Shown piece after piece: positions 1-64,000 of a stretch of DNA of 64,000 nucleotides. The DNA is from Zygnema cylindricum (taxonomy: Eukaryota > Streptophyta > Zygnematophyceae > Zygnematales > Zygnemataceae). The DNA lies in the NCBI GenBank assembly GCA_037447655.1, contig JBBHKE010003189.1, positions 71,364 through 135,363 on the forward strand, written 5' to 3'. The notes under the pieces were generated by a model, which saw nothing but the letters and a program-made list of their open reading frames with translations, had not been told where the DNA came from and ran no database searches. Position 1 is the first letter of the stretch; each line of letters opens with the position of its first letter. The position numbers were made by a program, and so were the translations under genes.

Positions 1-1336
1 AAAGTTAGGGCTGACAAGCTTCGTGAAGTACTAGCTGGCCATGATGGTACATGGGCGGCGCATCCTGGGCTTGTTTCAATGGTAACTGATGTCTTTAACA
101 AGCACATGGGAACTCCTAACCAGCTCCATGTGAAACGGGATGATGTGAACGTTACTGAGGCTGACCTCTTGGAGATGCCCAAGGGCACGCGGACATTAGA
201 TGGCCTTCGACTAAACACACGAGTCGGAATTCAGGTTAGAAAATTGGAACACTTCTTGGGCTGAATGCGTCTTTTTAAGTGGTTTCTTGCTTCATTGATT
301 GGAGAATACTTTCCTTCTTGGGGAATGCTGTTCAACTTATTTGAGTTTTTTGAGGGAGGTGCAGTATTTGGCAGCCTGGATGACTGGCACTGGCTCCGTG
401 CCCCTTTATAATCTGATGGAAGACGCTGCAACAGCAGAGATCAGCCGTGTCCAAAACTGGCAATGGATTCGTTATGGTGCATTGCTTGATGGTGAGCTTG
501 TCCCAGTCCGTGTCAGCAAGGAATTGTTTGGTCGAGTATTGGAGGAGGAGCTTCACCGGATAGCAAGCGAGGTTGGACAGAAGAAATTTGCAACTGGACG
601 ATACATGGTGTGTATCGACCCCTTATTGATTATATACACTATCATCAATAGAATGGTTTCCATTATTTCCATCAAAGATTATGTAAACATTTGATGGACC
701 TCTTGTAGCGAGTTACAGTAGTCTGTCACGAGTTCGTGAGTTTCTGTGATAACGGAAGTGGCCCATTAATGTAAAAATAATTACAACTGCAATCTGAATG
801 CACGGCTTTTTGTACCAGGAGCAATGAAGACTGCATTTCTTTTGAATTTGTCCATATATATTCAAATATCAGTTATTTCTTAACGTATCTCCATCATGGA
901 CGTCCGCTGGGTTCACCATGGCCGTATCTCTTACAGTTTGGCAAGTTATTTTGCAATTGAGTTTGACTAGTCAAGTCCTAGTCTACGGTACATTTTCATA
1001 GTCAATGATGGGGATAGATGCCAATGGTGATATTCGATTCATAGACTGAAAAGGGTTCATAGAACAGGTTTACAGTAGCAGAAAACCGAGATATGAGTAT
1101 TCTCACTGTCGACAGATTGCTTTGTATGTTAGTTGGCATATTTGCACTGTGATAGATGTCTTTGTTTATATACAAGGACGAAGTTTATTCAGCAAGGAAC
1201 ATATTTGGTTTTGCAGGAAGCTGCAGAGCTATTTACAAGGCAGTGCACAGCATCACAATTGGGAGATTTCCTCACCACCGATGCTTACAAATATATCGCA
1301 ACTGTTATTCCGGAGGGACCGATATCGAGGTTGTAA
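1..1336 (+). CDS. malate synthase, C-terminal part (5' end outside window)
   Basis: Glyoxylate-cycle enzyme that condenses glyoxylate with acetyl-CoA to malate in glyoxysomes/peroxisomes. Three exons can be joined in frame: 1-234, 365-607 and 1217-1336, each with GT-AG borders and phase 0. Exon 1 contains the family stretch [11 protein letters not shown]. Exon 2 contains [19 protein letters not shown] followed by [15 protein letters not shown]; the [10 protein letters not shown] segment carries the conserved active-site acid of the family (from family knowledge). Exon 3 contains ELFTRQC and ends in Ser-Arg-Leu before TAA, a type-1 peroxisomal targeting signal as in plant malate synthases. The gene begins before base 1, so only about 199 C-terminal residues are present. 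The short ORFs inside the introns are noise. No frame damage is visible, so the gene is probably functional. Confidence 0.95.
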
Positions 1337-2478
1337 GGGACCTGCAGGTAAGAATGTTAAACTAACACTTCACATAATACAAAAAATGTTATGTTGATAC
1401 TACATAACGTATCAAATTGTTACATCTACAGTTATTTCAAATTAGGACTATATTACTGTTCATATTTAAGAAATTATATCATTCTGGTCATGGTGACGAT
1501 TATTTATATTTTGGTAGTATGTTTCCTTTGTTGTGGCTTCTCTTTGTACGTTAGACTCATCAAATTGTACTGTGGAATAATTTTGCTTCTATATGTTGCA
1601 GATGGGTTGGCTTTCTTGCCTTACCAAATTTTGTGGAGCTAATGATGTCATTTGAGATCGAAAACTGGCTTCCACTATTATTGTACCTGGTTGACTTGGA
1701 TCAAAACGCTATTTTAGGTGGTTGACATGAATCGCATCGTTCAGTTTAATGGAAGAGACTTAACATTGTATAGAAGTGAATGGCAGATATTCTGTAATTT
1801 TCATTGCTCATCCAGGCCGTTGTTTTCGAGGTTGGACTTTTACATGTAGTGAGAGATAGCACCTAGGTGTCCAGCTCCACAAACAAAATATGTTCTATGG
1901 GAACCCATCATTTAATAGAGTGAAGAATGAGTGACATGTTTTCAGTTCCTCGAACAAGAGTATGTTGTTCTGGAGATACCTTGGCAATATGTGCATTTCT
2001 TTGGGTGGCTACTATGGAGACACTTGTTCGACTGGGTTGGTACAGTGGAAGTCGTAGTTTTTTTGGCGTGAATTGCGTTGTTGAAATGTTTGCTACATTA
2101 GATTTTATTTTAATTTTTTTAAATTATTTTTTGGTGTTAACAAATCACATAATGGCAAACTCAAAATTGACATATATGTTGAGTTGTCAATAATCTAATT
2201 TCTAGATGTTTTTCTAACAAAATTGGAGAATCAAAGAAAGTGGTAAAAAGGAATGGAGCAAAACATCAGATCCATGAGTTATAAGGAGAGAGTAAAAGGA
2301 TAATACTGGTAACTGATCAGAATAGGGAAAGGCTAAATGACAAGCTGAAAAGTGATTTTAGAGATATTTATGGAAACCAATTGGAATGCAGCAAGTCCAG
2401 CAGTTGTTTTGGAGATAAAATTGGAAAATGGATGTTTTAGAGTGCACGGATAAACCACACATTTGGAACTGATAGAGG
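1337..2478. other. intergenic, no gene seen
   Basis: AT-rich sequence following the malate synthase stop codon. It should hold the 3' UTR and poly(A) region, but I cannot place a cleavage site. Small open frames such as 1391-1642 and 1927-2193 have no recognisable domain and no coding-like composition. Confidence 0.5.
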
Positions 2479-2690
2479 TACAACGTGTATTAGGGTTAAC
2501 AAATTTTTCGCCACTTGAAACATATTTTCTTCGTACACATGTCCTATTTTCACATGGAGACTGCAAATCGGAAGGTGGGAATCTTGGCTTTCGATCGCAA
2601 CCGTCAGATCCATAATCGGACAAGCGTGTACGGAGGAAAAATGTTTTAAGTGGCAAAAAACACATTAAACTAATAGAGATACACGGTGTA
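2479..2690. mobile_element. MITE-1 copy (about 212 bp, long inverted repeats)
   Basis: Non-autonomous inverted-repeat element. The left end reads TACAACGTGTATTAGGGTTA and continues TTTTTCGCCACTTGAAACAT; the right end is the reverse complement, TTAAGTGGCAAAAAACAC and then ACACGGTGTA. Related full copies are at 33780-34000 and 56308-56527, with a partial copy at 26211-26324. The inverted repeats extend roughly 80 bp inward, so the element is nearly a hairpin. TA at both ends may be the target-site duplication, which would fit a mariner-like origin. Confidence 0.75.
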
Positions 2691-4443
2691 ATAGTTTAGT
2701 AAGAGCGCTTTGCAACCAATATCTTGAGCAAACCTCTTGCCCCTCTCTTCTGCTTCCCAATGTGCACATCTGCTGTAGTTCTCAGTAGCCAAACTCATTA
2801 AATAAGCTGAACCAGAATATTCAAGCTGAACCAGAAAGGATCACGGGTAAAACAGAAACTAGTTTTTAATTTTAGTATCGTGGAAGAAGTTTGTATAGAA
2901 CCATTACAAGCGCCTGGAAATCACCTGCAGGATAAATATTAAGTATTTACATTTGTCTTTGTACTGTGCATCTATTTCAGCAGGCGATTTGAATCATGGA
3001 TGAAGAATCCCGCACTGTTTTAAAGTAAAGACGAATGGGTTAATTACAACATCTGGAACGAGTACAGTTTCTATGTACCCATTTCCTATTTGTTAAATTT
3101 GTAAGTTTACTGCGAAGATAATAGTGGTAACTCCTAGTCCCAATATTATTTTGGCGCTATAAGGTTTTTATTCTATATAAGGTATTCATTCTATATGATC
3201 CTTTATTCTATAAGGCATCTATCGCAATTTGTATTGCTTCAGGGCTGAGATGACGAACAAAATTTATCCTTTTATCATTTTGTGCCGGAAATAACCAGTG
3301 TCTTTTGTCATACATGCGCGCTGATTTTCATGAGGCTGGAAGGAGAGAGGGAGGGGATGGAGGGGGGGAAGGGAGAGAAGGGGCAGGAGAGACAGGAGAG
3401 GACAGACGGGAGTGACAGGACGGGATGGGAGGGAGGGAGAGAGGGAGGCAGGTAGTGGATGGAGCAGAAGGCGGAGAGGGAGGAGAGGGAAAAAAACCAA
3501 GGACAAGGAGAAACTAACAGTTACCTGCTTGCTACTCACCTCAAAGTTCTGTTTTTTTCTGGTTATTGAAGTTTAATAGCACCCACACACTTTTCAAATA
3601 TGTAAAGCCCGTAAAAAGTGTGGAAGGAGAGAAGAAACTTCCCAAACTATTAAAGGATTTCTCTAAAAGCTGCCAAACGATATATATATATATAACACGA
3701 AGAACACCGAACAAACATGGAATAATAACCACTAAAGAAGATGAAAAACGAAGGACAGAAAAAGAAAGAAAGAAATAACACGAGAAACCAAAAACAAAAT
3801 ATAAAAAACCAAAATATCAGAATATCAATATCAAGAACTGGTGACAATAGTAAAATACCGTAAATGAAGCTAGAATAAATTCTCCCCGGAATCTACATTT
3901 GTCATGTGAAATCTTTGTTTAAACACAGCAAAAAATGTTGCAGAAACTGACGGAAAGTACAAGGCTGAAACAGTGAGCTGTTGCATGAAAAAGTACGGAT
4001 GATAAGGAAAAGACAAAAGTTCAACTGTAATTATTCAAATCCCGTCTAACCAGGAAAATCCTATAATTTGCGGTCCTAACGAATATAAACAACACACGAA
4101 CAAAGAATATAGAGAAACAAAGGTAAAAAAAAAAAAAAAAAAAAAACGCACAAAACAAAATTACAGCTGCAAATCTGTCATAAGTTCGTATCACTAAACA
4201 ACTAAACTAGTCCTTTATACAAACATCTTAGACCTGAAAAAAAAAAATACACTCGAAGAAAAAAATGGTGAATTTCCATCATCCACAAGAAGGAAAAACC
4301 AACAAGAGAGATTGGCTCAGCCATCTTGTCCTGTTATCTATAAAGAAAAATGTACTGCCGAGATCGCCTCTCACTAAACCCAAATCATCCGTTCCGTTCA
4401 TCCCGTTAACTTTCCGTTTTCCCGTTTTTCTGTCGAAGGATTG
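2691..4443. other. intergenic with purine tract and poly-A runs
   Basis: No gene is supported. A GGA/GA-rich purine tract spans about 3330-3500. A run of about 22 A occurs near 4123-4146. The open frames here (for example 3264-3539 on the minus strand) are low-complexity products of the purine tract. The segment lies between two convergent genes, malate synthase (+) and the 985-residue gene (-). Confidence 0.5.
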
Positions 4444-7400
4444 TTACATGCCTGGTAATTGGCGTGGAGTTGGCAGAAATCTCCCAAAGGAAGTATGGTC
4501 AGAAGTGGTATATGGTGCAAAACCGAGTTGTGGTCTTGAATCCAAACCCTCGACATCGTTTCTCATCACAGAAAGCTCGGGATGGTGAAGAGGGATAACA
4601 GGCTGAGAGGAAGGCTGTGATCTCATATAGGAGCCCACCATATTGGCTTCTCGAATGGCATTCAAATCCTGGTCCATGGAATCGTAGCTCTGCATCACAG
4701 AAGCTCCATCGAGAATAGTATTAGTTTTGAATCATGGACTTCTAACAAGAATAGTATCAGTTTTGAATCGTATACCCCTATCGAGAATAGTATCAGTTCT
4801 GAATCATATGCTCCTATTGAGGGTAGTATTAGTTCTAAATCATTTACAAGGAGAGTATTAGTTCTAAATCATATACTCCTATCGAGAATAGTATCAGTTC
4901 TGAATCATTTGCTCCTATCGAGGGGTAGTAATAATTCCGCGCCGTGCACTCCTATAGAGGATAGTATTAATTCCGCATCATATACTCCGAACCAGAATGG
5001 TACACCGCTATTAGAGTTAGTGAATGATACGAGATAACAATTCATTAGAATTAGTGATGCTAAATCATGTACAGTGACGTGGCTCATTGTGCATGTAGCA
5101 TTCCATCATTGGCAGCAAATGACAACTCCCGCATTATAGCAGATATAAGACAGTTGAAATTGTTTTCAATTAGATTTAATAAGCCTCCTTCCTTGAATGA
5201 TTGAGTTCATCCATTGACTTCCGCCTTCATTGAAAATTTCTGAATATCTACTTCCACCAGGATGACTCACGTGCAAAGGAGCCATAGAGCTGTGAAGTTG
5301 AAGGTAAGACGAGGCCTCTCTCTCCTGGAGATCTGGATTTAATGTATGATGAAAAGACCGTGTCTGTAATCGCATGGACGACATGGATCCAGCCGAGCCA
5401 TCTCCTCCAATGTGGGATTGCTCAAACTGAATAACCGGCCATTTGAGAAAAAAACAAAACAGAAATAAGAGTATGTATACAATGCAACAAAAGAACCATG
5501 TCGTTGCAAAAACAGTCTTCATCTGAACCTATCTGACCAGCTTTCACATGTCCATTGGTAAATTCACTGCATATTTTAGTCCAAAAGGCGCCATTTCCAA
5601 ACCTCATTTCCCCCGTAAAACAATCAGAAAGTACCCACCTGAGGAACAATGGACTGGTCTCCACCTCGATGACTTATCATCCCAGTTTGATGTCTGTACA
5701 AAGGCAACTGCTCCTGATCCCCTTGTGAAATATAATCCCGGGATATGTCCATTTGAGGCATTGGTTGACATATAATAAAGGACCTTTCTTTCTCTCCCAT
5801 CATGTTTCCCCCCATTCCTAACCCTAAGTGCATCCTGGGATCCTGCCATAGTGAGGGCGATCCATACTCATGTGAACGAGCCTGTTGCTGCCCTCTCTCG
5901 TCTTCTTGCATCCCAACAGATACCATATGATTTCCTGAAAACTCGTCTCTCTGTTGATCACTGTAGTCCCTTTCCGGCATTTGGGTATCCTCTAAACCTC
6001 CGGATAAATGCAACTGTTGATGCATATGTTGCTCATAATGCATTTCTTGCTCCTGTAAATTGTCGTCTTGTGACTGTTGTATATGATGATCATGGACATT
6101 TCTTTGCTGAACCACGGAGGAGGATAAATTCAAACTCCCCTTCTTCCCTCGATTCCTCTCCTTCCCTGCACCCCTCTTCCCTAGCTGTGACTTCTTACTT
6201 TTCCCACTTACTTTCGACTTCCTCGTTGCCTTTATCGACGAGACCGGTCCCTCATTCGGTGGACCCACTAACCCGGTATAAAGTTCACTAGTTAGGTTTT
6301 GACCTTGAGGCGTTTCTCCTTGTTGAGTTAACTCTAAACCAGATCCTTTGACACAAAAAATAGCGTTTTCTGGACCGACATAAGTCAAAGATTGTTGCAA
6401 ATTATCAGGATCCGTTCCTTCGGTACTGTCTCCAAAAATATCTGATTGCAACGGTGGAGGAGGTTCCCCGACTGGATGTTCCTCTTTCGGCATTTGCTTC
6501 TCAAATCGTTCAATGGCCTGCATAAACCACCATATTAGGATTTTTCAGGGTTTTTTATCGCTATGAAGTTGTCTAAGGTATAAACATACAAGAATTGAGG
6601 TGTGTACCTTCAATAATGGTACAAATCAGTGCCACTCTTCAAAATACTTAAGAGGTAAAGTTGTTTAAGGCATAAACATACAAGGAAATAGTGTGGTGTG
6701 TACCCTCAACAATGGTACCAATCAGTGCCAGACACTTCAACTTGAAGATAAAACTTAGAAATAAAGTTGTCTACGGCATAAATGTAGAAGAAAATAGTGT
6801 GGTGTGTACCTTCAACCATGATACAAAGACCAGTGCCAGACTCTTCAACAACTTCGGGATGAAGTTGTCTAGGGCATAAAGAGACAAGAAAACAGTGTAA
6901 ACATACAAGAATACAGTGTGGTAAACATACAACAAAACAGTGTGGTAAACATACAAGAAATAGTGTGGCAAACCTACCAGAAAACAGTGTGGTAAACATA
7001 CAACAAAAAAGTGTGGCAAACATACAAGAAACAGTGTGGTGAGCATACAAGAATATAGTGTGGTGTGTACCTTCAACGACGGTACAAACTCGGTCACTCT
7101 GGCTGTCCGCAGGAGATGCTTCCCATGCCCTCCTCCCACATTCATGGGCCCCCTCATCGCCTCCAACACGGCCGCGGCACAGCTTTGCTTCTTAAGCGTG
7201 GAAAAATATCGCATTTCTGCTTCGGAATACTGCCGAACCAACCAACTCCAATGTCAGTTTCCTGTCCGGACGAGATAACCTCTCCCTCTCCCTCTCCCAC
7301 TCTGCCTTCCACTTCCTTTCTCTCTCTCTCCCTACCTCTCCCTCTCTCCCTCCCCCTCCCTCCTCCCACTCTTACTCCCCTCCCCCCTCCCCTTCCCTCT

Positions 7401-10400
7401 CGGTTGGATATCACCTACTATAGGCGTTACTGGCCAGTAACCGCAGTAATCGTAAAGAAAAAAAAATGTATAAATTGAAATAAAGATAAAAAACCATACA
7501 CTTTTGTACACATAAGAGAGAGAGTGAATGAGAGAGGGAGAGAGAGCGGGAGAGAGAGAGAGAGAGCGAGAGAGGGAGAGGGAGAGGGAGAGGGAGAGAG
7601 AGATAGGGAGAGGGAAAGGGAAAGGGAGAGGGAGAGGGAGAGGGAGTGAGGTCTAGGTCAGAAACAAAAAACGACAACTATCTCACCTGAAGCTGATTGG
7701 TGTACTCCTTGTTGCAGTTTACTGCGAGACTAACGAGTCGATGGAAACGAATGGAACCGAGAGGCAACAAGCCTGGCCAATAAAATCCAGAGGACGGATC
7801 AGCTCTGGCCTGAAAAACTCCAAAAAGAGTTTAAGAAAGCAACTCAAGGAGACGAACAGAACCTGCATGCACATTCCCATTCATGAAAACCACATGAAAA
7901 AGAAAAAAAACTGCTCTTTTCCCTCCTAAAATATCCTCGTCAGAAGGGACGACGATGGTTCTGAGAGCTCATCTATCGTCTGATGCTAAGGCAAAAAATG
8001 GAGACCATCTACAACATGAAAGATAACATGAGATAAAAAAAGGAGATTGTTCTTTGGAAGATAAGAATTTTCTAGATTTGAATGTCTCTTTTCCTTCTGG
8101 TTTACAGTCGATTTCCTCCCAATAGGTTATCGAGTATTGAGACTTGCTCAGTCCCAGTCTTACACAGAAATAATCAACAGTCCAGTCAACTCACTTTTAT
8201 ACTCACTAATGAGAGAGTCCACAAAATACGTACCTGACAAAATCGCATCAGCCAACAAACTAAGGACATCTGGCAAGTCTTTGCCTGTCAATAGCTTCGT
8301 GACTGCTTTATACTTCTCAAAAATATGCCTCTCAGCCTGTAAATCTTTCAGCTTGTCAAATTCATGTTGAAGTGCTTGTTTTGTTGCTCTCAAACGCCCC
8401 GCGACCTGTAAAGCAACAGATTTTTCCTCACTTTTTTTTCCAAATTTTTAATAGACGCATGGAAACACTGTGAATCGCTATTACCGTTAACAACACTAAT
8501 TTTACGCCCTTTTTTTTGGAGCCTCAGACCACAGCATAGCTTTAATAATACTATTATTCCTGTTCGTAACCCTAATTTGGTAAACAGTCAAAAATCCTCC
8601 AAGTTTGCCAGAACCTAATTAAAATTAAAAACGCTAAAAAAAAACTCCACGCTAATAATTTCTTTACTGTAATAGCGATTCACTGTTGTATTTTCCAGAA
8701 TAAAACCACTCAAACAGTTACGACAAACACTAAAGCATGCAATGAAACTTGTACTAAAATCGTAACAAGAAAGTTCATTTCCAGATTGAATAAAGCCCAA
8801 TGAAGTTATTACCATTCTGCAATGACAAGTCAAACAATTATTGAACAGTCCTCAAACGATTCTCAAACAATTCCCAAACGATCCTCAAACGATTGTAAAA
8901 CGATTCTCAAACGATTCCCAAACAATTCTCAAACGATTCCCAAACAATTCTCAAACAATTTTCAGATGATTCTCAAAAAATTCTCAAACAATTCTGAAAC
9001 AGTTCTCGAACAGTTCACAAACGATTCTCAAATGGTTCTCAAATCATTTTCAAACAATTCATAAACAGTCCTCAAACAATTCTTGAACAATTCCCAAACA
9101 ATTCTCAAACGATTCTTCAACAATTCTCACACAATTCTCAGCCGATTCTTGGACATTCTCAAACAGTTCTCAAATAAATTAAAGCTTTCGCTCTCACCTT
9201 TTGAGATTTCTTCAGCTCACACGCCAAGTTTCGGATGCGTTCCAAACGATCTTCCGCGGACAATGCTTTCGCAGGCACACGAGAATGAGCCGCAGTTGAG
9301 GGAGGCTTCACAGCATCACTACCACCTTTTTTCTTTTTATTCCCCACTCCTACATTCTTATACTCCACAGACTTCTCTAGACCATCACTATAATCCTCCC
9401 TCACAAGACGTCTCTTCTTTTCCCCCACCTGTTTGTCGTCCACCGCTTGCAAATCTCCCTTTTTTGCCCTAATCACATCCTTAATTCTCGCAGGTCTCAT
9501 CAGTTGCGAATCCGACAAAAGACAGTCTTCGTCTTCCGCACATTCCACTTCAATAACCATCTCTCTTAACCCTAAATCTCCACTAACACCGCCATGGTCC
9601 TGCGTTTCACCTGCATTGCCAGTCAAGTCACCAGCTGGTAGAGTTGCACTGTCATCCATGGCGCCTCTCCTCCTCCTTCTCCTACCTTCTTCTTCTTCGT
9701 TGTCGAACTCGTCTTGCTCCTGCTGCTCAGTTTGTAAACAATCTCCATCCATACAATCTGTCAGCAAATCTGCTGCTTGCAATCTCTCCTCCTCCTCCTC
9801 CTCCAACCTTTGTACCAACTCTCCTCTGGAATCCTCTTTCTCTTCGCCGCAAACACTTGTTCCATTATTATTACCGCTGCCTTCAGCTGCCACGTCATCA
9901 CAATCTTCTTCTGTACGGAACGAATGAAAATCGGCGCCGGAATGTGGATCCCAGCAATGGTCCACGTCATCACCATCTTCTCCTGTCGCATGCTCGTGCG
10001 TCACAACAACATCATTCGGATTCAAATGTGTGACGTCACATGTAACTGTTCTCCCATCCGTTCCGTTAGGATCTTCCATGAAGCTTGCATCTCGACCGTC
10101 GACAAACGGAGATTCTTCGACAGCTGTCTCGCAAGCAGATGACGTCACGTTTTGTCCTGTTGCGTCATCAGATGCACCTTTCAAGCGAGGTCTTTCCATG
10201 AGACTGGCGAAAAAACCGGCGGTTTCGGCGGCGGCGTAGGACATAGGTGTGGGAGGCTGGTTCAATTCGATTGGTAGACCAGATTCGGCGCCTGAAATCG
10301 GGGACAGATTAACGGTCGGATGTGGTTCAGCGTCGGAATTTGGACGGCCAGGATTTGCTGCCGGCCGGTTGGCCGCTTTTCTTTTGTTTCTGGCGCGGTT

Positions 10401-10457
10401 TGTCAGTGTGGAACCCTCCGTGGTTGGGTCCAGAAATATAGGAACTCTGCGAGGCAT
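4444..10457 (-). CDS. uncharacterised nuclear-type protein, 985 aa, seven exons
   Basis: I do not recognise this gene. Exons on the minus strand, all GT-AG and in frame, are 10457-9198, 8405-8234, 7772-7687, 7229-7071, 6517-5639, 5426-5271 and 4689-4444. Residues 1-420 are mostly disordered: a basic patch near 23-31, an acidic stretch at 203-258, then six Arg at 259-264 and further Lys/Arg clusters near 347 and 373, which could be nuclear signals. Residues about 398-560 (exon 1 end to exon 4) look helical or coiled-coil and are the only ordered-looking part, with LTGKDLPDVLSLLADAIL and AVNCNKEYTNQLQ. Exon 5 is Lys-rich and then Gln/His/Met-rich. The exon 3 acceptor was chosen at 7772 because it alone keeps a good AG site and the frame. 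If the exon 6 donor (CAC/GTGAGT) is not used, translation ends at 5166. A transcriptional or chromatin role is only a guess from composition. Confidence 0.7.
4705..5005. repeat. minisatellite, about 40-bp unit, in last intron
   Basis: At least seven imperfect units built around GAATAGTATCAGTTCTGAAT and CATATGCTCCTATC follow each other. They lie inside the last intron (5270-4690) of the 985-residue gene. If that intron is retained, the stop codon at 5166 is used and the repeat becomes 3' UTR. Confidence 0.85.
6563..7070. repeat. tandem repeats including copies of the splice-donor context
   Basis: Three or more diverged units of about 95-105 bp start with GTTGTCTAAGGYATAAA and contain GTGTGTACCTTCAA. 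The latter is also the exon 4/intron border at 7064-7077 of the 985-residue gene. From 6895 the array changes to a short unit of about 20-25 bp built on GTGTGGTAAACATACAA. All copies lie in one intron. Confidence 0.8.
7275..7650. repeat. CT tract and GA tract in intron
   Basis: A pyrimidine-rich CTCTCCC tract (about 7275-7400) and a purine-rich GAGAGGGA tract (about 7515-7650) flank a short unique piece in the same intron. They are reverse-complementary in character and could pair in the transcript. Confidence 0.8.
8464..8690. mobile_element. short inverted-repeat element inside intron 1
   Basis: The left end AACACTGTGAATCGCTATTA is matched by TAATAGCGATTCACTGTTGT at the right end, about 227 bp away. 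The ends match the MITE-1/MITE-2 terminal motif but the interior differs. It sits in intron 1 of the 985-residue gene and is spliced out, so it probably has no coding effect. Confidence 0.7.
8830..9175. repeat. 10-11 bp minisatellite in intron 1
   Basis: About thirty imperfect copies of a unit like TTCTCAAACGA (variants with AACAA, CCCAAAC, GAACAG). The array ends about 20 bp downstream of the exon 1 donor (at 9197). The plus-strand open frame across it is a product of the repeat and is not a gene. Confidence 0.9.
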
Positions 10458-10625
10458 GGTGAGAGAGAGAGAGAGAGAGGGAGAGAGAGAGAGGGAGAGA
10501 GAGAGAGAGAGATTGGTGGAGGGAGGGAGAGAGGGAGGGAGAGAGGGAGAGAAGGATTGGCGGAGAAAAGGAGAACGGGATGAAAGAAGAGAGAGGCGAG
10601 GAGAGAGAGAAAAGGAGACGACGAC
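10458..10625 (-). promoter_or_regulatory. GA/CT-rich leader upstream of the 985-aa gene
   Basis: Immediately before the start codon (ATG at 10457-10455) the plus strand is an almost pure GAGAGA/GGGAGA tract. On the gene's strand this is a CT-rich leader. Such GA/CT stretches are common in plant 5' UTRs and core promoters, so I treat it as 5' UTR/promoter sequence. The transcription start cannot be fixed. Confidence 0.5.
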
Positions 10626-12205
10626 TGGACTTGAATTAGTGAGGATGGTCGGCCAAAGTCATACTGCCATGATTCATCGAATTTCGTTGCTCGAGAATCA
10701 ACGTGATTGGACAATGGAATCGAATTTTTGTCTTTATATTTACGGGGGACCCTACGGAATGTCCCATAGAGCGTACGGCTGCGTACGGCTTCGTACGTTA
10801 AAGGAAGTGACGTAAGTTCAGAAGCCAAAATCAACCGTGCGCATACTTACGATAGAGAACAGGAAAAGACAAAAACACCCAGATTCGCGAGATATTTTGT
10901 TCGTGTCGGCGGAAGTATGACCCTGAACGTACGGACGTGGTACGAATGACAGCCTGACGTGCATTTTCAAGCGGCTGGAAGCTGTATTTTATATCGTATT
11001 TTATATTTCGGGTTTCGAGGTAGATGTGGTGATTCACGCGCCGAAAAATTGTAATGAATCCCAACCGTAGATTCGTGGGCTGGTGCGCTCCATCGAGATC
11101 CAACGGCTTGGTGTATTTTCCGATGGGAAAATATTTAGATTTGGAATATAGTTATGGTTTTTTTGTCGTTTTCCTAGATGAACCAATTACAATGTTTCAC
11201 AGTTTGTCCTTGTGAGTACATTCGGTACATGACAGGCCTTTTGGATTCTCGGTTACCGTACAAGAAAAAAAGCAAGCAAAAATTATAGGGAATGGCTACG
11301 GAAAAAGAGAAAAAAAAAAATCAGATTTGCTCGAGACAGTTGGGTCCATATAACGCGTTTATTATTTTTTCTAGGTCGAAGAAAGCATTCTTGTTTTTTA
11401 GTGTCTCGAACGAGCGTTTTATCTCCACATGCTCCCCCAAAAAAAACAATCATATTTTTCATAAAAATAAGATATTTTTTTATTTTTTTTTGTTTCGTGT
11501 TTACTGTCATACCCCAATTTTTTTCTTTAATATTTTGCACCCGATCGAAGAAAATCGAAAACGACCGCGGGCAGACTCTTTCGTGGCATATTTTGCTGCC
11601 ACGTGTCACGGGTGCGTCGCATACAGTCTTTGACAGCGGTGCATCGCCACGTTCGCACGGACAAAATTGTACGACGAAAAACTTTCGTTCAGACTTTGGC
11701 ACGTTCTGTCTGTCATGTCACGCGGGTAAGTACGAAACTTTGTCAGATCCAAGAAACAAAGAAATATTCCAAAAAATAAAAAATAACAAAAGTCGTCTAA
11801 GGGCGGGCACCGCTACGTCAGGGGACAAAAGTTGTCATTTTCAATGGACAAAAGTACAGTACTGTAGTCATTAACAATGTCGCTTTGACGGATCAGAATC
11901 TGCTAGCAACGTACGGATAGTAAATACCAAATCATTGAAAAGGCCTTGAAATGATCACATTTGGGCCCCGCATGGAGTGGGGCCCTAAGGGTTAGGGTTT
12001 TACGAGTCTCCATGAGACGATTTGGAGCTGACGTGGCAGAACGTGCCGAACCACAAATTTGTTTAACAAATTTCGTTTTTTGTGCCAGTATATGAGAAGT
12101 GTTTTTTAACTTCCGGTTTGTCAACCTATATTTTGGAAACGAATCGAACTTCATACGTTTTTTAAGCGAATTTTCACACCTGGATAACGGCCGTCTTTAC
12201 TGTCG
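10626..12205. other. upstream/intergenic region, no gene seen
   Basis: No coding region is supported. It is rich in GTAC/CGTACG motifs and contains pieces resembling the neighbouring transposon families (for example TTTTTGTCGTTTTCCTAGAT near 11160, similar to the Harbinger-like elements at 14.1 and 14.9 kb). Open frames 11283-11874 on both strands are A/T-run driven. Confidence 0.5.
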
Positions 12206-12213
12206 CTGTCAGG

Positions 12214-12382
12214 TAGTGTTGGGTATCGAGGACCACTTGCCGATATTCGATATGTACCGAATTTTAGGTACCCGATAATCGATATATCGCTTCGATATAT
12301 CGATTATCGAAATATCGCGATATATTGCCGATATATCGTATCGACGATATATCGAAAATGAAAATTTAAAATTTTTTTTTCA

Positions 12383-12430
<48 letters not shown>

Positions 12431-12659
12431 AGCACTCAGTGGGGGGGGGGGTTCCGTACGATTTTCCGTACAGTTTTCCGTACAGTTTTCTGTACAGTTT
12501 TCCGTACTCTCACTGTACGGAAAAAGCAATTTTTGCGATATATATCGCGATAATTTATGTTGGTCCCGGTACGATATATCGAGGAATCTGTTCGATCGAT
12601 ATTCGATATATCGAATATCGAAATTATCGCGATATGAAACTACCCGATACCCAACACTA
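12214..12659. mobile_element. hAT-1 MITE with perfect 8-bp TSD
   Basis: A 446-bp element with ends TAGTGTTGGGTATCG and CGATACCCAACACTA. It is flanked by a perfect 8-bp duplication, CTGTCAGG, at 12206-12213 and 12660-12667. Eight-base duplications and TAGTG-type ends are diagnostic of the hAT superfamily. The interior is made of CGATATATCG palindromes, a 45-base C run (12385-12429), a facing G run, and tandem TTTCCGTACAG units. There is no transposase, so it is non-autonomous. Related copies are at 25277-25635, 26452-27264 and 57247-57400. Confidence 0.93.
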
Positions 12660-12895
12660 CTGTCAGGTATATATAAAGGGAATTGATCATGGCAGTGACT
12701 GTATTGGTTGCGCACAGTCACTTACGTCATTCTGTCAAAAATTGTACGTTTGAAGTACACATTGGTACAAGTAAGTACCGTTGAGTCTAAATTTGACAGT
12801 CAATCGGTTGGACAGCTTTAACTTTCAAAATATTGTTTCAACCGCTTAAACTTATGCCGCGCTTGCGAACGTCGACCGTCAAAATAAATTAAGCA
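12660..12895 (+). repeat. left arm of a 7.1-kb inverted repeat (outer part)
   Basis: About 235 bp here are the reverse complement of 19520-19757, for example GGAATTGATCATG near 12679 and TTTCAACCGCTTAAACTT near 12836. The arm continues at 13956-14085 and 14867-14888 after later insertions are removed. The two arms enclose several transposons. Confidence 0.85.
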
Positions 12896-12903
12896 ATTCA
12901 TAG

Positions 12904-13478
12904 CATAGTTCAAAAGTAGTGAAAGTAGGCAATACAATATGCCTATTGTACGCAAAACATACAATATGGCCTTAAGACCCATATTGTATTGGCCCCAAAA
13001 TGAAAAAAAAATAGTAACAGGGTTGGGTTGCACATCGATCGATAGAGAATTAAACGTCATGTCTAAATTTTGAAAAACATTCGGACAAATTTTTATTTTT
13101 TTGTGAGTTTTGAGGTATTTTTTATTTAAACCGTCAGATTTGGACGATCAGACGGTCGATGATCAAAGTAGCGATCTAAAAAGATCACATAAAAAGCCCA
13201 TAACACAACTAACGATAGGACTTACGTCCGCGTTTTTTTTTTCCGGGTTTTTTTTCTCGCGGAATGTCAACCTATGCCATGTCATCTCGCTCAAATATTT
13301 CGTCCGGCGGCGTGCGCTGTACTATGATGATACGTCAGATTTGTACGTGCGTACAAGAGTGTGCACAACGCACACACATACAGTATGCCTACTGTGCGCG
13401 AGTTTTGTGCCAAGTTTTGTGCCAAGTTTTGTGCCCCTATCAAATGCCTACCATAAAAACGCCTACTTTTGAACTATG
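12904..13478. mobile_element. hAT-3 inverted-repeat element with 8-bp TSD
   Basis: A 575-bp element, CATAGTTCAAAAGTAG to CTACTTTTGAACTATG. It is flanked by the perfect 8-bp duplication ATTCATAG (12896-12903 and 13479-13486). The interior has inverted pieces such as CAATATGCCTATTGTACGC against GTATGCCTACTGTGCGC, and three copies of AGTTTTGTGCC near 13400-13435. There is no transposase. It landed at the left edge of the older element at 13486, since its duplication overlaps that element's end. Confidence 0.85.
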
Positions 13479-13485
13479 ATTCATA

Positions 13486-13955
13486 GCCTATTCCCACCAG
13501 AGCATTTGATTTTCCGAAAACTCATCGGAAAACGTACACGCTTCGACGTCATCAAACATAAGCGCGAAAACAAACCCGAAGTATTAAATGTTCGAAGGAC
13601 GACGACGGTGGTTCAAAGTCCTGCAGTGTTTTCGCAAGTACAATGAACTAGTCGTCCAGATGTTAATTTGGCTACGTCAACTTTTCGGCGAAATACGCGA
13701 CTTTAACCCGACTTCAATATCCGGCAATATTTCGAGGAAGCTCGTTTGTACGATTTTCATAGAAAGTCGTACATTATTCCAACGTCTGTCTGTTGCGGAA
13801 GTGATTTTTTTTCCGGTAGAATAGGCCATGAATGAAAGGATTGTCGTTCGACAAATAGAAATAAAGTTTCGCACGTACAAAGGATTTTAAAAGTTTCATA
13901 ATATTATCTAATTCGGAAAATCATCGGAATGGGAAATGCTCCGGTGGGAAAAGGC
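13486..13955. mobile_element. TA-flanked inverted-repeat element
   Basis: A 470-bp element with ends GCCTATTCCCACCAGAGCAT and its near reverse complement, ATGCTCCGGTGGGAAAAGGC. TA lies on each side (13484-13485, 13956-13957). The subterminal GATTTTCCGAAAACTCATCGG is also inverted at the right end. No transposase is visible. The TA target suggests a mariner-like origin (inference). Confidence 0.75.
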
Positions 13956-14085
13956 TATCACAAGGCCGGCGAACGTTTACAGTAACAAAACTGCGGCAAC
14001 CACATGTAAATAAAGGTGTTGCAGACAGTCACCCCCCGTCGTAACGTGAGCTCCACGGTGAGAGCACGTTGGATATTTTAACTTA
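13956..14085 (+). repeat. left arm of the inverted repeat (inner part)
   Basis: GAACGTTTACAGTAACAAAA and the following CTGCGGCAACCACATG match, in reverse complement, the sequence around 17946-18061 plus 19498-19530. This left copy has no LTR at that point, so it shows the target site before the solo LTR at 18.5 kb inserted. Confidence 0.85.
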
Positions 14086-14866
14086 GGGTATGTCCCCTTG
14101 TGCATAAGTAAGGGTTTTTTTCTGTCGTTTTCCTGTAAAACTTAGTGTCGTACTGCCTAAGTTACAACCGTACGAAGGAATCCCAAATTTGCAGAGTACA
14201 ATTTGCGTCATCCTCGAATATAGGATGTATGAAAATTTGTCGTCTTGCGTTTTTCGACACACTTCCACGACAAAAAACGTCATCTTCAACCTAACGTTTA
14301 AAACATATGCGTGATGTGTTTTAAAACTAGGTATTTTCGATAAACAAATAGGAACGTATATTCGCACGTGCCGTAATTTTCGAAAAAAAAATCATAAGAT
14401 TTCCAAGGACAAAAAAAAGTACAGAATACGCTATGTTTTGTCCATTTGCATTCTAATACGACGAAGAAAAGTACACAATTTGTTTGGTTTTGTCCTTTTT
14501 CGTCCAGTACAGATTTCTTTTTTGCAGGGGTCTTCAAATTCCGATGCCATTTCACGTCGACCAGACAGGAGACGCAAAGGCAAAGTGCCTCGTCTTCAAC
14601 CGTGAAACGGCACAGGCTAAAAGGCAGTACGTCTACAATGTCACGGTAAGACATGCGACGTCACAAGCAGTTCTAAAAAATAACGTGCAACGACAGATTG
14701 TAGACGTTGACAACTGTTATATGTATTGTCGACGTATACAATCGTCACAAGCGTAAGTTACGATTTCGTCCTTACAGACATAGGGACACTTTAAAACCGG
14801 GTCCGGCAGATCCGCGCTAAAATACAAAGTAAGTTCGCTAAGTTATAAGTACTTGGGGACATACCC
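14086..14866. mobile_element. Harb-1 element, copy 1 (TTA TSD)
   Basis: A 781-bp element with ends GGGTATGTCCCCTTG and CTTGGGGACATACCC, flanked by TTA on both sides (14083-14085, 14867-14869). A three-base TTA/TAA duplication and GGG...CCC ends are typical of PIF/Harbinger-related MITEs. The interior is non-coding. Its subterminal AGGGTTTTTTTCTGTCG and TTTTCCTGTAAAACTTAG recur in the copy at 14889. Confidence 0.87.
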
Positions 14867-14888
14867 TTAGCTGCAAAATTGAAATTTA

Positions 14889-15630
14889 GGGTGAGTCTCT
14901 GTGTGACAAAGTAAGGGTTTTTTTCTGTCGTTTTCCTGTAAAACTTAGAGCCGTACCGCGTAAGTTTCAACTGTAAAAAAAAAAAAAAAAAAAAAAAAGT
15001 ACATTTTGCGTCATCATTGAATTTAAGATGTACTAGATGTTGTCGTCTTCTATTCTTCGACCCACGGCCACGCCAAAAACGTCATCTTCAAACTTTTCTT
15101 TAAAATACAGGGCCGATGTGTTTTAAAACAAAGTATTTTTCAAAAACAAATAGGAACACGTATTCGCACGTGTAAATTTTTTTACAAAAATTTCAAACTA
15201 TTCAAGCTACGGCGAAAGGTACATTATTCGTTATATTTTGTCCGTTTGCGTCCATCAAAGTACACAATTTGTTGTGTTTTGTTGCGATTCGTTTTGTGGG
15301 GACTTTTCCATTCCAGGAGTCTGAAAACTCCAATGCCATTTGACGAAATCGTAAAAATTTGTGAGGGCGCCCCATCAAGTCGCACACGCCGCCTCTCTTA
15401 CGCTGCCTTGCATTATCGTGACATCCAACGCAATTTTTTACAATTTCGTGCGTCATCACAGATTATACACTGTCGACAACCGTCACGGGCATTGTCGACG
15501 CATACAATCGTCACGCTCTTAAGTGACAACTTCGTTTGGTACACACAGGGACACCCGAAATCCGAGTCCGCCGGACTTGCGCTAAAAAACAAAAAAAATC
15601 TCTAAGTTTGAAGTACATAGAGACGCACCC
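14889..15630. mobile_element. Harb-1 element, copy 2 (TTA TSD)
   Basis: A 742-bp relative of the preceding element, GGGTGAGTCTC to GAGACGCACCC, with TTA at 14886-14888 and 15631-15633. It contains a run of about 24 A and the shared GTCGTTTTCCTGTAAAACTT. The two copies are only 22 bp apart, and that spacer belongs to the inverted-repeat arm. Confidence 0.85.
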
Positions 15631-15633
15631 TTA

Positions 15634-15983
15634 GTCGTATAAGCGTTACATTGAATTTAGACGCAAATTGAAACGAAACCTCTTTAAACTGAGGTATTAG
15701 TGTAAGTCTTGTACAGAAATATTAAAACGCACGAAACAAAATTTTGTTGTCAATGTAAGAATGTTGATTCGTAGATAGTGTAGCTCGATTTCGTCGCGCG
15801 TGACGACGTGCATTTTTTTCATTTAATTTCAATTGATATTTTTACGCCGGCTTGTTTTATTATAGAGTACAAAGTTTATTTCGTTTCGTGCATTTTAATA
15901 TTTTCGTACTGGATTTATAGTACTTCAGTTAAAAGAGGTTTCGTTGCAATTTGCGTCTAAATTCAACGTAACGCTTATACGAC
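15634..15983. mobile_element. 350-bp inverted-repeat element between two Harbinger-like elements
   Basis: The left end GTCGTATAAGCGTTACATTG continues AATTTAGACGCAAATTG. The right end is CAATTTGCGTCTAAATTC followed by AACGTAACGCTTATACGAC. The inverted repeats run about 60 bp with few mismatches. There is no coding potential and the superfamily is not clear. It abuts its neighbours exactly, sharing their TTA and TAT flanks. Confidence 0.75.
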
Positions 15984-16299
15984 TATGGGTACGTCCCCAT
16001 GCATTAAATTATCTATTTTTCTCTGTCTTTTTGCCCTTAAAGGAACTTTGACAAAAACTTTAACCGTACGAGAAAACCATTTTTACCAAAGTAGAGTGAA
16101 CGTCAATTCATACTTTGGATGTAAAGAATGTTTGTCGTCATATGAACGCATTTTAGCGTTTTTCCCATTCCGACCCCCGGGCAAAAGAATCCAACCCAAA
16201 AAATAACTTCATCCAAAATCACCTCGAGGGGGTGATTTTAGTTCAAGTACCGCCCAAACAGCAAATGAAAAACAAACCACGCACGCGCCAAACGATTTG

Positions 16300-17307
16300 T
16301 GCAATTCTGTGTCCTCCATTGGACTACAGAATACAGGAAGCCTCTAGATAGTATTTAACTAACCCACTTCAAGACACAACCACTGCTGCCCAAAAAATCA
16401 CACTGACAATTTGACTACACCCCTGTGCAGCCTGGACTCCCCTGAGTCCGTAGCAAAAAGAATCACTGAAAACGGCCAACCAGCCGATAAGTTAGGAGTC
16501 GGCAAAAATGCCAAGTTTATACAAACTCTCAAAGGGAGAGAGGTTCCTATCTACCAATATTCTCTAAGTCCTAAATCCCTCTCACAACCCCTATCTATTG
16601 AAGTACGAACCAATCAGATCACTGTAGGGTACAAAAAAGTACTATGGCCGATGTACTTTCTGTACGGCCCATGTACGACAACGCCATTAAGTGGACGCGT
16701 GTCCACTTTTCACTTGTCCTTATGTTCGCCGGAATTCCTGCGACCAAATGTCATCCCTCCGCGTGGCGCCACGTCACGCCACGTCCATAAACGCCAAAAG
16801 TGACCATTCCGCGATCGCGACATTGATGTAAGCCGTCGGATCAGATTCAATATTAAATGTCCGCCTTCAGAACAAATGTCCGATTCATTTGTTTTCGTGC
16901 GAGATAATGTTCACAATATATAATACTTGGTTCCATGTTCGTCCATTTGTAAGTCGGTTAATTGAATTCATACACGTAACATTGTATAAATAATAATCAA
17001 ACCTAATGTATCTCAACGGACTCCTACGACAGACTGGTTAGAGCTAACGGCTAAGCCGTGCTCTGCCGGTCGAAGGTTCGAGTCCTGCCGGACTCAACCT
17101 TTTGTTGGGAGTGACATAAGTCACTCTTTAGCCCTTCCTGCTAAGCTAGGACAGCCATGGCTCAACCACCCTCTCTATCCCTCAGTGACTACGACAAGTA
17201 TGGTGGGAAGGGAGAGGAGGTGGAGGCAGGTTGTCCGTCTTTTTCTTTTTCTTATTTGTACTAAATTCAGACCTAGAAAATACCAAATAAAACTACTAAT
17301 TTCAACA
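16300..17307 (-). mobile_element. solo LTR, Copia family A (1008 bp, ATTTG TSD)
   Basis: On the minus strand the LTR runs TGTTGAAATTAGTAG to GAATTGCA, giving canonical TG...CA ends. The 5-bp duplication ATTTG is at 16295-16299 and 17308-17312, inside a Harb-2 element. The same LTR, in full or in part, is at 18495-19497, 18062-18263, 30218-30393 and 32430-33438. Solo LTRs arise by recombination between the two LTRs of an inserted element. Confidence 0.93.
17033..17098 (+). promoter_or_regulatory. tRNA-like module in LTR (A-box and B-box look-alikes)
   Basis: Contains GACTGGTTAGAGCTAACGG (D-arm/A-box-like) and, 30-odd bases later, GGTTCGAGTCCTGCC, which matches the Pol III B-box consensus GGTTCGANTCC. 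The acceptor arm does not pair, so it is not an intact tRNA gene. The module is also present at 18700-18775 (reverse strand) and 33160-33228, always within family A LTRs. It reads opposite to LTR transcription. Confidence 0.55.
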
Positions 17308-17830
17308 ATTTGTAAAAAATTTGGACGAGAGAGATTCCTCGCTATTTTTACTCGTTGCTGTCACGTGCTATGTATGGAAAAAAAATGCAGGGGTGTCGGA
17401 CTTCCACTTGCATTCATGGGTCTTCAACATAATATTTTGTCGTCATCGCCTCTCTTCTCTCCCTCTCACACTATCGCTTGTATCTCACACTTTTTAGAAT
17501 GAGACAACAATATTGGTATAAAATGAAAGATATTTGAAAAATTTTTATTTTTTATTTTTTTAGGTTTTTATTTAATGGCAAGTCGAATGAGAAAAGTAGA
17601 AAAAAAGAAATCAAGAAACCATGGCGGAAAGTTCTTGAATCCGTGACGTCGACGTTGTCACAAGTGAGCGTGACATCACAATGTCACCAAACCCTAAACA
17701 TCTACAATTTCTAAAAAAATCTAGACGTCTACAACTGTCGTTGTTTTTGTTGGCGTCACCAATCGTCCGAAGTTTCGTAGTTGCCTTCAATTGTCACAAA
17801 GTTGTACCCACGTGTACAACCCTCACAAAT

Positions 17831-18696
17831 CAAAGTTCAGGTTTTATTTTTGCACATTGGGACGCTCTTCAAAGTAGTACGGAGAATCTTCACTACAGTC
17901 CAAAATACTTTATCAAAGTATCGATTACATGGGCACATACCCTAAATTTCAATTCTTCGGCTAAGTTAATATCCAACGTGCTCTAACCGTTGAGCTCACG
18001 TAACGACAAAAAGTGATTGTTTGCAACACTTTTATTTACATGTGGTTGTCGCAGTTTTGTTTGTTGAAATAAGTAGTTTTTGGTATTTTTTAGGTCTAAA
18101 ATATTTAGCGGAAACAGATGAAGAAAATGCAGGCAGCCTGCCTCCATCTCTTCTCTCTTGCCCCCATACTTGTTGTAGTCACTGAAGGAGAGAGAGAGCG
18201 ATGGAGCCATGGATGCCTCAACACCATAGGAAAGACTAAAGAGTAAGTCACTCTCAACAAAAGAAAAGTTCCGATTTCACTTTTGCACATTGGGATGCTC
18301 CTCAAAGTAGTAATGAGAATCTTCACTACAGTCCAAAATACTTTATCAAAGTATCGATTACATGGGCACATACCCTAAATTTCAATTTTTCGGCTAAGTT
18401 AATATCCAACGTGCTCTAACCGTTGAGCTCACGTATCGACAAAAAATGATTGTTTGCAACACTTTTATTTACATGTGGTTGCCGCAGTTTTGTTTGTCGA
18501 AATAAGTAGTGTTTGGTATTTTGTAGGTCTCAAATAATTAGCAAAAACAGACAAAGAAAATGCAGGCATCTTGCCTCCATCTCTTCTCTCTTGCCCCCAT
18601 ACTTCTTGTAGTCACTGAAGGAGAGAGAGAGAGCGATGGAGCCATGGCTGCCTCAGCTCCATAGGAAGGACTAAAGAGTAAGTCACTCTCAACAAA
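17831..18696 (+). repeat. tandem duplication (two units of about 433 bp)
   Basis: Unit 1 (17831-18263) and unit 2 (18264-18696) each comprise the right end of the Harb-2 element, the inverted-repeat arm CCAACGTGCTCTAACCG, and the first about 200 bases of a family A LTR. Unit 1 stops inside the LTR at CTCTCAACAAAAG, and unit 2 continues into the complete LTR. The duplication therefore happened after the LTR inserted. Confidence 0.88.
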
Positions 18697-19497
18697 AGGT
18701 TGAGTCTGGCAGGACTCGAACCAGCGACCGGCAGAGTGCGGCGTAGTCGTTAGCTCTAACCAATCTGTCATAGAAGTCCGTTAGGAGATATAGGGTTTGA
18801 TAAGTATTTAACTTATTATATAATACTGAAACCATTTAACTGAAATATGGATGAATGAACATAGAACTTGTTAAGGTTTAGTGCGAACGTCATTTCGCAC
18901 GAAACAAATGAATCAGACATTTGTTTCAACGGTCGACATTTGATGTCGGATTTAATCCGACGGCGCACATCATCCTCGAGATCGCAGAATGGTCACTTTG
19001 GCTTTTATGGACATGGCATGACCTGGCGCCGCGTGGAAGGATGACATTCGGTCGCGGGAATTATGGAGAATATACGAACGAGTGGAAAAGTGACACGCTT
19101 CCACTCAGTAGCCTTCTCCTACACCGGCCGTACAGAAAAAACATCGGCCGTAGTACCTTTTCTGTACTTTATTGTTATATGATTGGTTTGTACTTCAGTA
19201 GATAGGGGTTGTGAGAGAGGGTTAGAACTTAGGAAATTTTGGTAGGTAGTCACCTCTCTCTCTAAGAGAGCTTTGTATAAATTGGCATTTTTTGCCGACT
19301 CATAACTTATCGGTTGGTTAGTCGTTCTCAATGATTATTTTTGCTACGGACTTAAGGGAGTTCAGGCTGCAATGGGGTGCAGTCAAACTGTCATTTTGCC
19401 TTCCTAGACAGCAGTGGTTCTGGCTTGACGTGGGTTAGTTAAATACTATCGAGAGGCTTCGTGTATTCTCTAGTCCAATGGAGGACACAGAATTGCA
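18495..19497 (+). mobile_element. solo LTR, Copia family A (1003 bp, TTGTT TSD)
   Basis: Plus-strand LTR from TGTCGAAATAAGTAG to GAATTGCA. The five-base duplication TTGTT precedes it (18490-18494, and 18057-18061 in the duplicated unit) and follows it (19498-19502). The homologous left arm at 13980-13996 lacks the insertion, so that arm confirms the target site. The LTR ends at the same GAATTGCA as the solo LTR at 16300. Confidence 0.92.
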
Positions 19498-19757
19498 TTG
19501 TTACCGTAAACGTTCGTCTACCGTGTGAATTGCTAATATTGTTTTGATGGTCAATGTTCGCAAGCGCGGCAAAAGTTTAAGCGGTTGAAACAATATTTTG
19601 AAAGTCAAAGTTGTCCAACCGATTGACCGTCAAATTTAGACTCAACATTACTTTATTTGTACCAATGTGTACTTCAAACGTACAGTTTTTGACAAAATGA
19701 CGTGAGCGATTGTGCGCAACCATATCAGTCACTATCATGATCAATTCCCTGTATAAA
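19498..19757 (-). repeat. right arm of the 7.1-kb inverted repeat
   Basis: Reverse complement of 12660-12895 (GTCAATCGGTTGGACA and the nearby GTACGTTTGAAGTACACATT). It continues inward at 17946-18061. Unlike the left arm, it has no hAT-3 or TA-flanked element. Confidence 0.85.
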
Positions 19758-20981
19758 ATGGTGTAGTACGGTACATATTTGTACTATAGTACCGTGCTGT
19801 AGTACATAAATGTTTATTTCGCATAAATTACCTGCATGAAACGCCCAGAATTTAATGAATATGCGCACGGAATAAATGAAGTATTTATAAAATGCGCTGA
19901 CCGACTTCGATTTTACAACAAATAAAAGGAAATAAAAGCATGTTAAAAACAGATAAACAAGCAGAAATGATGAAACGTCTATTTTTTCAAATAATTTCCG
20001 TACATTTACAGCGAAAATGTATACGAAATTTACGAAAAGTTCAAGATCATGAAAAAATAATGTTTGTGAAAAAGTAAAAAAATCACGAATATAACAAACT
20101 TTCATTACATTACTGTGCTGAATTGAGCAATTTTTGCGCTACGGACAAATGTTGAGAGCAGTGAGAGGATGCACTGCACGCGTCCACGTGAGCCCCCCAT
20201 TTCATTCCATTTTACGACGCGCTGCGCCGCGCGGATGTGGTGTGTATAAATATGTTTAGGGTTTTTTTCTCATTTGTGTTTTTTTTTTATAAAAAAAAAA
20301 CACAACCACTTAAAAACTCTAAAGTAAAATGGAAAGTACCCGGGCGCTATCTTGCAAATGGTGAGAGGAACGCCGTTTTTGAGTGTAAAATACGATTCTC
20401 ACCAATCTCACCCATCGCGCCAACTCGTAAGAAACGTATATTGTACTGTACATATAATAAATCGTGAATCTGTTGTTGTTCAAATTGTGCGATTTTATTT
20501 CAGTTTTTCTGATTTCCACATATAATTCGTGACTGTTAAAAAAATCGCAAAATAACTCAATGTACTTTCTGTCCGGTAAACTCAAAGGACAATTTACAAG
20601 AAAGTACAATACTTTCCGTACAATGTACGATTTTTTACGGAAATGTACGAAATTTTACGAAAACATAAATCATAGTTATTACTACTTTCTGTCCAATAAA
20701 GTGAACAAAAAATTCATGGAGCATGCACGTAAATTTATAAAAAAATTACAGACTTTTTTTGAAAAAAGACGTTTAAATGTCACACTATTTGCCTGCTGGA
20801 AAGTTTGAAAACTGTAAGAACGTCATCTACAAAATTTTTTGAAAGAAGCCGCCATGGAATACAGATAATAAAACAGATAAGATAGTATCAAAAAGACGGA
20901 CTTTGACAACAATTTTGCATTGGCCGACATTTGAACCTTGCACTACACCATCATGCAGTAACCTAACTTATAGTTGTCCGC
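19758..20981. other. intergenic, no gene seen
   Basis: AT-rich with many GTAC-containing motifs; a short palindromic cluster of GTAGTACGGTAC / GTACCGTGCTGTAGTAC lies at 19762-19808. Open frames such as 19725-20105 and 20560-20808 have no domain and end in repeats. Confidence 0.45.
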
Positions 20982-21488
20982 TACACCGCCAATCGTTATT
21001 AGAGTAAATAACGCTAATTTGGTGCATTTTTTTGTTTTTAAACCTGAAACACAATCCATATTTATATTTTTTCCTAGACGCCTTTTAGGGTTTTTTTTTT
21101 AATTAGTGTTAATAACAAAAGTACACCGCAATATTTATAGTGTGGTGTACGGACAACTTTTTCCATACCAAAATGTACTTTTTGAAATACAAATGTACAA
21201 AGATTCAGTTAATGTAATTGCGCACGCATGTGAATGTGTAGTGGGAAAAAGAGACGCGAATTCAAATATTATAATTTTGGCGTATGAATTGTCAATTTTT
21301 GTGCGGATACATATATTGGTGTATACATCAATACGGCGGGCATTTATTATTTCGAAAAAAACCCAAATTAGAGTTAGTGATTAATAAGTATATATATATA
21401 TATATGTTTTTTTTTCTAATTAGCGTTAATAACATTAATTTTCTTTTACGCTATTTATTCCTTTACTCTTATAGCGATTGGCGGTGTA
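20982..21488. mobile_element. MITE-2, copy 1 (507 bp)
   Basis: Left end TACACCGCCAATCGTTATTA, right end TATAGCGATTGGCGGTGTA. The copy at 56727-57236 has the same length (510 bp) and layout, including AATGTGTA and CACATGTGAATGTGTA-like internal blocks and a (TA)n/poly-T patch near the right end. There is no transposase. TA at both tips is likely the target duplication. Confidence 0.85.
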
Positions 21489-21543
21489 CTGCACCAGTCG
21501 ATGAGAAAACTCTGATGCGCACGTGAAGTTTATACATATTTAT

Positions 21544-22329
21544 TAGTGTTGTGTATCGGTAAAAAACTTATCGCGATAACACCGATACCGATAGTTATCG
21601 GTTATCGAACGGTCAGAGGTTCCGATATATCGGTCTGGGACCAACAAATTCCATATCGGCGATAACTTTTTAAAAATATAGTATGCATACAATAGTATTG
21701 TATAACATACTGTATTATATAATTTTCATTATATAGCGTGGAATGCCACGTATAAGAATTTGTTCCGCGTATCTATTTAACTGAAAATCTTTACGGACAG
21801 CGCTGCACATAAACGTCGACAAATATAAGTTAATACTTTATTGTTATAAAACTATACTATCGAAAAGAAAAAAATAAAATACATTGTAAAATTTCTGAAT
21901 CAAACTTTTTCCAAAAAAAGACGAACAGACTGAAAGAAGCAGACGAACACACCTGTCAGACTGCCGCCATTTCCAGACGCCATATTTTGAAAATTCTGGC
22001 AGCAGGAATTTTGAAAACCCCCTTAAATTAGGAATAATGATTGAAAATTCGCGACTTTTTACCGGAATCGGGAGTAAGGGGGTCCGCTGCGCGTTCGGGG
22101 TATATGACGTACAGTTGCGTGTACGGGCCGTACAGTTATCTGTACGGTCCGTACAGATATCGCCAATAGTTATCGTTATCGGCATTATCGCCGATAAGTA
22201 CCCGATATTATCGGCTACTTATCGGCGATAAGACCGATGTCGATATATCGTACCAATATATCGATTATCGGGAACCCGAAAAAAGGTCCATATCGGTTAT
22301 CGGTAAATCCTTACCGATACACAACACTA
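21544..22329. mobile_element. hAT-2 MITE with perfect 8-bp TSD (786 bp)
   Basis: Ends are TAGTGTTGTGTATCGGTAA and TTACCGATACACAACACTA. The 8-bp duplication ATATTTAT is at 21536-21543 and 22330-22337. The interior carries CCGATAACTATCGG-type palindromes and a block of CGTACAG units near 22110-22160, parallel to hAT-1. A diverged reverse copy is at 33439-33778. No transposase. Confidence 0.92.
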
Positions 22330-22563
22330 ATATTTATATTTTTAGAATTGTTTAGCACTCATTTAACGGAAAATTTACAAATTGCGCTATATGTAAAATT
22401 CATTTTTTTTCAGGTACGAAATAGTACGGATGAAAATTCATTAACGATTTCTTCAAATCGTTCAATGCATTCGTTATGTATAATTTGCCACGATTGAATC
22501 GTTCACACTAAACGGTTTGAACAACTATGCGTGGATCGCTTTCAGTGTAAGAAACTATTACAG

Positions 22564-22784
22564 TACACCGCGTATCGTTATGAGCGTACAAGTTAAATTA
22601 ACATATATGAATAGTTACCGTTATTAACGCTAATTGAGAATTTGGATTTATTCAAAGAAATCATTTACTCTAATTGGTAATCAGGGTTTTATGAAAATAG
22701 TATGGATACTTCTATTTGAGAATCTGGGAAAAATTTGGGGAAACCGAATTAGCGTTTAATATGCTAATAACGATTCACGGTGTA
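22564..22784. mobile_element. MITE-4 (about 220 bp)
   Basis: TACACCGCGTATCGTTATGA at the left and CTAATAACGATTCACGGTGTA (reverse-complementary end) at the right. The same terminal theme as MITE-1, -2 and -3 but with a different interior. It sits directly against the left end of repeat C. A decayed relative is at about 26046-26210. Confidence 0.7.
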
Positions 22785-23134
22785 GTGTAATGAAACAATT
22801 AGGGTGTGGTTAATCATGAGGTCTTTGTAATTGTACGGGCATCAATATTTATCTGATATAGGGGCCTCGGAAACATTGCGTAACGTTTGTGAATAAGTTT
22901 TTATATACGTGTTATAATTTGAGTGGTTTCACGTAAGCATAGGATAAAATCTTAAGAATTGTCAAAGATTTTGAAACCCACTCGTTTCAAAATTTGTACT
23001 TGCGTATCATGTACGTGTACTTTCGCAATTTGGATCTGTATTTAAAAAAAAAATGACAAAAAATAGCGTTCGAAACCATGAAGCGAAAGGAAGGCAAAAA
23101 CCGTACATCCTCTAGCACGAAGGCAAAAACTGTA
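22785..23134 (+). repeat. repeat C (forward copy, continues after 24381)
   Basis: Contains AGGTCTTTGTAATTGTACGG, GGGGCCTCGGAAACATTGCG, ATACGTGTTATAATTTGAGTG and GTACTTGCGTATCATG. The same order is found at about 57565-57908 (forward) and, reverse-complemented, at 34001-34230 and 26325-26451 plus 27265-27313. This copy is cut by MITE-3 at 23133 and resumes at 24382 with TTCGGCAAAGATTTGACAAT, which matches 57857-57880. The nature of the element is unknown. Confidence 0.75.
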
Positions 23135-24381
23135 CACCGCAAATCGTAATTAGAGTAAAGAAAAAATTAGAGTAAAAAAAGTAAAAATAATAATTAGAGT
23201 TATGAACTCTAATTTGTGTGATAAAACTTTTTAAAAAAGGAAATTTACTCTAAGGGTGACGTTCCATCAGGCGAAAAGTGTCGTAGTTTATAGAAATCCG
23301 CGACCCTCCGTACCACATCGTACCGCCTATTTTGTTTTATGCGAAAAACAACATTACAGAGAATCCTGTCGATACTCTCCGATGGTCTTGGAGGTAATAC
23401 TGGCAGTCGGATGTTCATCTTCGAGGAGTTCGCTTCATTTTTTTTTGTAACTGTCAACCCACCTCTTCGAGTTGGATTGATAGATACATAAAAAAAATCC
23501 TGACACGCTGGGCGATTAAGCTACATCACATGGTGGAGAACCAACGAAAATTCTTAAGATTTGCACATAACACTCGCTTTCCAAAATAGAACCGAAAATA
23601 AAAACGAAATTTCGTAACATTCCCTCGTCACGCTATTTTCGGTAAATTTTGTTCGTCACACTATTTCTCTCAAAGGACTTTCGTTATGTTCGAAAATTGA
23701 AACCCTAAAAAATGAGCTGGCGTACAGACTGGCGTCTTCAAAAAGTATAAAATTTTTGTTGAATGATTACTTCGTACGCAGGTACATTGTACTCAAGTCA
23801 AAATTTGAAGTTAAGTTTGTCGGTGCTAAAAATCTGAAAGATATTCAATATCATATTGTAGCTTGCGTGGCGCCAGTCAATTTAAAACACGGCTTAAAGA
23901 CTCTACGTGATGGAACATCGACTCAATGGACCTGGTTGTAGAGTTTGCCGTACAATTACAAAAACGTATGATGGAACTTCACCCTAATTTATCAATAACT
24001 TTAATTTGGGCGTAAATTTGGACGCTGAATATATTCACTTTAAATTAAGTAAAAGTACATAATTTGACTAAACGTACAATTTCACGTCATTATGACGTTT
24101 GCATTACGCGGTTTGTTAAAACGCAATTACATGAAAACACTCTGTACTAAATGATTATTTGTATTTTTTTACTTAATAAATTACAGTTTTGCACGGTCAG
24201 ACACCGACCGTACGCCAAACTATTTAAAACGACACTATAGTAGAGTTATTGACGCTCGTTCAAAAGGTACCTTGAATAACGTAAATAATAATTTAGAATA
24301 ATGTACTCTAATTATTTGATAGAGTCAAAATTTGGGGCGACGCGATTAGCGTACATAACTCTAACTACGATTTGCGGTGTA
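23133..24381. mobile_element. MITE-3, copy 1, containing a nested Harb-3 element
   Basis: Outer ends TACACCGCAAATCGTAATTA and CTACGATTTGCGGTGTA, with TA as likely target duplication. The interior contains ACGGTCAGACACCGACCGTA. Subtracting the nested element 23254-23984 leaves about 510 bp. The uninterrupted relative in reverse orientation is at 24739-25244, which shows the original state. Confidence 0.88.
23254..23984. mobile_element. Harb-3 element nested in MITE-3 (TAA TSD)
   Basis: A 731-bp element, GGGTGACGTTCCATCA to TGATGGAACTTCACCC, flanked by TAA at 23251-23253 and 23985-23987. MITE-3 copy 2 has an undisturbed AAATTAGAGTAAAATTTA at the matching place (about 25120), proving insertion here. 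No transposase was found. Confidence 0.9.
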
Positions 24382-24736
24382 CTTCATTTCGGCAAAGATT
24401 TGACAATCACTTTGTCCCGAAGGCACGTCACTTTAACACGTTGATACAATTTTAATAGTAGTTCATAGTCGCAGGTGTCTATCGTCCGACTTTAGCTACT
24501 TTAATGGTTTTGTGATGATGAACTCACCTCCATGAGGTGGGTCCACCATTACAGAGGTGGGTCCACCATTACAGAGGCGGATGGAGAGATTGCTTCGTGG
24601 ATAAAGACCAAAGTGTAATCGAACGGTCATTGTTTTCTCCCGGAACTTTGGAGAATCATCATCGTATCTTTTGTAATGTTGTTTACAAAAAATCACGAAA
24701 AATTGTACGGCGTGAAACGGTCAGGTACAAAGTATG
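24382..24736 (+). repeat. continuation of repeat C plus short direct repeat
   Basis: Starts with the rest of repeat C (GGCAAAGATTTGACAATCAC). At 24535-24580 a 21-bp unit, GGTGGGTCCACCATTACAGA, is repeated about 2.5 times. No coding region is seen. Confidence 0.6.
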
Positions 24737-25246
24737 TACACCGCGAATCGTAATTAGAGTTATGCACGCTAATTTTGTCAGACCAAATTTTGACTCTATC
24801 ACTATAAATAGAGTACATTATTCCAAATTATTATCCACGTTATTTAAGGTATTTTTTGAATGAGCGTTAATAACTCTAATACAGTGCCGTTTTAAACAAT
24901 GTGGCGTACGGTCGGTGTCTGACCGTGCAAAATTGTACTTCATTTAGTAAAAAGTACAAATAATGATTTGGTACAAAGCGTTTTCATGTAATTGCGTTTT
25001 GACAAACTGTGTAATGCAAACGTTAAATGACGTGAAACTATACGTTTTGTCAGATTCTGTACTTGTACTTCATTTACAGTGGATGTATTCAACGCCCAAA
25101 TTTACGCCCAAGTTATAGTTATTGATAAATTAGAGTAAAATTTATTTTTTAAAAATTATATCACAGAAATTAGAATTCATCACTCTACTTTTTTTTTATT
25201 TTTTTACTCTAATTTTGTCTTTACTCTAATTACAATTCGCGGTGTA
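24737..25246. mobile_element. MITE-3, copy 2 (intact, inverted relative to copy 1)
   Basis: TACACCGCGAATCGTAATTA at the left and TAATTACAATTCGCGGTGTA at the right, about 506 bp between TA flanks. Its sequence is the reverse complement of copy 1 without the nested element (GTCGGTGTCTGACCGTGCAA against GCACGGTCAGACACCGAC). Confidence 0.88.
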
Positions 25247-25276
25247 ATTAACCTCACTTCTCGTCTGATGTAGCTG

Positions 25277-25635
25277 TAATGTTGAGTATCGAAGGCACCT
25301 TGACGATATTCGATATGTACCGAAATTTGTATACCCGATAATTGACATATCGATTCGTTATATCAAATATTTTAATATCGCGGTATTTCTGCGATATATT
25401 TTTCAATGCGATATATCGAATTGGCGTTAGGTCATTTTTTTTTTCCAAACCCCCCCGCCCCTTGCGCCCACGCAAAGAGGGAGGGGGGGGGGCAAAGATT
25501 TTTTGTTTGATGTTCCGTACGGTATTCCGTATTGTATCTGTGCCGACACCCACCTTTAACCAAATATATCGCGATGTAATATATTGGTCCAGGTACGATA
25601 TATCGAGGCCTCTCAATATATCAATTTTTTGGTAC
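25277..25635. mobile_element. hAT-1 relative, 3' end degenerate
   Basis: Starts TAATGTTGAGTATCGAAGG, then CGATATTCGATATGTACCG as in the complete hAT-1 at 12214. It keeps the C-run/G-run pair (about 25449-25492) and GGTACGATATATCGAGG. The right terminal repeat has been lost after about 25635. Confidence 0.8.
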
Positions 25636-26045
25636 GGTTGCAGATTTTCTTGTTTTTTTCTAAGTTATAGAGGAAAACGACAAAAAATAAATGTAACTTT
25701 AACACATGCGAAAGTGCCCTTAGTGTTTTTTTTTTTCGGGTTCAAGGGCTTAACGTCAACAATAAATTAACTTTGATTTATGCATAACTCTAATTTGGGT
25801 ACATTTTCCCATAATGTAGCCGATACAGCTTACGTTCACATAGTCAACGTTGCGTAGTCGGCGTTTGAACATGTGAGAACATGTTCACGCGATTTTTTCC
25901 CGTGTTTATCACTGATAAACAAATGTGAGTGCGCTCTTTTGTGTTGAACCACTCACTTTCGCATGTCAACGCCTTTTATTTTACATTCTTTCTTTACGAT
26001 TGTACCATATAAAGATAGGTTATTGTACGGAATGATGCATTTTGT

Positions 26046-26451
26046 ACACTACAATATTTAATAACCGACCAAATTATAGTCATTAACGCTAATTAATTTG
26101 TACCTATATTATCGTAAAAATTCAGTTAGTATTATCGATTATATTTCAAGTTTGAGGGTCAAAATTGGGCACGGATATAGTATCATAAACATTTTAAGCG
26201 ATTCACGGTAAGATTATCAACTTCCGATTGGCGACCCCATTTTGAAAATCGGATAAGTGTGTACAAACACAAGATGTTTTGGGTGGCGAAAAAAATATTA
26301 ACCCCAATAGCGATTTAAAGTGTACAATTCAAATTGTAAAAGTACATATACATAATACGCAATTTACAGTTTATGAAACGAAATTGGTCGGTTTCAAAAA
26401 AATTGACGATTGGATCCTCAACTTACGCGGAACCTCTCCAATCGAAACACG
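26046..26451. repeat. decayed MITE-4-like, MITE-1 fragment and reverse repeat C
   Basis: 26046-26210 resembles MITE-4 (ends in GCGATTCACGGTA). 26211-26324 is the right half of MITE-1. 26325-26451 is reverse repeat C up to CCAATCGAAACACG. The MITE-1/repeat C junction is the same as at 34000/34001, so the composite existed before it was copied. Confidence 0.75.
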
Positions 26452-27264
26452 TAGCGTTGGTGTCGGGGAAAACTGTTGATATTCGATATGTACCGTATTT
26501 TAGGTACTCGATAATCGATACATCGCTTCGATATATTGAGAAGCTACATATTGCGATATTTTGTCGATATATCGGGCCGATATGCCGATCTAATAAATCA
26601 CGATATATCGAAGGTCTTTTTCATGGTTTTTTCTTGGGTGTTTGTGTCCTCGTACACGTTCCAAATGTTATTTTTTGGTTTTTAGATTTATTTTTGTTGT
26701 TTTCTCTCAGATTTTGCTTTAAAAATGTGATTCCTCCTTCTATCCCATGAAAATCCATAGAGAAAACAAAAAATGTAACCTTTATATAATACTATACTAA
26801 TTGTTAAAAATAGATAAGCATCAATGTAATGCTTTATGCCTACAAATTGGTAAGTACTCCTAGTAGATTGGTAAGTATCCATAGCTGAAACGAATAGTAT
26901 GTTTTTCTTTTTTTATCAGATCATCATTTGACTAAATTAGTGTGAGCTTTTTGTTTGAAAAATTGGAGTTTTGTACGTTATAAATAAGTAATTGTAGGAA
27001 GTAGTAATTTTTTTTTCGGTTACAAATTACGCGGCCTACCTTGAAGTAAACTGAACAAAATTCACGTTGTACGTGGCGTATCATACAATTTGTTGTTTTC
27101 GATAAAATAATATATTATATAAAGTATTACATTTAAAAATTACTATATATGAGGATAATTTATGTTTGTCCCGGTACGATATATCGAGGAGTTTGACCGA
27201 TCGATAATCGATATATCGAATATCGAGATTATCGCGATATGATTTTACCCGATATCCAACACTA
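26452..27264. mobile_element. hAT-1 copy (about 813 bp) inserted in repeat C
   Basis: Starts TAGCGTTGGTGTCGGGG, followed by GATATTCGATATGTACCG. It ends ATTTTACCCGATATCCAACAC then TA. It is flanked by GAAACACG (26444-26451) and CAAATGCG (27265-27272), a diverged 8-bp duplication. Repeat C resumes after it (TATATAATAAATTATTTAC). The empty site is present at about 34125-34150. The middle contains unrelated AT-rich DNA. Confidence 0.82.
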
Positions 27265-27313
27265 CAAATGCGTATATAATAAATTATTTACAAACGTTAC
27301 GCAATGTAACCTA

Positions 27314-27963
27314 TGTAGGATCTTAAGCAAAAGAGTTTTACAATAAATAATTCATAAAACATAAATCATTACACAGCGGAAGCTCATAAAAGACAAGAGG
27401 AATATTCAGCCAAAAAGATTTATAAGTGTTCTTGGCCGAAGCCTCTTTACATCATGTCTCTTCTCTCTTCTCTCTCTTCACTCTTCTCTTTAAATAATCT
27501 CTACTCCAATATTAATCCTCTATGATTAATTGGTTAATTAATTAATACTCTGCACATGTACACTGCTGCCTATATATACTCGCTACTCTACACTAAGAGA
27601 CAACAAGATAAGACAAACAGAACTTAGCGTAGCGACGAAGTCTGTCCCTAGCTGACTGTGCACTCTTCAATGAAAATTCCACGAAGGAAGGCGCACGCGC
27701 TTTCTTCATTCGAAACAACAAACTCTAAACGTTGACTTAACACGTGTCGCTTCACAAGTACACCTGCACGCAAAATCAAACATCTGTACATGAAGACAAA
27801 AGTCACGCGAAACGAAATAGTATGTTTCGTTCGCGGACGCTTCAAAATTAGTACCACGAAACTTACATCGTACGTTTCGTATGATGACGTGGTACTTCAC
27901 GTCAACAATTATATGTTGGTATGACGCTTCGCGGAAATACCGCGAAACGACAATAATCCAACA
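27314..27963 (-). mobile_element. 3' LTR of Copia element B (about 650 bp)
   Basis: On the minus strand it begins TGTTGGATTATTGTCG directly after a polypurine tract (AAGAGGGGGAT, 27964-27974) and ends TTAAGATCCTACA at 27314. A TATATATA box lies near 27570. It interrupts repeat C after GTAAC. Its sequence differs from the family A LTR found at the other end of this block (32430-33438), so the two ends belong to different elements. Confidence 0.85.
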
Positions 27964-27996
27964 ATCCCCCTCTTATTGTTGGAATCGCCAAACTCT

Positions 27997-29559
27997 TCAA
28001 AATAATCCAAGTTTCGGTCGTCCCCTCTCAAACACATCATGTGTAGCAGCCTTTGTCAACAAATCAACCGCCTCCTCTTTAGTTGGTACGTACGAAAATT
28101 CAATCTCATTTGCCGTAACCAAATCTCTTACAAAATGCCATTGGATCCTGATGTGTTTCGTCCTCTTGTGAAACACAGGATTTTTCGCCAACGCCATAGA
28201 ACTCATGCTGTCAGAATGAATCGTCATACAACCAATAGGAATGCTTAACTCACGTAACATCTCCTTAATCCAAATCGAAGCCTTAGCTGCATGACACGCA
28301 GCCATATACTCAGATTCTGTGGAACTCAACGCAACCGTAGGTTGTAGCCTTGAACTCCACGAGATCGCAGCTCCCCCAAAAATAAATGCATATCCTGACG
28401 TAGACTTACTTGAATCAAAATCGCCGCCCCAATCCGCGTCACAATACCCAACACACTCCAAAGAATTTTTGCCAGAAGTAAACAAAAGTCCAAGATCAAT
28501 CGTACCAACCAAGTATCGAAAGATACGTCGTACGGCCTCCCAATGCGCCTTCTTTGGCTCGTGACAATAACGGCTTACGATAGAAACCGCGGCCGAAATA
28601 TCTGGACGAGTACCAACGCTAAGGTACATAAGTGAACCAACCGCCTCTCGATAAGGTACGTCGATAGAATCCTCCTCTTCAAACTTACGAATGTGTAGGT
28701 TTGCATCCAACGGTGTAGAAAGCGGTTTCGCGTCAGTCATACCGAATCTCTCCAAAATCTCCTTACAATATTGAGCTTGACTCAATTTAATGTTCCCCTC
28801 TTTGTCACGTATCACTTCAATCCCCAAAATATATCGTACCTCTCCAAGATCCGTTACTTTGAAATGTAATCCAAGATAACGTTTCAACTCATTAATGCGC
28901 TCCAACTTGTCGCATGCCATCAAGAAATCATCCACATAAACAGAAAAGATGATTTGATCAACTCCTTCACCTTTCACGTAAACTCCACAATCGGACGTAG
29001 TCCGTACAAATCCAAACTTCAATAACACTTGATGAAGTCTCAAATACCAAGTGCGTGGTGCTTGTTTCAAACCATATAATGATTTTCTCAAACGCCATAC
29101 ATTTCCTTCCTTCAAAGGAGAGACACCTTCCGGTACTTTCATATATACCTCTTCCTCCAACTCACCATTTAAAAACGCGGTCTCAACGTCCATTTGATGG
29201 ACGTGCTTCTTCCCCATCGCTGCAATTGCAATAATAATCCGTAGTGAGTCGAACTTCACCACGGGAGCATAAGTCTCCTTAAAATCGATTCCCTCACGTT
29301 GTTGGAACCCCTTACACACAAGCCTCGCCTTATACTTAATTATTTCACCCGACGCTCCAGTTTTGGTTTTAAAGACCCACTTTGCATCAATCGCCTTTTT
29401 CCCCTCCGGTAATTTCACTTCCTCAAAAGTTCGATTATCAACCACCGACTTAAATTCTTTCTCCCACGCCGGTTTCCACTTACTCTCCCAATCAACCGAC
29501 CTTCTAGCCTCGACATAAGATTGAGGGTCGCCGGTCATATTCTCCGTAAGTGATTGCTA
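27997..29559 (-). CDS. Copia element B: reverse transcriptase-RNase H ORF behind amber codon
   Basis: Second half of a Copia polyprotein. From the codon after the amber at 29559-29557 the frame is open to 27997, about 520 residues, with no lesion. Landmarks are KWVFKTKTGASGE, HQMDVETAFLNGELEEEVYM, the catalytic FSVYVDDFLMA of RT, and the RNase H stretch GYCDADWGGD with ALSSTESEYMA and the terminal DLLTKAA. The first Met is at 29538, seven codons past the amber, but the N-terminal residues before it (QSLTEN) are conserved in the sister elements. That argues for readthrough rather than a new start. The function is cDNA synthesis for retrotransposition. Confidence 0.92.
29551..29559 (-). promoter_or_regulatory. 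candidate programmed stop-readthrough signal, TAG-CAA-TCA
   Basis: The amber codon ends the integrase-containing ORF (...ETEFLL) and is followed in the same frame by the RT ORF. TAG CAA TCA fits the TMV-type consensus UAG-CAR-YYA. The same arrangement occurs at 44677-44685 and 61189-61181 in related elements. Confidence 0.75.
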
Positions 29560-30217
29560 CAAAAGAAACTCCGTCTCCTTAGCATCGGAAAGAACATAAT
29601 GCGAATTTGATGTATTTTCCCCTTTTCGATCGTAAGTGAGTTTCTCCGGTTTCTTCCCCTTTGTAATCCGAGAGCTCCTCCTAATAACTTGCTCCTCCTC
29701 TTTTTCTTCTTTCTCTTCCTCGGATTCAATTTCAATTTCCTTCTCACTCGATTTAGAACTCAATTTAGAACTTTGAGATTTCCGAATGTTCGAAGGCACT
29801 CGGGAATCCAAAGATCCATTACTCTTACTTCCAAATTCAATTTCAACCGATTTCTTCAAATTCTTTTTCTTAGTTTCCTCATTCGGTTCCACATCGGATT
29901 CCGAATCCCCAATGTAAGGAAAGTTCTCAATTTCACTCTCCTCATAGAAATCCAAATTTTCTTTAAATTTCCCAACGGAATTCATGGCGGATTTGAGATC
30001 CTCATGAAAATCCACATTCCGAGATTCCTCCACGGTGTGACGAGCCGGATCATACACTTGGTACAAATTCCCCTTCGCACTATAACCAACAAAAATTCCC
30101 GGCCAACACCTTGGTGCAAATTTCCCCTTCCTCTTAATTGATTCTACATAAACCGTAGCATGACATCCCCAAATTCTCAAATGATGAACCGTGGGCTTTC
30201 TACCACTCCATAACTCA
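29560..30217 (-). pseudogene. Copia element B: integrase C-terminal part, 5'-truncated
   Basis: Open on the minus strand from 30217 to the amber codon at 29557. It starts within the integrase at GRKPTVHHLRIWGCHATVYV, then GIFVGYSAKGN and EESRNVDFHEDLKS, followed by an acidic/Ser-rich linker ending in SDAKETEFLL. The catalytic DDE core, protease, Gag and 5' LTR of element B are missing. Upstream, at 30218, the sequence switches abruptly to a family A LTR. The linker is the usual spacer between integrase and RT in Copia elements. Confidence 0.88.
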
Positions 30218-30393
30218 GGATAGCCAAGGTAGCCATGGCTCTAGCTTCCTCTCCAATTTCTCAGTGACTGCGACAAGTTTGAGAGTTGGAGAGAGAAGTT
30301 AGAGATAGACTGCCTCGACTTCTATATTTCTTTTCAGACCTAGAAAATACTAATAAAACCATTAGTTTCTACAACTATCTCCTAGTGATCCGT
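30218..30393 (-). mobile_element. family A LTR fragment (first 176 bp of the 3' LTR of element A)
   Basis: On the minus strand it begins TGTAGAAACTAATGG and continues with the family A LTR start (TATTTTCTAGGTCTG). It breaks off at 30218 where element B integrase begins. It is in the position and orientation of a 3' LTR for element A, but the entire RT-RNase H region between integrase and this LTR is absent. Confidence 0.82.
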
Positions 30394-31480
30394 TCAACCT
30401 CTCAGCTACCCCATTCTGTTCCGGCTAATATGGTACGGTCTTCCAGTGTTGAATTCCCTCATCTCTCAAATACTCCTCAAACAGGCTAGCGGTATATTCC
30501 CCCCCATTATCACTCCTTATTCTCTTAATGGGGTTTCATGCAACTTCTCACTCCACGCTTTACATTTTTTAAAGAAAGTTGGTGTTTTAGACTTTGATTT
30601 TAGGAAGTAGACTCTAGAGTTTCTAGACCAGTCATCGGTTATTGTCAACAAAAACCTCTTCCATCCCACAGAAGGTGCTTTTGCAGGTCCCTAGATATAT
30701 GTGAGCACCAAATCTAGTACTTTCTCACACCTATATGTGGCGGCTTTGGGAAAAAGGAGTCTGTGAGCCTTACCTCGAGCACAACCACTACAACCATCCA
30801 CCATTTCATTATCCCCAAAATCAATGCCTTCAACTACACCAAGCTTCTTCATTTCTCCAGCCTACCAAAATGCACATGCCCCAACTGCTTATGCCAAATC
30901 ATCAATTTTGGAACACCAACATAGTAAGCATTCTCCTTTTCATTACTCTATTTAAGCCTAAATATTCCTTAGCTACTTTTATCTGTCGTGAAGTAGACTT
31001 CATCCCCATACTTAGCTGTAAAGACTCTTTTTCTAGTGAATGTATCAAACTCTTTGTCATCTAACACAGACGTAGAGACTAGATTTTTACTCAGTTGAGG
31101 AATGTATAGTACACTTGAAAAGGTGAGAATAGAAGTCTTACCCTCCACTAAGATTTTAAAATCTACCAACCCCACTAGATCTGTGGTAACCACTCTCCCA
31201 TCCCGATACTCTATCTCTACAGTGGGGATCTTTCTTAGCTTAGTAAAGAAGTGCTTATCACGACACATATGCATGGATGCACCTGAGTCGATGATCCATC
31301 CTGTCGATGATCCATCCTTCATGTGGAGCTTCCCGAATTGCATCGAGAGCACACTTCTGTTTCTGAGGGATCTCCTTCTCTTTCAAACTCTCGTCAAGAA
31401 GAAGCTCCCCATCCTCCTCCTCATAGGACTCATCCTCGGTTTCTCCTTTCACTTTTGTGACCACATATGCCTTCTTTTTC
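30394..31480 (-). pseudogene. Copia element A: protease and integrase, damaged
   Basis: 31352-30969 (minus) is a protease ORF with the active-site WIIDSGASMHMC and the later VLYIPQLSKNLVS. Towards lower coordinates comes integrase with RSDNGGEYTA and PEQNGVAERLNGS (near 30530-30405), interrupted by stops, for example just before PEQNG. The sequence runs straight into the 3' LTR fragment at 30393. RT and RNase H are deleted. This lineage is distinct from elements B-D, whose protease and integrase sequences differ. Confidence 0.85.
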
Positions 31481-32449
31481 TCTCTGGAAGAACCCCCCCC
31501 CATGGTTCTCTTGAAGCCTCAACTTCGACAGCTTGACACAATCCGCTATGAAGTGTCCCGTTTTTTGCAAAAGTGACAAAGACCCTTTGGGGGCCTCGGT
31601 CCTCCAGACTGATCTCTCTCTCCTTTGAATGGTTTCTTCGGATCCTTCCCTCATCGGTTTCCTCCTGCAGCTAGAGTTTGGATGCTTTTTCCACCCCTCC
31701 TAATCTCAATTGTGTTCTCTTGCATAAGTATCATCCGGACCAGTGTGTTCCACTTCCATGAACTGTTAGTCATTTCCTGTACTCGGTAAACTATGTTGTC
31801 ATACTCGTCGGGTAACTTCACGATGAGAGTGTTAACTTTCATCTTCATTGTACCTATCCTCCGTCTCCATATACAAACAAGAGAGATCATTACAATAGTC
31901 TAATATCTTTCCCTCTTCGTAAGAATAATTCCCTAACTTTTGTTTGGCCAATTGGAGCTCCTGAATAGTACCACCTCTATAGATTTCCACCAAACTCACC
32001 CACAACTCCTCGGCCTTATAAATGTGAAGATGGGGGGTTGCCAAAGCCTGAGTGAGGTGTCTTAGAATGAAGTTTTTGGCAGCCATGCTGATGTCTTCCC
32101 ACGTTTGGGTGTCGTTCTCCGCGGTCTTCACTGTCCCCGCTCCGGGTGCCATGGTAATAGGAGCAATATGAGTAAGAGGCGTCTCCTTTTCTTTCCCTTT
32201 TTCGGACACACTGCTGTTCCCATCATCTGCCTCCTCTGCTGCAGCACAGGTTGCTGCAAATAACCTTATTCCACCAAACCCTGGTGGAGTTCGCTTAGGT
32301 GGACGTTTCACTTGTCCACTGATAATACCCCAGTATCGTTTTTTGCACAAAGCCCCTATCATCGTGGCTTCCCAATAGATGAACCCATATCCATTGAAGG
32401 TGGGCACCCTAGAGGGTGGGCCCATAACTTGCAATTTTGTGTCCTCCAT
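31481..32449 (-). pseudogene. Copia element A: Gag, frameshifted
   Basis: The open frame 32449-31832 starts MEDTKLQ and contains PTFNGYGFIYWEATM and KKRYWGIISG, typical of the Copia Gag N-terminus. It then shifts frame near 31850 into KVNTLIVKLPDEYDNIV (31890-31651). It shifts again to a degenerate zinc-knuckle region, KTGHFIADC near 31550, whose first Cys pair is lost. The first codons (32449-32430) lie inside the LTR end. Confidence 0.8.
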
Positions 32450-33438
32450 TGGACTACAAATTTCAAGAAGCCTCTCGATAGCTTTTAACTAACCCACTTT
32501 CAGCCACAACCACTGCTGCCCAAGAGGACAAATTGACACTCTAACTGCACCCTTGTGCAGCTTGGACTCCACGAGTCCGTAGCAAAAAAAATCACTGAAA
32601 ACAGCCAACTAGCCGATAAATCATAAGGTGGCAAAGATGGCAATTTATATAAACTCTTAAAAAGAGAGGTGCCTGTCTACAAAAAAAAATACTAAGTCCT
32701 AAACCCCTTTCACAACCCCTATATACTATAGTACGATGTAATCAAATCATTGTGTAGTATAGAAAGGTACTACGGCCGATGTACTTTCTGTACGTCCTGT
32801 GTACGACAAGGCCATTGAGTGGACGCGTGTTCATGTTTTACTCGTCCTTATGTTCCCCAAAATTTCCGCGACCAAATGTTATCTCTCCGCGTGGCGTTTG
32901 GTCATGCCATGTCCGAAAACCGCCAAAGTGACCATTCCGAGATCTCGGTGCTGATATGTGCCGTTGGATGAAAAACCGACATTTAATGTGAATCGACGAA
33001 TTAAATGTCTGATTCATTTGTTTCGTGCGGATAACATGTTCGCACTATATTTCAACTGGTTCTATGTTCCCTTATTCATAATTGCGTTAATTTAATTAAT
33101 AATCATATCATAGTTTATATATTTATCACACCTTATATATACTAGCGAACTTCTACGACAGACCGGTTAAAAGGTGATGGCTACGCCTCGCTTGGCAGGT
33201 CGGAGGTTCGAGTCTTGCCGGACTCAACCTTTGTTTGAGAGTGACTTATGTCACTTTTTAGTCGTGCTTATAGAGTTGAGGCAGCCATGGCTCCATCACT
33301 CTCTCTCTCCTTCAGTGACTACAACATGTATGGGGGCTAGAGAGAAGGTTTGGAGGTAGGCTACCTGCGCTTGTCTTGCCTTTTTCATTTTAACTAATTC
33401 GACCTATAAAATACACTATAAATCTAGCTATTTCAACA
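32430..33438 (-). mobile_element. 5' LTR of Copia element A (1009 bp)
   Basis: On the minus strand it runs TGTTGAAATAGCTAG to AAAATTGCA, the same borders and length as the two solo LTRs. It contains a TTTATATAAA TATA-like box near 32645. The tRNA-like module is at 33160-33228. The bases following the LTR, AGTTATGGGCCCACC, do not resemble the usual initiator-Met tRNA primer site TGGTATCAGAGC. Confidence 0.88.
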
Positions 33439-33778
33439 TTGTATATTGGTAGCCATTTGCTGATAACCGATATGCTCCTTTTTTGTCCTACGGATAATCA
33501 AAATATTGGTATGACATATCGGAACGGGTGTTATCGCGATAAAAATCGATAATATCGATTTTTTATCGCGATAACACTGATTCGATAACCATTGGCGATT
33601 ATTTGTACTCCGGTACGGAATGGATTGTGAAAAAAAAAAATCCATACTCATTTCGTACAATGTTTCCGTACTATAAATTCCGTATTATTTGAAAGGATGT
33701 AATGGCAACCCTCATCGTTCGATAACCGATAACTATCGATATTGGTTTTATTGCGTAATATAATCTTGATACATAACT
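33439..33778. mobile_element. hAT-2 relative, reverse and internally deleted
   Basis: Reverse complement of hAT-2: CGATAACCGATAACTATCGA near 33718 and GATAACCGATATGCTCCTTT near 33462. Terminal repeats are decayed. It directly abuts the family A LTR on the left and MITE-1 on the right. Confidence 0.7.
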
Positions 33779-33779
33779 C

Positions 33780-34000
33780 TACACCGTGTATTGTTGTTAA
33801 TGCTAATATTTTTGTTCGCCACTTAAAATGTCATTTCTCTGTACACACTTGTCGGGTTTTTATCAGACGATTGCAATTGAATGTTAAGATTATCAGCTTC
33901 CGATTGGCGGCCCCAAACTGAAAATCGGATAGGTGTGTACGGAGAAAAGATGTTTTCAATGGCGAAAAAAATATTAACCTTAATAGCGATTTAAGGTGTA
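33780..34000. mobile_element. MITE-1 copy (221 bp)
   Basis: TACACCGTGTATTGTTGTTA at the left and GCGATTTAAGGTGTA at the right, with internal TTCGCCACTTAAAATGTC against GATGTTTTCAATGGCGAA. Immediately followed by reverse repeat C. Confidence 0.8.
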
Positions 34001-34230
34001 TAATTCAAATTGTGAAAGTGCACGCACATAATACGCAATTTTAGATTTTGAAACGAAATTGGTCGGTTTCAAAATCTTTGACGATTTTAAAGATTGGATC
34101 CTCAACTTAAGCGGAACCACTCCAATCGAAACACGTATATAAAAACTTATTTACTGACGTTACTCAATGTAACCGAGGCCTTTGTATTACAAAAATATTG
34201 TTGCCCGTACAATTAATGAGACCTCTCGAT
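34001..34230 (-). repeat. repeat C (reverse copy, uninterrupted)
   Basis: Reverse complement of the block at 22820-23045 (ACGTATATAAAAACTTATTT, AATGTAACCGAGGCC, TTGCCCGTACAATTA). It keeps the target site into which hAT-1 inserted in the 26.4-kb copy. Confidence 0.75.
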
Positions 34231-35324
34231 CTATCCTCGCCTAATAATTTACAATAATAGGGATTTTCCATTTTACAGTCTGTAGAATTCGCATTGATTT
34301 TTCATGTTAGAAAATTGCCTCAACCGAACCGGAAAAAGTAAAATAACCGATATGCAATTTGACGAACCGAACTACGAAATGAATTCTTGTTTGGTTCGGT
34401 TTGTTTCGGTTCGGTTTACGCCAAACAGGGCCGAGTGCAACTACACTCTACCGTATCATACGATATTTCCTAATATGGAATGTATCCTCGCACCAAATCG
34501 TTGGATAGGACGGTTAGGACGGGGTTCGCTACATAATGATGCGGATAAGGTTTGTGTCGAAATTACTGGAAACTAATTTTGCTTGCTACCCAAACTGTCG
34601 TCATAGAGATAACCTCTGTCGTACGGATAACAGGGATGACGATCTATGTGATCCCGCCTTCATCCGTTTACAGTAAAAGTAAGACTTTAAAGTCTTCACA
34701 TTTAACTCCGATCTCTAAAACCTCCAACGTTAAAAGCGCACGCAACGAGTGGACGGTTTAGATTGTCCAGCGTGGCTGAATATCATCCACGGTTCCTTAC
34801 GACGCATTTGTCGCATGAAGCTGGTCGCTTGGACAACGACATTATTGTACTCCTATTCCGCAGCCCGTTAGAAGAAAAATCAAAGATCGTCGCATGACTT
34901 CGCAAGTCGCCTCCCTCTGTTTTTTGACGAAAAACGAACAACAGACTTCAGTACGCCGTCGGAAACCCGGACGACATCGGCATCATAAGGTTACGTCTTC
35001 GTGGAATTCTCACCGTCGATTTCGGTCTGAGTTTGTCAGAATAGGGTACTGTACGAAATCGTAAGCTCTTTCTTCATCGTCGTACGCTGACGACTTCTTG
35101 ACATCGCCCACCGTCCGATCTAGGTCTACATTTTTCGCTCGCATCTTTCTACCTCGATGTCGCACACTGTCGCTCGCTGTAGCACCAGGTCGCAGAGTCG
35201 CTCCAGTCGCCTCGCTCCCTTATCCATTTCCAGCATCGTCGCTTTATTTTTGGCTCCATTTCCTCTCTCCCTCCTCTCTCCCCTTCACCCTCCCGTGTTT
35301 CTTACACGTGCCTAAGCCGAAGCC
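34231..35324. other. intergenic and presumed promoter/5' UTR of the plastid bL12 gene
   Basis: No gene is supported in 34231-35000. The last about 90 bases before the start codon at 35325 are pyrimidine-rich (TTTCCTCTCTCCCTCC, CTCTCTCCCCTTCACCCTCC), like the CT-rich leaders of plant ribosomal-protein genes. I see no clear TATA box. Confidence 0.45.
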
Positions 35325-35849
35325 ATGGCCGCCCTTTCTCAAACCATGTCTGTGAAAGCTCCGGCAGCTTTCTCCCTCTCCTCCTCCCGGAATTCTTCCG
35401 TTTCTCGCCGCTCTATCTCTCTTCCTCGCCGCTCCGTATCTCTCTCTGTCTCCGCAACTGCTGTGGATATGGACAGACTCGTTGCTGACGTCAAAAGCCT
35501 CACTCTCGAGCAAGCCAGAATCCTCACTGACAGACTCCAGGAAGAGCTTGGAGTCTCAGCAGCCGCCATGATGCCCATGGGAGGAGGCGTAGCTGCTCCT
35601 GCAGCAGCTGAAGCAGCTCCAGTGGTCGAAGAGAAGACCGAGTTTGACTTATTTTTGGATGAAGTTCCTTCCAGTTCAAGAATTGCTGTGATTAAGGTTG
35701 TCAGAGCTTTGACAGGATTAGGGTTGAAGGAAGCAAAAGACATGATCGAAGGATTGCCGAAGAAAGTGAAGGAGGCTGTGGCGAAGGAAGATGCCGAGGA
35801 TGGTTTGAAGCAATTGGAGGCTGCTGGAGCTAAATGCAGTGTTAAGTAA
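35325..35849 (+). CDS. RPL12: plastid 50S ribosomal protein L12 (bL12c), nuclear-encoded precursor
   Basis: A 174-residue precursor of the L7/L12 stalk protein, which recruits elongation factors to the chloroplast ribosome. Residues 1-47 are Ser/Ala/Arg-rich (SLSSSRNSSVSRRSISLPRR) with no acidic residue, a typical chloroplast transit peptide. The N-terminal dimerisation helix region follows (DRLVADVKSLTLEQARILTD), then an Ala/Gly/Met hinge (about 83-105). The conserved C-terminal domain EFDLFLDEV, IAVIKVVRALTGLGLKEAKD, MIEGLPKKVKEAVAKEDAED runs to the end. The length suits the family after transit-peptide removal (about 125 aa). There is no intron. The first ATG was chosen because it gives a full transit peptide; a second Met is at residue 8. 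Confidence 0.96.
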   Translation: MAALSQTMSVKAPAAFSLSSSRNSSVSRRSISLPRRSVSLSVSATAVDMDRLVADVKSLTLEQARILTDRLQEELGVSAAAMMPMGGGVAAPAAAEAAPVVEEKTEFDLFLDEVPSSSRIAVIKVVRALTGLGLKEAKDMIEGLPKKVKEAVAKEDAEDGLKQLEAAGAKCSVK

Positions 35850-37880
35850 ATGGTATTTTATGAAGAGAAGGAAGGGATTCTGGGGGTTTTAGGGTTTTAC
35901 AAGGGTTGAACGCTTAAGAGCTTTCTGCTGTTATTGCTTGGTAGGTGAGCCATCTAGAAAGTAGATTTAGGTAATAGAAGTTTTAAAGTTATAAATTTTC
36001 AATTTTTTAAACAATTTTCGTGAAATTTGCTGTAAATGTTTTGGGAGACACTTACGAAATAGAATGAAATTAGATGGTTGATGACATATGTTTGTGTCTT
36101 GTGGTCTGCATTGTAAACGATGATATGGTGAAGTATGTAAACATGTGTATGTTGTTGACGATGATGTATGCTATTGTTAAAAAAAAAATGTACAAAATAT
36201 ATACAAAAAAATATAAAAATTTAGGTTTTTTTTATTTTTTCTTCAAAAAATAGAAAAAATACGTTTTTAATTGTAAAAAAAAACAAAAGAAAAAAAAATG
36301 TTCTTTAAAAAAATAAAAAAAATGTTTTCTTTAATTGGAACTCTTGCAATTAAACAAAAGCAGACATAATAAATTGAACAAACAAAATTATGATAAAAAA
36401 CTAAATTCAATAGTAAATTATAAAAATATATATATATCCACATATAAAACTTTTTTGTTTCTCAAGTAAATTATTTCATTATTTATATGTAGATTTTATA
36501 ATTTTATAGAAATTATTTCAAACATTAGTAAAATTAAAAAAAAAAAATCAATTATTTATTGTAGGACTTCAAAAGAATAAAAAAATATAGACGTGCATAC
36601 AATGAATAATAATAAATAGCTACAAATAAGTATAAATAAAATAGTAGAGAAAATAGAGACGTGTATACTAAAACATAAGTAGTTAGTTACAGGTATAACA
36701 AAACAAAATAGAGAAAATACAGAAGTAAAAATCCAAATAAGAAAAAAAAATTAACATTGAATAATCTTTGACAACGGAAGAACAAAAAAAAAAATGTGTG
36801 CACTAAAAATAAATAGTTACGAACATATATAAATAAAATAAGATAGAAAAAAATCAAACATGAGAATCCAAATAAAATTGTAAAAGAAACCAACAATAAA
36901 GTACTATTGACACTGTCTTTTAAGCACATAGATTTAGATAGACAAGAGAAGAAAATTAAACTGTCAAGAAAAAGAGAAAACTAAAAAATTAATAGAAAAA
37001 ACTAACATCAAATTACCTTTAACACCCCTTTTGAAGCTAAAAGCTATAAATAAATATAGATGGACAAATAAGACAAATTGTTAATTTAGGAAAAGGCGGA
37101 AAGTGAAAACCAAAAGACAAACGATGTTCGTTCAAATGGGGCAATCCGTGTATAAGTTACAAACTCTCATCTTCGACACATTTAAAAAAATAAAAGTGCA
37201 GTGACACCATGTGACAGATTTCTTTGTACTATAAAATGCAACCATTTACTCTGCCTCAATAGTAAGACAAGTAGACAAGTTGTAGTGGGTTGTTTTCTGC
37301 ATGACTAATATATAACCATAACAAAACTTAGTTCATTTATGATGAACAAGGTTACGGATAAATGCAAGTGCTCCTTAAGAGTCGGGAAAGAATTCTTTTG
37401 TTGCATGAAATGTAACCATATACACGCTGTAGTAGGTTGTTTTATGAATGACAAAAAAATAAGCCCATTGCTCAACTAAAAAACATGGGCCATAGTAGGG
37501 CGACAAGGAATTTCAATCAACAAAGTCGAACAAAGTAGTAAAACTAGAAGAGAAGAAAGTGAGGCGAAGAGATTTTGTGCTGTGGGAGTAACAAGAGACG
37601 ATTAGTCGTGGCAAGGTGACCAAAAGCGAGGCGTCGCAAAAATTCAGTTAGTTTAGTGACAATAATAACAAGATCCAATTGGGTGGTTTAAATTGTTATC
37701 ATGAGGGCACCAACCATGGGAGTACGTGGCTTGAAGGGAGCGAGAAAAAATAATATCATCGGCAAAAAAGAAAAGAAAAGAGCATTCGCATCTAACGGAG
37801 TGGATATGGAGAAGGAATTTGCCATGGCAAAATTGTCCAAAGGGTCAAAGATAAAAGTATATTGGGGGAGAAAACACTTT
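35850..37880. other. 3' flank of bL12 gene and AT-rich intergenic DNA
   Basis: Downstream of the stop codon the sequence becomes very AT-rich with many A and T runs (36180-36960). No exon, RNA gene or transposon end is recognised. Confidence 0.5.
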
Positions 37881-38267
37881 TAACAAAATCTGGATATTTG
37901 AATAATACGTGATTTCACCAAGGTCATTCATGTGAAAATGATCTATTAGTAGCTTTTTGGCCATGGGAGTTTTTAAAAGAGAGGGGCCGATACGATCATC
38001 AACAAAAATGGCAACACACCAAAAAATCGCCAAAGCCACAAGAATAAATACTACAATTGACACCAACGGAAGTAAAGCTTTTCGTTTCAACGTATTATCA
38101 ATATTATGATTCCACACATTAACACATTGTTTCAAATCTTGCATAACTTTTAGAGGTTGGAAAAGTAAATGTTTGTAAACAAGGGAAAAACATCTTTTGG
38201 GTTGTTGCATATCAACGTCTTCAACTGCAATTTGGAAAAACTTTGGCCAACCAAACGAACTTTGCAT
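37881..38267 (-). pseudogene. relic of a Copia reverse transcriptase
   Basis: A 140-codon minus-strand frame. GWPKFFQIAVEDVDMQQ resembles the RT segment around AWF.KF...L...GF.QS. CVAIFVDDRIG (near 38020-37980) resembles the catalytic YVDD box. HFHMNDLGEITYYSNIQ resembles the HFKMTDLGE...LGI block. The order fits RT, but about 40 residues of unrelated sequence separate the first two blocks. No LTR or other Copia domain is seen nearby. Confidence 0.55.
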
Positions 38268-39540
38268 TTGCCCATTGATCTATCAAGTTTTTGTTTGACT
38301 CGGAAAACCTATTTTGGAATTGATAGTTATTTGACTTCTTTAGGAGGGAGACGAGCTAAGAAAATAGATGTAGAGACATCGACCAAATAACTGTATGTCA
38401 AACAAACATGCCCTATTGTTTGAATAAGACAAGAGGGAGGGCTTGAGACCGAGTGGGATTTTGACGAGGCGGAGGCGGAGGGTCCAAATCAAAATGAGAA
38501 GAGGACAAGAGGGGGACTAAGTAAAAAACATGGTTAGGGAAAGGGAACCTAAAAGACGATCTTCCTCAAAATAAACGGGGAAGATTGGTAGGGGTGAGGT
38601 TTAAATGACGTGCCTTTAACAATATAATTATTGAGAGAAGGAGATCTAAGAGAGATAGCAGGGGGAAAAGAAGAACGAAGTGACTGGAAAATGAGAAAGT
38701 GTGTGGATTTGGAGGGAGGATGTGGAGAGCGTGAGGAAACTAAAGTTTGTTGGAGAGGGAGTACACAGTGAAGTGCCCTAGGGAGGGAGATGTAGAAAAT
38801 AAATATTTGAGGAAACAAATAGAGGATGCGAAACTCACTTTTTAGGGGTCCAAAGGGGGCTAACATTGCTTAAATAAGAAAAATACAATGCGATAATGAA
38901 ACGTTAACATTAGTTGGGGCAGGCGATTGCTTAATCACAAAAGGGAGCATGTCACAAGAAGGGTAATCATTTGGACAAACCCTCTTTGGACCGAATGTCT
39001 ATAGGCTTCACGAGATTTCGTGCGTGATGCGAAATCAGTTTGAGAGAATTTAGAGGGTCGCCACATCTAAAATAAATGAGCGGATTGTCGTACTATATCC
39101 ACCGTAGAATCTACTTCAACAGGGACGACTATTGCACCTAAGATTGGCGACAACGCTAATGGAAGAGTCTCCATGAGGCACAAAATGATTAGCATTCGCG
39201 TATGCCACGAAACCATACGACGTAAAGGGGAATATTACCACCGTGGAGGGAAGGAAACAGATTTGGCCGAAGGACATCCATTTCACTATAAGGAATCCAA
39301 TTATGTGGAGGTTTGTCTTGTTAACACCAATTTCGAAATGGCATGTTGTAGGTGGTAAGTATCTGTAATACCAAACCAACACCATATCCAAATTTGAGGT
39401 GGACGAGAGTAAGTTTGTAATCCTCATGTTGACTTGTAAGAGAAAATGTAAACACGGGGGGCATTACAATGTGTTAAGAAACACAAGTGTATGCGCACTA
39501 AAATAGAGTTGTCCACGGATGTTGGGCAAACAGCGTTGGA
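38268..39540. other. intergenic, no gene seen
   Basis: Moderately purine-rich sequence. Open frames 38549-38866 (-) and 39116-39427 (-) have no recognisable domain. It may contain old transposon remains that are too decayed to name. Confidence 0.4.
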
Positions 39541-39785
39541 TAGTCCTCAAACTATAACGCATGCATTTGAATTGACTACGAGCAACTTAGGAGTATTAAT
39601 ACCCATATGCCACTTGATAGTAAATTTTGATAAAGCCTAAGTAAGGACAAAAAACCTCCATTCACGAACTATAATTCATGCATTTGAATCGACAATGAGC
39701 AAGTTAGGGGTATTAATACTCATATGCCATTTGATAGTAAACATCAATAAAAACTAACTAAGGACACAAAACCTCCATTCACGTT
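39541..39785 (+). repeat. tandem duplication, two units of about 122 bp
   Basis: Both units contain ACTATAA-GCATGCATTTGAAT-type starts, then GAGCAACTTAGGAGTATTAA (unit 1) or GAGCAAGTTAGGGGTATTAA (unit 2), then CATATGCCA and CAAAAAACCTCCATTCACG. They are about 88-90% alike by eye. Confidence 0.85.
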
Positions 39786-40054
39786 ATAAACCTCTTGATC
39801 CATTTTAGTTGTTAGTTTTTGTGATACAAACAAATGTAAAAAGTTGTAAAGAGATCATTTTGTAATTGAAGTGTTAAGCGATAATACATCTATAAGATCC
39901 CAGAATGGGTATTATTGTATTTTTTGTTCGCGAACACCACGGGCGGCGCACGATTTTCTTTTTATAAGGTAGGTAATCCTTTTTTTTCCTGTTATAAATA
40001 ATCTTTCTTCTACATAACGGTTGTGTTGTTTTGGAAACCTTGAGTTCTCTCTAT

Positions 40055-40270
40055 ATCTTGCTGCCATGCTGCGCTAAGTCTCACATCGCAGCTAGAAACC
40101 TTGAGCACTCTACACTTGTTGCTGTGCTGCTATGCTGCTCTGATCTGACATCGCAGCTGCGCTGCACTTCTAATATCACAGCTGCGCTGACAGATCATAG
40201 CAGTCATAGCAGTCATAGCACTCGTAGCAGTCGTAGCAGAGTCATAGCAGCTATAGCAGTCTGCGCAAGA
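40055..40270 (+). repeat. GCTGCTATG / TAGCAG simple repeats
   Basis: GCTGCTATGCTGCTCTGAT and CACATCGCAGCT repeats are followed by about ten CATAGCAGT/CGTAGCAGT units up to 40260. The minus-strand frame with TATSAMTAMTAM across it is repeat-derived. Confidence 0.8.
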
Positions 40271-40796
40271 AAGGTGTTCTGAATGTTCTGAATATGAGTC
40301 AGTTTGTGTGAAGATAAATTGACGAGGACATGATTTAGTGAGTATGTAAACTCGAAAGGGAGTACACAGATTTGGTGCACTCCAGGCACACGTGTCGGTC
40401 CGTGAGAAAGCTACCATTGAGTTAAACTCATTGGAAATAAATATCCACAACCATTACGGTCAAAACCGCATATGATCTTTAACTTGAACGCTGAGTGTCT
40501 GAACAATACTTGATCACTAAGTTTGTATTGTACTAACTTTCGATGTTGGCCAGTGCACACTAACAATTTAACCGTAATTTCTTAAAAATTAGATTTTATT
40601 GGTGGATAGTCGAAAACATTATGCTAACAAAGTTGGTAACAAATTGTAACATTTTTATTGATATTTCACAATGGGATTAAAGGATCTAAGAGGTACGTGT
40701 TAGATGATGTATGTATTGTAACTATTTGATGTTATGTAAAATTGAGATTTAAAGGTGTAGCTTGATTGCTATTTTGATATGCAGCTTGTTATGATT

Positions 40797-41309
40797 CGCT
40801 GTGGAAATGAATTGTTACGTTTAGCGTGTCGTCTCAGTCCCAGTTTTGCTGGTTCGTTTTACTTCAATGTGTGGATTCAGTTTGGCGTCATTTGATTTAA
40901 GTTGGCGTCTTATGAGTTGTTAGTTGTTTCGTCCGTTGCGTTTTGTCCGGTACGGTTTATAATGTTATTTAGTGCGCTGTAATGTTGTGTTTCGCTTTCA
41001 GTGCGCGCCATTCAGTTTCGGCGCACACTGTCTGTATTAGGCGCACATTCCCTACCTTTGGCATATCTTCATTTGCAGCTTTATCACTAAGTGTTAGTGG
41101 TAGTTTTACGTCGGTTGGGCAGAAGTATTTTAGTGAGGAGAGTTGTGTAGTTTATCATTATCAAGAAGAGAAGGAAGAAAAAATATGTTGTAAGAAAGTC
41201 CTCAATTAAGTATATTATTGATTGGGGAATTCTGTGAGCTCCTAACTGAATGCTTCCGCATGCTATTTGAATTGAATGTTCTGTAGTAAGCCGTGCTCCA
41301 TTTCTATCA
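40797..41309 (+). mobile_element. 5' LTR of Copia element C (513 bp)
   Basis: TGTTATGATTCGCTGTGG to CCATTTCTATCA. The 3' LTR at 46274-46797 is nearly the same over its length. Five bases before it (CAGCT) do not match the five after the 3' LTR (AGAGG), so no target duplication is seen. Confidence 0.93.
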
Positions 41310-41310
41310 T

Positions 41311-41325
41311 TTGGTATCGGAGAAG
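41311..41325 (+). other. primer-binding site of Copia element C
   Basis: TTGGTATCGGAGAAG directly follows the LTR. It fits the initiator-Met tRNA complement TGGTATCAGAGC with a G for A change. This contrasts with element A, where no such site is present. Confidence 0.75.
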
Positions 41326-41367
41326 TCCTTAGTATCCGGTATCATCAATCAGGGGTGATTTGTTTCT

Positions 41368-43494
41368 ATGGGAAGGAAGAAGAAGGTGGGAAGGAAGAAG
41401 AAGGTCGCAACTCCACAGTTTGCTCCTGCGCAGTCTGATACTCCAGGGCCGAGTCGTGGGGGCTTCAGTGCTGCACAATTCGAAGAAGCTAAAGATACAG
41501 ATACTTCTGCACAGGAGGAAGAAGCAAGAGGGGGAGCAGCAAGAGGGGGAGCAGCAGGAGGAGCAGGGATGTTTCTCACAGTGGAAAGGCTTCAAACACT
41601 TCTAACTGGAGTTTTTGAAGGCGTGCTCTCAGCTGCCCCTCAAGGGGGCAGGCTGCAAGTCTACAATAGAGGAGGTAGTGGATACGTGGATGGAGAAACT
41701 GAAGATGAGAGGAGAGAAAGAATCCGGAAAGGAAAATTTGAAGCCGAAGATGAATCTGACTCGGAGGAAGACGACGATGAGGAGGATGATAAACTGATGC
41801 AGATGCCTGGCAAAGTCGTTCTCTTCAATGGAACGAACTACTATATCTGGAAGAGATATATTCAAGGACACATATTCAAAGACAGATATATTCAATGACA
41901 GTTCAAACTTTGACGTCTTTGGAAGATTGTTACATGAGAGGAGCCTATGCCGATTTCTGGTCGCAAGGCTAGAAATAGATAGAGACGTAGGAATGTTGCC
42001 GCCTATACCAGATTAATGCAAACCTATACCCCTGCAGTTCATGATTATTTCTTGACACATGATTCTGTACATGAATGTTGGCGGGCCATTGAAAACGAAT
42101 TTGAAAAAGGAATTCAAAATCGGGGTCAACATGCATATAAAGAATTTCAGAACTTTAAGATGACTTCGAATGAGTCGATTGGAGACGCTTCAAAACGATA
42201 CAATCTGATTGTGGAACGTTTAGCGGCTACCGGTCAGTTTGTTATTGAGGCGGACAAGGTGACCGGCTTTCTTAATGCCTTGCCGGAGAGGCTTTTCCAT
42301 CTAAAAGAAATTTTGAGTGTAAAAAAGAGGTTGATTTATTCATTTATTATATCATACTTGAAAGATAACGCATATAATCGAGGGAGTCCTTCTCGGAGCA
42401 CTCCTCCCTCCGGTTTGTTAAATTCAACCAATTCTAATTCCGCCGACTTATCTTATCTCCGTGATGGCGGAAGAGGAGGAGGAAGGGGAGGAGGCCCGAG
42501 AGGTAGAGGAAGGGGACAAGGGAAAAACGAAAATCCAAAGCCCTTTCCGTCCGCCCCCGACCTGAATTCTGTCGCTTGTTTTCATTGCAACAAACTTGGA
42601 CATTTGGCGGTGTCATGTCCCGATCGGCAATGCTACTCTTGCGGCAAATGGGGGCACTTAAGTTCTCAATGCTATACAAAATCGGAAGGAGAAGTTGGAG
42701 GTGGTAGAGAAGGATTTAATGGAGGCTGTGGTGGCTTTAACGGCGGCCGCGGAAGAGGCCGCATAGGTAGCCGAGGAAGAGGACGCTTTGGAGGCCGTGG
42801 TGGTGGCCGTTTTGGCGGTCAAGGACATTTTCTCGGAGACGGTGGATATGAACAGGAAGAGGAAGAAGGTGCTCAGATTTTCACTTGTCTCAACCTCTCG
42901 GTTAATTCATCAACGGAAAACGGAAATGTGGAGAAGGAGTGGGTGATCGATACAGGGGCATCACATCACGTTTGCACCAATGTGACAGTTTTTGATGACT
43001 TGCGACAATTGACAATTCCAAAGAAAATTACGGTTGCAAGCGGACAAGTAATTTCTGTCACCAATGTGGGAACCGTCCGTTTAGACCTTCCCACATTGAA
43101 TTTCGAAGGAAGAGAGCGTGTCACTCCGACCCGTTTGGTCAACGTACTTTATATCCCCGATGGTTCGGTTAACTTATTGAGTGTCCCGCAGATCCAACGC
43201 ACGGGTGGTAGTGTATATGCTCTTGGAGATTCGACAATTCGCATTGTTAATAAAAAATGAGTCATCATTGGTGAAGGGGAAGTTACGGAAAATATGCATA
43301 GTCGATTAGTTTGGCGGCGGTCTAAGGTTAATGCACATCCGAATATGATTTTGAATCAAATTTCAGAATTTAAAGGTGATTTAAGTCTTTGGCATCGCCG
43401 AATGTGTCATACATCCGAGGGAAACCTAAGGAGGATGATCAAAACCGGTTGTGTGAGAGGGTTAGATTTGGCTTCGGGTGAAAAATTTAATTGA
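41368..43494 (+). pseudogene. Copia element C: Gag, zinc knuckles and protease (stop codons)
   Basis: All parts lie in one reading frame with internal stops (41896, 42013, 43258, 43492). 41368-41898 is an N-terminal extension, basic then acidic, reaching FNGTNYYIWKRYI (Gag start). A short duplicated ATATTCAA patch near 41860-41895 disrupts Gag. 42016-43260 gives the rest of Gag with two zinc knuckles (CFHCNKLGHLAVSC and CYSCGKWGHLSSQC), a Gly/Arg-rich linker, and the protease site WVIDTGASHHVC. 43294-43494 is the GAG-pre-integrase domain (LWHRRMCHTSEGNLRRM). Element D at the window end is the intact counterpart. Confidence 0.92.
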
Positions 43495-44679
43495 TGTGAG
43501 GGATGTAGTCAAGGGAATCAAATTCGAAAACTTCATCCACCGAAAGATATCAAGTTTCGGTCCTCTCATCCCTTTGATTTAATCCACATTGATTTGTGTG
43601 GACATATAAAACTGAAAAGTATTGGTGGAAATCGGTACATGATGGTCATTGTCGATGATTACTCACGTTTCTCATGGGTGATCCTTTTAAAACATAAATC
43701 TGAAGCATTAGAGAGGTTTAAGGAGTGGCACATCATGGCGGAACGAGAATGTGAACAAAAATTGAAATCCGTTTGTTCGGATAATGGCGGTGAATTTATT
43801 GCTTTTGATGGATATTGTCGAGCATGGGGGATTAAACATCAATATACGGCATCTTACTCCCCGGAATCAAATGGAGTGGCTGAACGCAAAAATCGGACTC
43901 TCGAAGAAATGGTCCGAGCTATGGTGCATGCATCCGGTCGTTCTATTTCACTTTGGGGAGATGCTCTCTTAACCGCCAATTATATATGTAATAGTCGACT
44001 TACTTCCATCTCGGGCGATAAGACACCTTATGAGTTGTGGTACGGACGGAAACCAACTCTACATCACTTGCGGATATGGGGATGTCATGTTACCGTATAT
44101 GTTGAATCACAAAATCGACGAGGAAAATTTGCATCGAGAAGTTGGTCGGGAAATTTTGTAGGATATAGCACGTGAGGGAATCTTTACCGAATTTATGATC
44201 CCTCACGGCATATGATTATTGAATCACGAAATGTTAATTTCCACGAGGACCTGAAATCTGTAATTGAAGAATTGGCAAAATTGCGAAGAAATTTGGATTT
44301 TCATGAAGAAGCCGAAACCTCAAATTTCCCGGACATTGAGGAGTCGGATGATGAAATAGAGGCTGATTTGGATGTCAATAATAAGAGGGGGAAACGAAAT
44401 CTGGGCATTGAAGAAGAAATTGACAACATTGACATTGAATCGCGACATTCAAATTCTCGAATGTCATCCGAATCACGGAATTCTACAAATTCAAAATCTT
44501 CCTCTTCAAGTCAAACTGAACTGGATAAAGATAAGGAGTCGGATGTTAATTTACGAACAAGTACACGAGAAACTAAGGGGAGAAAACCGGCTAGATTGTC
44601 TTTTGACCGAAAAGGAGGAAATGTTGAAAACTCACATTAATTCATTTCGGCGACTAAGGAGGAGGATTTCCTCCTTTAG
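43495..44679 (+). pseudogene. Copia element C: integrase and linker, ending at amber codon
   Basis: 43594-44175 carries the integrase core: VDDYSRFSWVILLKHK, CSDNGGEFIAF, YSPESNGVAERKNRTLEEM. A TGA at 44173 and a TAA at 44638 (where elements B and D have Tyr) are lesions. After the acidic/Ser linker the frame ends ...EEDFLL and then TAG at 44677-44679. It is in the same frame as the Gag and RT parts. Confidence 0.9.
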
Positions 44680-44685
44680 CAATCA
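44677..44685 (+). promoter_or_regulatory. candidate programmed stop-readthrough signal, TAG-CAA-TCA
   Basis: Amber codon followed by CAATCA, matching the TMV-type UAG-CAR-YYA context. It lies between the integrase linker and RT at the same place as in elements B and D. Confidence 0.72.
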
Positions 44686-46233
44686 CTTTGTGAGAACTCA
44701 ATTGGTGACCCCCGATCATACTCTGAAGCAAGAAATTCGGGTGATTGGAAGTCGAAATGGCAACCGGCATGGGAGAAAGAATATAAGTCCATTGTCGAAA
44801 ATCGAACATTTGAGGAAGTTGATTTACCGGAAGGGGAAAATGCGATCGATGCGAAGTGGATTTTCAAGACAAAAACTGGAGCTTCTAGAGAAGTAATTAA
44901 GTATAAGGCTAGACTAGTGTGCAAGGGTTTTCAGCAAGGGGAAGGAATTGATTTTCCAGAGACATATGCGCCAGTCGTAAAATTTAACTCTTTGCGGATG
45001 ATTATTGCAATTGCGGCACTTGGAAAGAAACACATCCATCAAATGAATGTCGAAACCGCGTTCTTAAACGGCGAGCTTGAGGAAGAAGTGTATATGAAGG
45101 TCCCGGAGGGAGTTACCTCAAAGGAAGGGAAGGTATGGCGCCTGAGGAAGTCTTTGTACGGATTAAAGCAAGCGCCTCGTACTTGGTATCTACGATTACA
45201 TTCGGTACTAACCGATTACGGATTTAGACGGACTACATCAGATTTGGGAGTTTATATTAAAGGGGAAGGAGAAGATCAAATTATCTTCTCAGTTTATGTT
45301 GATGATTTTCTGATGACTTCTGACAGTCTGCAGAAAATCAATGAACTGAAGGCTTATTTGGGCCTTCACTTTAAGGTGACCGATATGGGAGAAGTCCGGT
45401 ACATTTTGGGGATAGAGGTGATTCGTCACCCTAACGTTGACATCAAATTGAGCCAAGCTCAATATTGCAGGGAAGTTCTGACACGGTTTGGTATGCTAAA
45501 TGCAAAACCGATTTCTACTCCTTTGGATCCGAAAATGCAGATTCGGAAATTTAAGGAGGAAAATGATGTTGAAGTTCGGTATCGAGAAGCGATCGGAAGC
45601 TTGATGTATCCCAGTGTGGGTAGAAGGCCAGACATATCGGCAGCAGTCTCTGTCGTCAGCCGATATTGTCATGCGCCGAAGAAGGCTCACTAGGAAGCCG
45701 TGAAACACATATTTCGATACTTGGCCGGTGTGGTTGACATCGGCCTATTATTTCAATCGAGTGGAAGTCCGGAGTGTACCGGTTACTGTGACGCGGATTG
45801 GGGTGGCGATTTCGACTCCGTAAAGTTAACTTCCGAATACGCATCCGTGTTCGGCGGTGCGGCAGTTTCCTGGAGTTCGCGTCTGCAACCAACAGTTGCG
45901 TTAAGTTCGACGGAGGCTGAATATATGGCGGCTTGCCATGCCGCTAAAGCATCGATTTGGTTAAAAGAGATGCTCAGTGAATTAAAGATTTCAATTGGCT
46001 GCTTGCAGATTTTTACGGATAGCATGAGCTCCATGGCGCTTGTTAAAAATCCAGTATTTCACAAGCGTACGAAGCAGATCCGTATTCAGTGGCATTTTGT
46101 ACGCGATTTGGTCACCTCAAAAGAAGTGGAGTTTGTGTTCGTGTCGACTTTGGAAGAAGCCGCAGATTTACTAACTAAAGCAGCTACCTATGATGTGTTT
46201 GTCAGAGGGCGTCCAAAGTTAGGATTAGCGTAA
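44680..46233 (+). pseudogene. Copia element C: reverse transcriptase-RNase H with one nonsense codon
   Basis: After the amber the frame reads QSLCENS and then the conserved KWQPAWEKEYKSIVENRTFE, ETAFLNGELEEEVYMK, FSVYVDDFLMT, YILGIEVIR. RNase H follows with GYCDADWGGDF, ALSSTEAEYMAAC and DLLTKAA, ending at 46231. The one lesion is TAG at 45691-45693, where element B has TGG (KKAHWEAV). There is no frameshift in about 1550 bases. Confidence 0.92.
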
Positions 46234-46260
46234 AATTTTATAATTACAGCTTTTCCACTT

Positions 46261-46273
46261 CGAAGAGGGGGAT
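46261..46273 (+). other. polypurine tract of Copia element C
   Basis: CGAAGAGGGGGAT immediately precedes the 3' LTR; plus-strand DNA synthesis would start here. Elements B (27964-27974) and D (60944-60955) have nearly the same tract. Confidence 0.85.
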
Positions 46274-46797
46274 TGTTATGATTCGTTGTGGAAATGAATT
46301 GTTACGTCCTGCGTGTCGTCTCAGTTCCAGTTTTGCTGGTTTGTTTTACTTCAATGTGTGGATTCAGTTTGGCGTCATTTGATTTAAGTTGGCGTCTTAT
46401 GAGTTGTTAGTTGTTTCGTCCGTTGCATATTGTCCGGTACGGTTTATGATGTTATTTAGTGCGACGTAATGTTGTGTTTCGCTTTCAGTGCGCGCCATTC
46501 AGTTTCGGCGCACACTGTCTGTATTAGGCGCACGTTCGTCTACCTTTGGCACATCTTCATCCGCAGCTTTATCACTAAGTGTTAGTGGTAGTTTTATGTC
46601 GGTTAGGCAGAAGTATTTTTAGTGAGGAGAGTTGTGTAGTTTATCATCATCAAGAAGAGAAGGAGGAAAAATATGTTGTAAGAAAGTCTTCAATTAAATA
46701 TATTATTGATTGGGGAATTCTGTGGGCTCCTATCTGAATGCTTCCGCATGCAATTCTGATTGAATGTTCTGTAGTAAACCGTGCTCCATTTCTAACA
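46274..46797 (+). mobile_element. 3' LTR of Copia element C (524 bp)
   Basis: TGTTATGATTCGTTGTGG to CCATTTCTAACA, closely alike to the 5' LTR with scattered substitutions. It is followed without a target duplication by a kilobase of purine-rich satellite. Confidence 0.93.
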
Positions 46798-47810
46798 AGA
46801 GGGAGTGGGGAATCTCGGAGAGGGACGGTGGGAAAACAAAGTAAAGGGAAAGAGAGAGGGAGAGGGAGAAGATGAGAGAGAAGGGATGGATGAGGGTGAG
46901 GGTGGTGGGAGGGAGAGGCCACAGAAGGTCAGGTGAAAAAGTCAAGAGAAAAGAGAAGAGAAGACAAGGGAGATGGGAGTGGGGATGTAGCGGAGGAGAG
47001 AGGGGAAAGAAGAGACGGGAGACGGGAAATTGGGAGAGGAGAGAGAGGGAGAGGAGAAAGGGAAGAGGGCAGAGGCGAGAAGAAAGAGGAGAGCAGGGAT
47101 AGTAGATACGGGAGAGGGAGACAAGAAAGGGGGGGTAAGAGAGGGTAAAGCAAAGAGGGGAGAACGGAGAGGAGAGAAAAGGCATGGGAAAGGGGAGAGG
47201 GAGAGGAGAGAGAGAAGAGAAGATAGAGGGGAAAGTGAAAAGGGGTGAGTGGGCAGGAGAGAGTGGATATCGGAGAGGGAAGAGGGGAGAGGGGTGAGGG
47301 GTGAAAGAAAGGGGAGGTAGGAGGGCGAGAGGGGAGAGGAGTGAGGGGAAATGGAGAGCGAAGAGGAGAGAGGGGATTGGAGAGATGGGAGAAGGGAAAA
47401 GAGAAACGGGAGAATAGAGAGGGTGGAGGGGATAGGGAGTAGGGGAGAATAGAGAGGGTAGAGGGGTGGGGGAATAAGGTAGAGAAGATGTCAGAAGGGG
47501 GAGAGAAGAGGGCAGAGAGGGGAAATTTGAAAGGGAAAAGAGGAGAGTGGAGAGAGGAGACGGGAGATGGGGAGAGGGGAGAAGGGAGAAGGAAGAGAGA
47601 AGAGGGGAGAAGGGAAAAGGAGAAGAGAAGAGTGGAGAAGGGAGAAGGACGAAGGGAGAGGGAAGAGAGTAAAAGGGAGAGGGAAGAGGAAAGAGGGGAG
47701 AGTGGGAAGGGAGGATAGGGGAGGGAGACGGGGGAGGACGGAAGAGAAAAAGGCGAGGCGAGAGGGTAGCGCGGAGAGGGGAGAGGGGGGGTTGGAGGCA
47801 CCTGGTGAAG
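46798..47810. repeat. 1-kb homopurine tract (GGGAGA/GAGGGA)
   Basis: The plus strand is almost entirely G and A, in units such as GGGAGAGG and GAAGAGGGGAGA, with only occasional pyrimidines. Long open frames on both strands (for example 46730-47851 minus, Ser/Pro/Leu only) come from the composition. It starts exactly at the end of the Copia C 3' LTR. Confidence 0.9.
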
Positions 47811-49805
47811 TGGACGTGGGAAAAACAACGAGAGAAAATAGTGAACGTCATTTACAGTCAAAAACTTTTCGAAAGTCTTCCCAAGGTAAAGACTTCCAAC
47901 AATGTATTACTTTCAATACTTATACATATGCCTTAATAATAATTATATACCGGCGATACTTGCAAAACTGACGAGCACTGCCAGAAATAGCCACAATCTT
48001 ATGGAAAGTGTAAGATTTGTACATTTTTCTGAACGATTACCGTTTAGTAGTGCCAATTATTCCGTGTATATAACTACTCTATTACTTACGAGGTGTCGTA
48101 CAATAAGATGTTTGGCTTATTTTTTTATTTCTTGGTTTTACCGACCTTGTCTAATTTTATTAGACATATTCTTATTTTCATGTTTTTGGTAATGCTTTGT
48201 CATGTTACCCAGTAGTTGGTCAAATATGGGGTAACATGATCAAAACATGACCAAAAGATTTATCTGAGGAACCGAATATCAAAATTCGTTGGTTTAATAT
48301 CCATAAAAAACTACCCTTTGAGACAATTTGCCACCAGAATAAACAGTGTTGATCCGGGCGATCTGGTACAATTTTGTTTTATAGTGTTAGTGTAAATACC
48401 GCTTCTGTTGAATTAGGCACTCCAGATATGTGTCTCTAACACTGTTCTTTAGATCTACTAAAATCAATCGTGCAAATATAAGGTACCTTTAAAGCTCGCT
48501 TTCACCTATAGAAGTTGAGTAAAATAACAAAAAAAATGCTCACTGAATTTGGCTTTTCGGTGCGCGATCAGTTGTTACACATTTCAACCTCATCTTAGTC
48601 CCACTTTAAAAAAATCCCTATTATTCGGGCTTTGGGTGTACACCCAATAGTATGCCTATTCTGCTTCACACATTCGAACCATAAGTCGAACTGATGAATT
48701 GTACATACCAAAATCTTATCATTTCTCTGATAAATATATTAAATAACCACAATATTACGTGTGATGGAGTAGTGTGTAAGTTCATTTCTGTTAAAAGGGT
48801 TTTTCCATTTTTTTCCCCTATTCTAAAAATTGTAGAGTTGCGTATCGTTGCAAAAATATGATAACAGGGTCAAAAATGGTCCTCGGTACTCGAAACATCC
48901 ATACATATCCTCCTTGGAAAAAATAATTTATATAAAAATGTGATACTTTGAATAAATATACTGAAACCACAATGTCGATGAAGTCATAAAACTTCCCTCC
49001 GAATTAAATTGGAATTTCAGTTGTTAAGATCAAAAATGTCAAATTAGATTTGTTTAGTGTTTATTGTGACCCGAAATAGTTTGAAATAGTACGGAATAGT
49101 GACAATTATATTATACGGCTTATCCATTATTGTGACACATATTGTACACTATGGAAAATTACTATACTATGCACTACAGTCCGATAATGCAATAGATTAC
49201 AAACCTGTCGTTTTTCAAAAAATCTCGTGAGTTGTACAATATGCTGTGCAACTTTAAAATTAAATAGATATAACTTAATATTATCAATGATCATGGTGTA
49301 GAAACATAAAACCATCGTCAAAAAAGAGGGAAAACAATCTGACGAAAAGTCAAAACCATCAAAGCCAATAAAATAAACATGAAACTGAAGAAAATAAAAA
49401 GAGGGGTGATTTTCAGGAAACAGCTTTTCTGACTTCGTAAACCAAAAGAAGAATCGAATTTACATTAAAATTATAGAGAAGAAAGAAAACTCTGTAAAGG
49501 TAAAGACTATCTACCTTAGAACCAATCATCGAATAATCTAAAACTAGTGAAGTATAATTATCTACACTTATTTGATAGAAGATTAATTCTACAAAATTGC
49601 AGCCGAGAAGTGGAAATCATTCCTTGATGATCATCGCCAGTTATGACACTCACTTCCACGTAAAGAAGTGTTCTTTATTAAAATCTTCTATGTATAGCTT
49701 CCCATGCATGATAGTCTGTAACCTTATATTCTTTTTACCAAAACAGGGTACCTTTAATACATTTATTTCATACCCGAGGTTCTCTTTCTGTAGATATCAT
49801 CTTTT
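47811..49805. other. intergenic, no gene seen
   Basis: AT-rich, with GTCATGTTACCC and GGGGTAACATGATC as an inverted pair around 48203-48240, possibly a small element end. No coding or RNA gene is supported. This is the 3' side of the beta-helix gene. Confidence 0.45.
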
Positions 49806-52800
49806 TTACCCTTGCATGTATATTTTAAAAGATGTCCAGAACGAGGGCTCAGCCGCATTATAATTTGAATAATAAGTAGAATCGTCAACAGTTAAAGGTC
49901 CAATCAATTGAAGTGGACAAGAAATGAAATTGGGATTTGCATTATAGACCGGGGATGACTTGTCGTTGACGCCATAATCTCCCGCCTTCCAATTGTTAAA
50001 TTTATAATCATCCATTTTGTAATTGTACGATTTAAAATAATTTAAATCGTGCGCAACAGGTGTGGATTTGCAGTTTTGCATTTGTGCTTGAAATTTATTC
50101 TCCACCGCAAATAAAGTAAGATTATTTCCTGTCGGGATTCCACTACATTTTCCGGTTACCGATTCCGGAGCGGATCCAGAAGGATTACAAGATTTTCCCC
50201 GATACGAAGTTTGGTTACAGAAGTTTTTCCATGCGGGAAATGCCTGTTTCAGTGAAACAAATAAAAAAAACAGTTAGTTAAACTGAACTAGTTCAACAAA
50301 TAGAGACTGCTGGTTTGACTGAATTAATTCAATTCCCTTTTCCTCTTCTCATGAGTTAGTGCTTTAGTTGCATAATTTCTCAGAGATGAGAGAGGGAATA
50401 ACGAAAGAAACAAATCAGAAATATCTTTATTTTCACAAGATTAATCAAACCCAAAATCCAAAAAGAGTTTGCTGTTTTACCTGTTGAATGGTCGGTGTGT
50501 CGTAAAATTTCGTTCGAATTTTGTCCCAAAACATTCCTGGATTTTTTTGACAGTTATTCAAATCGTAGTTTTGGCAACTCACAAATCCGGTTTGCCAGAG
50601 AGGCTTCACCAAAATGACGTCCTTCACAACATTTCTGGAAAAGAAAAAAAAGAAAAATGTCAACTCAAAAGTTGGGAAAATTTTAGCACAAGCTGGAGGA
50701 TCACTCTTACCAAAAAAAAAATAAAAAAGGGACAGGGCTAAAACAATTTGTCAGTAATAGGACAGAATGTCAAACAACTTTTTCCATTCCTGGGAGGAAA
50801 GGCTTCATCCACAAGAAAATGCTGCATATATTGTCCTGAGTTTTCCAATTTGAAAAATTTAACAAGCCCGAAAACAAAGTTGTACTTACTCTTTTCCAGT
50901 GTTGATTTTAAACCCATCGTTATTATCTATGCAAACTCCTCCGTTGACTGTAATTCCAGAAGAGGCAAAGTCAAAATAATAGCAGTGTCCAGGTCCCTCC
51001 ACATAATTGCAAGTCAACACATTTCCAGGACCCCACCAGTGGACATTGAAATAGATTCCCGCGGAATCCGTATTGTACCCCTCCACTCGCTTGCGGTATA
51101 CTCGATTGTATTTGATTTCGTTCAACATGCAGTCCGCGGAACTATGCACTCCATATCCGCACGAAATTCCGAATAAGTTAAAATCGCGAACGTAATTATT
51201 GGCGATTATGTTTCCGACCGCTCCTCCCAACATTGTGATTCCGACATCCGTCGCTGAAAAAAGGCAAATGTTGAGCAAGAATAAATGAGATTTCCAATTT
51301 CCCTAAGAATGTGTGCCTTACATAACGAACATTCTCCAGTATTGGTTGACATTAGTGAACATATTCCAACATTTCTCAAAATTCATTAAGAGAGTTCAAT
51401 CTTTATCGTTGAAACTTGCTCAGCATTGTTCAAAACTGGTCAACATTGGTCAACATTTTCAACATTTCTCAAAAAAATTGAAAGGTCCTAAGCTTTTTCA
51501 TCAAAATTAAAAAAACAAATCAGCACCTCAACAAAGAGCATTGTTGAAAATTGCTCAACACTTGTAGAAAATGGTCAGCATTATTCGACAGTATTCAACA
51601 TTGTTCTGCTTTTTTCAACAATGGTAAACATGTTTCAGCATTCTTGAAAATGTTCCTGCTCCACAGTAAATAATTTTCGTTTACATTTCCAATTTTGACT
51701 TACATGAGACGTCGCAATTGGAGACCACATTTTCTGATTTCACGAGTTGAGGACCAATTCCCGAATAGGAAATAACGATCGCGCCAGGTGTCACTTGTCT
51801 TATTCCCTTTGCCACTACTTTTAAATTGTCGAGTTTGCATTTTGCCGCATTCTTTATCTCCACTCTACCTTGGACTCTAGCCTGTTCCATCCAAAAATAA
51901 GAAAGAAGAAATAGAAATTATTGTTAAAAACGACATGAAATTTGAATGAAATGCGAGTCGTTTGAAATTGTGCGGTTAAATAACTTATGAGTTGTTGTTG
52001 ATTTAGCAAAAAAAATGAGAAGTTGCTGAATGAAAAATGAATGCAAATCATTAATAAAAAAAAAGATGAATTCCGTCGTAGGTCATTAATTGTGGACTAA
52101 CAAACATGAAACATTCTTAAAACTGCACAAACATGTGCATCTTAACATATCAAAACCGTGCCAATATTAACACATTCCAGCACATTGCATAATACAGCAT
52201 ACGACATATTATACAATAAGTACAAATCCTCTAACTCTCGACATATCTTGACATATCTCAACACAGCCACAAGGATCCACGCATCATAACCTCACGTCCA
52301 AATAGAAAACCTTAAATATGGAGGTTACTAGACATTTAATCACCTTTACGATTTGAATTCCGTACGACCATCTCACAACGAGTGCCGCACACATGCTCTC
52401 TTTTTGGGCCTGCGGGTATCTCGGACAGTACATTTTATACTCCTCCAGTTTAATTTCCACACTAATTCCTTGCATCAAAATGTTGTGCGTTTGGGAGATA
52501 ATCACCGCCACTTTGTCGGAATCGGGGTACCGGATCGTAACACCCCCTTTAACCCCATTTAAAATCCAGGTGCACGAAAAAGTCGAATTGAACCACAAAG
52601 TTCCGTTGAGGGTGATGTTGTTCATCACAAGAATCCGTACAGTTTGGTTGGAGGGGAAGAGGAGTCGACGGGAAAAATCGTTTTGGGTATAAACTTTTAA
52701 AATTTTGTAGTAAGGAGAGCACGGTTGGGCAGCTGTATTAAAAGAGAAAAAAAAAAAAAAGGGTTAAAATGGTTGACTTATGGGTGAACTTTAACTGCTT

Positions 52801-53437
52801 TCTTTCTTTTTTTGGGGGGGGGATTTCAAGTTTCTGGTTGATCAGCTTCATTTACACTTACCTGTGCTTACATAGAGAGGGAGAGAGAGAGAGGGGGGGG
52901 AGAGAGAGAGAGAGCGAGAGAGGGAGAAGGGAGGGAAGAGAGAAAAAAAACGAACAAAAAAAAGAAACAAGAAAATAAAAGGAATTCCCACCTTTTGCAA
53001 GAGTTTGCGGTTGACTCGTTCCTTTGAGGTTGACCAATTCAGAAACTGCCAAATAAAAAAAAAACAAAAAGCAAAAAATATATATATACATATATAGAAG
53101 ATTTTTGTCAGATTTTTATGGTTTTTTTCATTTGGTAACAATAAAAGAGGTTGTAAATGTAAGGACTAGAAAGGTCAAGAGAATAAGATAAAAAAATAAG
53201 CGTGAGAAAATCAAGTTCTTTTTCTTTTGCTTTGTGAATACTTTTTGCTGTCTTTTATAGATACTTTTTTTGTACTTTGCTGGTATAATGTTTGTCTTTT
53301 TGTGTACCTTTTTGTCTTTTGTGGTGGCCTATTCCCGGACGATGATGGCCGACTCCAGGAGGATGGTGGCCTCGACCTGGGGTGGGGGGGGGAGGGACAG
53401 GGAGAGAGAGGGAAGGAGAAGGCGAGGAGAAGATTAC

Positions 53438-53500
<63 letters not shown>

Positions 53501-54036
53501 GGAGAGAGAGAGAGGGAGAGGGAGGGAGAGGGAGAGAGAGAGAGAGAGAGAGAAAGAGAAGGGGAGGGCGGGAGAGGGGGATGGATAAGTATGATGGTTA
53601 GGATTGTAAGGGAAAAAATGAGAATCAGTAAGATGCTCAAAGAAGATAAAAGAAAAAGAGGAAAAAATAATTAAGTATTTAAGAGTGAGAGGTGGAAGGA
53701 AGAGGGAGATGGAGAGTGGACGAGGGAAAGGGAGACTGGGAGAGGGAGAGGAAGAAGGAGAGGTTGTAAAGAGGAGAGGAAGAGGAGAAGAGGAAGCAGG
53801 AGAGGGGATGAGAGAGAGAGGCAAAGGAGAAGAGAGAGATGAAGAGGAGAGGGAGAGTGATAGGGACAGGCATAGTAAGTGGGAGTGGAGTGAGGGAGAG
53901 ATAGGGGGAGAAAAAGGGGAGTTGGAAGAGTGAGTGAGTTCCTGGTCTCACCTTCTACCCCATTCATTCCTATTATCGTGACTGCCACACTAAAAACAAA
54001 CACCAATGTGCTTCTTCCACGTGGCTCCTGTTGCAT
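49806..54036 (-). CDS. secreted right-handed beta-helix protein, 553 aa, seven exons
   Basis: Minus-strand exons 54036-53952, 53045-52992, 52732-52344, 51881-51704, 51253-50890, 50634-50481 and 50243-49806 join in frame with GT-AG borders to 553 residues plus TAA. Residues 1-28 form a signal peptide (STLVFVFSVAVTIIGMNG core). The middle (about 75-370) has the alternating hydrophobic/Asn/Gly pattern of a parallel beta-helix: GTLWFNSTFSCTWILNGVKG, AVIISQTHNILMQGISVEI, GNIIANNYVRDFNLFGISCG, GITVNGGVCIDNNDGFKI. Potential N-glycosylation sites (NIT, NGT, NST) and many Cys suit an extracellular protein. The C-terminal about 150 residues are Asn/Tyr/Lys-rich with Cys pairs. It may act on or bind cell-wall polysaccharide; the family is inferred from pattern and the activity is unknown. 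An upstream in-frame ATG at 54084 would place 16 residues before the signal peptide. Confidence 0.82.
51330..51665. repeat. minisatellite in intron of the beta-helix gene
   Basis: Imperfect copies of a 12-14 bp unit, TTCAACATTGGTC / TCAACATTTCTCAAAA, fill most of the intron between exons 4 and 5. It is reminiscent of, but different from, the TTCTCAAACGA array in the 985-residue gene. Confidence 0.75.
52870..53940. repeat. GA-rich tracts in introns 1 and 2
   Basis: (GA)n/(GGGAGA)n at 52873-52945, 53395-53580 (with an uninterrupted GA run near 53442-53488) and 53685-53935. On the gene strand these are CT tracts upstream of splice acceptors. All open frames over them are composition artefacts. 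Confidence 0.88.
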
Positions 54037-54951
54037 TTTCGCCGTTGAAATTTTGAGATAGGAGAGGAGAAAACGAGAAGTCAAAGTAGGGAAAAGAAGA
54101 AAAGGATATTTAAATAAGTCAAAAGGAGGGAATTGTATAAAAGAAGAAAGAAAAAACCTATTTTCTTAAGATATTATAATGTGGGTTTCCTTTGGGAAAA
54201 CCTCTTACAAGTTTTTTTCTTCGAGAGAGAGAGAGAATTAGTTTCTAGAGGACAAATTGTTCAATTTGTACTAAAAAACGAAGAAATTCGCGTGGGGAAA
54301 TTGTCGGTGCTTTTCGCCACGTCGGATTGCCACGTTGGCATACTATGGTCTTCCCGTAAAGGTTTGGTCGCGTGGCAGACAATTTTAAGGATTTTCCGCT
54401 TTTGAAATCGCATCAGCCACGTGTTTATTTTTGCAGATACGGTATCTGTACGGATTTATTTCAATAGTTATCGTCGATTTTACGGTTTCTCTTGTACGGT
54501 AAGTTTTGGCCCCTAAGACGTACGCTTCCTAGAATTGACTCAGTTGAGTGTGGACTGTACGGCATATTAACGGTTTTTCCAATGCGATCAAATATTTATT
54601 GAAACGTCGCGCAGAAATGCACAAAATCCGTCTTTAGTCTTGACATGGGACAGACAAGATGATTCGTAATTTTTGTCGAAATAATAGTTTTGAGATTCCT
54701 AAAAACATAATTTCGTCGTTTTGGTTTGACTTGTTCGTACAAAACAGCTGTCATTCGGCACGATTCTGACTTTACATCAGAGCAGAAACGAGAAACGTGT
54801 CCGTTTCACGTCGTATGTAGTAATGGTGGCAAATAATAAAATTTTACGGTTAATTTTTGTTTTGGAAGAAACGTGCTCCCCCGCCTGTTAGCTTTTAAGG
54901 TAACAGAGGACTCTCCGTTTCAATGGACGTTTGCCCTAAAACTGAGAAGAA
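54037..54951. other. presumed promoter of the beta-helix gene and intergenic DNA
   Basis: No gene seen. 54060-54130 is purine-rich. A GAGAGAGAGAGA patch is at 54223. The rest is unique, GTAC-rich sequence up to the Harb-2 element. Confidence 0.4.
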
Positions 54952-54954
54952 TAA

Positions 54955-55901
54955 GGGTACGTCCCCATGTATTAAAGTATCTACTTTTCTCTGTCTTTTT
55001 GCCCTAAAATTCAGGGAACTTTGACAAAAACTTTAGCCGTACGAGAAAATCATTTTTGCCAAAGTAGAGTGAACGTCAATTCATACTTTGGATGTACGGC
55101 GTGTTTGTCGTCATGTGAACGCATTTTGGCGTTTTCCCCTTTTCGACCCATAAGCAAGAGAATCCAGCCCAAAAAAAAACTTCATCCAAAATCACCTCGA
55201 GGGGGTGATTTTAGTTCAAGTACCGCCCAAACAGCAAATGAAAAATGACCCACGCACGCGCTATAAGAGTGGGAAAATTTTAGGACGAGGGAGAGTCCTC
55301 TCTATTTTTCTCCATGCCCTTCACGCGCATGTACGGAAAAAAAATTGCAGGGGTCTCATACCTCCACTTTCATTCATGGGGTCCTTTGTAAAATTTTGCG
55401 TCGTCGTCGCCTCTACCCTCTCCCTCTCACATTATCGCTTTTATCTCAAACTATTTAGAATGAGACAACAATATTGGTATAAAATGAAAGATATTTTAAA
55501 AATATTATTTTTGACAATTTTTAGGTTTTTTTTTAATGGCAAATCAAGTGAGAAAAGTAGATAAAACAAAATCGGGAAACCATGTCGGAAAGTTATTGAA
55601 TCAGTGACATTGACGTTGTCACAAGTGAGCATGACGTCATAATGTCACCAAACCCTAAGCATCTACAATTTCACAAAAATCTAGACGTCTACCACTGTCG
55701 TTGTTTTTGTTGGCGTAACTAATTGTCAAAAGTTTCGTAGTCGGCTTCAATCGTCACAGGTTCTACCTACGTTTACAACCGTCACATTTCAAAGTTCTGA
55801 TTTCATTTTCGCACATAGGGACGCTCTTCAAAGAAGTACGGAGAATCTTCACTACAGTCCAAAATACTTTATCAAAGTACCGATTTCATGGGGACGTACC
55901 C
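54955..55901. mobile_element. Harb-2 element, intact (947 bp, TAA TSD)
   Basis: GGGTACGTCCCCATGTATTA to CATGGGGACGTACCC, flanked by TAA at 54952-54954 and 55902-55904. It contains the perfect palindrome AAAATCACCTCGAGG-GGGTGATTTT near 55187. It serves as the uninterrupted reference for 15987-17942. There is no transposase. Confidence 0.92.
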
Positions 55902-55904
55902 TAA

Positions 55905-56307
55905 TCGACTGGTACACTGATCATGGTTATTAGAGTTAATGACACTAATAGGGTAACGATTTATAGTTAGGCAAGTGGATCAAAATTTGCCACGTTTCTT
56001 TTAACTAAATTAGTGTAATTCACATAAAATATTGGGTGCCTACGGTACCATCTGAACGTATTACAAGACTCGGTACTGTAGATGTCGCCAAAATTTTGTA
56101 CTTCTGCCGGTTTAGGGTTGCAGGTTTATGCCTCGCATCAGGTGCCGACAATATCGCCAGACGATATGTGCCCATACGAGTCATCAAGCGAACCCTGAAC
56201 AGATGTAGAAAACGATTTCCACGTTATCAGAATCCCACTTAAAAGTGGAAATACATGGCTAGAATATAATTGCCATAAATTTGCCACAATTTTAATTATC
56301 TCACTGC
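55905..56307. other. no gene; partial MITE-like end
   Basis: TACACTGATCATGGTTATTA at 55913 followed by GAGTTAATGACACTAATAG looks like a MITE-type terminus without a partner. The rest is unassigned. Confidence 0.4.
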
Positions 56308-56527
56308 TACACAGTGAATCGTTATTAGTGTTGATGCTTTTTTTGTCGCTTAAAACATCTTTAATCCGTACACATTTGTCGGATCGTGGATCTGAAGGTT
56401 GCGATTAAAAGGCGAGCTTCTCAGCTTCCGATTGGTAGTTTTAAATTGAAATTCGGACAAGTACGTACGGAGAAAGACGTTTTAAGTGGCGAAAAAATCA
56501 TTAACACTAATAGCGATACATGGTGTA
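56308..56527. mobile_element. MITE-1 copy (220 bp)
   Basis: TACACAGTGAATCGTTATTA at the left and CTAATAGCGATACATGGTGTA at the right (reverse-complementary). Internal TTTTGTCGCTTAAAACATC is matched by GACGTTTTAAGTGGCGAAAA. The best-preserved inverted repeats of the family. Confidence 0.85.
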
Positions 56528-56726
56528 GATTTTAATCAGGCGTAGTAATTAGTATGTCACATGAACAGCGGTGCTTAGATTGACACACGTGTGCAATGCG
56601 ACAAACGTGACAATGTTTATGACGTTATTACTGTAGTTCACAGGGCTGACGTAGCGACGCGTCTTTTTCTTAAAAGTTAAAACATGCCATATGTCGTACA
56701 TTACTGTGTACGTACGGCCAGTACAG

Positions 56727-57236
56727 TACACCATCAATCGCTATTAGAGTATATAACGCCACCAAAAAAAAAAACCCGAAATACAATCCATAATTCCATT
56801 TTTTCCATTACAATAATTAGGGTTTAGTACACTGCGATGGAAATAGTGTGGCGTACGGACAGGATATATCCGTACGGAATGGTACTTTTTGAATTACAAA
56901 GGCATAAAAAGACACTTAACATTATTGCGCACACATGTGAATGTGTACTGGAAGAAAGAGATGCAAACTTGTCGAAAAAAAATCACGTTCTCATATGTTC
57001 GTCCGTCGACCGTGTGAACAGACAGCGTACGAATTGTCAGATTTTGTACGGTAACACATATTACTGTAGACATTGAAAGGGCGGGTATTTATTATTCAGG
57101 ACAACCCAAATTACAGTTAGGGATTAATTAGTATATAATTTTTTTTCAAGAAGAAAATATTCCCGATTAGTGTTAATAACACTATTTTTTTTTTTACGAT
57201 ATTTATTCCTTTACTCTAATAGCGATTGACGGTGTA
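56727..57236. mobile_element. MITE-2, copy 2 (510 bp)
   Basis: TACACCATCAATCGCTATTA to TAATAGCGATTGACGGTGTA. The same internal order as copy 1 at 20982: GTGTGGCGTACGGACA, ACACATGTGAATGTGTA, GGGCGGGTATTTATTATT, CCCAAATTA. Confidence 0.87.
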
Positions 57237-57246
57237 GCGTACGAAG

Positions 57247-57400
57247 TAGTGTTGGGTATCGGATAAATTCATATCGCGATAATCTCGATATTCGATATAT
57301 CGAATATCGATCCAGCAGGATCCTCGATATATCGTACCGAGACCAACATAAATTATCGCGATATATATCGCGATACACAGTATTTTTTCAATATATATTT
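57247..57400. mobile_element. hAT-1 fragment, right end lost
   Basis: Starts TAGTGTTGGGTATCGGATAA and contains CGATATTCGATATATCGAAT and CGATATATCGTACCGAGACC. The right terminal repeat is absent. Confidence 0.8.
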
Positions 57401-57549
57401 TTTATTTTTTTATATAATATGTTATTTTACCGAAAAAGTCAAATTGTCTAATACGCCACGTACGCCGTGATTTTCGTTCCGTGACTTAAAGGTAGACGCC
57501 GCAAAATGTAACCGACAAAAAAGTACTAATTTTGAAATTATAATGATTA

Positions 57550-57908
57550 ATTATTTGGGGTTATGGTTACACGAGGAGGTCTCTGTAATAGTACGGTCAG
57601 CAAAATTTATGTATTACAGAGGCCTCGGGTACATCGCGTATCTTTTGTCAAAAGGTTTTACATACGTGTTCTGATATGAGTGGCTCCACGTGAGCTGACT
57701 ACCAAATCTCAAAAATCATCGAATATCTGGAAACCGACCTTTTTCGTCTGTAAAATTGTACTTGCGTATGATGTACGTGTACTTCACAAGTGTACCTCGT
57801 CAATGTACCTCAGAGATCTCCTTCACTCTGCTGACTTTCAGGAAAAAACCGTATTTCTTTCCGGCAAAGATTTTACAGTCACTTTGTCCGAAGTCACGAG
57901 ACTTTGAA
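57550..57908 (+). repeat. repeat C (forward copy, cut by assembly gap)
   Basis: GAGGTCTCTGTAATAGTACG, CAGAGGCCTCGGGTACATCG, ACTTGCGTATGATGTACGTG and TCCGGCAAAGATTTTACAGT follow the order seen at 22820-23134 plus 24382. It ends at the gap. Confidence 0.75.
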
Positions 57909-57918
57909 NNNNNNNNNN
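57909..57918. other. assembly gap (10 N)
   Basis: Ten Ns. The true size may differ from ten. It lies downstream of the kinase exons (minus strand), so missing exons could be hidden here. Confidence 0.99.
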
Positions 57919-57959
57919 TAAGGACAACGTCAGTGTTAATAGTAGAGGAGAGAGGTTAC

Positions 57960-58460
57960 TAATCGTTTCTCCCCCCTCCCTCTCTCTCTCTCTCCTCTCC
58001 TCTCCCCCCATCCCTTGAAACTTGCACTATTTGATGGTCGAGGGAGAAGGGGAGAGGATGATTTTGTTGCGACAGGGGCCCCTCTCCCTTCCCCTCGTTT
58101 CCCTCTTTGTCGCACTCCCCCTCTCTCCCTCCCTCTCTTTCACTCCCCTTCTCTCTCCCTCTAAAACTCACACTATTTGCTAATCATTGGAGAGAGGAGA
58201 TGATAATTGTGACTGCAACAGGAATCCTGCTTCCTCTCCCTTCCCTCCTCTCCCTCTATCCCTCGCCGTCTCACTCCCTCCCCTTCCCTCCAGTCCGTTC
58301 TCTCCCCTTCTTCCCTCTCTCTCACTCCTCCCCCTCTCTCTCACTCCTCCCCTTCGCTCTCTCCTCTTTTCCCCCTCCAACTCACACTATTTGTTGGTCG
58401 TTGGAGAGGGAGGGGAGGATCATTTTGACTGCGACAGGTGTCCCCCTCCACGTCACTTTT
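57960..58460. repeat. satellite of pyrimidine tracts with a conserved 70-bp core
   Basis: Three cores start CTCACACTATTTG or CTTGCACTATTTG (58020, 58167, 58381). Each continues GGTCG-TGGAGAGGGAGAGG and GACTGCGACAGG, separated by CTCTCCC tracts of about 75-140 bp. Confidence 0.8.
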
Positions 58461-58469
58461 CGGATTTCT

Positions 58470-59291
58470 CCAAAAGCCCCCTAAAAATAAAAATCAAAAA
58501 ATCAAAAAAATAGAAAAACAGAGAAAAAAAATAGAAAAGAGAAAAAAAATAAAAGAAAATAAATGGATAAAACGAAAAAAAAAAACGAACAACGCAATCG
58601 AAAACCAATATTAAAAACTCGTCAGTTAGGAGTCCGTCCTAACAGGGACGAAATTTGAATATAGAGATTCAACCGGTGATTAAACAAAGTTTTGGAGGCT
58701 TACAAGTAATTTTATTAGTATTACAAATAATTTTATTAGTATTAGAAATAATCGCGATTAGTATTACAACTCATGAACAACTACAACTTCTTATAAATTT
58801 ATTGATATGGACTTTCTCAAGAGGGATTTAGTGAGGATTATGTGTGGATATTTTTAATATGGAGACGGTATATTGTATGGATTTCTCCATATGCGATTTA
58901 GTATGGATTATTCAATCATACATTTACTATAAATTTTTTCAAGTATGGATATCATGAAGTTTTTATTACTATAAATTTCGTATGGGTTTAGCATGAGTTT
59001 AGTATGGATTTAGTATGGATTTTTTTAGTATAAATTTAGGATGGATTTACTTAGTATGGAATTGGTACGTACTTAATTGTGATATGGATTTGTTTCTAAG
59101 ACAACCTTCAATCATAAACTTCAGAAAAAAACACTTTTCGGAAAAATAATACAATTTTTTTTGTAAAAAAGGATAGGATATTCTTTTGTGTGGGAACTGG
59201 AAAGGGAATAAACACAAAGGTAAAAACTGAAAGAAGATTCATAGTACATAGAAGAAAAGAAAAAAAATGAAAGAAATAATTATCAGGTTAC
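58470..59291. other. no gene seen; intron or 3' flank of the kinase gene
   Basis: A-rich, then a patch of TATGGATTTAGTATGGATTT-type short repeats (58800-59090). I looked on the minus strand for a kinase glycine loop, VAVK or HRDLK motif and found none. Confidence 0.45.
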
Positions 59292-59776
59292 CTTTCCGAT
59301 AAGTTTTGCTTTCGATAAATCGATTTCTGACGGATCAATCTCCCAATCCGCATCTGGACCCTGGTACCCGCCAGCCTAATTTTGGTAAAACCCCGGAATG
59401 GAAAATTTAATTTTCTTATCCAAAATTCTTGGCAAGACCAAAAACACAAACACAATCGCACATAAAAGCAAAACACAAAAAACAAATCACAAAAAACGAA
59501 ACACGAAAAACAAAAACAAATACGAATACCAACGCAAACACACAAACACAAATGCAATAGACAAACTCAAATGCGACAAACGTATACTACGACCACAAAA
59601 GACAACAAGAAAAATAAGAATACCAACACAGATGCAATTAACAGTAGAAAAACGGTAAGCATTGAAAAACGGTAAGTATTTACCTCCTGTCCCCCGTGTT
59701 TCTCCAAGATCTTCACTACTTGGGCAAACTCTCCAGGCTTCCTATCGGCCAACCCCTTCCGGGCATCTGTCAGAGG
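59292..59776 (-). CDS. ankyrin-type Raf-like (ILK/VIK) protein kinase, two exons only
   Basis: Exon 59776-59684 encodes 31 residues, PLTDARKGLADRKPGEFAQ then VVKILEKHGG, matching the last ankyrin repeat (TPL.DA......VVKLLEEHGA) of plant ILK-type kinases. Exon 59375-59292 encodes 28 residues including DADWEIDPSEIDLSKAKLIG and ends in Lys, the linker leading into the kinase glycine loop (WEI.P.ELDFS...IGKG). Both exons are phase 0 with AG/GT borders. The family phosphorylates Ser/Thr in stress and vascular signalling (known for Arabidopsis members). The upstream ankyrin exons should lie beyond 60 kb or past the Copia insertion; the downstream catalytic exons are not visible between 59291 and 54100. 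The gene is either broken or affected by the gap at 57909. Confidence 0.7.
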
Positions 59777-60389
59777 CTGCAACATAGGAAAACCCACATA
59801 CACCATTATTAGTGTGGATTCGGAACAGGGTAGGGCACTGAAACTGAAACAGACAAAACAAAATGAACTCAATGAAATCTTATATAAAGAAAACCTGAAG
59901 TTGCGGTACGAGGGGACTATACCATTATTCAGCAAAGACATATATCAATAGTCAGTTGTCACTTTGATAACATGTATTCATAAAAACATTAGGATTGTGA
60001 CAATGGGAAAAAATGCAGTTCTTTTCTTTTTTCTTTTCCCAAACGTGATAAAAAACATGAGCGACTAACGCTCCAGGCCCTTTGGTTAGGAAAAAGGAAG
60101 CCACTAAACTGCCAGTCGCTGATAGAGTTAATCACTCTTATACAAGTGAGTGTCTTTTTTACCCTAAATCATAAATTATTGTTAATGACACAGATTTGTT
60201 GCTCATAATATGCCACGTTTCGGAACATAATTTAATGTATTTAAATATAAAGTATTAGCGTCAATAATTCACTAACACTAATAGCGGGCAGTGTAGTACA
60301 CAGCCAGATATTTTAGTGATGGAAGTATAAAGTATCAACTTCTTAACTGGCCTGTATTTAAACATTTTGAAAGGATCGATAATAAATTC
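59777..60389. other. intron/upstream of kinase gene, with a MITE-like element
   Basis: 60105-60295 looks like a 190-bp inverted-repeat element (AAACTGCCAGTCGCTGATAG at the left, CACTAATAGCGGGCAGTGTA at the right). Otherwise no exon is recognised. Confidence 0.5.
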
Positions 60390-60943
60390 TGAGCTCACTA
60401 ACAAATACTTATAGCAGCAGAAGCATTCAGATTATAAAACATTACATCAACATTGAAGAGACATTTCAAAAAATTCTCACATTAATAAAAAACTGAAATT
60501 ACAATTTCTTCTCTATCTCTTCTATTACTTCATATAATCCTCCAATTCCTCATTGATTGATTAACACACAGTCATAGTGTCCCTTAAATACAATACCAGC
60601 CATGGCGTGACACGTGTGAGCGTGCGCCGCCAAGAAGCCTCCAGAAATCTGCCACCTGTCCGCAGATTAAGCTAGAATACTCTAAAATTCACTAAGGACT
60701 GAAACATTGCAAAACGACAAGTGAAAACGAAAGTACTAGACAAAACTAGAAGTACTATCGTACTAAACTAGACGTACGAAAATTCTAGGCGCGAAACGAA
60801 ACGACAAATTCATTTCGCGAAACCTAGAACTTCATCTAAATACACGTAACTGTACTTTCGGTATATTCTAGAAAGTACAGTTTTTCTTTCGCGAAATCAA
60901 ACTGATTTTCGCGTGCGTACGATTCTTTCAATGAATCGTAACA
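60390..60943 (-). mobile_element. 3' LTR of Copia element D (about 554 bp)
   Basis: On the minus strand it starts TGTTACGATTCATTG directly after the polypurine tract GAAGAGGGGGAA (60944-60955). It probably ends GTTAGTGAGCTCA at 60390; that end is a guess from the CA terminus because the other LTR is outside the window. The start resembles the element C LTR (TGTTATGATTCG). Confidence 0.75.
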
Positions 60944-60980
60944 TTCCCCCTCTTCATTGAAGAATCGTCTACGTCACAAT

Positions 60981-61186
60981 AATCCTAGTTTAGGTCTTCC
61001 TCTTAAAAGCACATCAAACGTCGCCGCCTTAGTAAGCATATCGGCAGCTTACTCAAGTGTCCGATTTTCCACAATTGATTTATACTCCTTCTCCCATGCC
61101 GGCTTCCACTTCGTTTCCCAATCACACGAGTTTCTTGCCTCCGCGTATGATTGAGGATCACTGGCCAAATTCTCGCACATTAATTG
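60981..61186 (-). pseudogene. Copia element D: RT-RNase H reduced to its two ends
   Basis: After the amber at 61189-61187 the frame reads QLMCENLASDPQSY and KWKPAWEKEYKSIVENRTLE. It then meets TAA and continues in the same frame AADMLTKAATFDVLLRGRPK, the very C-terminus of RNase H. About 1.3 kb encoding RT and most of RNase H are gone. The element can only be mobilised in trans. Confidence 0.88.
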
Positions 61187-61189
61187 CTA
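61181..61189 (-). promoter_or_regulatory. candidate programmed stop-readthrough signal, TAG-CAA-TTA
   Basis: Amber codon followed by CAATTA, identical to the classical tobamovirus readthrough hexanucleotide. It separates an undamaged Gag-protease-integrase ORF from the in-frame RT remnant. Confidence 0.78.
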
Positions 61190-64000
61190 TAAAAGGAATT
61201 CCGTCTCCTTCGCATCGGAGACGAAATAATAGGAATTGGAATTCTCTCCACCAATTTTGTCATAAGAAAGCCGATTCGGTTTCTTTCCTCTATTCTCTCG
61301 AGTACTCCGTCTAAGAAACGGAACTTGTTCCACATCTTGCTCCTCCTCGTCCATATTTGGTAAACTCGATTTTGAGCTTGAGGATTTTTGACTTTCCGTC
61401 GACATTTTGGAATTTCGGCTCACATTACTCCGAACATCAATGTCAATGTCTAATTTCTCCGAACTTGAATTAACATTTGATTTTCCCTTCTTGATATTGA
61501 CAATGGATTCCGGTTCCTCATCCGAGTCCGAATCCTCAATTTCCGGGAAATTGGCAACATCGTCTACCTCATAAAAATCAAGATTCTTCTTCAATTCCGC
61601 CGATTTCTCAATAACCGATTTTAAATCTTCATGAAAATTGACATTTCTGGATTCTTCCACAATGCGACGAACTGGATCAAATACACGATAAAGATTTCCT
61701 TTCGTGCTATAGCCCACGAAAATTCCGGGCCAACTTCTCGCCGCAAATTTCCCTTTTCTTTTCACTTGATCCACATACACCGTAGCATGACATCCCCAAA
61801 TTCGGAGATGATGGAGGGCCGGTTTTCGCCCATAAAGTAATTCGAATGGTGTTTTGTCACCGGAAACCGAAGTAAGTCTCCGATTACAAATATAATTGGC
61901 CGTGAGTATAGCATCTCCCCATAATGAGATACTTTGACCGGCCGAATGCACCATCGCCCTCACCATTTCTTGTAAGGTCCTATTCTTCCTTTCGGCTACT
62001 CCATTTGATTCCGGAGAATAAGGTGAAGTAAATTGTTGGGTAATTCCTTTCTCCTTACAATACCTCTCGAATGCGATAAATTCTCCTCCATTATCCGAAC
62101 GAATGGCTTTCAATTTCTGTTCGCATTGTCTTTCGGCAAATGCATGCCACTCAATAAAAGTTTGAAGAGCATCCGATTTTCTCTTCAATAATCGAACCCA
62201 CGAAAATCTTGAATAATCATCAACGATGACCATAATATATCGATTTCCTCCGAGGCTCTCCGGCTTAATTTGTCCACATAGATCAACGTGGACAAGCTCC
62301 AAAGGATGTTGAGCCCGAAATTTCACATCCTTCGTTGGATGTGATTTCCGAATTTGTCGTCCTTGGCTACATCCATCGCACCCATTTACTTTTTCACCGG
62401 TAGCAAGATCTAATCCTCTTACACATGCCGTTTTTATCATTCTCCTCAAATTTCCTTCGGATGTATGGCACATCCGATGGTGCCACAACGTTAAATCTCC
62501 CTTTAATTCTGAGATTTGATTTAGAATGCCCGTAGAAGAAGCATTCTTCCTCGGTCGCCTCCATAAAAGTCGGCTATGCATCGAATTGGTTACTTCGCCT
62601 TCGCCGATTAATTTGCCGTCGGCGCGATATATACGAATCGCCGAATCACCTCTAGCGACTACGCTCCCACCGGCTCGCTGAATTTGAGGTACACTTAATA
62701 GATTCACTGAACCATCCGGAATATATAGGACATTCAATAGACGCGCCTCCGAAATAGTTTCATTTCCAAAACGGTCCCATGTAGGTAAATTCAATCGAAC
62801 GGTACCCACTTTACCAACCGTAATCGTTTGTCCACTTGCTACCGTAATTAACTTTGGTACGGTAAGTGAACGCATGTCGTCAAAAAGTGTAGCGTCCGTA
62901 CACACGTGGTGAGACGCTCCCGTGTCAATAATCCACTCCTTTTCGCGTGCGTCACTTGGTTCACTTAATGAATCAATAGAGAGGTGAAGACAAGTGAACG
63001 TTTCTCCTCCTTCGTCTCCTTCAAAATTTCCCAAGTCAACAAAATTTCCATAGCTTCCACCATGACCGCCATACCGTCCACGACCACGACCACTATCACG
63101 TACGCGACCGCGACCTCCAAAACTGCGACCGCCTCTTACTCCTCCGCTACTAAATTTAGAGTAGCATTGTTGGCTCGTGTGGCCTAGTTTCCCACAATTG
63201 AAGCATTCTCTCTCTTTATCCGGACAAGAAGCTGAAAAATGACCGGGCCGGTTACAACGGAAACACAAGACGTTGCTATTATCATTTTGGACGGACCGAG
63301 GTCTAGAATTTCCGCCCTTATCAAGCCATTTTCCACGACCTCTCGGACCTCCTCCTTTTCCACCCCCTCTTCCACGGAAATAATGTAAGTCCGCGAATTC
63401 GGGAGCGGTCACATTCAAGGATCCCGTGTCCAAAGAGCCTTTTGAAGAGCTAATACGATTACTCTCCGCCATCTTTAAATAATTCACAATAAACTCGTAA
63501 GTATTATTTTCCCTCGCAAGTAAAATTTCCTTGAGATGGATCCACTTATCCGGTAACGCATTCAAAAATCCGGTTACTTTGTCCTCCTCCGTGATCACTC
63601 TCCCATTGTTAAGAAGTTGCTCCACAATAATATTGAATCTCTTCACGGCATCGTCAAAAGATTCATTGGATTTCATTTTGAATTGCATAAAATCGGAAAA
63701 CATATATTGGCCCTTGTTTTGGATTCCCCTCTCAAATTGGGATTCCAACGCCTTCCAACATCCGTGTGCGGTGCTATGCGTGAGGAAATGATCATGCACA
63801 GAAACTGAACAAGTTTGCATCAATCCGGTGATGGCCGCAAGATTCTTTCGCTTCCACAACCGACGAGCCTTCACATCTCCAACCGGTATTTTCTCTTCTC
63901 CATTGACGACCTTCCAAAGGCCTCTCAAAATCAATTGAGCTCGAATATATTTCTTCCACGAAGGGTAATTCGATCCATTGAATACGACGGTCTTTCCGGG
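61187..64000 (-). CDS. Copia element D: Gag-protease-integrase ORF, intact in window, 5' end outside
   Basis: The frame is open from 64000 down to the amber at 61187 (about 937 codons). It starts inside Gag (KTVVFNGSNYPSWKKYIRAQ), then has two zinc knuckles (CFRCNRPGHFSASC, CFNCGKLGHTSQQC) in Gly/Arg-rich sequence. The protease site is EWIIDTGASHHVC. GAG-pre-integrase follows (LWHHRMCHTSEGNLRRM), then integrase with VDDYSRFSWVRLLKRK, RSDNGGEFIAFERYC and YSPESNGVAERKNRTLQEM, then KPALHHLRIWGCHATVYV. An acidic/Ser linker ends SDAKETEFLL. The absence of any lesion suggests a recent insertion. With RT deleted downstream, the element would supply Gag, protease and integrase only. Confidence 0.95.
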   Translation of the reverse strand, partial: PGKTVVFNGSNYPSWKKYIRAQLILRGLWKVVNGEEKIPVGDVKARRLWKRKNLAAITGLMQTCSVSVHDHFLTHSTAHGCWKALESQFERGIQNKGQYMFSDFMQFKMKSNESFDDAVKRFNIIVEQLLNNGRVITEEDKVTGFLNALPDKWIHLKEILLARENNTYEFIVNYLKMAESNRISSSKGSLDTGSLNVTAPEFADLHYFRGRGGGKGGGPRGRGKWLDKGGNSRPRSVQNDNSNVLCFRCNRPGHFSASCPDKERECFNCGKLGHTSQQCYSKFSSGGVRGGRSFGGRGRVRDSGRGRGRYGGHGGSYGNFVDLGNFEGDEGGETFTCLHLSIDSLSEPSDAREKEWIIDTGASHHVCTDATLFDDMRSLTVPKLITVASGQTITVGKVGTVRLNLPTWDRFGNETISEARLLNVLYIPDGSVNLLSVPQIQRAGGSVVARGDSAIRIYRADGKLIGEGEVTNSMHSRLLWRRPRKNASSTGILNQISELKGDLTLWHHRMCHTSEGNLRRMIKTACVRGLDLATGEKVNGCDGCSQGRQIRKSHPTKDVKFRAQHPLELVHVDLCGQIKPESLGGNRYIMVIVDDYSRFSWVRLLKRKSDALQTFIEWHAFAERQCEQKLKAIRSDNGGEFIAFERYCKEKGITQQFTSPYSPESNGVAERKNRTLQEMVRAMVHSAGQSISLWGDAILTANYICNRRLTSVSGDKTPFELLYGRKPALHHLRIWGCHATVYVDQVKRKGKFAARSWPGIFVGYSTKGNLYRVFDPVRRIVEESRNVNFHEDLKSVIEKSAELKKNLDFYEVDDVANFPEIEDSDSDEEPESIVNIKKGKSNVNSSSEKLDIDIDVRSNVSRNSKMSTESQKSSSSKSSLPNMDEEEQDVEQVPFLRRSTRENRGKKPNRLSYDKIGGENSNSYYFVSDAKETEFLL

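Follow-up and report, generated by a model that had tools for sequence, protein, structure and literature searches.

An in-frame UAG with a CAR-YYA context between integrase and reverse transcriptase in Copia retrotransposons of Zygnema cylindricum

How does a Copia retrotransposon express its reverse transcriptase (RT) if an in-frame stop codon stands between it and the integrase? The question is raised by a stretch of 64,000 nucleotides of the Zygnema cylindricum genome (contig JBBHKE010003189.1; hereafter, the window), where three diverged Copia elements, termed B, C and D, each have a TAG between Gag-PR-IN and RT-RNase H. CAR-YYA directly behind a stop permits leaky UAG in tobamoviruses, and the TAG of the Copia elements is very probably a site of programmed UAG readthrough with a signal of the tobacco mosaic virus (TMV) type, which would ration RT-RNase H.

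Structure and divergence of the three elements

The three junctions were read directly and have the composition originally noted: the integrase linker ends in FLL, the TAG follows, and the same frame continues into RT through CAATCA in elements B and C and CAATTA in element D. In element B, the in-frame UAG that separates the integrase linker from RT is located at 29557..29559 of the minus strand and is directly followed by CAATCA at 29551..29556. The corresponding positions are 44677..44679 and 44680..44685 on the plus strand for the UAG and CAATCA of element C, and 61187..61189 and 61181..61186 on the minus strand for the UAG and CAATTA of element D. All three hexamers fit CAR-YYA; the CAATTA of element D we take to be the hexamer of the TMV leaky stop.

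The domain order of the elements, Gag-PR-IN-RT-RNase H, is that of Copia (Ty1/copia). Element B retains 227 codons ahead of the stop with the C-terminal SH3-like domain of the integrase and the linker (29560..30240, minus strand). Its ORF2 (28000..29556, minus strand) encodes RT (RVT_2, residues 41-283) and the RNase H region, and ends with a TGA at 27999-27997 of the same strand. With 519 codons and no inner stop, the RT-RNase H frame behind the amber is undamaged, as had been proposed for this element. Upstream of position 30240, element B joins a different decayed Copia element with its own gag domain (30240-32488, minus strand), either by nesting or by recombination.

An undamaged Gag-PR-IN ahead of the amber had been claimed for element D and was likewise found. 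Its ORF1, which includes Gag, a zinc knuckle, a PR-like domain, integrase and the linker (61190..64000, minus strand), is open up to the window edge, for 936 codons within the window and 1047 codons in the genome. The ORF2 of element D is a remnant (60974..61186, minus strand) that contains the first 45 codons, a large deletion that extends as far as the C-terminus of RNase H, and a TGA.

Element C is decayed. Its ORF1 region (Gag-PR-IN) extends from the first ATG over positions 41368..44676 of the plus strand, and its ORF2 (RT-RNase H; 44680..46230, plus strand) has one decay stop at 45691 and terminates with a TAA at 46231-46233 (plus strand). The amber and the terminal stop left aside, the amber frame of this element contains nine extra stops, at 41896, 41911, 41935, 41980, 43258, 43492, 44173, 44638 and 45691. 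Only in element C did we find the pair of LTRs with a putative primer-binding site and a putative polypurine tract expected of a Copia element. The 5' LTR (40787..41309, plus strand) is approximately 93.7% identical to the 3' LTR (46274..46797, plus strand), which begins 40 bases after the ORF2 stop. The putative primer-binding site, TGGTATCGGAG (41312..41322, plus strand), is presumably of the initiator-Met tRNA type, and the putative polypurine tract, GAAGAGGGGGA, is at 46262..46272 of the plus strand. No direct repeats of at least 60 bases were found around elements B and D, the latter of which runs past the window edge.

Pfam domains recognized before the stop of element D are gag, zinc knuckle, Pol_BBD, pre-integrase, rve and SH3. 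Element B has SH3 before the stop and RVT_2 after it, and element C has gag, Pol_BBD and RVT_2. A match to the Pfam RNase H family was reported in none of the three elements, and RNase H was assigned through similarity, over the full length, to other Copia proteins. A search of the PDB with the RT gave no match.

The linker stretch of element B is 54% identical to that of D and 50% identical to that of C; in RT, B and C share 79% identity. In six comparisons covering both sides of the TAG, two of which use the mere 45 codons of D ORF2, pS is 0.70-0.78 and pN is 0.12-0.29. By this measure, both flanking frames are under purifying selection, with synonymous sites near saturation. Because synonymous divergence is near saturation and nonsynonymous divergence is low, the stop common to B, C and D does not result from recent copying, in agreement with the original prediction.

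Several other features were observed in the window. A repeat family of approximately 1 kb, whose members are 76-79% identical and occur in both orientations, is present at 16300-19500 and 32430-33443. Tandem arrays, with a 24-mer in 8 copies and an 11-mer repeated about 31 times, and a 45-base run of C were found at 6877-7064, 8830-9174 and 12385-12429. The window also contains a gene for ribosomal protein L12 of the plastid type (35325-35849, plus strand), which ends in TAA and whose product has an N-terminus resembling a transit peptide; it suggests a photosynthetic, probably green-lineage host.

Conservation of the stop and its context

The assembly (352.8 Mb in 2689 contigs) was searched using the first 160 residues of B ORF2 as a query, and the best 150 of 17719 candidates were scored. 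A query with the first 160 residues of C ORF2 likewise yielded the best 150 of 17797 candidates, a list that overlaps the first. We sampled 92 junctions, comprising the 30 best matches to the B query, 20 more from the B list, 40 from the C list, and elements C and D of the window. These junctions are not independent: the 30 best matches, window element B among them, are 97-100% identical to B, and the other 60 fetched junctions were picked by hand for diversity or odd frame length.

The internal codon is TAG in 87 of the 92 junctions, TAA in one (copy L050), and a sense codon in four, namely AAG in L060 and L096, TAT in L063 and TGG in L104. The six bases behind the stop position are CAATCA in 73 junctions, CAATTA in 16, CAACTA in two and CATTCA in one; CAR-YYA is present in 91 of them, and the last codon of the signal varies within YYA only (TCA, TTA, CTA). 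Grouping of the junctions with gaps at 95%, 90% and 85% nucleotide identity produced 27, 12 and 9 groups, respectively. TAG was found in the representatives of 26 of the 27, all 12 and all 9 groups, and CAR-YYA in every representative. Gapless grouping at 85% gives 10 groups; since copy L097 is a D-type copy with a small deletion, 9 groups were used. The alignment of related copies, which had been named as a check of the prediction, supports it in this sample, both the TAG and the hexamer being kept in nine of nine groups that share less than 85% identity.

A sense codon in most relatives would have counted against a leaky stop. The four copies that have one were all chosen for their long frames, and none of them is a full fused frame, because these frames comprise 606, 782, 848 and 906 codons. 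The frame ahead of the TAG is disturbed in at least four copies (L049, L062, L068 and L081). Among 134 copies scored with the D integrase as a query, the longest frame has 1136 codons and 45 copies reach at least 1000 codons; the longest RT-containing frames in the two lists of best 150 have 782 and 906 codons. In a search of the genome with RVT_2, frames of at least 1400 codons were observed in 61 of 150 matches. Eight of these matches were fetched, and all belong to other Copia elements; seven share 41-42% identity with the RT of element B, and the eighth is in two pieces.

The terminal stop was located in 50 of 51 loci and is TGA in 38, TAA in 11 and TAG in one; 32 of these stops come from B-type loci, and ten are out of the starting frame of ORF2 through indels. 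By contrast, 48 of these 51 loci have TAG as their internal stop. None of the 460 other distinct stops in the same frame of the 51 loci, some of which lie in indel-displaced stretches or outside the element, is followed by CAR-YYA. Three of 1969 in-frame hexamers from B ORF2, C ORF2 and D ORF1 fit CAR-YYA, and two of the three are the junctions of B and C. In the ORF2 of six lineages, 59 of 517 codon columns have the same third base in every lineage. The columns that are always Ser or Leu in these lineages have A as the third base throughout in two cases of 56, one of which is the second codon after the stop. Of 10 glutamine columns, five are CAA in every lineage, among them the first codon behind the stop. 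Since most Gln codons (69 of 82) are CAA, the CAA half of the signal says little, and YYA is its stronger part.

Two explanations under which the TAG would have no regulatory meaning can be weighed against these data. The stop could be a product of decay, either inherited from one dead master element or arisen by alike chance mutations, as the decayed state of element C and the further damage carried by many sampled copies might suggest. We consider this highly improbable, for purifying selection has acted on both frames through near-saturating synonymous divergence with the stop present, the stop is kept in every one of the nine groups, and 10 of the 48 TAG-bearing loci have an ORF2 of at least 510 codons and are free of further stops over the roughly 1.5 kb examined upstream. 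Alternatively, UAG could be a sense codon for glutamine in the host. UAR is reassigned in some green algae, and three of the RVT_2 matches have an inner stop, in each case a single TAG. The idea deserves almost no credence in view of the 147 of 150 RVT_2 matches that are stop-free inside, the TAA that terminates the plastid-type L12 gene, and the restriction of TAG to the junction within the examined parts of B and D.

Relatives outside the genome were sought in sequence databases. Among the 120 listed of 2920 database matches, the metagenomic proteins P0121-P0124 stand apart from the rest with 56.5-65% integrase identity; the next of the matches listed is P0128 at 51%, and the others are below 47%. 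Three of these proteins, P0122, P0123 and P0124 (1022, 1072 and 1064 residues), lack an RT domain and end at the site equivalent to the stop, with the C-termini EDS, DLA and DLI, respectively. The fourth, P0121, is a fused protein of 1574 residues with 65% integrase identity that reads DFLF-C-HMNG across the site, with the Cys at or near the stop position. Protein P0001, 63% identical to B ORF2, has no initial Met and begins at the stop position to within about one residue. Scans of viral contigs revealed no relative, and a scan of genome contigs revealed six distant Copia loci with 29-43% identity; the three examined at the junction have no stop at this site.

In the integrase tree, the nine rows of the Z. 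cylindricum genome and P0121-P0124 form a clade with support of 100/99. With midpoint rooting, P0122-P0124 are on one side of this clade (96/92), P0121 is placed next to the lineages of the genome with moderate support (81/75), and the fused P0128 is outside. On this tree, the split could be ancestral and lost in P0121, or it could have arisen twice; the fusion in P0121 is possibly a loss of the leaky stop.

Expression of RT-RNase H

We propose that translation would usually terminate at the UAG, yielding Gag-PR-IN in which the integrase has a natural C-terminus. A minority of ribosomes would decode the UAG, aided by the type I signal UAG-CAR-YYA, and would continue in the same frame to produce Gag-PR-IN-RT-RNase H, from which RT-RNase H would later be released. 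Gag and integrase would be made in equal amounts, and RT-RNase H would be a small fraction. That the UAG is read through, that this is a minority event and that the product is processed we infer from the sequence. As in a type I signal, the UAG is directly followed by CAR-YYA and the same frame continues into a coding region under selection. Readthrough accounts for all features of the junction. Frameshifting, which we also considered, is disfavoured: no frameshift is needed because ORF2 continues in the frame of ORF1. The importance of CARYYA for readthrough is named in a passage of a study of Verticillium (PMC3441728).

ORF2 could also be begun independently once ribosomes have terminated at the TAG, through reinitiation or internal entry. 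An in-frame AUG is indeed found early in ORF2 at codon 7 in B and L046, codon 3 in D and L097, and codon 5 in L075. By contrast, in C, L053 and L054, three of the five lineages whose ORF2 is complete, the first in-frame AUG is reached only at codon 107, within RT, and none is present within the approximately 50 ORF2 codons seen in L082 and L099. As several lineages are without an AUG near the ORF2 start, reinitiation cannot serve the whole clade. It requires no same-frame ORF2 and leaves CAR-YYA unexplained, and we regard it as very unlikely.

The main rival to readthrough is a splice acceptor. TAG/CAA would then be a 3' splice site, RT-RNase H would be translated from a subgenomic RNA that acquires its AUG from a spliced 5' exon, and the TAG would only end ORF1. 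Pyrimidines occupy 8-10 of the 12 bases ahead of the TAG in ten sequences; they make up only 9-11 of 20 bases, so the region further upstream is purine-rich. The termini of P0122-P0124 are incompatible with a clean pyrimidine run. CAG is the commoner splice acceptor and would leave the frame open, yet it was found in none of the 92 junctions. A possible donor context, AAG/GTGGGA, is located just behind the first ATG of element C, and regulation of gag by splicing is described for Drosophila copia in a passage of PMC2194720. An acceptor, however, requires neither a TAG in the frame of ORF1 nor CAR-YYA behind it, and splicing seems to us an unlikely explanation of the junction.

Readthrough signals of type I (CAR-YYA) are not known to need a 3' RNA structure, and structures in other readthrough systems start 8 nt after the stop. 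A candidate hairpin was observed downstream of the stop of element B (29487..29525, minus strand, with arms at 29515-29525 and 29487-29497), where the stem begins about 31 nt after the stop. Single-sequence folding of 120 nt from the stop was no better than that of shuffled sequences, with z-scores of -0.24 for B, -0.49 for C and -0.45 for D. When 150 nt of nine lineages were folded with RNAalifold, the stem had a z-score of -3.1, and two of 300 column shuffles were as low; the z-scores were -4.4 for the first 90 columns, +0.6 for the first 60 and +0.2 for columns 10-75. On 30 sequences, 84.5% of the cells of the 11-pair stem can pair. The stem has a covariation score of 0.202; shuffled alignments gave 0.126 +- 0.012, none of the 500 reaching the score of the stem, and sliding the stem along the alignment gave no more than 0.110. 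Three pairs are changed on both sides, a number matched in 153 of 500 shuffles; most pairs fall on conserved residues, and RNAalifold's own covariation term for the stem is only -0.07. We treat the hairpin as a weak lead that shows some synonymous covariation.

Comparison with known systems and implications

Retroelements usually set the Gag:Pol ratio at the gag/pol boundary, rationing PR, RT and IN together. To our knowledge, no described retroelement has an expression plan that matches integrase to Gag and rations only RT-RNase H. One close parallel is the leaky UAG of the TMV replicase, a type I signal in which UAG is likewise followed by CAR-YYA and whose CAAUUA is shared by D-type copies. 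TMV makes a short product in bulk and, in smaller amounts, a longer one that includes the polymerase, as we propose for the Copia clade. However, TMV is an RNA virus, whereas here the stop splits integrase from RT in a Copia retrotransposon, and the argument for readthrough is drawn from sequence.

Other Copia elements also have in-frame stops. According to a passage of PMC2829016, SIRE1 (a Sirevirus) is a Copia element whose in-frame stop is passed by suppression, but the stop is located after pol and before an env-like ORF. The stop described here is inside pol, and in element C, 40 bases separate the ORF2 stop from the 3' LTR. The Ty1/copia element Tca2/pCal of Candida albicans likewise has an in-frame stop to be passed; as described in part of PMC2194720, it is a UGA between gag and pol with a possible pseudoknot, and PR, IN and RT are all behind it. 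In element D, by contrast, Pol_BBD (PR-like) and integrase precede the stop. VdLTRE5 of Verticillium, also a Copia element with a leaky-stop arrangement, has a UGA between gag and pol that is reported, in the relevant passage of PMC3441728, without CARYYA. Most plant retrotransposons are said in a passage of PMC2829016 to have a single gag-pol frame. Our limited search of the literature (including PMC2194720, PMC3441728, PMC2829016 and PMC3587641) found leaky stops at gag/pol (Tca2, VdLTRE5) and pol/env (SIRE1) and none between integrase and RT.

Type I readthrough and stop suppression in Copia elements are thus already known, and, to the extent of this limited search, the placement between integrase and RT is new. 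We think it rather probable that these elements represent a Copia clade older than the lineages of this genome, with UAG-CAR-YYA readthrough between integrase and RT, possibly aided by a hairpin, with integrase stoichiometric with Gag and only RT-RNase H rationed. If this is true, a ration point inside pol that spares integrase would uncouple integrase dosage from RT dosage, and the readthrough hexamer of plant viruses would be shown in use by a retrotransposon. The many copies in the genome provide a natural series for the study of how stop context is kept. Annotation that requires one pol frame would label all such copies broken.
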